64,000 nt of DNA from positions 5,274,001 through 5,338,000 of the forward strand of contig NC_135054.1 of the NCBI RefSeq assembly GCF_051014685.1. The letters run 5' to 3'. The notes beneath the pieces were generated by a model. That model saw only the letters and a list, made by a program, of their open reading frames with translations. It did no database searches and was not told where the DNA came from. The DNA comes from Ptiloglossa arizonensis. Its lineage: Eukaryota; Arthropoda; Insecta; Hymenoptera; Colletidae. Position 1 is the stretch's first letter. Each line of letters starts with the position of its first letter. A program made the translations under genes and the position numbers. This document shows positions 1-64,000 of the stretch, in pieces.

Positions 1-2989
1 ATAATCAACGGAAACTATATAATCAAGTGAAAGGATTGTATTATTAACAAGCAAGAAGAGAAATACATGTTGACATTCGCTGCAATTTGTTTCTTCAAGC
101 ACTCGAATTCGGATGTCAAGTTTTATCGAATTATTATTCGGCAATTTGAAGACATATTTACAGTCAACTAGTATTCAATATTGTCAGACTTTTCAATATT
201 GTCTACATTTTCAGACTTTTCGGCGGATTTTTATTATTTTGAATAACGGACTAATCACCGGGTTGCAGGTGAAGCATGCCTGTGTTCGAAACTATTGCAT
301 TGAGCTGAAAACAATGTCGTCTTTGTCATTCAAGTAGGTTTTACAAAAGATTTGGTTTTGTCATATTGACGTAAAGTTACTTTGGTGAAAGGAATGGCGG
401 AGTTAGAATAATGATACGAGGAGGGAAAAGAAAAGAGAAAAGGTGTGGTGGTATTTCGTTTTGGGTCTATTAGAGGACTCGTCAGTAAAGCTACCTATCT
501 AGCAGATCCTACCTTAGGCACCAGGACATTCAGTGGTTGGACAAGAAATGCATACATATAAGTCGATAGCGAATCAAGCAATTGCCAACAAGGAGAGGTC
601 AGGTGGATGTCCCTCTGGTGGTGAGTACAGGAGGTATAGATACACTATGAAAGTTCGGATGCCACTGTTTGGTAAAATTGCTGTAAAACGAGCTTGTAAA
701 CTATCAGAGTATTTTATCTGTTCAATAACCCTTAAGTCAATCAGATTTGGATATTAATTGATTAATGTTCTTAAATAATTAATCAAAAGTTCAATCATCA
801 GAGACAATCACGATTAATATTTATCGATTATTGAAATTAATTGTTCGCAATGGATTATTCATTTTAATCGTACTCTTTAATTATTATTTTGATTAAAATC
901 TACCCAACACTAATGCGAGTAATTGGGAAACCAGACACTTTTCCATATCTTGTTTAAAAATTTTCCATGTTTTTGTTGAACTGTCGTAGAACTACTCTCG
1001 GCCTTCACTTTCTGCACAATCCTACGTTGATTTATGCTTCTAAAATAAAAATTTATAAAGAAACTTTTGAGAAGGACTGAAGGATCTATAAAGGATGGAA
1101 ATAAAAATGGGTTTATACCTTGCACAAAGTCGTGAATCCTTAGTTTCACTCTGTATTTATACGTCTATTCAATAATTAAGGTATTCGAATGCCCATACAA
1201 AGAAATCGATAGATAAGTGAATTATAAACAGAAGCATAGAAACATTTTTCAAGTATATTATATAGAATACATCATTCTTGATTAAAATAATCATAAATTT
1301 TCTGATAAAACCATCGTGATACTCATTTATTTATAATTTTATATATCACAAAAACGACTTTTCCTCATAAAGGAAAATATATTTTGAAAGGCATTTCCTC
1401 CCTAATGCAGATTTCACCAAAAGAACTTAGTAAAATTAATAATTTCGGAGATAGAAATTCATTTATTCACCCCGTTTTCAAGAAAATAGGCAAAGATAGC
1501 AAACTCCGACATACTGCTGTATATTTTAAACAATTCGAAATCTGCTAAGTGATGACTTAAACCCTCCATAATTTTACAGAGACCACATCATATTCAATCT
1601 TATTAAAATTCTTAACATTAAAATTTCAAAAATGATCGATATTGCGTAGAATGTCTTTCGTACATTCTATACTCTTTATTTTAAGAAGCGAGATGTTAAA
1701 AATGATTAAACATTGAACATTTTACGAATACTCTCACTTCGTTGACATCACTAAAAGATGTACTACTTGTAACTATTGATAATACTTACGTTGCAAAGAT
1801 TTAGTGTCTGATGTAATAGTGCTAATTTATACAAGTACATTGGCAAATGGTGTTATATTATCGCTAGGTAATAATAATGGGTCACTGTAGATAATCTAAA
1901 TATGACCGGTAACAATGTATTCGCTTTTATTTCTGTGTATGCCAGATAAATGAATGGAAATATTTCTCTCGATATTCTATCAATGTTATCACTTCTTATT
2001 GCAACAACATTTAACTCTCTCTTTTCATATTCTTATGGACATATTTCGCTGCGTATTGGGAAAATGTTCCTTAAACATCCACTTATCTTTTGAGTGTCGC
2101 GTCCAACTATGATATCGCTTTCACTATATTTATATAGCACATACATGAGATAATGACATTATGGATTATGATATCAACGTTATTATGTTCTGTTATATTA
2201 AGGAATGACGACGCATCTCTTTTTTGCGCTTAAGACTTATTGCATTATTATCTTCATAACTATACACGATAGTTTCAAATTAGATTTTAAAATAGTATTA
2301 GAAGTAATTAGTATTTGAACTCAATAAATAGGAGTGTACACTTTATCTTGATCTGAAGTGCTTAGCAATATCAGTATTATATCAGAATAATAGTTTATTC
2401 GTATAGTTTGCTGACGAGTTTATTATTTATTGCAGTATCTCGGGATCAACAAATATATTAAAACTGTATTACGATACTGATAGTTCTAAGCTAATTAAAA
2501 AAACTTATCATTAAAGTGTGACAACTTGATCCAGCCATAGTAGAAATAAAAATATAAATTTATGTATATTATGTATAGTCATTTGTACTAGTTTCGATTT
2601 CTAAATATGCGATACTCTTAAATAAACACATGACAAATTCGTATACATATTTACCTATTCTTCTTAATTCAACATTACACAAATTCGATTAAATATTCAT
2701 ATTATTGATATCTATAATTTCTAGAACGGATTTTGATTTTACTAGACATAAAGTTGAGATTATATAGTTGATACGATTATCTACCTATCTCAAATATTGA
2801 CAAAGGTAATCGATGATAAAAGAACCGAACGATAAAAATAATTAGTTCGCATCTACATCTCAGTGATTTATATGAAACGTTGCTGTACAACGTCAAGTGT
2901 TATTGATTTCATATAACTGGAATGAAGTTACCAAGTGATGAATAAAAACGTTTAAATTACTCCTAATTGTAAAATAAGATCGTAACCTT
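1..2989. other. Intergenic, no gene recognised
   Basis: This is AT-rich sequence with only short open frames that show no family resemblance. A less AT-rich patch at about 480-700 ends in a donor-like GGTGAGTAC. It could be an untranslated exon or part of a neighbouring transcript, but nothing in the sequence proves this. The stretch just before 2990 would hold the promoter and 5' UTR of gene A. Confidence 0.5.
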
Positions 2990-5900
2990 ATGGAGTGCAT
3001 ATTGTATTTTTGCGGGTTATTTTTAATAACCAGTCATTTCGATCCAGTCACATCGTTTGTTGCACATCCCGAGAGATCATTCATCCAAAATAAATTTCAA
3101 AACAACGTTGACTATTTGTCGTACAGACTGCCTAAAGACATCGTTCCAATTTCTAATGAGCTTTGGATATATACTCGACTGGGCTTGAACGACTTTGGAT
3201 ATCAAGGATGTGTGAACATCACTCTTGAAATACTTGGAGCAACCGACACCATTGTGGTTCACAACGATGGTTTATTTATACACGAAGAGAAATCATCGCT
3301 TAGCCAACAAATAGGAGAAACAATGGAGTCGATTAACTTCCCGATAGACGACCAACGTTACGATAAAGAGAAGCAATTTTACATTTTGCATTTTCCAACA
3401 AAATTGCAAACTGGTGTATACGTTTTGTTACTTTACTTTGAAGGTGAAGTACGGAACGACATATTTGGATTTTACAGGAGCTCTTACGTTGACAACGAGG
3501 AAACGAAGTAAATCGATTATCATATTTAATCTATAATAAAAACAAGGAAAGGTTTAAAAGGAAGAAATTTCTAGGTGGATGGGTGTCACTCAGTTTTCAC
3601 CGACGTATGCACGCCGAGCGTTTCCCTGCATGGACGAGCCTCACTTGAAAGTATTTTTCACTCTACACATCGGCCATATTGGGAACCAAATAGTAACGAG
3701 TAATACCGCGATTGAAACTACAACGAAATACTCGTAAGTTTCCTTACATATTCACACGACCAAGTACCAATCTTAAAGCGTTGTTTCGTTCGACAACACT
3801 CGAGTGTAACGTTCGATACACCCAAAGTCGTTGAGTTAAAACGGCCCGAATGTATGGAACTCATGTTTTTAATTCTATAAGACATTAGGGACCTAAAGAA
3901 ATGCAAGAGATAATCTAAACCGTACAATTACCATGATCTTTATGTTAAATGCGACAAAAACATACACACAAAGTACATACACTTGTAGTTCAAAAAAGCA
4001 TAAATACACATCAAATGTACACCGATGAAATCATCGATTCACTTTACCTTGTTTATTAAAATAAAACTTCTATTAACTTTATACCAACAACCTTCACCTA
4101 CGTCTTACTAATTAAAACATATACAGTTTTAGAAATGATACAAATTATTATGTCACCACATTTCTACCTACACCAAGGATGTCGACGTACCTAGTTGGAT
4201 GGGCTGTTCACGGTTTTACTGCGGAAACATCGATTTCCTCGGAAAATTTCAAAATGTGGACAAGGAAGTCTATGAACGGACGCGGTTCGATCGCTCTGAA
4301 CCAAGGCCTGTCTGTATATTCGTTTTTGAAAAACTGGTTACTGATCGATAATCCAATTCCAAAAATGGATCAAATCGCCGTAGCCGATTTTAACTTTCAT
4401 GCGATGGAGAATTGGGGTATGATCACCTACAGGGAATCGGTGGTGCTATACGAGGATGGTATCACGCCGACTAAGTACATGTTTAACGGATTCACCACAA
4501 TGGCTCACGAGTACGCTCACACCTGGTTTGGAAATCTCGTAACGCCGATATTCTGGAACGTAGCATGGCTCAAGGAGGGTTTTGCATCTTATTTTCAATA
4601 TTTTGCCATGTCTTCGGTACAACCCAGTTGGAAAATGATGGACAAGTTTGTGGTAGATATGCTACAACCAACGCTTGTTTTAGACTCCTCGAATCATACC
4701 AGAGTCATGAACGGCCGTAACGTGGGCAGTCCGAGTAGCATCATGGCTGTCTTAGATTTCGTTTCGTATCAGAAAGGTTTACTTCGATTCGTATGGAAAT
4801 AAATAATTCGAATTTACATAAACTATTCGTTTTGCAATATCGATAAAAATTGTCCACGTTGTTTCAGGGTCATCGGTGATCCGCATGCTTTCACACGTGA
4901 TCGGAGATTCAGCTTTTCAGAATGGGCTACAGAGTTATCTGAAAAATATGTAAGCATTGCCAATATGATATTCAAAGCGTTAACAAACAGTTTACGCGAA
5001 TTATACATCGAGATTCGACATTTAAATTTCATAGGGGAAGAAAATTTTTATTTCCGAAGAGGTTAAAAATATTAGTCTAAAATTCTTCAAATTTATTGTT
5101 TTATTCTTTTCAAATTTACGTATGTTTAGAATGATCGCCTCTGGTCATTCTTTAGAAAAAATTCTTGCTTTCCAAAGCACACTTATGCCTTTACTCAGAG
5201 ATTCTATTTCTGTTAGAAATAAATTCTTAAGCAACGCATTAGAGACTTTATAAGAATCCTCAAGAGTTTGTGTTTTTAATGACCAGGAAATAACCATCTT
5301 ATACTGTTGTGTTTCATTGATTTTCAAACATTTACATGCTAAAGAATATCTATACTCTATGTCTCTTCTCAAACAACAATTCGTATAATGTTTTCCATAA
5401 ACTTTCAACTTGTTCTTTTTTTTTAGGGGGGGGGGGGGCCAATGGACGTGTCGTCTGTATTGCAAACCTATGAAATATTCATGAAACGCAAAACGTTATT
5501 TGTTTCTTAATGTCAGGAATTTCCAAGAGTATTTTTAGCGAGTTCTTATAATATATTTAAACTTAATGAATCGTACGATGTACGAAAAGTATTCTTCGCT
5601 TGACAGTATTTCACGCTTCCATTACAGTGGTTACTTTATTGAAAGTTTATGTGTCCTGTTTGTATATAGGTCTTACCAAGCAGCTTCGCCACTCGATTTG
5701 TACAAACACTTGCAGAGTTCTTCGGACAAGTTAGGCCAATTACGAAGCGACATAGTTATTGAACACATGATGGAATCTTGGACAGATCAGCCAGGATTCC
5801 CATTAGTGACGGTGACGCGAAATTATAAACAGCAATCGCTCATAGTGTCTCAAGAACGATTTTGTCAAAATCACAATCAATGCATAAAAGAGCACGAAAC

Positions 5901-8900
5901 GTCTGGATGGTGGATACCATTGAATTTCGTCACAAAATCGTCGTTCGGGGATTTTTCACACACAGCCCCGAGTCAGTGGTTAAGACCGAAAGATCAAAGT
6001 TTGAACGTTGATCATTTTCGATCGGAAGATTGGGTCATATTCAATGTCCAACAAACTGGATATTATCGAGTTAACTATGACGTGAACAATTGGCAAATGC
6101 TTATTAATTACTTAAGATCCAGAGATTTTAAAAGAATACATACAGTAAACAGAGCAGCGTTAATAGACGACGCCTTCAATCTGGCCAGAGCAGGATACAT
6201 AGATTATACAATTCCATTTAATCTTTCCAGTTATCTAGTTCAAGAATCAGACTATGAACCGTGGGTCGCTGCTGTGAATAATTTAAAATTTTTGAACAAA
6301 ATGCTGATCAGCGTACCGGATGTGCAACGAACTTTCCAAGTACGTAATGTGTAACATTATACGGATAAGATGTTTGAAAATTTCATTTAAAAAGTTCTCG
6401 GTGTAAGCCGTATCCCTTTCGGTAATGGCTTCGATGTTTCGTTATCTATTAAATTAGTACGGGCTAAATCTTCGTTATGGCGTGTGGTGTATAATGAAAA
6501 ATAACGAAAAGAAATGAAAAGAAGAATCATTCTTTATGTTATCTTTTTACTTATTTTTGTCCGTTTCTAATATTATATTTTGTCTCGTCTGGTAAAGTTC
6601 TAAAAGATTTTACAAACTCTAATAGTTTGAACAATTTCTCACGTTCATATAAAAATGTTCTCACTTTGCTTGTATTTCGAACAGTTTCGAACAGTTTCAA
6701 TTAAATTGAAGAAAATTACTGTTAGTGCACGGCTAATGCTTCTCCTTTATTGTGTAGTAATTCGACAAACGTAATTTAACGAAGCTATATTTTCGTACAA
6801 TAATCGAAGAACGAGACAGCAATTTAAACAGACTTTTTTTAACATTAATAACGCAAATACGGTTACTGATATAAATTCCATTGACATCTGAATATCATAA
6901 CTACAGAAACACGTGAATCGTCTACTGGAACCAATCTACAACAAATTAAGCTTCCGCCAACATTCGCACGAAGACTTTGTGACTAAATTACATCGCGAGC
7001 TAATTTTATCGAGTTCCTGTTTACTACAAAATGCTGATTGCTTAATGACATCGGAAACTCTATTTCAGAAGTGGATGTTTGCGCCCCAAGAACCGTATAA
7101 AATATTTTTTATTATACCACAGACATTTAATATTAAAAATCATTTCTTTGCATGAATATACAGGATGATTTTGGTAACTTGACGTTAATGTTACATTACT
7201 TTTAAAATGCTTATAGTATGATCAAATTGTTTAAGTAACAATTGTATGGTATCGAGAGTGAATATGTGTGTGTGTGTGCGTGCGCGCGTGTGTGTACGTA
7301 TGAACGTATGAACGTATGTATGTATGTATGTATGTTTGTATGTACGTATGTATGTATTTGTAATACGATATTGCAATAGGGATTGTCATAGCCAAGCGTT
7401 GAATTACTTGAAAGGAAAGTATAGAAACCATCCAATTAGTATGTTCAATTTATTAATAGATTCTAATTAAATTAAAATTTGATGTTGTTACTGTGAAGGT
7501 TAATTTTCTCTCTTTAATAATGGTATTCGTGCCTCTTGTTACTACTTAATTGGCTCAATTTTCAATAGTATTTTATTATATTATACTAAGTTGTTCAATA
7601 AGTTTTGTCGTTTGATAAAACTTGTTTAGATTTGTATGTAAACCACTCTTTATTCTTGTTATCAATTGCTTCAAACAATGATTAGTTTCACATGCAAGAC
7701 AGCGAACACATTTCGATTAACTGTTATACAATTCAGATATCACAATTCTTATCTTTGTAAGCCGTTTTAAACTCGAGGATTCTGACTTCTGCCAAATACT
7801 TAAAATGTTTAGTCTAGTTAATGTCTTGCGTTAAATCTCATAATTGATTCCCAGTGAACGTTTGCAAGGAATTGTATTATTTTTCATGATATACTTTCTT
7901 TGCTGGTACAAACGAAACCATGAATTTTTTTTATATAAACCGATTCATTTCATTATTATGTATATATGTATGCTCAAAGATTCATTACTGAAAGCGTAAT
8001 ATTTCATGAGATATTTCATATTTTATGTTAGGATATTACTTCACTCCTGCAGGTGTGCTAACGTTATATCGCTACACTTTCAACGTTTTGTTACTCCCTC
8101 CATTAGATTTGTTATTACATACTTAGGGAATAATTATTATCAAGCAATTAATTTTAATTTTAACTTTCACCTCCTCGATTGAAACAAAGTCTATGAATAT
8201 ACTGTGACTTTTATCAAATTCTGGATCAAAGAGGGACCCCAGTTCAAAACACCTGGATCTTGGTTGCCTCGTTCGTTCAATGTAAACCTATGCAATTTGT
8301 TTGTATAGGATTTTATGATCACAATATACTAGGTTGTTCAATAAGTTTTGTTGTTCGATAAAACCTATTATATCACCTATTATATCACAATACGAATATA
8401 TATTCGTAAAGCTTTGTCTTCAATCCATTGAAGGATTATACCAAATTTAAAATTACAATTATTCGAGTACAAATGAATGATGTAGAATATTCTAGATTTC
8501 TTGTTCCCATTTTTATAAGTATCTAACAAACGATATGTATTATATTTAATCTTTGCTTCCAAAGATAACAATTTTATATATCGATCGATGATTAATAAGC
8601 ACGACACGGAATGAGCTCGTAATAAAATTTTCTGTAAAGTATGAAATATCTCGAAATATTCGAAATATTATAATAGTCACGTTCAATAGTTTTACGTGCA
8701 GAATGGCGCTTAAAGAAACAGGTATGCCAACAAAGAAATATATACCACATAGAAATAGTCTTTATTATTGCATTAAACATTTTCTTTGCTTCGAATAGAG
8801 CTATCTAGACTTTTTCCAAGTTCTTAGAATCACCTTATATTACGCGACGTATTGTTTGTTAATATCGTTTCAAGTTATCTATCCAGTTATCATCCATTTC

Positions 8901-9782
8901 GCCCTTAACACTGTAGTAATTATCCAATTACCGATTAAAACCGTTGTACAGGATATTGCAAGACGTAAGGAGCTTCGTTTATTGCGAAGGAGTACGTAAT
9001 GCGGATGAAAAAGACTGGCACACAATGCTGAACAGGCTATTGTTTACCGATCTAGATACCGAGCAAGAATTGTTGTTGCAAGGTCTTGGGTGTACTCGGA
9101 AAGCTAATTTGATCAATAAGTAAGGAATTTAGTAGCATTCGAAAAAACTGGCATCGTTGGTACGATAGCGATCTTTAAATTTGTATTTCTTCGCACAGGT
9201 ACCTCATGTTATCGATATCTAGCGAAGATTATATCCGCAAACAATATAGGATTGCAATAATTAACGCAATTTTAAACGGAGATTCAAGAAACGCAGCATA
9301 TGTGTTGGAATTTGTACGACACAATTTAGAGAAAATTATCGATTTGTACGTAGATTTTACGAACACTTTACATCGTTTGTTATCTACAGCCGTAGACTAT
9401 TTCGCGATAAGTCTGATTCTTACTCCCTTTTCCGTTTTTTGTTTAGGAGAGGGTACGAGTTTCTAAGTAAAACGATTACTGCGATTGGGAACGCGATGAC
9501 AACAGAGGAACAAACAGAGCAGGTATTACTCAGCTTTATATTTGGCCGCATTGTCACCGTAGACCCAATAACTCGCGAGCGTCGTTGCGCATGTACTTGA
9601 GGTTTTGTTATAAGACATTCGAACATTTGATATTGCAGTTACGTTCATTCGTCGACGAAATGTACGCAGACCTTGGTGCAGCACTGAGCGCCTCGAAACA
9701 GGCAATCCTTGTGTCCACAACGAATAAGGAATGGGTAAAAAAGTATTCGACCATTATTGCTGGTTGTCTCAGTAAACTGTAG
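2990..9782 (+). CDS. Gene A: divergent secreted M1 aminopeptidase N-like protein (10 exons, 931 aa)
   Basis: M1 zinc metallopeptidases remove N-terminal residues from peptides. Exons: 2990-3507, 3575-3733, 4133-4776, 4868-4949, 5670-6339, 6907-7094, 8952-9119, 9199-9345, 9447-9522, 9639-9782. All introns are GT-AG and reading phase is kept, giving 2796 nt with the stop. The first ~25 residues form a hydrophobic signal peptide. The zinc site is intact: HEYAH at 351-355 with E374, spaced HExxH-x18-E, in the context LKEGFA. The exopeptidase motif is HAMEN (315-319) rather than GAMEN, and the N-domain motif reads PCMDEP. The Tyr of SYQKG is present. An ERAP1_C-like helical C-domain follows, ending in GCLSKL-stop with no GPI signal or membrane segment. 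The protein is therefore predicted to be secreted and soluble. Exon 3 depends on the acceptor at 4131-4132, chosen because it keeps phase and leads into RMSTYLV. The substrate is unknown. Confidence 0.88.
5426..5438 (+). repeat. Run of 13 G directly after a poly-T tract, intron 4 of gene A
   Basis: Thirteen consecutive G follow a T-rich run, inside the intron between 4949 and 5670. A homopolymer this long is rare in such AT-rich DNA, and its exact length could be a sequencing artefact. Confidence 0.7.
7264..7358 (+). repeat. Microsatellite (TG)n then (TATG)n/(GAACGTAT)n
   Basis: A TG/CG-rich dinucleotide run passes into TATG-type tetranucleotides and short GAACGTAT units. It explains the apparent His/Thr/Tyr-repeat frames on the minus strand. 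Confidence 0.95.
7583..7626 (+). repeat. Mariner-terminus-like repeat, copy 1
   Basis: This ~44-bp segment contains GTTGTTCAATAAGTTTTGTC and TTTGATAAAAC. It is nearly identical to the segment at 8324-8367 in the same orientation. The wording resembles the terminal inverted repeats of mariner transposons, which is a resemblance from family knowledge. No transposase is visible nearby. Confidence 0.55.
8324..8367 (+). repeat. Mariner-terminus-like repeat, copy 2
   Basis: This is a direct-orientation copy of the 7583-7626 repeat with a few mismatches, inside the same intron of gene A. Because the two copies are direct rather than inverted, they do not bound one intact mariner. Two separate solo termini or a rearranged remnant is more likely. 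Confidence 0.55.
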
Positions 9783-12700
9783 AAACTGGCTGAAAAATAT
9801 TGAACGAAATAAATCATTATAACATCACCATTTACAAATGTTTTATTCGTTGCGCTTTAATTGCGTAAAACAAATTACACGTTGTGATATTGTAATTAGA
9901 ATACCACTTGCTCGACTCAACCGTTTTACACAATTGCAATGTATACTTAAAAGAATTTAAGGTAGTTATGCAGTTTAGAGAATTTGGTTCTGATAACCTT
10001 GACCTTGACATATATAATGACGGACACCTTCCTAAAGAACCTATGAGCAATTTTACCTGTCACTCATTTTTAGACAAAAAGTTATCAACTAGAAAAGTTT
10101 AGAAAATGTAGCACTTATTTTTGATAATTGTTCAGTAGAAAGTCATCATTTCTACAACTCTTCCTTGTACTTAGAATCACAGGACATATATTTTAGTATA
10201 CAGAAAGCATTGTTTCAATTTAAAACGAGCAAATACGAGCATATTACGAGTTCTAGTCCGTTATTTTCCGATTCTCTCCATTACGTACTATCTATACCTA
10301 CAAATTAACACATTTCAATAATCTTGAATTCCAGCCTAAATGGTTGAGATTAGATTATTTTGGGATGGAGATGCAGGCAGAGGCCTTCCCCCACTCCTGT
10401 CTTAAACTTTCAAACAAATTACAATTCACTATTATATTCATTGAATAATTAGAAATAGTATTGAAAATAAATGCTTTGATATTCAGACATCTTTTGTTAA
10501 CATTTTATTAAGAGGTAATAAAAGTTACTCAAGAAAGTGTCCTTGACAACATATATCAAGATCATAATCATCGGCGCTGAATCCCCTAAATTGTATAATT
10601 ATCGAATAGGTTCTTTTACGGCAATACGTATTTAATCTTCAACCCTGTCCTTCCAAATGGTGTCACATCTATCGCAATCATTTTATATAGATCGTTCTTG
10701 TTCAAATGGATTATTCTTCACAAATGCTTAAAACGGCATGTTGCAATACTGAACTCTCCATATTCAAATGATCTATCAACCGAATAAGAATATTCTTTTA
10801 TTCAACGCAACATACCTGCGAAAAATGTCCTTCCTTCTATTTATTTATTGCTTGAGACCACACATGGTTTCTATTGCATACAATAATTATAGTATAAAAC
10901 ATGTTATCAGCAATCCGATTATAATTTACAACTAGACGTGAATATAATTAGTAATATAGTGTACAATATTTATGTCTTCTATTTACAATAGCCAGAGTTT
11001 TATACCATCCTTTGTCGGAAAACTGTAGATGACTTTTAATTCTTCAATGTTCGATTCATTTAGGAAATAATTGATATAGTACTATCCCTACTTTTATACA
11101 AAACATTCTTCTATAACGACCAAAGTCAATTATAAATGTTACTGTTTCGTATCAAAATGACGACTGTATGCGTTCAAATGTAATAATAGTATTAAACAGA
11201 AAATACAATAGTGCCAATTATAGAAAAAAAAAATAATATTTATAATTTGGAAACAGTATAAATTTATGGTAATTAGCATTAAATATATCATTATTAAGAA
11301 TATCTGAATATAGTCTAACAAATGAAAATTAATAAAATATGAAAAATTAAATCTTTTGATGTAATGAGAGCTCAATTTCAGGCATGAAAATAATATTATT
11401 GTAGCAATCGAGGGAGGATAGTGCTAGTATATGTAATTAAAAAAAAAAATCGATCTTTATTATTATTATTATTTCATTACTATTATATCAATTTAATAAA
11501 TACATAAATACATAATCAGTGTTAAAGTGTCAGCATTCTAGCTTAATTCTATTATTCTTATTCGAGTCGGGAACTTTCTGTCAACCATCATTGAAAATTC
11601 AAGAAAAGAGATTTATTACATTCGAATAAATGTTCCAAGACGGTATACATATACTTTCGCAAAAGAAACATTAAATTATGGGATAACCTACATATAAAGT
11701 GATTTTCTTTATACGTTTATGTTAACATAACGTTTCGTACATGACAAATGAAACTGTACATGAAATAAGAAATAATGAAAAGTATAACAGATATTATTAA
11801 TGTTATCTAAATTATTTCTGAGAGAAACATTAAACTTTTTCGATAAATATCTATTCTATTGAAAAGAAAATTGCAAATGTAAATGTTATGTACACTTCAC
11901 TTTTTTCTAACGATTTCTAAGCATTAAATGTTTGCGCTACGACGTGCAACAAGTACTGGTTTCTATGTGAGTTTTTGTATTTAAATTCGTCATGTTTGAA
12001 AATGAATGATCGAATACTCTTATATCAGAGTACTATAATTTTAAACGATATGTTTTCGAAAACTGAAAACTCGAATGCATATGCTTCATAAGCAACGTCC
12101 AATGTTCGCGGTAAAATGTATCGCCTTGTCTGGTTCATCAAATCAAGTCGGTTGGTTCACCAATACATCAAATCTAAGACTATAAGAGCGTACCAACGAT
12201 GCCAATGATAAAATCTAAGACACTGCTAAGGATTTTGTATTATCTGTCTGCTTCTGTAGTTTATTGGTAGAATCGTGGTGTGCTTTGGTTATCGCATTAT
12301 AGATAAATCTATCGATTTAAAAAACAGGTATTTTACAAAAATTTTACAAATATAACAGCTCAGTTACCGGCCACTATCCAACGATAATAAATTCGGTCCT
12401 GGCAGCAAGACAATTGATAAGATTAGAGAAGCCACAAGCGTATGTTCGATAATAGTCCTACTGTGACTGCCTTATAAAGCACGAAAAATTTGTGTAGCCT
12501 TTCAAAAGGTAATCGTCGACGTGCAATTCACTTGTCAGCAATTACGGTCGACCAGTGTCTATTCATATACAAGGTACATAATTAGGATTACTTGTCGTAA
12601 ATATTATATAAATTCAGTTCACCTTGGTATTATCTAGAAAAAACACTTCAGTGATTTCTGGAAATTATCTTGCGAAGAAATTTCAAGCGAGATTAATCGA

Positions 12701-12978
12701 GAAACAGTATTAGAGAATTGAAATAAGGCAACAGATGTTTCACAGATTCTTTGTAGCAAAGGCACATTAGAAGTTAAGCTTTTTGTTGCGTGCTCAAGTA
12801 ACGATTCTATTTTATGAATAATGAATATTAAATGTACTTTAATTTTCATAGTATAACGTTCATAATATTATATTCGCGGCGTCAATTAAATATTTAATAA
12901 ATTTACAGTATAAATTTCTACGTTTAATAAGTTCTATGTTTTATAAAACAGAAATAATCGAGGAGAATTATTCATCGG
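9783..12978. other. Intergenic gap between genes A and B
   Basis: This 3.2 kb of AT-rich DNA has no recognisable protein. A short ATT/TAT trinucleotide run sits near 11457-11474. TATA-like words occur at 12473-12479 (TATAAAG) and 12605-12612 (TATATAAA). Either could belong to the gene B promoter, with a spliced 5' UTR before 12979. This is inference only. Confidence 0.5.
9808..9813 (+). terminator. Polyadenylation signal AATAAA, gene A
   Basis: A canonical AATAAA lies 26 bases after the stop codon of gene A, implying a very short 3' UTR. Confidence 0.7.
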
Positions 12979-15900
12979 ATGGTGTCGAATCGATTCAAAA
13001 TGTCAGGTTTAATTTTGCTACCGTTGCTGTTGCTATCGGCCATAACTGTTCAAGCCGAGAACAAGTATAGATTGCCGGAAAATGCTAAACCTATTAAATA
13101 TAACATTACACTGGAACCAGACTTGCAGAAATTTACTTTTAGTGGATCAGTGGAAATCACGGTTACCATTACGCAAAACACTGATACTTTGACTTTGAAT
13201 CAAAAAGATATTGAGATAACGAATATCACTATAGAACCAATGAAAATAGGTATAATAAAATCAATCCCGAATAACGACTTGGAATTCCAAACCATCTTAT
13301 TTAATGATACTCTCACCATGGGCAAGGAATACAAACTTACGATAACGTACAATGCCTTATTGAACGATATAAAGCGAGGATTTTACAGAAGCAGATATCT
13401 GGACAAGGAAAACAATATAAAGTAAGAACGCATGTTTATAGTAATGCATTGACGTAAAATGATCTAGACGATTTGTGACACTACAATGTAAGAACATTCT
13501 TAATTAACCACCATCAATCACAACTAGCAATGTTTTCAATAATTTTACCATTATATACAGATCGTTTCATGAAACATTATTTTTCTCTTGTAGATATATT
13601 GCCACAACTCATTTTGAGCCAACAGGTGCACGTATGGCATTTCCATGTTGGGACGAACCCGCGTATAAAGCAAAATTTACGATTAATTTAATACATCTAC
13701 GAAATTATACGAGTGTAATATCTAACATGAATCAAAACGGAACAACAGATAAATTTGGTGACAAAGTTATTACTAGGTTTAATGAAAGTCCACTTATGTC
13801 CAGTTACCTTGTGGCGTTTGTGGTATCGGACTATGGCAAAACTGAAAGCGATAACAAAAAGTACAGAGTTTATACAAAACCGCATGCGGTGAATCAAACA
13901 AGGTATGCATTAGAATTTGGTGAAAAAGTGATTCAACAGTTAGATAACTATACCAATATTAAATATTTCGAACGTATGGACAAAATGGACCAGATTTCTA
14001 TTAAAGACTTCACGGCAGGCGCTATGGAAAATTGGGGTCTTGTAACATACAGGTAATGATCATTACTAATAATTATGTCCGACCAACGTTTACCTTTTCT
14101 AACAGAATGATTTAAGAGATTAAAATTTAAACATGAATCACTCATTAACTCTAAAACTCGTTAAGAATTCTTCAAGTGACTAGTTTATCTCTGCATTTTC
14201 AAATACGATTTCTCTTTGTAAACACGAGGCGTATCCAATTTTTTCTCATGTGAAAATGAACAGACATAAACTTGACGAAACATCCTAACGCAGTTTATAG
14301 ATTAATTTATACAATGAGTCCTCCTTAACTTCAATTGATAGAAAAACGACATGTACACTCGGTTAAGTATAAAGTAATTTGAAGAAAAAGATTTATATTA
14401 TTCTTTAAAAATTGTTCGACACTTTCGTAATTAAACTATTCAGTTAGTATTGTATACTTTGAAACAGAAACATTAATTTGATCAATCAATCCGTGTTATT
14501 GTTTTAATTAAAGGGAAACCGCTCTTCTGTATGAAGAAGGTGTTACCACAACTCGTTCCAAGCAAAGTATAGCTACGATTATAGCGCACGAATTTGCACA
14601 TCAGTGGTTCGGAAATCTTGTTAGTCCAAAATGGTGGGAGTACATTTGGTTGAACGAAGGATTCGCTAATTATTTCCAATATTTCATCACTGATAAAGTA
14701 TGTACAAACGATTTTACATTTCATTTTATCAGCCACAGTTAGAATTATCTTCATTAGGAGGGATTAATACAAAAAAAAAATAACTCAAATCTTATCATAT
14801 TTGTTATTGTAATACATATTATAGACGTTACTAATTTTACTTAACGTTCAAGTGAAATTACGATTTACAAATCAGATCTACCGATCTCTTTGAAGCCCCT
14901 TTTTATTACTTTCAAACATCAATAAGAAAATTTTATATTTCTTTTTACGATACATTTTACGTTTTGATTATTTTTTTTTATGTTACATTCTGTTTCTTTC
15001 ATCGAGTGGGGCACTTTAATTAATAATTACATACTTGAATATAATTAACGTACATCGATTCCTTCTTGATCTTCGAATCTAGAAGTTTTCAAACGCATCG
15101 TCCGACAATGTAAAATTGTCACAAAATCTACTAGTTCGTAATATGTCATTTCAGTTAGTACCAGACTGGCGTTTAATGGAATTGTACGTTGTTGAGGCGT
15201 TGCAGGGATCTGCTTTCGTTGCAGACGCAAAAGCAAATTCACGTCCCATGAACCAAGCTGTAGATAGCCCCAGTGAAATTTCAAACCTATTTGACAATAT
15301 TGCGTATCAAAAAGGTAACGCTTCGATCAAATAAATACGTCCCCGTGATTACACCCATGCGTGACAAAATTTATAGTTTTCTATTGAAATAGTTCAAAGG
15401 ATTAACAGCGAGCTCAATAAAATACTTGGATTTAATAGATACTATATCAGATAAAAAGTACGAACAAACATGACGTGGACTTTTAATTAATTTTATTCGT
15501 TGCTTGATATCAACAGTATAGCGATACAGTACACGTAAATACATTGTAATATTATTCTATCTTATCAATCAATGCATTGTTCCGCGGCCATAAACATTAT
15601 TAGTTTAAAGATAAGTGTATGACTCTTCGTGACGACAAATTCAAGAGTTATTTCTTACTGGGCTACGCAAAGCCATAGCAGACATAAAAGAAAAGAAAAG
15701 AAAAATAGCAGAATTTAACAAAATTAACAATCAGCAATGAAAAATATTGAATTTATTTTTGTAGTACGATTAATCAATTCAATATTGTTGAGGATACTAA
15801 CGGTGACGGTACTGAAATAATTGATGTAACGAATTATTCTGACAAATAACGATGTAACATGTACTTTCTACAGCTGGATCAGTTATTCGAATGATGTCGC

Positions 15901-18900
15901 ACATATTGTCAGAAGAAGTGTTTCAAAAGAGATTGCAGGAATATCTCAAAGAGTTGTAAGTGTTCCAAGAATTTTTAAGTATTTACTTTCTACATCGGTA
16001 AATGACGTAAGGGAATGTTACGTTAATCGAGAAACTTTTATAAACGCACAAAACCTTCTCAAAGTGAAATGTTTAGAACAAATCTTCTCTTTCAAATAGT
16101 ACATACTTATGATGCAATAATAATTATTTTTCTCGTTTTAGTAGTTTTCTTATATTTTAAAAAACCGGTACAAGTTTTACGTTTATACAGTCTCATTCAT
16201 AAGATGTATCGTATATGCAGAATAATATCGCAATTGTGATTAAGAAATGAAACAAATACTTATTAATGCTCTGGTTAATAGTGTGATAAAATTTTTGCAA
16301 AAAAGTTGGCGAACAATTTTCAATTCTCTTCTCATCAATGTGTCCACCTTATTTGAGAATAATCGTTCGAATTATATGTGGTTTACTTAATTAATTTTAT
16401 TTAGTATCGTTGGACTAAATTCATTTCAACCATTCTATAATTCTTTTTGCAAATTCTTCATTGACTTTAAGTATGTTTATGTTGTAAATTATTATACATT
16501 TTGTGTATGTGTAAGTTATACATATATATGTTGAAAGCCTTACAGTAATAAAATAATTTAAAATAAGTAAATGCAACAAAATTAGATAATTATATCTGTA
16601 CCTTTATTTGCATTTGTAAAGGTAATTAAGGTATTTACATTTGGAAAGATTAACGCCGTTAAAATATTATTCTCAATAAATTACTTTCGAATTCATAACT
16701 GTGAATTACATACTTTATAATGCTGATTCTTAGAACCTACACTTTTTACAACAGTTTAATGTCTATTTGTCTCAACCAGAGTCTTTTCTAAAGAATCAGA
16801 GGAACTATCTTCAAACAGATATTTTATATGTTACAATCAAATATCATATTTAATTTACATTAACGATTATTACAGTTCTTTGAAAGTTGCTGAATCGAAA
16901 AATCTTATTGAACGCCTTCAAACTGCTCCAATAGCAGGAACAACCACACCGCTCAGCACAATAATTGATGCATGGATAAATAAGCCAGGGTATCCAGTGG
17001 TTACCATTAAGAAGAATGGAGCAGGAGCACTACAAATAAGTCAAGAGCAATTCTTACTGTATGGCACTAACAAAGCTACAAAGTGGTGGGTACCCCTTAC
17101 TTACGTCGAAGAGAAAAACCCTGACTTTAATAACACTAAAATAACAGAATGGTTGAAACCGAACGAAGATTTAATCATAAAAAATATTGATAAAAATGGC
17201 TGGTTTATTTTCAACACACAACACGCAGGTAATTAAACTATATACATTTGACCAGAAATTGTAGTACAATTGGTGACACGAACTCATACTGCATGAAAGA
17301 GCACTTTATCTTTATATTTTGCTTCAAGCCATCAAGCGCGTTAGTCTTCTTTAAAGTAGATACGGAAAACATATTTCCCTTAGGCGTCACGAGTCTATGA
17401 AGTTATACGAACCATCGGTATCCTAGACGAATCTTTTTGACCTCCCTCCTCGCTGAAGCCGCAAGCGTTTATGCTTTAGCTTCCCGTCACCACATTTCAA
17501 CTCCTGTCAAGAACACGTACACGACATTCTGCCTGGGCACCACTCTTAGTCCTGCTAACACCGTTCTGGAGATAATTCCAAACCGGAATGCAACCAGCTT
17601 CTTGTCAATGAAAACCCTTATATCTTTAAGCAGGACTACGGTGAAGATCCCATTTCTCACGAACCCCTCACTGCCTCTCTCCTTTGCTATTACTCCAACA
17701 ACATTCATAATAGGAAATAGAACCGTGATCGGTGACAGTTTAGGAACACCGTGTAATCTTCATCTGCCTCGATAGAAAACATCGTCTGAAAAGCAACAAG
17801 GAAAAAAGGCACTGTCGCCTTCCACATTACTCCATTCCTCTCATCAAGTCACGAATCTGAATCGAAGCTAGGCGTTAATTTATTTCAACCACTGAGTTTC
17901 TCTGGTACTGTCGGTACTTTTAAGATCCCATGATGAGGAAGGCACCTTTTCAATCTGCTTTGGAGACAAATCGATCGTTTTTAATTCTTCTTTGAGTGCC
18001 TCGTCCCTGAGAATGTTTTCCTCATCATCTAGTTTAGAGTCTAGGGCTCTTCTTGTATGGCCCTCAAATTCAATTTCTTCCTTTCAGCCTCCGTCATTTC
18101 GTCTTAGAAGGGGTCTTCGCATAATGTAGGTGATCAAATTGGTTTAAATTTTCTACACAATTAGTATATCTAATGAATAATAACATAGTAAATGCATAGA
18201 TCTTACCGTTCAATATTTTTCAAGAAAATTATGTTTGAATTTTTTTCTTGTATATTCAGGATATTTTCGGAGACTTTAACCACTTTTTTTCAAGCACTCC
18301 AGTTAATCTGATAATAAAATGTTTCGAACAATAGTTTGTCACTTTTCGACAAGCTATACGTTCAGACAGAGAGTCGGGAGACAGGCCTCAGTTGCAAATT
18401 TCCAAAAAGGAAACTTTTCTTCATATATTCTTTAAGATATGAGCTACACGAAAATTATAGTTAGTAGAGCTATACGTTAAACATAATTTTCCTGAAAATT
18501 ATTGAATTGTGAGATTTATACATTTACTATGTCATTATTCATTGTATTCATTAACTGCGTACAAAATTTGAACCGAACTGGTGACTCCCATTACACGGAT
18601 CCCTTACTATGATGAAGTACTCATTGGGATTTCCCAACCCTGTTTCTTCTATCCACCACCGACCGTAGATTCCCAAACCCCTTCACCTAGTAAATATGTT
18701 CTCCTCCATTTCCCGAATCTTTGATATTATCCATTTAATACCTATGGATAAGGTTGGAAATGACGTCAACCTGGACAGAGTTGCTTTACCCAGGGAAGTC
18801 TGATACTTCGGAGAGGGGGTAGCAGGGGATGAAATTCCATATCCTATCGTCGCATCGCATAGCTTGTGATCGAGGGTAATTTACTTGTGATAGAGTTGCT

Positions 18901-21900
18901 ATCCTCGCAACACAGGCAGTGAAGCCAAAACCACCACTGCTTCTACCGTCACTTACGATACACAAAACTAAAAAAAGAATAGCAATTTCATTTACAACAA
19001 TCTAATATTTGGAAAGTTAGTCGTTAGAATTAATCGCGATTAACGTTAATCGATTATTGAAATTGAAATAAACGTGTCACAACGATTGACAGTTACGTTA
19101 ATCACTAGTGGTTTCCCATCATTGTTAACCAAAGAAATTTTCAAAAATCGAAAATTCCATTTTGACATATTTAACACATTTATGAGAGAAATTAATTTTT
19201 AATTCATTGTATAATTAACAACAAAATAGAAATTTTTATTTTTCGTACAAATCATCACTGTGTGATAGATATACTTTCGAATTGCTTTTTTTTTCGTTAA
19301 AAAACGATTTTTTCGACGAAAAAGTATTTCGTCCACATTAATATAAGTTTACTATTTAATAATGCGAATATTAGTAAAGTACTTGTTTAAAATTCACGAT
19401 AAATTCATTATACGCTATAAGTTACATTCATTTTCTAATTACTTCACGAATATTCAAATATAAGAACAATTCCTTTTCAGGTTACTATCGGGTGAACTAC
19501 GACGTTGAAAATTGGGAACGCCTAACGGCATTCTTGCAGAAGAAAGATTACACAAAAATACATCCCGTAAATCGTGCTCAATTGATCGATGATGCTTTAA
19601 ATATGGCTCGAACGAATCGTTTAAATTACACTATTGCATTGACACTCAGCCTTTACCTCAACCGGGAAACAGATTATATTCCGTGGACTTCAGCTTTCAG
19701 AAATTTGAACTTCTTCCATAATATGCTGTATACTTCCAAACACTACGCTATGTTCAAGGTACAAATACGTAAATAATAACGACAATGAGTTTCACCTTCT
19801 CTTTCCTTTGGTGATTCAATATCATTGAATCACTTTCATTCGACTCACAGTAACTGTGACATTAGCGTAAGAATTATTCAAAATTCGAAACATCAGTTTA
19901 CACAACGCCATTCTTTCAAAGAATTTCATTCTCACTTTTTAGAACGATATACATCGCTTCATTCGCATTCAACTGAATGAAACATACAACTTTAACTCAA
20001 ATAGATATTATATTGATTTGTTCGAATCGTTTCAGAGTTACGTTCAATATATACTGGAGGGTGTGACGAAACAGGTGACGTATAAGCCTATGAAAACCGA
20101 CATTGACGTCACAAAACTTCTTAGGACGAACATAATGAAATGGGCCTGTAAAGTTGACATTCAGGAATGCATAAAATACGCTCAGGAGGAATTTAAAAAG
20201 TGGTTTGCCAATTCAATTCATTATAGGTACGTTCTTATCATTTTTGTTGTTAATAATATTTGTAAATCATGACAGACTTGAGCTTTAAAAACTTGCTTCT
20301 TTAATTTTTCACTTTTTTCTACATTGAGTAAAATAAGTTTCCAACAGTGGACGTAGAATAGAATATATGATAGTTCATAATGTGTAAGGATTAAGTAATA
20401 AGTTTCGCTTTATTTCATTATGTGACTGTAAATCAATTTTACCTAATTTTGAGAAAGTAATGCTATTTGATTGTCGAATTCGTAATATCGAGGTGACACA
20501 ATTTTGTTTTTACACTTACGTCATTTGTCTTCACAAGTATCTATTTTAAATTATTAGTTTCGATGTATACCAAAAATACATTGTATACAAAGTTAGACGA
20601 ACTTCATGACATAACCAAACAGAAGAGGTTTATAAATTATAGAACAATAGTGTATCGTTCAAAGCTTCGTTTCTGAGAAAATCAAATTTAAAAATTCAAA
20701 TACACATTTAATCGAATAAATCTTGTTGCTTCTGCCTTTATGAATATTAATGACAGTATGCTTGGGAATAATATAATTCATTTATCGAGGAATATAGTAA
20801 TTTGTGTTTTTTGCCTATATTTTTTTTCATTCAACTGAAGTCATTATACTGTAGATATCAATTGTAACGTAACATTTTTATAATTTGATATACCGCATAT
20901 TACAAACGCGTAAATTCGTAATAATTATTCAAAATAACGTCTTGAATGTCTATAATAAATTGTACTTGGTTCAATTCCTTTTTATCCGATATATTTATTT
21001 TACTACTAATTATTGCCAATTATTATAAGCTCAATGTTTTTAAGAAACATGAGCCACTTCATTAAGTAAATCAAGCTCGATTATAAATGTTATTTTTTCG
21101 TTATGTTATTCTTCTTGCATTAAAATGGTTATACTTTTTCTATAGACTCGACCCCGATTTAAAGAGCAACATTCTCTGCTATGGATTAAAATACAGCGAT
21201 TTAGATACATGGAATAAGACTTTGAACATTTTGGCGAAAACTACAGCCGACAAGGATGAAAGAAACACTCTTCTTGCGGTCATGGGTTGCTCCAACTCAA
21301 CATCAATCCTGAAACAATTCCTGGAACAATCTCTTGAAAAGGATTCACCAATCGACTTCGAAGTCGCTGTTCAAGCTGTGATGGCTAATAATCAATTGGA
21401 AGGATTTGATCTTGTTCTGAGCACACTTATAATGCAACTTGAGAATATCAAAAAGCTGTAATTAATGATAACATTGAAGACTACCATATTTAACAAAATG
21501 ATTTGGTAATTCAAAATTGTATTATTTTTCTCGTTTCAGAGAAAATTCCGAGGACAAGATAAAATCTTGCATAGACACCCTTGGAAACGCAGTTGTAACT
21601 ATAGATCAATATTTACGGGTATGGTAATATTTTATTATATTTATTATTTAAGAACTATTAACACGCAACGTGTATGTTATTTATAGAAAATTTAACATTG
21701 TGTTCTCTTATGCTAAAATTCTCAATTATAAAAGTTCGACATTTTATTGTAAAATGATATCAATAGGTCAAAGAACTATATAAACAAGAAGCAGATTATG
21801 AAAATATTCAAATATTTTGTTGCATTTTACGACGGTCGGGTAACATTTCGGTTAATCGATACTTAATTAAACAACTAACTAGTTTAGTAATTGACAACTT

Positions 21901-22207
21901 GTTTATAATCAATTCTTGTAACAATGATTTGCTTGTTTGCGTTAAAATTATTCTTTAATGTCACAAAACCAATATTATTTACTTCTTTCAGCTGAGCACA
22001 TTCACTACTAAAATAGACGCAAAGGCTGAGCTCGTACAGACTACAGTACAAAAATCAACGAGAAACATTGATTGGATCGAATCGTACGGAGCAGTTGTTG
22101 AAAATTGGTTGCACCATAACCCAACAAGACATAATTCTGCTGGCACAATAGCTCTAACATCTTTCCTCTTCGTCATCCTTTCATTCTTCGTTACGCAATT
22201 TTATTAA
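12979..22207 (+). CDS. Gene B: GPI-anchored M1 aminopeptidase N (11 exons, 918 aa)
   Basis: This is a typical insect aminopeptidase N, a cell-surface zinc exopeptidase. Exons: 12979-13421, 13594-14052, 14514-14697, 15155-15314, 15874-15955, 16876-17228, 19481-19758, 20036-20226, 21146-21457, 21540-21618, 21992-22207. All splice sites are GT-AG and in phase (2757 nt with stop). A leucine-rich signal peptide follows either Met at 12979 or the in-frame Met at 13000. Motifs: PCWDEP (about 165-170), GAMEN 290-294, HEFAH 326-330 with third ligand E349, and AYQKAGSVIRM with the catalytic-type Tyr. The ERAP1_C-like helical domain follows. The C-terminus has small residues (HNSAG, about 894-898), then a hydrophobic tail to the end, typical of a GPI-attachment signal. 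Unlike gene A and the three units of gene C, it has no intron before the MSSYLVAF segment. Its length is normal for the family. Confidence 0.93.
17487..18110 (-). pseudogene. Degraded coding-like segment, family not recognised
   Basis: Read on the minus strand from about 18100 downwards, the sequence gives a charged, helix-like stretch ([17 protein letters not shown], then [19 protein letters not shown]). After stops and frame changes it gives a 73-aa open frame at 17708-17487. The stops and breaks, together with higher GC than the surrounding intron, suggest an old insertion: a processed gene copy or a transposon fragment. I cannot name the family. The plus-strand frame over 17437-17775 overlaps it and is probably a shadow. 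Confidence 0.3.
18121..18600 (+). mobile_element. Long-inverted-repeat element (MITE-like) in gene B intron
   Basis: The ~115 bp at about 18121-18240 recur in reverse complement at about 18474-18600 with moderate divergence. Shared words include TGAATAAT.ACATAGTAAATG and GAAAATTATGTTT. The spacer of roughly 230 bp carries no coding potential. This layout fits a non-autonomous DNA transposon (MITE) or foldback element. I did not identify a target-site duplication, so the outer ends are approximate. Confidence 0.65.
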
Positions 22208-22266
22208 GAGGATTATCATTTTTCTACATGTTACATGCATATGTGCCATGCCTAGGTATTTCGTCA

Positions 22267-22300
22267 AATAAACGAAACAAAAGAAAGTACATGAAATAAA
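22267..22300 (+). terminator. Two polyadenylation signals AATAAA, gene B
   Basis: AATAAA occurs at 22267-22272 and again at 22295-22300, 60 and 88 bases after the gene B stop codon. Confidence 0.65.
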
Positions 22301-22964
22301 GTGCAAGTATTTTTTTTGTATAAAGTAAAACGTGGATGCTCATTTGTAAAATATACATACCTAATGTACATGGCTTTACATTATGTCGGAAGGTTTAATA
22401 GTAAACTGGCTGTATAGATGTAGATATAAGTGTAAGTGATTTGAAATATAATACAATACTTTAGCATTAAAAACCGATGACTGTGTAATATGACTGTAAA
22501 TAATGTAGATGTGTTTGTAAATATATCTAAATGACAAATATATTATTCTATATTTTCAAAAATTTATAATAGAAAAACACAAACTTCATTACATTTGAAC
22601 TGATAAATCGTAGAATAAAGCTCTGCTTGAAACTGTTTTCACTTTTTGATGGTTTCTGTCAAAAATCAGAAAATTTATAAAAACTGCAAAAGAATCATTT
22701 TTATTTGAACAATAATTACCGCTGGGCTTCAATTTTCGAAATAGGTACACAAATTAAATCATTATAATCATAAAATTTAATACCTTTTGAACTCTTATTA
22801 AAAACCGCTTTAGATTGACTTTAAATTGTGTGTACAATACAAATAATTTGTAATAAACGTGTTTTTCGTATTCCAAAAAAATTCATATAGCTTCTTTAAA
22901 CACTTTAAGTAAAAGTTTTAGTATTGTATCATGTTATGTGTAATTACAGTTTTAATTTGTTCTT

Positions 22965-23015
22965 TTATATTATATTATTTATATACTTGAATTATATTAT
23001 ATTATTTATATACTT
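22965..23015 (+). repeat. Two-copy tandem repeat, 27-bp period
   Basis: A 24-bp AT-only unit, TTATATTATATTA followed by TTTATATACTT, occurs twice and identically at 22965-22988 and 22992-23015, separated by three bases. Confidence 0.85.
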
Positions 23016-23999
23016 ATTTATGCATATATTATGTAAAATATTTTACATATTTATGTTCTATTATTGCTTTTAAACTTAAAATATTAATTCAAAATAATTT
23101 GTTCCCCGTTAAAAGAATTTTATAGAATTAATAAATAATAAATTAATAAATAAAATTAATAATACTATTCCACTTAAATCCGAATCTACGCCAATATTTT
23201 AAGATCCACCGCTCGCTTTGCACCGTCTCACTTATCTCGACACATTTCATTTCTTTTCTTCACCAACACTCTTATTAGTATGTGTGAGTGCTTCCGCCAA
23301 TCGTAATGATTATGCCTACGTCAGAAAATGCGTATGAGACGAGACTTGCATTTGCCACTTCACCCGAATTCCTTCCAAAGATCATCGGGTCAGTCACGCA
23401 CGATACTTGTGATCGTTTACCTATATCTATATCCAACATCAGAAATAAATTTGTCTCATTAATAAATCTAGTATAAAGCCTATTCACTTTAATGAAACTT
23501 GTCCATAGATCGAATATTTAGTGCTGAAGTACAGACACTGTTTGGAAATGTTACTAAGTTGCTACGGATTTAGAAAATTTATCTTATCAACAGCTGGTAA
23601 CAATAATTGCTTTCGTATACAATAAATGCTTAAAAGTAATACTTGGTTGATAATGTACAGAGGAAGGATATCTTAACTTAACTACATATCATTCCAGGAA
23701 AACAAGCCTAATCGCTTTAATTAGTTCTAGAATCATACTTTTAATTCAATAGCTTTTAGAAATGATACAGTGTTAGTATATTATTATTGCACAATGGAAA
23801 AATGATTTCTGTATCAAAAGCTATTTAACTTGTCACCAATGATATATGGATCCAATTATGTCATTAAACTTATCAGTTTTGTACAAATTCATCAGTTCAA
23901 TAAAATTGAAACGAGGACGTGGATTTAGATGCAAAAGTGATGCAACTCTTCACTTCGTGAATAAAGAGAGTATGATTTCTGTATTTAAGCGGCAAGTAC

Positions 24000-25530
24000 T
24001 TTTTTTCGTGAGGGGAATCTTCATAAAACTTCCCCGTCCCTTTAGGGAAAGGTCGAAAGACATGTGGGATTCCCCGTCCCAGGAATCCAAGTGCGAAGCT
24101 TGCCCACTAAAACCCCCACGGTGATTGTACTTGCGTGACCAGACAGGGACACCGAGGGCCGACAGCGGACCTCATTTTGCTCGTATATTTTGGGCAAGGG
24201 AGGAGAGGGATTCTTTTCGTGCGAACCTCTCTCAACCCTTTCATCCTAGTCACAGCGTCGGAAACGTCCGGTAACGGGCAGGATCACACTGCCCCGCTAC
24301 CACTCGTTTAAAGGACCGCAATATACGCGGGAGCATAAGGCCCAAATTCACGACCATCCATGATTTCTCCGACTGCGCCCCTAATAGGGAAGGAACCCAC
24401 ATACACCGGGGTGACATGGGAACAACCAGTCCTCAGCTTACCGAAAGCAATTTGGGAGGGACTGAAGCACATTAAGCTTCTCGAGTTCAAGCTCCTTAGG
24501 TCCCCTCCTGCCATCCGAAAACTGAGGACACGCAAGCGAGAGACTAAGGAGCGACTGCAATCTTCACCCGCGAGCTCACATTCCCTTCCCGCAGCTTCCT
24601 TTTGTAATATGACTCGTTCACAGAAAGAGGACACGCCCCTTCACTTCCCATCACCGCCCAATTTCTCCCACCAGGACACGTCGCTCATCCGCTCGTACGG
24701 GGTACACCTTCAGGGTGAGCTACGCCGTGTCCTGGTCGCTGAGACAGTGACAGCAATGCGTTGTCGCTTTCTTCCTGATACGGTGCAGGTACCACCAGAA
24801 ACATCTATGCCCGGACAGCATCTTCACCATTCGGTAGATAAGGCCACTGAAATTTCTATTCAACCATTTCATCAAGAGTGGTCGGTGAGTCCTGAGCTCA
24901 AAAGTTTGCTGCCCAGTGATCGGCTGGACCAGTTGCTGCTACCATTGTAACAACGTAGACTACCGGACTTAGCGTTTGAAGGCTTCTGTCTCTCCTCCTG
25001 CTGGGAATGGCTGTCACCTCGTGGGACACCATTCTGTATGTGCGGACGACTTGCAAATTGTATTGTGGCAAGACTAGCTGCCTATGGATTCGACGCAGCA
25101 GTGTCATGATACTTTGGGAGACGTATAGGTCACCCGTTCACACAGAAGCCTCGTACAAAGCGCTCGGGTCCCCCAGATTGGGAAGGAGGTCCCTCACAAC
25201 GCCAATGGCTGTCCAAGATCAGTTCCAAATATTTCATCTGACACTTCACCTCGACATTAACGCCATCCGCCTGGATCAGGGAGGTGGCAGTTTCCGTCGA
25301 TATGTGTGGAAACACAGCACATCGGTTTTATGCCTGGAGCGGTACCTCCAGGTCAATCCTTTTGATCAGTTCGACGACGCTCGGGCAACCTTCTCGGTCT
25401 GTCATACAATCCTTCCTCAGTGATCCCCAACGGCTAGCACCAGCGTATCGATAGCGTAACAAACTAGGCTGACGTTGTCGGGAAGGTCTTCGTCGCACAG
25501 GGCGGTGAGACAGTGTAACCTTCCTCGTCG
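24000..25530 (-). mobile_element. Degraded 5'-truncated non-LTR retrotransposon (R1/Jockey-like)
   Basis: The minus strand carries, in shifting frames with several stops, the 3' half of a LINE ORF2. About 25500-25430 holds the reverse transcriptase active-site region as CYAIDTLVLAVGD. The YxDD box is read YAID, with the first catalytic Asp lost, at 25447-25458. About 25300-25190 gives VEVKCQMKYLELILDSHW, the RT thumb-side motif normally KYLGLTLD. About 24860-24650 gives GHRCFWWYLHRI followed by CCHC and DTA-LTLKVYP, the C-terminal zinc-knuckle region of R1-clade ORF2. A short A-run in this orientation near 24001-24008 probably marks the 3' end. GC content is much higher than in the flanks. 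The element is dead, and no target-site duplication was found. Confidence 0.75.
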
Positions 25531-25778
25531 TCAGCTCAAATCAAACATTTTCTGTGTCATATATTCCAATTATTGGAATTTGATTTATAATAAATTTAAC
25601 ACTGAATCAAGGAAGCGATACTGAAACCGCAGAATCAGCTGCATCGGATTCCTATGATTCAACCAATTCAAGAACTGGTTGGTTTTCTAATGCAAGAAAT
25701 TGTAAAGGTTATGATTGTTTTAATTTTAGTATAACTTGTTTTAGTGTAAATTGTAATTATATAGAATTTATCTAAACA

Positions 25779-26430
25779 GAAATGAGTATAAACGGAGTTA
25801 TATTATTTTTAATGAATACAAATTAGTTCTTTTCGGTATAAATAATTTTCAAAATATTAATAATTATTACGCGTATTGAATTGTATTCATTTTTTTCATC
25901 ACGAGAAACTTATTGAATCATAGTGTTTAAATAGAAACGAAATTATTCTGTTTCTTCGTAGCTAACATTTGATTAGAAGGCTACACCGATGAAACCGTCA
26001 AGAATAGCGACTATGGGAGGAACGAGATGTATTATAAATACACTGTCTCTTCTTTTCACAGCCGAATACTTGCTCTTCTGTCGCATATTATTCTGCATAT
26101 TATACATCGACGCTCCGCCCGTAATCCGTTGCCGCTTGTACGATTTCAAGCAAGAATCGCCATTGGCCGAAGCTGGCGACCGTAGCGAGACCGAATGAGA
26201 GAGAATATTGCGTCATTGGCGTAGCCTTCTAATCAAATGTTAGCTATTAAGAAACAGAATGGTTTCGTTCCTGTTCAAATACTATCACTGATTCGATAAG
26301 TTTCTTGTAATGAAAAAATGAATACAATTTAATATACGTAATAATCATTATTATTTTGAAAATGATTTAATCTGTATTACCGAAGCGGTAATTGTGACAA
26401 CTATTAGGAAAAATAATCCTATCGCTAAAC
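25779..26430 (+). mobile_element. Foldback/MITE element with ~160-210 bp inverted repeats, copy 1
   Basis: The arm at about 25831-25991 recurs in reverse complement at about 26213-26386 at high identity. Shared blocks include AGCTAACATTTGATTAGAAG next to GGCTAC..CGATG, CAAGAAACTTAT-like words, and AATTGTATTCATTTTTT. Comparison with the copies at 26883 and 53893 extends the left end to GAAATGAGTATAAACGGA at 25779. The right end is more eroded. The ~220-bp centre contains GGGCGGAGC-like sequence on the reverse strand and has no transposase. It is a non-autonomous DNA element, and its superfamily is not determined. Confidence 0.75.
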
Positions 26431-26882
26431 CTGCAAGTTTGTGCAACTGGAATTTTTTTATACATATTCTCCAAGGTTTATCGAACAATTAATTAAAGTC
26501 AATTAAAAATTCAACTTTGTTAAATTTATGTTGTACTGAAAACAATACTAAAATTGTTGATTTAATCTATGTTGCATATTTCTTTTACATGTATACAAAT
26601 AAATTATTACAACTTTTCTTCATTAAATTCTGTCAGTTACTTGTAATCTTAATGTTATGTCTTCTGCTAAAAGTAGCACTTATTTCATACTTCAACTTCA
26701 ACATTATTTTTTTCGCATAAGTTTAAGATACTTTTCGAAAATTTATACAAGTTTCGATACGCCAACTATCCTACTATGAAATTTCATTAAAAAAAAATTC
26801 TTCACATCATTAATAGATCAACTCATCTTGTTAGCAGCCTTTAGCATTTATTAAATATCTTATTTCATTTTATATGGACTAC
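26431..26882. other. Spacer between two foldback copies
   Basis: AT-rich DNA with no recognisable feature. Confidence 0.5.
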
Positions 26883-27300
26883 GAAATGAGTATAAGCGGA
26901 TTTATATTATTTTTAATAAATACAATTCAGTTTTTCCGTTATAAATAATTCTCAAAATATTAACGATTAAATTGCATTCATTTTTTCATTACGAGCTACG
27001 TATCAAATCAGCGATAATACCTAAATCGTAAGCAAATTATTCTGTTTATAAATACTTGACGCTTTATTAGGAGCCTACGCCGATGCACCTTGCTACGAAT
27101 TCATTCTCACTCGAACTTGGATTCACCGCCGTCGATCTTCGTCACCGTCTTCGATCAACTGCACTTCTTGCTTGCAATCACAGGAACTGCAACGGACTAT
27201 GGGCGGAGCCCATACGATATGAACAACTCGTGCCTTCTTTTCACAGGAGAATTGTACTTTTAGGTATTTAAAAGTTGTCTTGCCTTAGCCAGAAAAAAAA
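26883..27300 (+). mobile_element. Same foldback family, copy 2 (one arm plus core)
   Basis: About 26883-27083 matches the left arm of copy 1, starting GAAATGAGTATAAGCGGA and ending AGGAGCCTACGCCGATG. The following core (CTTGCTTGCAATCAC, ACTATGGGCGGAGCCC) matches the copy 1 core in reverse orientation. No second arm follows, so the element is truncated on the right. This copy sits only ~450 bp from copy 1. Confidence 0.65.
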
Positions 27301-30300
27301 ACCGCTCGGAGAAAAGGCAAGCCCTCGAAAAAAACTTCGATTTCGCTTTGTACGAAATTAGCATTATTCTCATGACCGCTGCAAAATAATATGTACAGAG
27401 ATATCAATTGAAAAAGTAATATAAGAAGCTCATCTTGAAATTGATATGCTCTGTTGTAATAAACTAAATGAAATACAATATTTCTTAAACTAATGTGTAA
27501 TTTACTTTAAAATGATGAAATTTTTCATTTGAAAACAATATCGGTAACGTTGAAAAAATTACACTCAGCTCGTAACATAACTACGCAGAGTAGTTGTGGC
27601 ATTACCGTACATTAAAGCGACCTATTAAAATAAACCTAGCCTTCATAAATATCTAACCTACGTGAAACTAATCTATGCGATAACCTAATTTATACATCAA
27701 ATGGCGTGCAATTATTGACAGAGCACCATTATTTTATAGCGATTCGTACATTTGGTTGCACATAGATTAATCGTGAAGGCTGTGCGGGGTAACTTCTGAC
27801 AGAACATCTTACGAATATATGGGAATTTCAAGAATTTTGTACCAGTTTCGACTTCGAATCTGTGCATACTCCGAGTGCCTTGACAAAAGCAGATCACCTT
27901 AATATCTTTACTGTTTTACATAAATAATAAGAATAGTAAATAAGTGTTACATGTAAGTTGTATGGCTTCGAAGGAGGTATAGTAGGGCATTGAATTAGAA
28001 AAAAGTTTCATAAAGTAATTAATTTTGAGAATAAAGATATTAAGGTATCAATAGTCTCTGAGATGTTCAACTTTTAAGTCTGCGATAAAAGACTGTTTAC
28101 TGTTCGATACATTTTGAGACAATGATGTAGACGCGATATCGCAGTACAAAATTTACAATTCTAATACTCCGAATACAAGAGTATTATATTGAAAAATGAT
28201 ATGGATACCCGAGGCACAAATTTCAAACGAGGGGAACAGAATTTTTATATATTATAGCTATACTTACGAATAAAAAAAATTACCTTCCTATAATGTCAAG
28301 TTCAATCTTCTTCTACTTCAGAACTTATACTCAAACTTTTATACTCAGAACTTCATGAATATTAAAATAAAAAATATTAATATTGGACAAATCTTTTTTA
28401 ACTCTTTCATGGAGGGAAGGGGGATATTGAAAAAAAACACTTTTCGTTAATGGTCTGGTTCACAATTCAATGGTAAAATAAGTATTTTTCTGTAGATATA
28501 TTCTTCAAAGTAGAATGAGTCATAAAACTAGCCATCCTTTTACAGTGGTTCATGTATATCGATATACATATCGTGTATATGTATATTCGAGAATAGTTCA
28601 CCTATGTCAGAGGCACCTGAAAGTAACATTACCTGAAAACAGTGCCCGGAGGTTACAAAAGAAAATTTTTTGAAATGTATTATTATTTTATCCCGCAATA
28701 CTTCTTCTAGAAGAAGAGACGATCATTTAAGACATTCGTGATGTCACTTTATAGGTGTATCGTCAAATATCCAAATGTACAATTGTTACCGAAGCCGTTC
28801 AAATAAATAAAAGAATTTCGTTTTCGTGTAATTTTGAGCAGCTTTAGATTAGACTTTCACTCTTTCGTATCTGCAAAGTCTTATTTTATAAAAGATAATA
28901 TCAATAGATAATGATTACTGGGAAAATAAAATAAAATTTGTGGAGCGGAAGCGCTTATTGCATATTTTCATTCAACACATACTGGAAATACTTATTTCAT
29001 ATATTTTATGATTGTCACAAATGCATTTTAAAGAGAAGAATTGTAGTCTTGCATTACAGATTCAACATCGTTGAATCTGTACTGTATTGATCATTTCAAA
29101 CCCAAATAGTGCCCTTAATACAGACTTAACCATCAAATAAGTAAATAAATCAATTTGAGCATTTGATTAGAGAATTTGAAAATACGTGTTCTTTCTTCGT
29201 TGCTAAGTTGGATCACATTATTCGTTACACTGCGAAAACCTGAAAAACTGATCAAGTTTTGAGTTAATAAGGATAGACTTAAGAAGTACCGTAGGGTAAG
29301 AGGAATGCTTTGTTACTTTGGCTGTGGAATGCATTTTCACGACAATGCAAACGAAGCTGAGATAACGTACGTCGGGTGTAGTGACGTAACTGTGTATGCT
29401 TAACTTAACAATTGTATACCAGACAGAAGTCAAAGTGCATGTATATCTATGAGACAACTTTGTACACCGAGTAATGACACTGTTTGTAAATCTTGCTTAA
29501 CCACAGACATTACAAACACGCAATAACAATTTTGACAACGCAATCCTCATTTCTTGCAGATCCAATGTCGTCAGATACGAACTGTTTATGTTTTCAGAAA
29601 TTGAGTTACCTTTTCTCTCTTGTTATTGAGTATATTTAGTCCAAGAGTAAAAACAGGATTGGAGGGGAGAATTATGTGATATTTCGAACGACAGTACTGA
29701 CAACGGAAAACTGCAAACTGTCGGATGCCAGGTTCGATGAAAGTTTATACAAATGTTTACCGGTCCAATCATTATGCCATACGTCATTACTGCTACATTT
29801 TAATTTCAAAGAAGAGCCCATTCATTATATTAGAACCACCAATTTTATTTTTGACTTTAAAAATGCACAAAAATAGAAGTTGGAAAATTTTTGCCCACTT
29901 ATTTACACACCTCCAAAAATACTACAATTTGTATACAAAACGTGTTTCAATATCTTTTATAATTTAAGAGTTCCATAGCTATAAATGAAATGGATGACTA
30001 AAACAATACGATATAATTCAGTTTTAAGAAACCGAGGTAATCTGAAATATCAGAAATGCATCAGGTACAAAAACGTACTAAGAAGGTGAACTTATCGCTC
30101 GATTATTAAATTTGTAAGACAGAGCTTATGCAAATGCTGACTTTGAAATATTAAGTGAAAACGGAGATAAATATTGCTTTAGCTTGCAGAAGATCGTTCG
30201 TTCGATCCAGTCACGTTGCAAATAATTTCTACAATTCACTACTGAATCTGTAACACGAACATTACGGTAGAATCGACAATCAGTTTTTATACAACTGTCA

Positions 30301-33300
30301 TCGAGAAGACACCACTTTCTCTACAATCGCCAACGTGTAGAATTTGGAAGTTGGTTCGCAGCGAACGCTCAAAAATTTGTAAACTCTTTTCATTACGTCT
30401 GACTATTGAGTAAGAATCAATTGTACTCAATGTGCCACCGAGTCAAAATAAGTTCATCTACAAACGTTTTCGAGTAGAACATAGTTTCGCTGAATGAGTG
30501 AAAATCAATTTTATTTAAAACGTGTAACATTCAAGCGCACGAATGATCAAACACCATTAGAATTACGGTTTAAAATAGTTTTATTTGAACGGGTAATTGT
30601 CCGAGGGAACACTCATCATAAAGTATAATTTGGGACCGTACAATACTTCACATGATAGACGATACTTCAGATTTAATTATCCACAAGGATGGATACGATT
30701 AGTAGAGTCGGTGTTCACTGTCTTAAGATTAGGATATTCTTATCTCTACTTAGGTAAAGACTGTATCATAATGTAAAAATACACTTAGAAAGAAAAGGAA
30801 AAGTCATTTTAGATAATGGTCGAATCTTGATAAGATAATCGTTGATACAAAACAAATATATATTCAATCTATAACAAAAGTGAACAACCCATCGACCGAA
30901 TAAGTTCACAGAAGATAATGTTATAGCCGTCTTGATGATCAATGTATTGTCATTTATGTAGAAATCGTGCGACGATCAGCTTGAGTACTCGTGTCGAATA
31001 ATTGTGTTGTATGGTGATCAGTGTTTCGTGTCCGTGAAATAATCGTGACACGCATTATTATACCGACACATAACTTTTACTTTTTAACGCAGCTACGTTT
31101 AGTAACAGTCGTCATTGATCGTCTACGAAGGAGAGTATGTGAAATTATGAAGATACACTGTTATAGATGATAAATTGAACTAAAACATACAAATTTCTTA
31201 TAAACGTAAGTCTGTGTGTTATATTTAAAATTTCGCGAAAATTTCAATTTTCTCGCGAATTTCATAGTTCAAGTAACAGCAAACGTTCTATATTTACAAG
31301 TAACAATAAACGGTTAATAAATAACAACTAATTGTTAGTTGCATTCACTACTACTATGCAATATTCTTTGTAATAACAATGACCATAAAATACATGCCAG
31401 TTTGATGTATAACTGGTATCAATTGAATGTTTAGTAGAACTTGATATATTCAAAAATTATGTGCTAACATGTTGAATCGTTACCGTTTCGAAAAACTATT
31501 CATTTATTTAAATCTAAAATTCAATTATAATTCAATCTGAACATATCCATGCATTTGGACTCACTGCATTGTGTAGAATCATTTAAAAACCAATATCAAT
31601 TTTTACATCGGAGAAGAAAATTTGATAATTGGAATGTGTTACTTGCGCTAATATCGTTTAGTGATTATTTTAATAATCTTTTTAATTCAACATAAAAATT
31701 TAATACTTTTTCTGGGACGATTGGAACTATTATGTCCTTGCGGAACAGCCACGAAAAATAGAAATAATCTTGTAACTGATAGCCAGAAGATGTTATCGTA
31801 TACATCGATTCCAGCTATGGTTCCAATATCCATGTATTAGTATCCCATAGAAGTAAACGTGGCACAAATAATTTTTAAGGGATGGACTTTATTTTATAAC
31901 GCATGGTAACTTGAAATACAGAAGTTGTAGGCGGAATACGGTATTTCCCAGATAACTGAAAAAATCTGAAAGTCCAATAACTATCCAAATAACTGAAAGT
32001 AGAGATTTCAGTTTCGTCCAAATGCAGTTTTCGTTTCAAAAGTCGACTTCTTTTTATCGAATTGTGATATAGTCACGCGTATACTATCCAAGAAGATGAA
32101 TGAACGCAATACTCCGTTAGTGAACGAAATAGAGCATAACGAGCAAGTCTTGCATTACGTGCGCTCGATGACTGAAATTTGAAAGTGATTCCGGTGTGTC
32201 CATCGCTAAACCATTGGTGCGTCCACCATTACTATGAAATAAAATTTTATATAGCTTTCATTTCATCCTCGTTCGAATATTAGCAATGGGTTGATGATAT
32301 TTTCCAGATGAAACAAAATTCAAATCCGATTTCATTGACACTATTTTTAATACATTTTACGAAAATAAAATTTATTTTCATAGCCAATGCATCGATATAT
32401 CGTTATTTTAATAGCACAGAGTACAAGCATTTATTTAGAATGTGATGGAAAAAAGAGTTGTGTTTCGATTTTCATCGTTCTTCCATTGAGAAATGTGACA
32501 TTGATTATTGTTCTTTTCCTAAACCAGAATTCTTTAGCCCTCAATTCGTTTGGAATTTCCTCGTTTCTTCCTCTTGTTAACTAGAGTTTTAGAGAAGATG
32601 GATTTTATTTTCTACTTACAACTACTCGAACCACAAAGGTCATGATAAAACGTATATGGTGAAATGCATATATAACAACATTCAATATGTAAATATTCAT
32701 TATGTATCATCGATACGTGATAATCGAGTTGATTTAATTTGTTAATAATGAAACCGAATAACAAAGAATGCGTGCTGAACATAGAAACGTACTGATAACG
32801 ATAGATTTAGATAAAAATAAACTTAAAGAGAGAGAGAATGTTCCCCACAATTGTTGTTACGTAATCTAGTTAAAAAAGCGACGACTACGAAAATTACTTT
32901 ATTATGGGTAGAGTTCGGTTTGATAAGTTCACAAGATATTTTTCCAGTAGATTTAGCTGGATGACAAAAGTCATTTCTCTAAAAATCGTTTTGCTAAGAA
33001 CAGTTACTCGTTTACTCAATTTTATAAAAGCATCAGGCAATACATACCCAAAGTATTAAAATATTAAAAATTCATCGCTAGAAATCCTAAAAAAAAAATT
33101 AGAGTTTTACGCAATCGTTAATGTACAAAATATAAACAATATTAGTCTCATTTTTCATAGTTTTTAGCGATACATATCGTTTTAGATACTCACTCCTCTT
33201 GTCATAAATTCCATTGGAAGTATTAAATAAGTATAAAGAAATGAGAAACATTATCATTTTTAAATAAACAAAATGTATTTGTACAGTTGACAACAAAAGA

Positions 33301-34697
33301 AAATTTTGCTATTATTCAATTGATCACCAATTGGTTATCAAAATGGACGGTCTTCACGTCTACTTCAGAAGCTTCTTTCGTCAAAGTGTTTTTCAAGTTA
33401 TTTAAATTTCTATGAGAAATGTTGAAAGCTATTATATGTTCTCCACCTTAATTCCTGTTAGAATACACCTTCATTCTTGTTAGAAAAGTGCTAATACAAG
33501 TATGTACTTTCTATGAACCTGAGTCAAAGTCAATCAAACATATTTATTGAAATACGTAGTAAAATCTCTAACAATATGTCCTATGTTTCTCTTCCAAATT
33601 TAAAGGTAGGAGTTCCAATGAGACTTTGTCCAAACTGATAAAGCAAATATAGATCAAACGTGAAAAACAAATCATTTAAGTTGAAAATTAGCCCTCTGGT
33701 AATCCAGATGTGAATTTACTTAATTATAAAGTGCATTAATCATATTCAATAATATCATAATTTTTATTTTATTATTAACTGTGAAAATAAATTTTGATTA
33801 GTTGAAAATAATAATGCTTTTTATTTTTGTACAATAATACAATATACTTGTATTAGTAAAACTTATGACAGAACTAGATACATATATTGTTTATTTAGAT
33901 TTTTTAATGATTCTGGTATAGCAGTTAAGGTAATAGATAAATGTTCAAACTTAAAACATACCGTTTATAAACATGAATCAGAATTCTATGAGGCAGGGAT
34001 TAGAATAACACAGGGTTTGCATGATACAGTATTAAAAAGGTATAGGACTTGAATGATGTATACAAAAAATTGACTTGGAACGAAAATATTTATATAGAGT
34101 GTTGATACTATAAATACCATCTCCCATAACTTTCAACCAATACGGCCGTTCAATTTTTTCATGATTATTGTTTATAGTATAAAATACATAAATATCGAAA
34201 GTAGATGGATAACCGTTGAAAAAAAAATGTATTTAAATTAAATGAAAAAGTGTGTACATAATGCATCTTCATAGAAGAAACGTGTCACAACTCAAAAATA
34301 TTCAATTATTGAATTATATCCATTATATAGACATTATATAGGATATTGTTAGATTATCAGCAGCCAAAGTGACACAAACATTATTAAAGAACTGCTTGCT
34401 AAATATAAAGTGCATAAATTACACGAAAAACTTGAATTAAAAATTTTACAGTACCTCGTTATCTCGAGGGTTATTAAGAAATTTTACATATATTGCCCTC
34501 TTGGGAAAACAACCAAGAGCGGAGAACAAATCGTTGTTAAGTAACCATTACGGATTTTAGAGTGAAAAAGAATAGACATAAGAGAAATAGGAGTAATCGA
34601 GTAAATTTTCTTCCTTTTATTTCAACGTTACGAATACAAAATTGTAATTAGGTATTTCGCATGATTTAGCAAACGGAGGGAATATTGATACACCATC
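27301..34697. other. Large intergenic region, no gene seen
   Basis: These 7.4 kb upstream of gene C show only short frames without family resemblance. A small palindrome-like cluster of GTATAT/ATATAC words lies near 28553-28590. The region may hold regulatory DNA, 5' UTR exons or a non-coding transcript for gene C, but nothing in the sequence settles this. Confidence 0.5.
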
Positions 34698-37600
34698 ATG
34701 AATACCTTCCGCATTGGTATTTCAATTACTGTTTTTATTCTACTCGTCGCTGGAAATCGAATTGCATATGGAAACGTCGATGATTCTGCAGGTAATTCAA
34801 ACAAAAATACAAATATTAAAGTATAATAAACACATCTTCATTCGACTCCGATTCATTTCGACAAATTTCCAACAAGTGAATCGCGCTTCTCTCGCACCCT
34901 GTACTCTTGCACGCATTCATTCCCTTCCATTCTAATCTTTAACTTTTAGTCTAAGGTTTAAAGTCTTTTACACCTTATTTCGAACACCCTCGTCTACCCC
35001 AAACACTTCACATTTTCTCCCAACTATGCGCAAGACCATCTGTTCCCACGCATTACTACATAAACAATCAGAAATACTATGTTATTTGTCGTCTAACTGT
35101 GGCGATCGTTCCACAGATCGCCTGCAAAGGTAAATGTAGTAATTATGCACATATACCGTGGATCAACACTTGTGGTACAAATGGAGTCATGAAGATTCAG
35201 TGACTCAAAATAAAACGAAAGTATAAAATTCGTGCTGAGTCGAGCAATATACTCTACTTCACTGTAGGGATGTTGGCTTCTTTATTTACTTGATGGTTAG
35301 AGTGTATCGTTCTGCTTTCAGGATGGATCTTTTGTTCTGTCATCTTTCTATGATTCTGATGTCGAATTTATGTTTTAAAATATCCTTACAAGCTTCATTG
35401 TACAAAAAATGTAATGCGTTCATCCTCGGTATTATTATTTTACCCATTTTCTAGTCTTATTTTTTACATTTATAAAAGAAATGCATCCATCTCATTTCCA
35501 TGTGCTACTATATTCTTCATCTACATAATTCTACCTTAAATATATTATAATTTATATATATTTATTTATATGTATCTATATTTTAATATTTGCACAAGAT
35601 AACGAAAAGAGTCCTAGCATACTCGACTATCGACTGCCAACGACGATCATTCCCAACAGTTATAGCATAATACTTACACCAGTGTTGGAAAATGACTTCC
35701 AATTCGAAGGATATACATATATCAACGCTTTTGTACAAGAAGCAACCGATACTATAACGCTTCATCGTGGACGAATTAACATAACTGTAACGAGTGTCAC
35801 AGCTGACGGAATTAAGAAACAAATTGTAGACATGAAATACAATAGTATTACGGAGAAAATTGAAATTAAACTGGAGAAGGTTCTAGAGAAAGGACTCAAT
35901 ATTTCCATCAATTTTGATTACGTGGCTTCACTCAGAGACGACATGATCGGATTTTATAAAAGTTCGTATATTGACTCTACGGGAAAAATTAGGTAAACGT
36001 TTTACATAGAATCATTTGTCTATTATTTTATTCCCTAACGCTCATCGTGGCATTAGTATTATATGTAAAATTTGTAAAAAATAAGTTGTACAAAAGCTTC
36101 ACAATGAAGTATGGTTGCAGATGGCTTGCCTCCACGCAATTTCAAACAACGCACGCAAGGCATGCTTTTCCATGCTTTGACGAACCGAGCTTCAAGGCAA
36201 TATTTAAAATCAGAATTTTTAGAGCAGAAGGATATACTTATCTTAGCAACATGCCACATAATAACATAAAAATGTAAGTATTTAATATCAATTGTTTATT
36301 ATAAATTATTATATCAATAATTCGCAAGAATGTTAATCGACATATTATTATTAAAAAATTACACTTTGCGAATAGAATTATACAAAATAATAAGCTATTC
36401 TGGTACAATGAAAGAAGAGATAATTAGCAATCAAAATAAGTCAAATACGCAGATATCATTATTTCAATTGGATTAGATCTGGGTTATTTTGTAGCAAAAT
36501 CTCTAGGAACGTTAAACTATTGAACGTTGAAATAATGATAAGCATTATTTGCTTACAAATTGATGATTGGAAAATTTTGAGTTATTACATATGAATACGT
36601 TCCTAACATTTTTTTTTTTCGAAATTCGAAAATATAATAAAGTTATAGAATATTTCCGAGTACATGTATCTCGAAATATGTAAATTCGATACTTGTAATA
36701 GAACAATAACCAAATAAAATGTATAATATATTTTTAGCTTAGTAATCTGCTTGTTGTTACAGCAACGTGGATGAGAACTGGGAGGAATTTAAAGAAAGTA
36801 TTCCCATGTCGACTTATTTAGTTGCTTTTATAATTTCGGACTTTGCTTCTGTGGGAACGGACAGCTTCAAAGTTTGGGCCAGACCTAACGCCATCGATCA
36901 AGCTAAATATGCTTTGAGCATTGGTCTACAGGCTCTCGATCACCTATCTAAATTGTTCAAACAAGAGTATCAAATTTCCAAGATGGACATGGTGGCTGTA
37001 CCTGATTTTTCAGCCGGTGCAATGGAGAATTGGGGCCTTATCACATATCGAGAAAGTAGATTGCTATACGATAAAACTGAATCGTCCGATGTTGCACAGC
37101 AAAGCATTGCATCGGTGATTGTTCACGAATTAACACACATGTGGTTTGGAAACCAAATTACACCTGAATGGTGGAGCTACTTATGGCTGAGCGAAGCATT
37201 CGCTAGATACTATCAATATTACGGCACTGCACAGGTAATAGTGATATTTATTTACTCCGTCGCGCTCATTCCCAAACAAATATAATATAAAACTAACTTC
37301 GTCATTTTTGGTAGCGTAAATTAAATTAGTACACGGATTAAATGAGGATTATTCATCGCTCGAATTATAATTTCAAATCATTTTTATTTTGAAAAATAAA
37401 TTACATGAATATGTTCAGTTTCGAGGGATTGGTAATATTTTAAAAAGATAACATCCTGAAAATGAATTTTAAAGGTAGATTTCAAGGTTATTTTCACTTC
37501 AAATGGGACATAATATTTGTTTTCATACAATCTTGTAACTGCGTAAAAGAGGGATTTAATATGTATAATGATTCGATTTTAGAATGACATTAACTGTAAG

Positions 37601-40600
37601 TATTCATAACAACTGACAATCGCAAAAAGAATTGAATAAATACAGTAATAACCGTTTTCAAATAACAAACTCGGAACCGATGTTTCGTTTGAAAGCAAAT
37701 TCCTTATCCCATAAACACGATAAATAATAGTAATGTCCAGTTGAAAGAATGAAATTAGACTGATTTACAAAATCGTGTTCACAATATAAAATTATTTTAT
37801 CGAAACGGAATTTACAATTTTCTTTGATCTAAAAATCTTATGTACAAAATTGTACTCAGAACATTATGAGAAACTCATTTTCTAGATCGAAAAATCATGG
37901 AATATGGAGAAACAATTTCTCGTGGAACAATTTCAAACTGCTCTCGCTGTAGACGGTCTCGAATCTTCTCAGCCAATGACACGAAATGTTTCCAACTCGG
38001 CGCAAATAAGCGGAATAGGAGACACTATTACTTATAACAAAGGAGCAAGCATTGTACGAATGATGAACCTTGTTTTTGGGCAGGATGTTTTCGATACAGT
38101 ATTACAAAATTACCTCAAAAACAAGTAATGACCAAATTCACTACAATACAGTTGTGCATTTTCTGTTTCCCAAAATGAAGTTGTTATTTAAATTTTAACA
38201 TGGTTTTGAACATCATGGTAACCAAACTATCCAATTGCTTATTGATGAATTTTAACGTAATCGAGCAGTAACTATTTAATAACCACATACTTGTGATGTG
38301 GCAATAATTTTAAAAGAATATATTTTTGGAAGTAAATTTTTTGGCAGAATGTTTTTGCTAATAGTATTTGTACATAAAAAAATTGTTTACAAGTACATAT
38401 GAATCCATTTCATTATAATTAACTTTCGAAACTAAGATTGCATACCGTATACGAGTGTATTATAGAAAGAAAGGAAGGTTACTCCTGGCAGGAATTGCGA
38501 ATTGCATTGAGTCAGATGTTTTAGCCAGCCTTCGTAAGATCTACAATTAAACAAACGTGAATCGATGCTCTCCATATTATTCCCTTTACTTGGGATACTA
38601 CGATACAAATCTTTCTTCTCAACCCAGGATCGATCTTACTTTCTCCCTGGAATACATCGTATCGATGCAATTCGACTTACGTAGAAAGTTTTCGAAACAA
38701 TTAATTCCATAAATTGAGGACTTACTATACATTCTTCAAAAACTTACACGACAAACAAAATGGTGTCAATTTATAAACGGATAACTGCACAATATGAAAA
38801 AATAATTTAATGGATCTTTAGTACATAAACAATGTAATATGCGTCTACCGTAGCAAAGAAAATACCGTGGCGCGTCCAGAGAATTTGTGGGAGGAACTTC
38901 AAGCCGAAATCAATCGTCGAAACAAACAACTCATTTCATCTGTGGATAAAATTATGTCCACGTGGACGAAACAATCTGGATTTCCGGTTTTAGATGTTTC
39001 TATCCAGAAGGGTGTTGCTACCATACAACAGCAGCGTTTCCTTTTGAGAAACTTAAAATTCACACCAATAAATGGAACATGGTTGGTACCCATCACATGG
39101 GCCAGTAAAAGCAATCCAAACTTTGATACTGTAAATGTAAAGTATTGGCTGGACAAACAAAAATCCCAGTTTGAGTTGGGCACAGGTTCAGAATGGGTGA
39201 TATTAAACGTCCAATCAGCTGGTGAGTAGGAGTACATAAATTACATATTGGCAACTAAATGATTTAAATGTTTACCAATTGGCAAAAATAGTCGGATTTC
39301 TAGGCATTCTAATTGTGTATAGGATTTCCATACTAGGATTTCTATTATAGGATTAGTATAGGAAGCCCGTTTAGAAAGATAATTAACTCAGAAAATTTAC
39401 GAAATAAATGAAACTGAATCGATCGAGTTTTAATTTACTCTAGAAAGAAAAATATGGAACACAAAAGGCAGAAATTGATATAGCAACTGAGATCAATTTT
39501 TAAGTGATACCATCATTTAAATAAATTTAAATTTGATACAAATATATAATAGGAAAATATTAGAAAACTGTTGTAAACCATTTTTAGTATATCTCTTAAT
39601 TTTAATCTTAGTAAAAAGTGTACCTTTCTACCTCATGTCACACTTGTAACAGTTTTCAAATTCTATTCTATTAAATTTAACGATTTACACTTCAACATGT
39701 AAACATTCTATTATAATTTAATGCCTGCGCAAAATGTAAGATATTTTCTTTATTTAAAATGATTGAATTAATTGATTTTCGCTCTACTAGTTTAGATTAA
39801 TATACAATGGAGTAGAATGTGTACTACATTACACTAAAAAAGAATCATAAAATTTGGTGTAATGCAGATTATATGTGGCTGTCCATCCGTATAATATAGG
39901 TTCTCAAAACACATTCTAATGATTCGTGTTACTAAAAAAATAGTGATAAAAATGTGACATAATTACAAATATAAGATATAATTTATTAAAGTGTAATGCC
40001 TTGAGTGTTGCATTGTTTACATCAGCAAACAACATTTTATGGACCGTTCAGACCATCTTGATAAGATATGAAATATTTTAATATGTCGTATACTAAATAG
40101 CATGATAAAATATTTTTTATCTTTCGAGTGGTACCTAATTATCGTATATAGTGCGATTATTATAATTATATACCATAGGCCATCAATGAACTTTTTTCCA
40201 ATAATAATGTTTGTAATCTTATGGATGTTTAAGTCGTATCTCATAAATGTATACAATGAATTGCAATAACGTGAACCATTCTTGACGGTCTGAATGGAAA
40301 GTCGTATGAAATTGTTCCGATACTCAACGTGTTAATGATAATTAGTACTATTGTAACGTAGCACTAATTAGTAATAAAAAGATTCTTTTACGAGATCAAT
40401 ATGCTATTAATAAAATTACAATTCTCAAATTATAGTTCTGTTAATCGCAATACTATTTTCTAGGTTTCTATCGAGTGAATTATGATAATGCTTCTTGGTA
40501 TCATATTATCGACCTCTTACGTAGTAAAGATTATCAGGATATAAATGTACTTAATAGAGCTGCCTTGATCGATGATTTGTTGAATTTAGCAAGAGCAAGG

Positions 40601-43600
40601 TTGCTTCCTTATAAAATAGCATTGGATGGCTTGCAGTACATTAAACAGGAAACAAATTATTTGCCTTTTAAGTCCGCTTTTTCAGGACTCACACATCTTG
40701 ATCAACGTTTGTCCGGACACGATGAATCTTACGAGCATTTGAAGGTATATTAAAATGATACGGATATAGCTATGCTTTTATATTATCGTTAAAAAAATAG
40801 GATATTATGCTGTATACATCGTGTCAAGTAAAAAAGTTTTTATTTTCTTTTTTATAAAGACATAAAGTAATTATCTTATTTGTGGAACCATATTGTATAA
40901 AATTGTAGAAAATAACTACAGAGTTTGATAACGTTAGTAATCAAGGGATAATTGTTACAGGAATATGTTCTAATACTTCTCAATGACAAGTACGAAGAAA
41001 TCGGGTACCTGGACCGTCCGAATGACGACAGATTAACAGTATTATTGAGAAGTGAACTTAACAAATGGGCTTGCTATTACGGCCACAAAAGATGTATGGA
41101 GACTTTTACACAAATGTTCCAGCAATGGAGGGCAAACAAAACTTTAAGGTAAGAAAATGATAAAACTTACAGTGATATTCAATAAACGGCTATTAAAAAA
41201 AGAACCCACTCATATTCATTTTTTAAAAGAATTCGATTCACTTCAAATATTATTCTTGGCATAACAATCGTTTAAAACATTTTATAACTATATTATATGA
41301 TCTTTAAAACTTAAAAATAATAATGCCAAGGAAAGTGATCTTTTAAAAATCATGTTCTTCCTTTGAATTTGAACAACAATCATTAACGTTATTTTTTTAT
41401 ATATTTTAAAGAAATAAATATTATTCACAGAGAACTTTATCGCCGAGAAAGTTTATTTTAACAGAGTATTACTACAACTGAACTTCCTTTATTTAACTAT
41501 TAAACTATACGATGTTATTTTCGTAGAATTAAACCTAACCAACGAGCCGTAGCATACTGCACAGCTATTAAGCATGGAACAAAAGATGATTGGGAATTTT
41601 TATGGGACCAATACTTCAATTCTAACTATGCTACTGACCAATCAGTTATACTGCAAGCTCTTGGTTGCACTGAAGATAACAATATTCGGAAAAGGTAAGG
41701 ATTCTCAATTTAAACTCAAAACGCGTAATGCGTTACAGTTATTCAATTTCATACCGTTATTCGAAGTAAATTATTTCAATAGCCTCTGAACGTTAATTAT
41801 TATATCAATTTAACATTTATGGGTCTCTATGATATTCATATTATGTTGTGTTTCACAACATTCGTCTATCTTGTAGAATATTTCTGAAGCGGGCTCTCAT
41901 AGAAACCGAAAACTATAAACTGAAATTATAATTCACACTCAGAAGCTGTTTAATTTGATTTCTGGATGAGCCATTTAAATTACGAATCACTATTACAATG
42001 TAATTGTTTCAGGTATCTGTCGTATGCACTGATGAGTTTCGAAGAAAGCAGAATTCGTAGCCAAGACAGTATTTCTGTATTTTCTGCGGTTTATGGTTCC
42101 AGTGTGTCTGGTGCAGAATTTGTGCTAGATTTCGTTGATCAATATCATACGAATATGACAAAATAGTACGTTTACGACATAAAAGAAAATACATTTTTTT
42201 TCCTCGCCGATCGAAAGTAAACATTTTCTATTCATTATTAATCCGTTTCTATGTATGTTTCAGTTACAAAGGAACGAATACAATTGTTAGTATCCTGTCA
42301 TCAGCCTCGATACGTTTTTCAACGCAAAATTTGGTCGACAAATTTAAAAAATTAATCAAAACGCACGAAGTACCATTCGTGGATAGTTTAGATTCTCTGA
42401 AAAACTCGCTTGAAATAGCAGAATATGAATTGAAATGGTTCAAAGACTACAAGGATCCGATTATATCCGAGATAATCGATTTCAATAATAAACACAGTAC
42501 ACACGATGCTAAAAATTATCGCCTACCTACAAACATAATTCCAAACGCGTACGTAATCAATGTGACGCCGCATATTAATGAATCTGACAACTTTACATTT
42601 GATGGAGAAGTGAACATTTCTGCTGCAGTAGCAAACAAGACAAACAGTATTGTTCTACATTCGGCAGAGATAACAATTCATAATGTTGTCATTTCGGTAG
42701 GAAACGATACGTTCGAAATCGTGAAGAAAAATTTAACTGAAGAATATAATTTCTTCACAATCGAGCTTGCTCAAGAACTGCAAGTTGGAGCTACTGTAAT
42801 TATTAAGATAAAATATACGGGTTATCTAAACGAAGAAATGCGTGGATTTTACAGGAGTTCATACGTGGACGTTAACGGTAAAACAAGGTGTGTTAAAAAG
42901 TAAATGTATTTATCTATTCGACAAAAAACACCTTTGTTAAGAATACTACCGATTACATATATAGTTGCACCGTTATCGTTTATACCGTACGATAAATGCG
43001 AGATTAGCTCACTTTTTCATTTTGACGCTGCACATATAAAAAGGAAAGAAAAGTGTTGGTAATTACAAAATAAATTAATAGAGAATTTATACACAGTGTT
43101 AGAGAGAATCCCGCCACCTTGCGATCATTTAGTTTCCGAAATTCATGCATTGAAAAATTAAAATGGTTCTGGGTACGTATATACCCTCTTTGTTTGATTC
43201 TCGCGTTCTGAATTTATTGTTCAAACGAATCCCATCGATAACGAGACAATCTGCATAAAGGTCATAAACGGGGTACTTTATGTTTTCAAAACAAGAAGAA
43301 GGACATTGCTTATGGAATACCACGGTGTTAATATCACGATTATTTTTCTGTTTGGCAGATGGTTAGCTTCCACTCATATGGAACCAGTGGCAGCTAGAAA
43401 AATGTTTCCTTGTTTCGACGAACCAGCACTGAAGGCAACGTTCAAAATGAGTGCCACAGTACCGAAAGGTTACAATGCCATTAGTAACATGCCAATTGAA
43501 AATTCAATTCCACACGAGTATGTAACTCTACTTTTTCGATATCTCTCCTTTTTAAACAGTATTTTCAACTGCATTGTTCGAACCGTGCATCGAATAACTT

Positions 43601-46600
43601 TTTGAAATTTTGGAATTCTATGCAAAACACGCTTTTCTCTATAGACAATAATAAACACTTCGGAATTGTCTAATAATAATTCATCGTCGATATTTACTGT
43701 ATAAAACATCTTACTAGTAGTCAGCTTTTACATTAAATGATGTATAAACGACTTAATTGGTTATTCGTACGCAATTATTTATTAATTTCGTTCGATTTCA
43801 ATATATAATTACAGTAGCGGAGAAACGACTATCACCTTTGAAAAAACACCTAAAATGTCCACATACCTAGTGGCTTTAGTGGTTTCCGATTTTACTCCCG
43901 TCATTGATGAAAAGTATAAAGTGTGGGCAAGACCGAATGCGATTTCTCAAGGGAAGTTTGCTTTATCTATTATGGGGAAATTAGTGAGCTATTACGAGGA
44001 TACACTGAAGCTTCCGTATCAACTTCCGAAGCTCGACATGGTGGCGTTGCCTGATTTTGCATCGGGTGCAATGGAAAATTGGGGCCTGTTAACTTACAAA
44101 GAAAGAAACGTGTTATACGACGACTATGAATCGACCATTACAGTCAAACAGAGCATCGCTAATGTTATATCGCATGAAATCTCTCATCAGTGGTTCGGAA
44201 ATCTTGTCAGTCCTCTGTGGTGGAAGTATATCTGGTTGAACGAAGGCTTCGCTAGGTATTATCAGTACTTTGGGACCGCTAATGTACGTATAGACAAACT
44301 TTTAACATATCAAGTAACCTATTTAAGTAATGAAAATCCCAAACAATTGAGCACTTCGAATAAGTTAAAAACTTATATGGAGATGTTACAAATACATGGT
44401 ATTATCAAGAATAAATATACTCTGTTTATTCTTATACACAAAATGCTCACCTTTCCAACTTACGAAAAAGTGTCGATACAAGAACATTCTTGCAAAGATT
44501 ATCGTTTTAAAAGTCATCGCTGTTTCTTTAAATAGAACTACATGTTTTCCTAATACGTACGTAAAAAAGAAATTAGAAACAAATTAAACAATATACATTT
44601 AAACGGGGCAGGAAATATTTAATATGATAAATGTAGTAAATCTAACGACACAACTTGAAAAAACGGATACAGTTTAACATATTGTGACCATGGAGTTCTT
44701 GATGTTTAACGAACATATAAGTAATTGCGGAACTAACGTTATAATTCAAGAATAAAATTTCAATCATCAGGTGATGAAGGATTGGTCTCTGGAGTCTCAA
44801 TTTGTGGTGGATCAACTTCACTCGGCATTGGAGGCAGACAGTTTAGCATCCAGCCATGCTATGACCCATGATGTGTACAGTCCAACAGAAATTAGGGGAA
44901 TGTTCGATACAATATCTTATGCTAAAGGCGCCAGTGTAATACGAATGTTGAGACAATTAATTGGTCCCGAAGTATTCCATAAGTCTCTTAAAAATTATCT
45001 AAACAGTCGGTAAGTCTTAAACAAAATTGACCTCATATTGTGTTTTAAACAAAATAGTTCTTAACTTTCGATATTGACATTAACTCACAGATTTATTGAG
45101 GTATCTCCCACTAGTAATTAATGGAAACAATTACTGGGTTTATTATTTTTAAATTTAAAGAGCAAAAATTAATACCACTATATTTCATTACTATACGAGG
45201 CAAATTATGTAAAGCGTTGTAAGATATATTCTTCGAATGTATTAAGATCTACTTTTAAAGAATTTCACTTTTCGGATATTGAATTCTTCGTCAATCGCAT
45301 GAAACTAGAAATAGCATTTCACTGAATTTTTTAACTGTTCATTTCACACGAGTATGTGCGCTTTAATTTTGTAGACGATATGATGTAGCTCAACCTGAAC
45401 ACCTGTTCGATGCTTTCAAAGAAAACATCATTGATGAAGAAACTCGGAATTCGTTCCACGATATCATGAATACATGGACCACACAGCCTGGGTATCCTGT
45501 TGTTCACTTTAGCATTCGAAATCAGTTTTTGCATCTCAGACAAGAAAGATTTTTCATCGAACAAAAAACAGATACTTCCCCTGAACAGACTTGGTACGTT
45601 CCAATCACTTGGACATCTCTTGAGAATCCAAATTTCGGTAACACCACACAAAAGTATTGGTTCAAAAAGACGAACGATAGCATCGTTTTACCAGATAGCG
45701 AATCAAAGATTTTCATATTCAACGTGCAACAAACTGGTAAATAAAGAACTGAGGCTATGTTATTCGCGACGACGAGGTAAATATATCAAACCTGATACAA
45801 TGAAAACTATTTCCAGGCTTCTATCGTACGAATTACGATGATAATTACTGGCGAGAGATTATACATTTCCTGAAGACAGAACGGTATAACAAAATTGGCG
45901 AGATCAACCGTGCTGCAATTATCGATGATTTGATGAATCTTGGTAGAGCGGGATACGTCAACTACGAAATCGTTTTATCTGCAACACAATATTTGACCAA
46001 TGAAACTAGTTACCTCCCATGGCGTGCGTTCTTCAACGGTCTGACCTATCTGCGCAGACAGTTCCAAGGAAGGGAGGCATTTAACGCTTACAAAGTATTA
46101 TATTATATATCACAGTAGTACCCAGATAACTGAAACAATTCCTCCCCAGATATTTGAAACGAAATCATTCCCACCACCGTTCAAAGCGATGCCACTCATA
46201 TATGAATACTCTTACACTTATCAGTGTTTTCGCAAGAGTATTATTAATAGGTTGATAAAGTTTTCGCGATAAAAATAATTTTGAATACAATTTTATTGGG
46301 ACTATTTGTAATTAAACATGGCTGACAGTTTTTCTGAAATTATTCGTACAAAAGTCCGAATATGATTGTTTGGTCTTATTTTAATCAATTGCTAATGCGA
46401 AGACACTATGACAAATTTAAATGTTCTTATTTTGTATTAGTGGTTTTGCATTTCGTTCCCGATATCCGGGAAGTACTCTATCGACTCGCTATAATGTACT
46501 TGACGTACATTGAATTCTAGAATCATAAAGGCTATTCTTGAATCACGTTACAGAGATATATAAACGCACTTGTGACACCAATATATAATTTGCTCAAATT

Positions 46601-49600
46601 TGAAGACCAAGAAAGGGATACACATGAAACAAAGTTATTGAGAACGTACGTTCGCAAATGGGCTTGCGAAATGGAAGTGTCTAATTGCGAGTCTGTTGCA
46701 TCGTTATACTTTACAATGTCGCAAAACGGCAGTATATCAAAGTTAGTATTAAGCATTTTCCTTACAGAACAAAATTTCTGTAAATTGAAATACTCAAGCT
46801 TGAGAGAACGAGTACGCTGGTGTGTGCAAATAACAAAATTGTTGAAAAATGTTGATTCTAAAATTACGTTTTCTATACAGGGTGAGACGTAATTTATAGT
46901 ATAAACAATTTAAAAAGACAAGATTCGTTTTTCTGTACGATGTTCATTTTTCGAGAAAATGGAAAATTTGTAGAATATGACTATAGTTGACGAAAATATT
47001 CGTTTGCAATTCGTTGTTTCTGTTTCTGTTTGTTCAAATTGACGATAACGAGATTGTAAGAATCTAAGAAACTAAATGTGCTTCTTAATAACATTTTCTT
47101 CTATACTACCAATGATCTGAAGTAACAGAGCTGGATATAAATTGTGTTCCAGTGGAAAAATAATACAATGTATTAAAGTGAAAGGAAATTTGTAACTTTG
47201 TATTACTTTACCAACATTCAAATTTTGCTAATTTTATTGTTCTTTTTTACCTTTTCTAATTTATGTGTTATTTTCATTGCAAAAACTTTCAAGTAAAGGC
47301 GTTACGTAAAGAACTTAAATGCTTATTACAGATTTAAGAATGGAACACAATTAAGTTACGTTAATTAAATTACGCAACACGTTGCAATTAAAATATCCAC
47401 TTCTCAGTTTAAATTATACTTTACGACTAAAATACATTCAGGTTTATGAATGAAGAATTAATATCTCGAATATTTATGTGTATGCAAATAAAATTATAAT
47501 ACATGTCGGATTGAAATCTTTTCACAGACTTCCACCGAATTATCGCAGTGTATCTTATTGTACAGTTGCTAGAACGAATCCTCTTGAACACTGGAAAACT
47601 TTATGGAAACTTTATTTGCAAGCAAAAGTCACTACGGACAAATCAGTAATTCTTCAGTCCTTAGCTTGCACTACGGAAACATCTTATCTTAATATGTAAG
47701 TCTACTTCTATGAATTATCACAGATTCGTTTCTGTTCCTCACGAAATACATATTTATTTTACTTTATTAAAGACTGCTGGAAAAAGCTATTACGAAGGAT
47801 TTCGACATACGATTCGAAGATAGCTCTAGTGTATTTTCCAACGTTATCGCAGCCAGCTTAGAGGGTGTTGATTACGTAATGGATTTCATTAAGAATAATT
47901 ATGTCAAAATAATCAACTAGTAAGTAAAGTAAAGTTCTTTCTATTTTTGTAACGGTATTAAAGTATTATTTTATCGTGCAATTTCAACAGCTACAAAGAT
48001 GTTTCGACAATCAAGACTATCCTAAACGCTCTTGGAAAAAGACTATCTACGGATGAACTTTACAAAAAGGTAATTAATAGTGTTTTATAGTATAATAATT
48101 TCGTATTCCATTTCACACTGGTACAATACTAACTTTAAAACGATTGCCCGAGTACAGTAAACCTTGTTAAGTTGAACTAATAAATAGGTATTGAGAAGGA
48201 GGGGGGAGGTACAATTGGAGAAGGGTGCTCAAATTTACACAAACAATAGTTAAGAAATTTGTATACTCTCGTAATCAGTTCATGATTTCTTAATAAGTAA
48301 TATTTTTGATGCAAAGAAGAATATGAAAATATAAATTTGTTAATTTTTCTTACGACTGCCATTCTTTTGCAAGATACACTGTGCCTTTGTTTCAAACATT
48401 TTCTGATTTACAACAGAATGTCAATTATCGGAAGTAATAGTAATATGAGATTAATCTATAAGAAGATCAACACAGTTAAGTAAGAGTTAATCATTAACAT
48501 TATATGTAACTGAATGTCATTTTAATGCAGTCTATAATGCATGTTCAGTGTCAAGGTTTTGTGGAATTCTAGGCTAAATATTTCGATATTACTATTACAT
48601 ATCTTTCTCGTTAAACAAAGTTTAAAAAGTACCCATTTTATTAACATACATAGCTTATTGGTACCGACATATACTTTCCCATTACGCCCAAAGACTTCTA
48701 TTGTAAAATATTTTATAATCATAAATTTCTATGAACTGAAAATTGTGTTTAATTTATGCGAATTCACACAGAAGAACTAAAAATCTTTACATAAGTACAC
48801 TGCATTCTTTGTTATTCTAAATACTTGCAAAATTGTACGTTATAGGCATTGTATAAGCTAAACAAATTCAAATACTACGTGAAGTGCCAAATAGTGAGAC
48901 AGTAGAATGTAGCACGATAATCCCTGATTAAATTGGATATCATCACTGTGCTTTAAATATTTTTACTAGAAATTTCCTTTAATTGCAGTATATCGATTTG
49001 GTCACTTGGCTTGGCGAAAAAGACCTATCGTTTAAAAGCTCTTTAGAGAGTTACAAAAATCGTGCAGGTCACGAATTAAACTGGGCCGAAAGGTATATTC
49101 CGAAACTACACGAATGGATGGAAATTAATTATCCAGATCCGAATTATCGTTTACCACTACTGTATTCTCCGTGGAAATACAATATTTCGCTCGCTTCGTA
49201 CTTCGAAGAGAAAAATTTCACTTTCAACGGTAATGTTCAAATAACGATGAATTGTCTAAGAAGCACATCCCGGATAGTCCTCAACAGTCACGAACTGAAA
49301 ATTAATAAAGTGTCAGTCTACAAAAGCAATTCGAATTCGATTAAGGTTGAAGCATTAGGTATAAGCAACTTCGTGACAAACAAAGACACACAAACACTCA
49401 TAATATTCATGGAAAAGATTGTAAAGAGTGGTGAGATAATTATCGACATTGAATTTACGGGATATCTGAACGACAGATTGCAAGGCTTTTATCGCAGTTA
49501 TTATTTCAACAGCAATGGGAATATTCGGTTAGTAAAATATAAAGAATTATTTAAATATATATAATAACATCGAATAAATATGTATTTGTGATATTTGATG

Positions 49601-52600
49601 TTTGATGTTCTGCAGCTGGTTGGCCACGACTCAGTTTGAACCAATTTATGCTAGAAGTGCATTCCCGTGTTTCGATGAACCGTCTTTTAAAGCTACGTTT
49701 GAAATTAACATCGAGAGGCCTAAGGGATATATTGCACTTAGCAATATGCCCAGTGTCAAAGTATCACCATCGAAGTGAGTATGTTAAGCAATGCAATAAA
49801 TTCCATTACCAGGTATTTTAGGTATTAGATAAGTATTGGCATTTGAAACACAGAGTATCATTAATTAAGCGGATAGTCTAGCCTCGGAGTTTCAAAAATC
49901 AATATTCCATGAACCTTAGATTGCTAGGAAATTCATAACTTGCATTATTTTAAAAAATATATTATTTATAAACTTTTAAAAATAGAATATTGAAATCCAT
50001 AGTATTCAACATACATGTCCTTATGTTAATCTAACATCTGTATGTCCATCCTTTCGTATACTCTCTATAAACTTATAACCATTTTGATTATGACTTCAGT
50101 GATCCGTATCGTGAATGGACAACATTTAAGGAAACCGTAAAAATGTCATCATATTTAGTTGCGTTTGCTGTTTGTGACTTCCAAAGCGTTAGAAATTTAA
50201 CGAATAATTCAGTAAATGTATGGGGAAGACCTGATATTGCGCCAAGAGGTGATTACGCACAAATTGCTGCCATGCGAATGCTCACTGAACTGTACTTAAG
50301 TACGGGCATTAAATACACTTTACCGAAACTGGACTTGATAGGAATCCCGGACTTTTCCATGGGTGCTATGGAAAACTGGGGTCTTGCCACATTTAGGTGA
50401 GTCACGTTGAATAACAAATTTAAACATGTTAATTACATTGACTTAAAATGTGAAAACTACTAAGCATTAAATTCAATGATTATTATAAATGAGAATGATA
50501 CAGAATCGATGTCAGCCCCTAAATTATAATTTAATCTCAAACAGCATCGAATATATATATATATATATATATATACGTATGTTGATATCAAACAGAATCT
50601 GTACCCATTTCATACCATCACGAAATTATCGATACAGATTTGATACTTTTAAGAAACTATTAATGCCAACTTTACAATCCCTCGAAAGTACCATTTTGTA
50701 TCCACCAAGTGATGTGTCTTCGAAAATGTTGTTTCGTACCGAGTAGATTTTATTTTTTAATTTTAATACATTTACAGTTTATCTATGCGTGTTTGTATAT
50801 AACACTTTGGTACCAATTTTTAAAACAAACACTCCGTAATTTGACTATCAAAGAAAGTCAATTTAAAGTTAAATAAGAAAAAAAAATTAAACAAACAAAA
50901 ATATGATACTATTACAAAGCACTTTAAGAAATATCCTAAATTTTAGCTCAGTTTGTTAAAGAAATATAAATTGAAATTAAAAACCGCTCCGTGTCGTTCA
51001 AAGGCGAATTTTTCTTAAAGAAGGAGACGATTCTAGTCATTTAGAAGTTGCAACGATTCTAGTCATTCAAAGGCTGTGCTGATTTCAATTAACGAATATT
51101 ATTTCCTCGTTTTATCCTTCATTCTCTGTTCGAATAAGCTTAAGGGACAATCTGAGTAAGGTGGCTACAAGGCTACAATCTGTGGTGTACTTTGCACAGT
51201 AAGAAACCTTAATTTTGACGCTTTGCTATTAAGCGTTTCTTGTAAAGACTTTGTGCTAGAAAATCAGCCAATAAATTCTGATTTTTTTTAATATAAAATG
51301 TTGTATCTTTTCGTCCGAAAGGTTATCAATACCTGTGCTAGTAGAAAAACATTTTATAACTGTTGTGTCCCCTGACTATACGAAATGTTTACAATTACTG
51401 GGCGGAGTTGAGAAGTTAATCTCTGAAAGAAATTCCGAATCGTATTATGTCAGACGTTTTGTATCTTAAGTCTTGGGAATAAGTAAAAATTCAGCTCTCA
51501 ATTATATTTGATATTCAATAACTTATTTTCAAATTATCGTACACTCTTCATATTTAAGGGCCTACGACTAAGATTTGTTACTATTTTTACCAATGTATTT
51601 AGTAAAATGTACAATTGTCTCCACAGAGAGTACGGGCTCTTTTACGACAAACTTCAATCAACGGCTAAAAGCGTCGATTATATAATCACTATAATAGCAC
51701 ACGAACTTGCTCACATGTGGTACGGAAATTTAGTTACTTGTAAATGGTGGGAATATATTTGGCTCAACGAAGGTTTCGCCGAATATATGCAATGGGAGAT
51801 TTCTAATTCAGTAAGTTTCAATACAATATTCTTAATTTAAATGTTTTTAATATCCAATTGATTTTATACGAATCTGTTACAGTTCAACTATAGCCACGGT
51901 TTTAAAGATCTTTTCGTTGTTGACGAATTGCAAATTGCGATGCTGAACGATGACTACAATTCATCACATCCTATGAACTATCCGGTTAGCAAACCATCCG
52001 AAATAGTCAATGTGTTTGATAGTATTACGTATGGAAAATGTAAGTAGTTATTCAATTTGTGTGAGTATTTAAAGTTTGATATTATTGCATTCAAAGGAGT
52101 ATGAGAACTGTATTCGATTACTCGGTACGTCAACATTACCAATCAAAAGTTAAAGTACGTCTAGTAAATGTCTAGATACATACAGTACGCGTCAGAGGAG
52201 ATTACATTTGAAATTGTAGTAGGTCCTATTCATTTAAGGACCATCTCCTCAGACGAGTAAAAAATAAATATATACGTATGTGTGCATCTCGTTTCTATCT
52301 GAGAAAATTACCTTTGAACGAATGGGATCCCTTATATCGTCTTTGTACTTATTACTTTGTGAGCATATCGTGTATTATTTATATGTTACTGTCAAATCTT
52401 TTAAGCGTACCATCTGAATTAATTATATCCTTATTTTTGGACGTGTATGAAGAAGAAAAAAGAAAATATTCTAGAAACTTAGAAATGACATTGATTAAGA
52501 GACAGACTATATATACTATGTATATAGAATTAGGAAAATTACTCTATAGTATGGTTACCTACTACTACATCGTCGATGCAAACACATAGTTTTTAAAGGC

Positions 52601-55600
52601 TTTAATGACACGTATTTAATAGACAGCTGTCATGCTGGGGGACTTTTCTAAAGCCATGTATAGCGAAACGAAAAATCGTTGCTTAGAATTAAAACAATAT
52701 AATATTATCAAACAATATATTATATATATATATATATATATCGCCTTTGTGTAGCTTTATCATATGCTAGTCATATTTATAAATTTGGTCTTCATGATCA
52801 CAATTCCCTAAAGGTATAAGTGACAGCAAAAGTTTTATTATGTATACCTTATTTATTTACTTATATTCATCGACCTATTTTTTTTACATGTATGAAAATT
52901 AACCATTTCATAGCATCCAGTGTAATACGGATGATACATAATTCGTTGGAGGATGGGATTTTCACAATAGCGATGTACCAGTACCTGATTCAAAATCAAT
53001 ACAATAATACAACTCCAAAAGACCTTTGGGATGTTTTCGATCGCACGATCAAAGAAAAAAACGCTCTTGGAAACTGGAACATTTCTATGGAAACATTAAT
53101 GAACAGTTGGACCAATGAAGCAGGATATCCGGTTGTATTTGCAACATTGAGCGACACTACAATAACACTATCTCAGGTATTATTTTGTCAAAATTACTTA
53201 AATGAAGTATTAGAACAATATACAAGGTGAACCGTATAAAATGGTCTAACATTTTTTCAAGAAATATTACGAAGAGAATTCTTCGTTGGCATTTTTTTAT
53301 TCATTAGCGATAACCCGAGTAACAAAGGAGCATGCACATCAACTCTTTTAAATGGTATGGAATATCATATTTGTAATTTTAAAAAGTTCTTTTCAAAATG
53401 ATAAGCATTTATTTAACATGTTTCTTCATATTTTATTTAATTTCTTCATGTTTATTCATATATTATTTGTCTTCATGTTAGTTACAAGATGCAAGGAGTA
53501 AAAATATCTATAGTTCATGTGCTAAACAATTGCACCTAGAGTTATAGCAGGTTTTATTCGAGCCATTTCTTTAGTCACGTACATGTATTAAAGAAACTAT
53601 GATAACGTTAATAACTATTGAAAAACTAAGGAAAAACAATGTTTGTTACATTCGTTCTTTAAAATCGTCAAAGTCGTTTTCTATGCATTTCTTTTATTTT
53701 GAAATCCCAAGAAGATATCTAAACTTTCTATAATTACAACAAAATGTGTTTGCACCATTATGATAATGAATATTAAATTGCTTGAAAATGTTCTCATATG
53801 TATCGTCTATCCATGAGAAGGCACAGTTGTGTTTATATACCCCCTCTAGTTACAGTCCCATTAGTTATAATTCGCAGGAGTATTAGCGTAGCCCTCGAAT
53901 GAAAATCGAAACAGAATGATTTCCTTCCTGTTTATATATTACCGTTGAGTCGGTGAAATTCTCTTAATGAAAAAAAAATTCAATTCAAAGTCTTTAATAA
54001 TCATTAATGTTTTAAAACTCATTCATAGCTAAAAGAATTAATTTGTATTTATAAAAAAATAATATAAATCTATTTAAAAAGTCATTTCCATCTAAATAAA
54101 CTCTGCATAACTTTCGTAATCGTAAACCATCATTCGAGCTTCACTTTCTTGATTAAAAACAAGTAATTACAACTCATGCTTGATTCTCTAATTAAATCCT
54201 ACCTAATCTGTACGATTATTGCTTATTTGTTCTCAAGAATTATCAGTACGCATAATTAGGATTCACTTTAAAGCCGTCTATGTAGTTATATCTTATTGTA
54301 GTTAAATATTATCTTATTTAATATTTATTAAATCTAAATAAGGTCAAAAAGTAGAATATCGAATTCGTCATAAGAGTGATTGTACTACACAGCTACTATT
54401 GTAGAAATAGACACAGTAATGTAAACAACAGCAAAATTTATGGTATAATTTTCAGATATCATTTATATGTAATTATAAATTTATAATCATTTTCATTAAA
54501 CGGATTGTAACAAGAACTTTTTATAGTGACTCATTAAACTTATATAAAGTTCTTCTGTATGTAGGGAGACCTATGTGAAGAATACTTATAACAATTGCAT
54601 AAATTGCTTCTTTCAGAAACGTTTTTCACTATACCAGAAGAATGATCCCGCAAATGTTTACTTTTGGATACCAATTACAATAGCATCTGCCTCCAATTTG
54701 AATTTCATAACAACTAAGGCAAACATTTGGTTGGGACAAGAAAGTTTGAACATTTACCTTGACAAATCGAACGAATGGTTTCTCTTAAACGTTCAACAGA
54801 GTGGTTATTATCGTGTCAACTACGACACCATGTCATGGTTACGTCTGATTGAAGCATTACATCAGTCCAACTCTTACAGCTCCATCCATGTGACAAATCG
54901 TGCTCAAATCATTGATGATCTTTTGAATCTAGCTCGCGGAAAGTACGTGGATTATACCATTGCATTTAATGGTACGACGTACCTCTTCAATGAGATGTAT
55001 TATCCGCCATGGAAAGCATTCTTCAATGGCATGAGTTTCATCTTACAGCGTTACGAAGGTCACGAAGATCGTGAACGACTTCGACAGTATATTTTATATA
55101 TAACGTCTAAAATATATGGACAACTAGATTTTACGGATTTTCACTTCAATTCACAATGGACTCTATTAAGCAGAGAACTTATTTTGACTTGGACGTGCAA
55201 ATTCGACGATACGAAATGTGTGGATACGTCTAAGAATTTGTTCACCACTTGGCGCCAAACTCTTAATAACAAGTAAAAATTTCCACCTTCTTATATTTTA
55301 GCACCATAATATCAAAGTAGTACCGCTATACTTTAATTTACGTTAGTTGGATGACATTCTGTGACATTATAACAAATGTTTGTATGGTAAACCAATATCA
55401 GCCAAATAGTATTTCATGATTTGTCCTTGTTAAAGAAATGTTAAGCTTCCACTTAAGAAAAGAAAGTATTGTCTTTTGGTAAATATTTTGAAACTTATTG
55501 CGATTAATACAGTAACATTAATACTTGGTTATATAATAATTTCATATTTGTTATTTCTTTAAATATTTTGCTTAAATTTTTTTTTTCTTACTATTTTCCT

Positions 55601-57682
55601 TTGAAAAAGTAATGAAAATACAACTGATTTATTTTATTAATCTACTGTAAAAAATTGACAAGAAAAGTTTTTCGAAGTTCATTAATATTCTTTTTTATTG
55701 AAATTGCATTTTCTTTTTGTATGATTAATACTTTATTCCTAAACAACATTAAATGCACTAATAAAACAAATATAAGCTACAAACCACTTTTTAATTTAAA
55801 AATGTAACTTTTTACATAATATTGAAGCTGGTAATTATGTGTTACGTGCACCATTTGAAACATGGTTTTGTTTCAAATACTTTTTAACGTATTCTAGCAT
55901 TGATAAGGTTCTTAAATTTGATTTAAATATATTTAATGAGGTTCGTTAATGAAATTGCACCTCAGCGCAGTCCATTTAAAAACAATAGTACAAAACAGAT
56001 ACATATAGACGAAAGAAAGATAAAATCACTTTCGTGTATTGTTTAATCTTCAGAATTTCGCCAAACGCAAGACCAGCCGTTTACTGTACAGCCATGAGAT
56101 ATGGATCCAGTGAAGATTGGCGTTTCCTGTGGAATCAGTACCTGAAAACAGATTTTGCTTCAGAAAAAAAGATCATGTTAGATGCTCTTGGGTGTACAAA
56201 GGATAAGAATATGTTACAGACGTAAGTCTAAAAGATTATTCATACTATTTACGAACTGGAAAAATTATATTCCAAATCGAGACTTTCAAATATGGTATTA
56301 TACAGAAAGACTCTTTGTGTAATTGTTAATTGTATAAATATCTAACCGTGACTTATTAAATAGCCATAAACTAATATCCTTGAAATCGTAAGATATGTAA
56401 GTTCTTCTAAGAAGATCTCTTTTTCTTCCTCTCTGAAATCGTCTCAAACGTATTGGACTACAGGGAATAGAGTGACTCACAAAAGTATTTGAACCCTTAC
56501 CACAGAATACTTTCTTGAGTACAATATGTGCGATATATATGAAACTTTTTAAAATATTATTAACCTCGTAAGTAGATGCGACTACCAAGATTACACAAAT
56601 GAAGCAAATCCGTAAATATATGTAAGAATTTTATACATGTATATAATACATGTGTATATATATTTATTATAAATATATATCATAAGTAGGAAAGAATATA
56701 TATAATTTTATACATGTATTTATTAAATTTCAAAAAATTATATATCGAATAATAATAACAAAAAAAAACGTAAATCGTTGTAAATAAAAGACAAAAACTG
56801 TGTGTTCGATACTGTATAAACAACTTTCTTGATCTACTTCAATTAACAATTATAAAAACACTCTTCGTGAAAACTTGAAAACTTTGATTTCACTCTATTA
56901 TTCTTTTGTTTCGTTGCAGGTACATTGAATATGCATTGAATCGTAATTACATTTCCAACATTCGAAAGCAGGATGTCAATGCGGCACTTTCTTCCATCTA
57001 CAATGCTGGACAATTTGGACTAGAAGTGATGTTGGAGTTTTTATTAACAAATTATGAAAAAGTCTATGCATAGTAAGTGATCAAATAATAAAAGGAGAGT
57101 TGTTTTCAGTCAGAGAATGTGACGGAAGCATCATTACATATAGATACATATATATATATATATATATTTATTTATTTATTTATTTATCTTTCAGTTATGG
57201 TGAGTGGGAAAGTGTTGGAGCATTGTTCTCTAAGCTAGCATCTCGCATCTCCACTACAAAACAAATTAATCAGGTACTTTGACTGTATCATTATATTTTT
57301 TGAATCTTTAATATATCTATTCGCTGTCTTGATTCTTCAATGCATGAAGAGCTTCTTGTTTCAGAAATGTTAACGTGTTACTTTCAACTTTAATGCAGTG
57401 TTCACCGAGTAAAAAGTGTATTTTCTTTTGCAGCTCAAAGATTTTATAAAGACTAGAAAAGAAGACACCTCAAGTATTTCATCTGCGTTAACTTCCGCAC
57501 TTGCAATCGCAGAAAAGAATTACGACTGGTACACGGACTCTCATAATCAAATTGATACTTGGTTGGATTGGCACTATAATAGATATATTAAGACCAGCGG
57601 AAGTGGTAGGCTCGTAGCAAATAACTTTAGTATAATTCTCATGATTATATTTTCACTAATCGTGTACACATTTAGTCGATAA
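34698..57682 (+). CDS. Gene C: giant three-unit M1 aminopeptidase, GPI-anchored (31 exons, ~2708 aa)
   Basis: Exons: 34698-34791, 35599-35992, 36121-36273, 36763-37234, 37886-38124, 38854-39221, 40464-40744, 40961-41148, 41527-41694, 42013-42165, 42264-42887, 43359-43517, 43815-44283, 44771-45009, 45375-45736, 45817-46094, 46554-46741, 47528-47695, 47773-47919, 47991-48069, 48989-49527, 49616-49774, 50100-50396, 51627-51810, 51883-52039, 52914-53176, 54617-55272, 56054-56221, 56920-57072, 57195-57273, 57434-57682. All introns are GT-AG and the phases add up to one 8127-nt frame. There is one signal peptide (residues ~1-25, exon 1) and one C-terminal GPI-type signal (TSGSG ~2680-2684, then a hydrophobic tail). 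Between them lie three full M1 peptidases at about 42-910, 921-1790 and 1793-2680. No stop, signal peptide or anchor signal lies between units. This is about three times the usual family length. Confidence 0.88.
35599..42483 (+). CDS. Gene C, unit 1: complete M1 aminopeptidase domain set
   Basis: This unit covers residues ~42-910, from YRLPTTIIP to the last helices of the ERAP1_C-like domain. It has PCFDEP, GAMEN 299-303, HELTH 335-339 and third zinc ligand E358 in [11 protein letters not shown], where the family consensus is [16 protein letters not shown] carries the catalytic-type Tyr. The active site looks intact. Introns found in gene B after the GAMEN segment and at YxK|G are absent here, so exons 36763-37234 and 37886-38124 are fused forms. 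The last part is encoded by the exon that also starts unit 2. Confidence 0.88.
42264..42887 (+). CDS. Gene C junction exon 11: end of unit 1 fused to start of unit 2
   Basis: One uninterrupted 624-nt exon encodes the C-terminal helices of unit 1 ([31 protein letters not shown]). It then gives a short linker ([14 protein letters not shown]), then the N-terminal start of unit 2 ([17 protein letters not shown]) through to GFYRSSY. There is no stop, no hydrophobic anchor and no new signal peptide between the two. It also merges two exons that are separate in gene B (the Y|YK exon and the last exon). This is the direct genomic evidence that units 1 and 2 are one polypeptide. Confidence 0.93.
42514..49135 (+). 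CDS. Gene C, unit 2: complete M1 aminopeptidase domain set
   Basis: This unit covers residues ~921-1790. It has PCFDEP, GAMEN 1182-1186, HEISH 1218-1222 and third ligand E1241 in [21 protein letters not shown] carries the catalytic-type Tyr. The exon plan matches unit 1 position for position in the peptidase part, which suggests intragenic duplication. Differences are at the end: unit 2 keeps a separate 79-nt exon (47991-48069) where unit 1 has fused it. The active site looks intact. Confidence 0.88.
48989..49527 (+). CDS. Gene C junction exon 21: end of unit 2 fused to start of unit 3
   Basis: This 539-nt exon encodes the terminal helices of unit 2 ([28 protein letters not shown]). Almost without a linker, it continues into the unit 3 start ([18 protein letters not shown]) and on to GFYRSYY. 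The normal family C-terminus ends right at the xxWL/xEW helix. The two folds must therefore be joined nearly end to end. Confidence 0.93.
49142..57682 (+). CDS. Gene C, unit 3: complete M1 aminopeptidase with GPI signal
   Basis: This unit covers residues ~1793-2708. It has PCFDEP, GAMEN 2062-2066 ([10 protein letters not shown]), HELAH 2098-2102 and third ligand E2121 in [10 protein letters not shown]. The Tyr motif reads TYGKSSSVIRM, with Ser replacing the usual Gly-Ala. Its exon plan differs from units 1 and 2. It has introns after the GAMEN segment and at YGK|S, as in gene B, and a unique intron at SQ|KRF. It lacks the introns at G|YYR and before the helical-domain segment, giving one 656-nt exon. 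The tail after TSGSG is hydrophobic ([16 protein letters not shown]), a GPI-type signal. Confidence 0.88.
50550..50575 (+). repeat. (AT)n microsatellite in gene C intron
   Basis: A perfect AT dinucleotide run of 13 units in the intron after 50396. Confidence 0.95.
52715..52741 (+). repeat. (AT)n microsatellite in gene C intron
   Basis: An AT dinucleotide run in the intron after 52039. Confidence 0.95.
53893..54088 (+). mobile_element. Solo arm of the foldback family, copy 3, in gene C intron
   Basis: About 195 bp match, in order, the right arm of the element at 25779-26430. The sequence begins GCGTAGCCCTCGAATG, contains GAAACAGAATG and TTAATGAAAAAA, and ends near AATAATATAAATC...GTCATTTC. 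The end pairs with the GAAATGAGTAT left terminus of copies 1 and 2. Only one arm is present. It lies in the intron 53177-54616 of gene C. Confidence 0.6.
57146..57187 (+). repeat. (TA)n then (TTTA)n microsatellite in gene C intron
   Basis: A TA dinucleotide run merges into a TTTA run that ends just 7 bases before the acceptor AG at 57193-57194. It forms most of the polypyrimidine/AT tract of that splice site, so its length could affect splicing of the 79-nt exon. Confidence 0.9.
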
Positions 57683-57778
57683 ACATTGCAAGTTGTAACT
57701 GCATAAAAAGGAGGAAACTGTATGTGACCAAAGCATACTTGTTGGAAATCAAACATTATATTATTGACACTGTCATAA

Positions 57779-57784
57779 AATAAA
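57779..57784 (+). terminator. Polyadenylation signal AATAAA, gene C
   Basis: AATAAA lies 97 bases after the gene C stop codon. Confidence 0.65.
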
Positions 57785-57789
57785 GCACA

Positions 57790-58640
57790 TTTCTTCCTAG
57801 GCAAGCAAGATCTTTTCTACCCCTTCCCTTTCTCTTCCTCGTGTCTCCCCTTTTTCTCACTCTTTTGTATCTCCACCCCTAATTTCCAACTATCTTCAAA
57901 TTCCCCATTAGTCTCGGTGTTCTTCTCCACGATTTCTCATTTCCTCTATATCCCTCATCCGTATACTTTACCGCCCCACAATATTTCCCAAGATTTTTCT
58001 TACTCTATCCCACCGATCCTCGTTCCAACTCTTTATAAAGTATATCTAACAAACACAAGTTCTCTCTCCTAGCCGTGTACTATATATTTTCTCTTCTTCT
58101 CATCCAATCAATGACAATATCATAGGTACCCTTGCGTTCTTAGATTCGTGTAGGCATATCACATTATATTTCTCTTTACTTACCCTAACCTACTCTTTTA
58201 TTTTAACTCTATTCTTGTATCCACCTGTTCTCGTACTTATTTCTCCCTAGCATCTGCTTGTTACCTTACTTCCTCCCTCGTTCCTTCTCTCAACTTGCTC
58301 TCATTTCACCTATCATCGTGTACCTCGATGTACTCCCATCCAGACACAGTATCCAACTTAATCCATCTCTCTTCAACAAGTTCCATGTACTTCCTCTCCG
58401 TCCATTCTCAAACTTCCACCCCATATAACATTCTCCACCAAACTTTGAAACAATCTCATCTCTCTCATCCAATCATCACCAAACCCCCACTTACCTAGCA
58501 CCTAGAATTCTCTCATAATCGCCGCTACTTTTGTCATTATCTCCGTCACAAGAGCCTCTTACTTGTCATTGTTCGTCAACTTATAATCCCAATTGTTAAG
58601 ATAACCCAAAATCCGAATTTATAATATGGTCACCTAATAT
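57790..58640. other. C/T-biased tract of possible transposon origin
   Basis: The plus strand is strongly pyrimidine-rich over several hundred bases (many CTTCCC, TCTCTC and CCCC words), and the minus strand is correspondingly purine-rich. The minus strand gives a 60-aa frame at 58290-58472 with Trp/Gly/Glu-rich content, and more broken frames further on. Such strand bias is common in old LINE remnants, but I cannot identify a family. Confidence 0.35.
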
Positions 58641-60431
58641 GTACTATTTCTTGAGCTGCCAGAAATATTGACGTCCAACTACTGTCATTTGCATAGAATT
58701 TTAACATTCTTTTCCAAAAATAAACTGTATATTTTTGTACGAATAAAAAATCATTTAATTAAAAATATGACAAAATAGAATTAAAGTGTGTATCATAAGT
58801 AATTTGTGAAACATTCTAAATTCAATTGTTAAAATTCAAACTTTCATAAATAAAGACCACTTGGATCTAAAATATCAGTCGTTTTCTAGCAATTGTTGTT
58901 AGTCTCTGAACTGTCACAAGTATAATATAGTTGAATCCGATTTTAACTAAGAATTTAAAAAGAAATAAACGCGTGGTACGTAATACAATAGAAACAGACA
59001 TATAAAATTCGATACAACTTTATTATACGGAAACCGAAATACAATGTTATTATACAACTCCTTACAATCGTAGTTTCCTTTTAAAGGGAACGGTTTCACA
59101 ATGTATGATTTCGTGTAGCAATAAACTTGTTCCCCAGACAAGAAAAATTGCCACAGAGCTGTTAGTTGACGCTTCTGCATTCTAACTTTTAGTAGTATAT
59201 TAATTATGAAAAAATGGTTCATTATTTTCTTCTCCTATAGAAACTGGAAGATCGGAATTCCGAAGTTCTTAGAATATACGTTGTGCGTAATAAAAATCGA
59301 ATATTAAATTAGGAGGTCTGCAATAAATACTGAATGAGCAACTTTTTTTTTCGCCCCCGTTATATATACCTTCTAATTGTGTAACAAACATTGAACAGAC
59401 AATCGTTTGTGATCATTTCTAACCGACAATGCTATATTTGCGCTTTAAAATTTATTATCCGATGTATATTCCCTCAATACGCCTGTAAGAAGATTGCGTC
59501 TGGAATTATAGCGGGTCTTGTACGTTCAAGCGTGAAAAGTATATGTTTATATCTGTTCTGTATAGGTTTGAGATGGACCCTAAACCAATAGAACCCGCCA
59601 TAACATCAGACTACTTTAGAATACAGAACACTACAGACCGAGATACAATTATCAAACGCCGGTGAACGTTTATTACCATTGAATCTTATAGAATTCTTTC
59701 AGACCCTCGTACAAAACAACAATTAAAAGCTATTTCATAGCACAAAATTAATTGAAAGAAATTAAACGATTATTTAGTACCGATCGCATTAAGAAGTAAC
59801 TACACAAATACTTTTTCAATACATCGTTGAAGACATCCACACTACTGCAATAAGAGATCGATAAATTATAACAGAGAAACGTATTTTATTACACAAAATT
59901 GAACTAATTATAGAGAATAATAGATATTTCGAATTTTCTACATTATAAATATAAATTATACCGAGATTTTATCATTATACACGAAATGACCGCAGTTCGA
60001 TGATCGACTGGGGACTCGCAGTAAAATCAACCCCCAATGATCCGCTACATCCGTATCAATCTTAAAATATTCGAATTGTAAGGTGCGTTTGGATATACAT
60101 ACATATATTGGCGGAAATCAATCAATCCTACCTATCTACTAAACATCTAAATATTTCATTGTACATATATTAATGTTCGACGTATATTTACAAAAAACTT
60201 ACAAAAACACTTATACACTTTTGTAAACTTCGAGAATGTTCTCCTGCTTCCCGTAGTCTGCATTTTAAACCGAAATGAAAGTGCGAACTTGGCCGTACGA
60301 ATTCAATATTCTCACAAAATCGAACAACACTCGTAAACGTTGCGACACAACGAGAACTCCAGTCTCGGAACAACTATAACCGCGCTTTCAAACGTTATAA
60401 ATGTAAGCGTAAATCCATTTCCCTTTTATCA
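58641..60431. other. Intergenic between the tail ends of genes C and D
   Basis: AT-rich DNA with no gene recognised. A TTTATT word at 59885-59890 is an AATAAA for the minus strand. It could be the gene D polyadenylation signal, which would give a 3' UTR of about 550 bases; low confidence. Confidence 0.4.
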
Positions 60432-63251
60432 TTACGCAGTGTTTCTTTTTAACCAATCGTGAATCGTAACGTGATTGCTGTTTACCCATCGTATGTTGGC
60501 TTCGGACTGTTCAATTGCTTGATGCACTGTTCTTGTCGCGCTGCTGAGTTCGTCTTTATGTTCGGTCGTAAAGTCCAGCAACTAAATCCGAAAAGAAATA
60601 GCATTAGTTTCGCACGGTCTAAACGTAATCCTTTCTTGTGAACATTTTTTCACTTTATTTGCAATAAATAGTATAAACTATATTTTATACAGGAAATTTT
60701 ATATTTTATACAGAAATGTTTTATAAAAATGTACGCGAGTGAAGTCTAGACAGTGTATTGAACCCGGCTTTGCGGGCAATTGTGAAATATCGGAGTGTAT
60801 TTAAATTTTTAATTGGCCATAGGAAAATTATTTCCGGCCACATGGACAGGAAATTGATCAAGGTCCCCGTATGTGAAGGATCGAGGTACACGAGATACCT
60901 CGAATTACAAACAATCTTTGACTTTAGCGTATTTGTCAGCAAATACTAAAGTCACATCTATTTCGTAATATGAACACTTTTCCGAAACTAATGAAAGTAA
61001 TTGATGAGTACACAAATCATTAAAGAATATAAGCATTTGCTTCGATCCGAACCGAATATTCAAACTTAGAGTTTCCGTTTTACTTTGATTGTTTTAAAAA
61101 TCTACAGTTAATTTCCGAACAGACTAGTATCTTTTGTTCCATACTTACATCTTTCAGCTCGTATTTAGTGTTTATACCCCTGGTGGCTGATTTTACTATG
61201 TTTTTGATAGTCAACAAGGACGATCCGAAACTGAAAAAGATAAACACCGTGAAAAGAAAAATTGATTATGACAGTAGGTTTTTTTTTTTATTAACCTATT
61301 CGTGCATAATTGCAGGAATATTATTGATTTAATTTATTTTTAATGACGGTTTGATTGTCATGTATGCTATGTAAATCAGAACTGTGTAACTTAGACTAGT
61401 CTCATTGTCAATAGCCAAAGCAACATTTCTACCATTGTGGAATAAACGCAACTGGCAAGCGTGGCCACTGGGCTGCCAATTATGCAGCTCTGATCTAAAT
61501 GCTTAAAGTGTGTATTTGCATGCTCAAGGTAAATGAAAAATCGAATAAAGTTTATCGAAAGACTTACTATTCTTTGAGACGTGCCCATTTATTTCGGAAA
61601 AAGCTGAACGTCAACGAGTGACCGATATTGTTGCTGGAAACTGAGCTAAAGACTCGAGTAACATCCTGCTTCCTAATTCCAGAGTTCTCGGTGATTGTCC
61701 AATCTAAATAGCGACTTAAAAGCCACATATCTCTGGTGCAACCGAGCGCATTCAGAAGCAAATCCTTTTCGGAACCAACGTTCGTTTCCAGATATCTTTG
61801 CCAAGCAAAATCCCATTCGGTTTGTCCACCAACTCGAATGGCTGTACAATAAACGACTGTCTTCAAATTCGGTGAAATTCTACAAATAAAATAATACGTT
61901 TACAGCGTTGCACATTCCTTTCGATCTTGTATTGAAATATATTATTAGTGATCGTAGCATCGAAAGCATTATGATATTAATTTAAGAGATAAAATTGTAT
62001 AGCAAGAAATCATACGACGTATGTCTATGATGTCAATGTTACAGACAGCAACTGGTCTGTATTAAAGAAAATATTTGGAATATTTACAGATGAAAAGTTC
62101 AAAGGATCGAGACAATCTACACTTGAAATGGAATTTCTAAGGTTAGAAAGAATCCTCTTTTCTAAAGAATAAGAACAGTTAAGGATTTTTCTATAATTTG
62201 GACGCTTAAGTGTTGTTGGTAACAGACTGTATCAACATGATGCCCCAACACAATCAACAGTATGGAAGCTTACAATCAGGGAATAAAAATATTTGGAAAT
62301 CTTTTTAAGAAACGATATGTTTTCATTCTTCAACTATTAAAACACACTCTGAAAGTTTGGACAAGTGTCAGAAATGAACATAAGTCGAAACTCACGGGTT
62401 ATTCTTGTTCGGATTTGGCGTGTTTCGCCAATTGTGAAATTGGTTCTTAGCATTTTGTACACAATCCTCGTGGCCAAACCTGCACGCCCAAGTTAGCACG
62501 TCGATGCGAGTAAAAACTGTTAATTGAGGATCTCCAGCGTTATCCTTGAAACCAACTTGCTTATACACGTTGTCAAGGAGTTTCAAAACGTATACCTAAA
62601 AAACTTTCCAGTTTGTAACCACAGATTGACTTGATCATTACTATATATATTTGCTAAAAAGACATTGCATCGATAAAAACAAATATTGGTCACTGTTTTT
62701 ATCTTCTCTAAAGTTATAATATCACATAAAGAGAAAGACGATTTTCATATGTTAAATGAATTCTACCAACAATGAAGTCACGTCTCCTGTGTTATGTAGC
62801 CAATAAAACTGTTCAACATTTGTTTGATTTTGAGACCTTATTTGATATTACTAACAATGTCGTTGATACTTGTACGAATTAATTAAAAAGAACTAATTCC
62901 ACCGAAGCTGAAAAGTACTTTATAAACGTTATTCTTTTTAACCAATGCAACTTGAAGAAATATATGTACTTACTCGGAACTTATCGTAACCTGGCATTTT
63001 GATCAACATATCATCCAGGTAATGCATGGCAGTGAAAGCAGCGTTCCAAGGTAAGTATTCAGTCTCGTGTGCTAAATATGATGTGACACCCAACGCAGTG
63101 GCGTAATTCAGTCTTCCAGCTCTCGCTAAATTCAACGCATCGTCGATCAACTGAGCCCGATTGATCGTTGAAATATCTCTGAAGGTTTCCTTGTTTAGTT
63201 GCTGGATTATCATTTGCCAGTTCTTTCTGTCATAGTTGACTCGATAAAATC
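60432..63251 (-). CDS. Gene D: 3' end of an M1 aminopeptidase, no C-terminal anchor (partial)
   Basis: Exons in transcript order: 63251-62974, 62595-62396, 61879-61568, 61230-61149, 60581-60432. All introns are GT-AG and in phase (1022 nt, ~340 codons with stop). The part visible runs from (G)FYRVNYDRKNW, the end of the beta-sandwich domain, through the helical ERAP1_C-like domain ([50 protein letters not shown]). The stop follows HDWLKRNTA, with no GPI signal or membrane segment. The zinc-site exons lie upstream, beyond the window edge. It faces gene C tail-to-tail. The merged 312-nt exon resembles the 312-nt exon of gene B, hinting that B and D share ancestry. It is probably secreted, or anchored by an N-terminal segment not visible here. 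Confidence 0.88.
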
Positions 63252-64000
63252 CTAGAAAAACAGGACCAAGATGGACACGTAAATTTGGAAACGTCTAATA
63301 TTCTCATATAAACGAAGTAGTTTAGAACTTTAACCGAGACAGTGCACAATGTGTTCGATAATAAAACGAAAATAACAAAATTACGTTCGAGACTTTATTT
63401 CCAAGTTGTTAGTGTCAGAAGTGAAGAACGTGTACTATTGTCAGCACTCGAACGTCAGGTAACTCACGAATAGGAACAGTGTCAGAGTCAAGAAGAATTT
63501 TGTACCTACTTACTCGTAGTCGACATAATAACTTACAATATTACGCGTTACTGTTATATTTATTTCCAAAATTACACAAGGAATCTAAGAACCATAAAAC
63601 GTAAGATACCAGTATCATATTACTATCGTATTCTCCCACTTCAGCCAGAATATGACACTATACCTACATACGTGGTGCGTAGCATTTTGAAGCTTCCTCA
63701 CGACGGAGACCAGAGGTGGACAAAATTTGTATCCACATAAAAATGTTGAGTAACGAATGAAAAATTAACAACTTTCCCCCGTTATTTGTTGAATGGAAAT
63801 TAAAATTCAAATTATAGAATGAAATTTTTCGTAATGAACACATAAAAGTTTAGCTGCTGTCTTTGTCTGATAAAGTCGCTGTCCTGTGATGGCTGTCTCT
63901 TTAACTTTACGTGGTTTTCTGGTAACGTGGGCATTACGTGGAAGAGAAGGAACGGCTAGAAGAAGAATTAAACGCTCGAGGGACCCTAATTCAGAATCGT
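63252..64000 (-). other. Upstream intron of gene D (incomplete)
   Basis: This intron begins at the acceptor before FYRVNYD and runs past the end of the window. No further coding exon was recognised in these 749 bases. Confidence 0.6.

What the first reader, a model, noticed from the sequence alone, without database searches (positions are those of the whole stretch)
34698..57682. One gene encoding three complete M1 aminopeptidases in series (~2708 aa)
Seen: 31 exons join in a single phase-consistent frame with one signal peptide, three sets of GAMEN and HExxH-x18-E motifs, and one terminal GPI-type signal. Known: M1 aminopeptidases are normally single-unit proteins of roughly 900-1000 aa. Inferred: a tethered three-catalyst exopeptidase on the cell surface that could trim peptides processively or with three different specificities. 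I cannot tell whether similar multi-unit proteins are already described in related insects.
Basis: partly seen in the sequence, partly recalled or inferred. Interest (0 to 1): 0.92.

Follow-up and report, generated by a model that had tools for sequence, protein, structure and literature searches.

The report
Three-in-one aminopeptidase gene of Hymenoptera
A bee gene appears to encode three complete protein-trimming enzymes in one long chain, and the same chain is listed for many bees, ants and wasps, where databases hold it without a described function.

Summary
31 GT-AG exons give one 2708-aa frame with three Peptidase_M1_N / Peptidase_M1 / ERAP1_C sets, one signal-peptide-like start and one GPI-like end. 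Both unit junctions lie inside single exons (42264-42887, 48989-49527), without signal peptide or anchor between units. An assembly or gene-model artefact is very unlikely: the 61 database proteins I analysed, 55 of them with hymenopteran names from sawflies to bees, carry the same three units in the same order, and five unnamed-source proteins lie on contigs with at most 1.1 kb beyond the coding length, so are probably spliced transcripts. The units are old paralogues: u1, u2 and u3 each group across Hymenoptera, not by species. Catalytic residues are kept in nearly all; unit 3 lost the catalytic Glu in two Vespula, one Odynerus and one Prorops protein. Tightly joined multi-unit M1 proteins of other lineages look like separate origins. 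So it is known as database entries ("putative aminopeptidase-2"); in the listings of nine text searches I saw no paper describing it. Three tethered sites of differing specificity is the best reading; activity, processing and tissue are untested.

The parts
34698..34791 (+). exon 1: start codon and signal-peptide-like sequence
   Evidence: hydropathy
35599..35992 (+). exon 2: unit 1 M1_N
36121..36273 (+). exon 3: unit 1 M1_N
36763..37234 (+). exon 4: unit 1 catalytic exon, GAMEN 37016, HELTH 37124, x18-E
37886..38124 (+). exon 5: unit 1, catalytic Tyr motif DTITYNKG
38854..39221 (+). exon 6: unit 1
40464..40744 (+). exon 7: unit 1 ERAP1_C
40961..41148 (+). exon 8: unit 1 ERAP1_C
41527..41694 (+). 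exon 9: unit 1 ERAP1_C
42013..42165 (+). exon 10: unit 1 ERAP1_C
42264..42887 (+). exon 11: junction exon, end of unit 1 ERAP1_C in frame with start of unit 2 M1_N
43359..43517 (+). exon 12: unit 2 M1_N
43815..44283 (+). exon 13: unit 2 catalytic exon, GAMEN 44065, HEISH 44173
44771..45009 (+). exon 14: unit 2, DTISYAKG
45375..45736 (+). exon 15: unit 2
45817..46094 (+). exon 16: unit 2 ERAP1_C (weak donor, chosen by homology to unit 1)
46554..46741 (+). exon 17: unit 2 ERAP1_C (donor chosen by homology, not top-scoring)
47528..47695 (+). exon 18: unit 2 ERAP1_C
47773..47919 (+). exon 19: unit 2 ERAP1_C
47991..48069 (+). exon 20: unit 2 ERAP1_C
48989..49527 (+). exon 21: junction exon, end of unit 2 ERAP1_C in frame with start of unit 3 M1_N
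49616..49774 (+). exon 22: unit 3 M1_N
50100..50396 (+). exon 23: unit 3, GAMEN 50362
51627..51810 (+). exon 24: unit 3, HELAH 51700, x18-E
51883..52039 (+). exon 25: unit 3, catalytic Tyr motif DSITYGK
52914..53176 (+). exon 26: unit 3
54617..55272 (+). exon 27: unit 3 ERAP1_C
56054..56221 (+). exon 28: unit 3 ERAP1_C
56920..57072 (+). exon 29: unit 3 ERAP1_C
57195..57273 (+). exon 30: unit 3 ERAP1_C
57434..57682 (+). exon 31: end of unit 3, GPI-type tail, stop

Best explanation
A single gene of a bee (probably Colletidae or close kin) encodes a ~314-kDa ectopeptidase made of three complete M1 aminopeptidase units in series, secreted through one signal peptide and held to the cell surface by one C-terminal GPI-type tail. 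It is the local copy of a gene shared by Hymenoptera. Shown by sequence: the gene structure, the conserved order, the conserved active-site residues. Inferred: the units arose by duplication of a ~10-exon block in which the last exon of one copy (minus anchor and stop) became fused to the second exon of the next (minus signal peptide). Inferred: the three sites act side by side on peptides at one cell surface, each preferring different N-terminal residues, so that one tethered molecule trims a wider range of sequences than one unit could.
For: 31-exon frame with both junctions inside exons, aligning to six relatives with 10 gaps of 6 aa or more in all. Three Pfam M1 sets. The 61 database proteins I chose for analysis all carry u1-u2-u3 in that order. 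122 of their (and the window's) 126 junctions passed a coverage filter: 0 of 122 hold a hydrophobic stretch (15-residue mean hydropathy >= 1.6) or a furin motif R-x-K/R-R; the median gap between unit matches is 8 aa (u1-u2, 61) and 3 aa (u2-u3, 59). Comparison: 19 of 35 other multi-unit records have at least one such stretch between units, as merged neighbouring genes would (that they are merged is inference). Five unnamed-source proteins of 2685-2729 aa (P0046, P0052, P0057, P0068, P0080) lie on contigs of 8358-9155 bases, 258-1058 bases beyond the coding length; a sixth, P0086, on 10801 bases is less telling. The six catalytic residues (GAMEN Glu, H, E, H, E, Tyr) are complete in 62 of 63 u1, 62 of 64 u2 and 58 of 67 u3 segments, some misses being fragments. 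Unit-specific residues near the site: human APN position 472 equivalent is Gly in 54 of 63 u1, Phe in 60 of 64 u2 and 59 of 67 u3; position 351 is Ala in 59 of 63 u1, Ser in 47 of 64 u2, Met in 35 of 67 u3 (APN numbering and pocket role recalled). Intron positions and phases: unit 2 shares all 9 of unit 1; unit 3 shares 6 with unit 1 and 7 with unit 2.
Against: No RNA or protein data for this species. Three ant records of 924-929 aa (P0165, P0167, P0168) hold unit 1 alone and end at the junction: split gene models, or real unit-1-only transcripts. The catalytic Glu of unit 3 is lost in P0084, P0089, P0093 and P0097, and unit 2 is also broken in P0097, so not all three sites are needed in every lineage. 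Positions 350 and 351 vary within u2 and u3, so the unit signatures are not strict. The GPI reading is uncertain: of 56 proteins tested, 49 have a hydrophobic start and 48 a hydrophobic end, and a few (P0043, P0072, P0100) end in a membrane span with a basic tail. No signal-peptide or GPI predictor was run.
Confidence: 0.82

Rival explanations
1. Polyprotein: one mRNA and one chain, cut after synthesis into three ordinary ~100-kDa aminopeptidases, of which only the last keeps the anchor.
For: Gaps between units vary in length (1-127 aa in u1-u2, 0-12 in u2-u3), and two are long and Ser/Thr-rich (P0043, P0056).
Against: Furin motif in 0 of 122 junctions, a dibasic pair in 23 of 122. By eye no shared linker sequence that could serve as a cleavage site in the 36 proteins printed. 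Other proteases cannot be excluded.
Confidence: 0.12
2. Only one or two units matter as enzymes; the rest are spacer or binding modules, as in other multi-domain ectoenzymes with a dead copy.
For: Unit 3 catalytic Glu lost in three vespid proteins and one Prorops copy. Unit 1 is better conserved than 2 and 3 between the window and Bombus (70, 55, 54%), though not against Venturia, Orussus or the two sawflies, where unit 2 is equal or slightly higher.
Against: The six catalytic residues are intact in all three units of the window and in nearly all other proteins analysed.
Confidence: 0.2
3. Artefact: three tandem genes merged by assembly or gene modelling.
For: M1 genes do lie in tandem here (two single units at about 2990-9782 and 12979-22207, one on the minus strand from about 60435), and records that look merged exist for other insects.
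Against: Junctions are inside exons with no anchor, stop or signal peptide; same order in the 61 database proteins analysed; full-length frames on contigs barely longer than the coding sequence.
Confidence: 0.02
4. Alternative transcripts: the gene makes both a soluble unit-1-only form and the full three-unit form.
For: Ant records of 924-929 aa ending at the u1-u2 junction in two Camponotus and one Pogonomyrmex species.
Against: These may be split gene models; Pogonomyrmex barbatus has the three-unit form (P0078). In the window the junction exon is unbroken.
Confidence: 0.15

Closest known systems
Hymenopteran 'putative aminopeptidase-2' / 'uncharacterized protein' records of ~2700 aa (Hylaeus anthracinus P0038, Colletes gigas P0039, Bombus affinis P0042, Nasonia vitripennis P0087)
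   Same: Same three units, order, tight junctions and catalytic motifs; 45-67% identity over 98-100% of the length.
   Different: Sequence divergence. Colletes latitarsis P0037 is modelled with two further upstream units joined through anchor- and signal-like stretches, probably a merged gene model.
Sawfly four-unit proteins (Athalia rosae P0054, Cephus cinctus P0043)
   Same: Contain u1-u2-u3 as a block.
   Different: One more N-terminal unit (u0), sister to u1+u2 in the trees.
Single-unit aminopeptidase N, animal M1 family (PDB 9uep, 4fyq, 4fke; 4wz9, AGAP004809-PA)
   Same: Unit 1 matches over residues 1-863 of 869 (E 1e-156 to 9uep); units 2 and 3 were not searched there.
   Different: One catalytic unit per chain.
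Tightly joined multi-unit M1 records of molluscs, Lingula, Tachypleus, Ornithodoros, Calliphora, Bradysia (P0099, P0105-P0107, P0111, P0119, P0135, P0142, P0144)
   Same: Three or four M1 units with gaps of 5-42 aa lacking a hydrophobic stretch.
   Different: Their units group within their own lineage in the trees. Matching first or third units to the hymenopteran ones was tested and rejected only for Calliphora, Tachypleus and Ornithodoros. Several lack a hydrophobic C-terminus.
Somatic ACE and carboxypeptidase D (recalled, not tested)
   Same: Membrane-held exopeptidases with repeated catalytic units of differing specificity, one sometimes inactive.
   Different: Other peptidase families.

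Membership tests
M1 aminopeptidase (APN type), each unit | Peptidase_M1_N, Peptidase_M1 and ERAP1_C domains | tested here: met
   three stretches of each
M1 aminopeptidase (APN type), each unit | GAMEN and HExxH-x18-E | tested here: met
M1 aminopeptidase (APN type), each unit | catalytic Tyr | tested here: met
   Y in u1, u2 and u3 of the window
M1 aminopeptidase (APN type), each unit | measured aminopeptidase activity | not testable with these tools
   needs expressed protein
Hymenopteran three-unit aminopeptidase | u1-u2-u3 order in one frame | tested here: met
   trees
Hymenopteran three-unit aminopeptidase | junctions without anchor or signal peptide | tested here: met
Hymenopteran three-unit aminopeptidase | single mRNA across all units in this species | not testable with these tools
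GPI-anchored ectoenzyme | N-terminal signal peptide and short hydrophobic C-terminal tail after small residues | tested here: inconclusive
   hydropathy only; no dedicated predictor

The most novel reading that the evidence does not exclude
Animals have several times independently joined M1 aminopeptidases into one multi-catalytic chain; in Hymenoptera three sites of different specificity have been kept together since before sawflies and bees parted, acting as one tethered trimming machine on peptides.
Probability: 0.35. Interest if true: 0.7.

Novelty: new member of a known kind. Interest (0 to 1): 0.5.

Why it matters
It is a large ectoenzyme conserved from sawflies to bees, ants and parasitoids, with no described function that I could find. 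Insect APNs are studied as digestive enzymes and as receptors of Bt toxins (abstract starts), so a three-unit form bears on hymenopteran biology. It also offers a natural comparison: three linked active sites with different neighbouring residues, one of them decayed in some vespids, and apparently separate inventions of the same layout in other lineages.

Tried and rejected
Artefact of assembly or annotation: rejected. An upstream remnant of the sawfly fourth unit: the two upstream single units do not group with u0. A second copy of the three-unit gene: none recognised among 20 and 32 genome matches, which are lower bounds. One ancient multi-unit ancestor shared with other lineages: for a fly, a horseshoe crab and a tick, matching third units (p-AU 3e-36), first units (5e-59) and the fly's third unit alone (1e-5) to the hymenopteran ones is rejected. 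Molluscs, Lingula and Bradysia were judged by tree only. The groups were chosen after seeing a tree, the quick LG+G4 model was used, and gene conversion inside a lineage could give the same picture. Structure prediction was not run: junction-spanning proteins exceed the length limit and one unit would add little. Rfam: no match at gathering score in the window. Pfam on eight other ORFs: none.

Papers: nine text searches of ten allowed; I saw listings and abstract starts only, and those (20 of 786; 10 of 25,317; 20 of 76) were capped. None of the rows seen describes a multi-unit M1 protein. (the last for 'putative aminopeptidase-2') returned no paper. In one search, PMC12813067 (Haemonchus H11) and PMC10343166 (PSA) matched one phrase each; listing only. 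Two papers were searched for terms: PMC12492102 has no 'aminopeptidase' in its main text; passages of PMC13127027 describe five mosquito APNs with GAMEN and HExxHx18E. Most subscription papers are not in the library.

Rows dropped: one search listed 120 of 181 hits; the other 61 were not seen. Of the listed rows that I took as hymenopteran I left out of the unit analysis seven shortened, two-unit or odd records (P0070, P0076, P0083, P0104, P0110, P0115, P0126) and four that look like merged neighbour genes (P0124, P0127, P0141, P0147), so the 61 were chosen for having three units. That the other 55 names are Hymenoptera is recalled, except Colletes. The trees use subsets: 201 units, 199 and 59 sequences.

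Full report
What is there. The window is a stretch of a 999-Mb assembly (G000:C7:5274001-5338000). I listed open frames, searched splice pairs in frame and joined 31 exons, 34698-57682: 8127 bases, one stop at the end, 2708 aa, GT-AG throughout. Ten of the 30 junctions are not the top-scoring pair and were chosen by homology, so the model leans on relatives; aligned to six of them it has 10 gaps of 6 aa or more in all, three of these within 8 aa of a junction. Predicted mass is 314 kDa. Pfam finds three Peptidase_M1_N, three Peptidase_M1 and three ERAP1_C stretches. Unit 1 matches solved aminopeptidase N structures over nearly its full length.

The junctions. Exon 11 and exon 21 each carry the end of one unit and the start of the next without interruption. 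Between ERAP1_C and the next YRLP motif there is no hydrophobic stretch, no stop and no signal peptide. Compared with exon 31 (end of unit 3 plus anchor) and exon 2 (start of unit 1 after the signal peptide), the junction exons look like an end exon without its anchor fused to a second exon without its signal peptide. That reading is inference. Unit 2 shares all 9 of unit 1's intron positions and phases; unit 3 shares 6 with unit 1 and 7 with unit 2. So the units most likely arose by duplication of an intron-bearing block, u1 and u2 last, which agrees with the trees.

Relatives. A full-length search returned 181 proteins, 120 listed. I chose 61 of these plus the window as the hymenopteran set: bees, ants, wasps, ichneumonoids, chalcids, Orussus and two sawflies by 55 given names, and six without names. 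In 52 of 62 the unit matches fall exactly as u1-u2-u3; the ten others also hold u1-u2-u3 and are the two four-unit sawflies, three models with extra upstream units, and five in which a unit was split into two matches. Over the whole length the closest are Colletes latitarsis, Hylaeus anthracinus and Colletes gigas at 66-69% per unit, though for unit 1 alone Bombus affinis reaches 70%; the trees place the window with Hylaeus and Colletes. The source is therefore probably a colletid bee or close kin (inference; family looked up). Five proteins of 2685-2729 aa sit on contigs of 8358 to 9155 bases, at most 1058 bases beyond the coding length, and a sixth on 10801 bases. A gene with some 30 introns would hardly fit in the five, so these are taken as assembled transcripts; I did not see the contigs themselves, nor the intron number of those species.

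A comparison for merged gene models. Neighbouring tandem genes merged by annotation should leave an anchor and a signal peptide between units. Of 35 other multi-unit records, 19 show at least one inter-unit stretch with mean hydropathy >= 1.6 and 16 show none. In the hymenopteran set 0 of 122 junctions do (122 of 126 passed a coverage filter; the flanks taken differed slightly between the two calls). In four of the 19 (P0095, P0127, P0130, P0153) the gap in question is over 240 aa and may hold part of a unit; P0127 has a second, 108-aa gap of the same kind.

History. FastTree on 201 units and on 199 sequences with single-unit proteins, and IQ-TREE on 59, all place u1, u2 and u3 in separate hymenopteran groups, u3 first, then the sawfly u0, then u1 with u2. 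In IQ-TREE the support is 100 for u2 and u3, 77 for u1, 98 for the hymenopteran units together. Holding the window's three units together is rejected (p-AU 4e-83), as is matching hymenopteran first or third units with those of a fly, horseshoe crab and tick. Reservations on these tests are in Tried and rejected. The common ancestor of sawflies and bees thus probably had at least three units in this order; whether the fourth was lost in the others or gained in sawflies is open.

Active sites. The six catalytic residues are complete in 62 of 63 u1, 62 of 64 u2 and 58 of 67 u3 segments. The misses are: one u1 fragment; one u2 fragment and one u2 of P0097; in u3, three fragments, two with the Tyr position missing (one of these an upstream gene), and real changes in P0084, P0089, P0093 and P0097. 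The totals include three segments of upstream genes in merged models. Residues near the site differ by unit: the APN 472 equivalent is Gly in 54 of 63 u1, Phe in 60 of 64 u2 and 59 of 67 u3; the residue before GAMEN is Ala in 59 of 63, Ser in 47 of 64 or Met in 35 of 67, so it is less strict in u2 and u3. That these line the S1 pocket is recalled from mammalian APN.

How it most likely works. Secreted, anchored at the far end of unit 3, three zinc sites in a row with different N-terminal preferences. Shown by sequence are the motifs and the single reading frame; the anchoring, the tissue and the preferences are inferred. Processive hand-over between sites is possible and untested.

Known or new. 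Database records already hold the protein for dozens of species, under names such as 'putative aminopeptidase-2'. Nine text searches showed no paper on it in the rows listed; the library lacks most subscription papers. Hence: a new member of a known, annotated but apparently undescribed family; interest moderate.

Noticed in passing
window about 2990-9782 (+): Single M1 unit with signal-like start, HAMEN in place of GAMEN and HEYAH; the frame ends without an obvious anchor. Groups with first units of an ant and a braconid multi-unit record. Exons not worked out.
   Followed up: partly
window about 12979-22207 (+): Single-unit aminopeptidase with its own signal-like start and GPI-like end, upstream of the three-unit gene; groups with the first unit of the Colletes latitarsis 4308-aa model. 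Exons not worked out.
   Followed up: partly
window from about 60435 to 63294 (-), continuing in L010 and L011: Conserved single-unit aminopeptidase N on the minus strand, nearest to Hylaeus anthracinus P0272; the locus is an M1 cluster.
   Followed up: partly
window 23843-25420: Stretch of longer open frames between the genes, no Pfam match in the four of them scanned; perhaps a mobile element. The genome copy count did not complete.
   Followed up: partly
P0165, P0167, P0168 (ants): Records with unit 1 alone, ending at the u1-u2 junction: split models, gene fission or a unit-1-only transcript.
   Followed up: partly
P0084, P0089, P0093 (vespid wasps): Unit 3 lost the catalytic Glu, to Val in the two Vespula and to Lys (with the first His also lost) in Odynerus, on long branches; Polistes P0085 keeps it.
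   Followed up: partly
P0043, P0072, P0100: C-terminus is a membrane-span-like stretch followed by basic residues, unlike the GPI-like end elsewhere: the anchor type may have switched.
   Followed up: no
P0117, P0142 (blowflies), P0099, P0105-P0107 (scallop, Lingula, oyster, mussel): Other tight three- and four-unit M1 proteins whose units group within their own lineage, suggesting repeated origins (of these only P0142 was in the test).
   Followed up: partly
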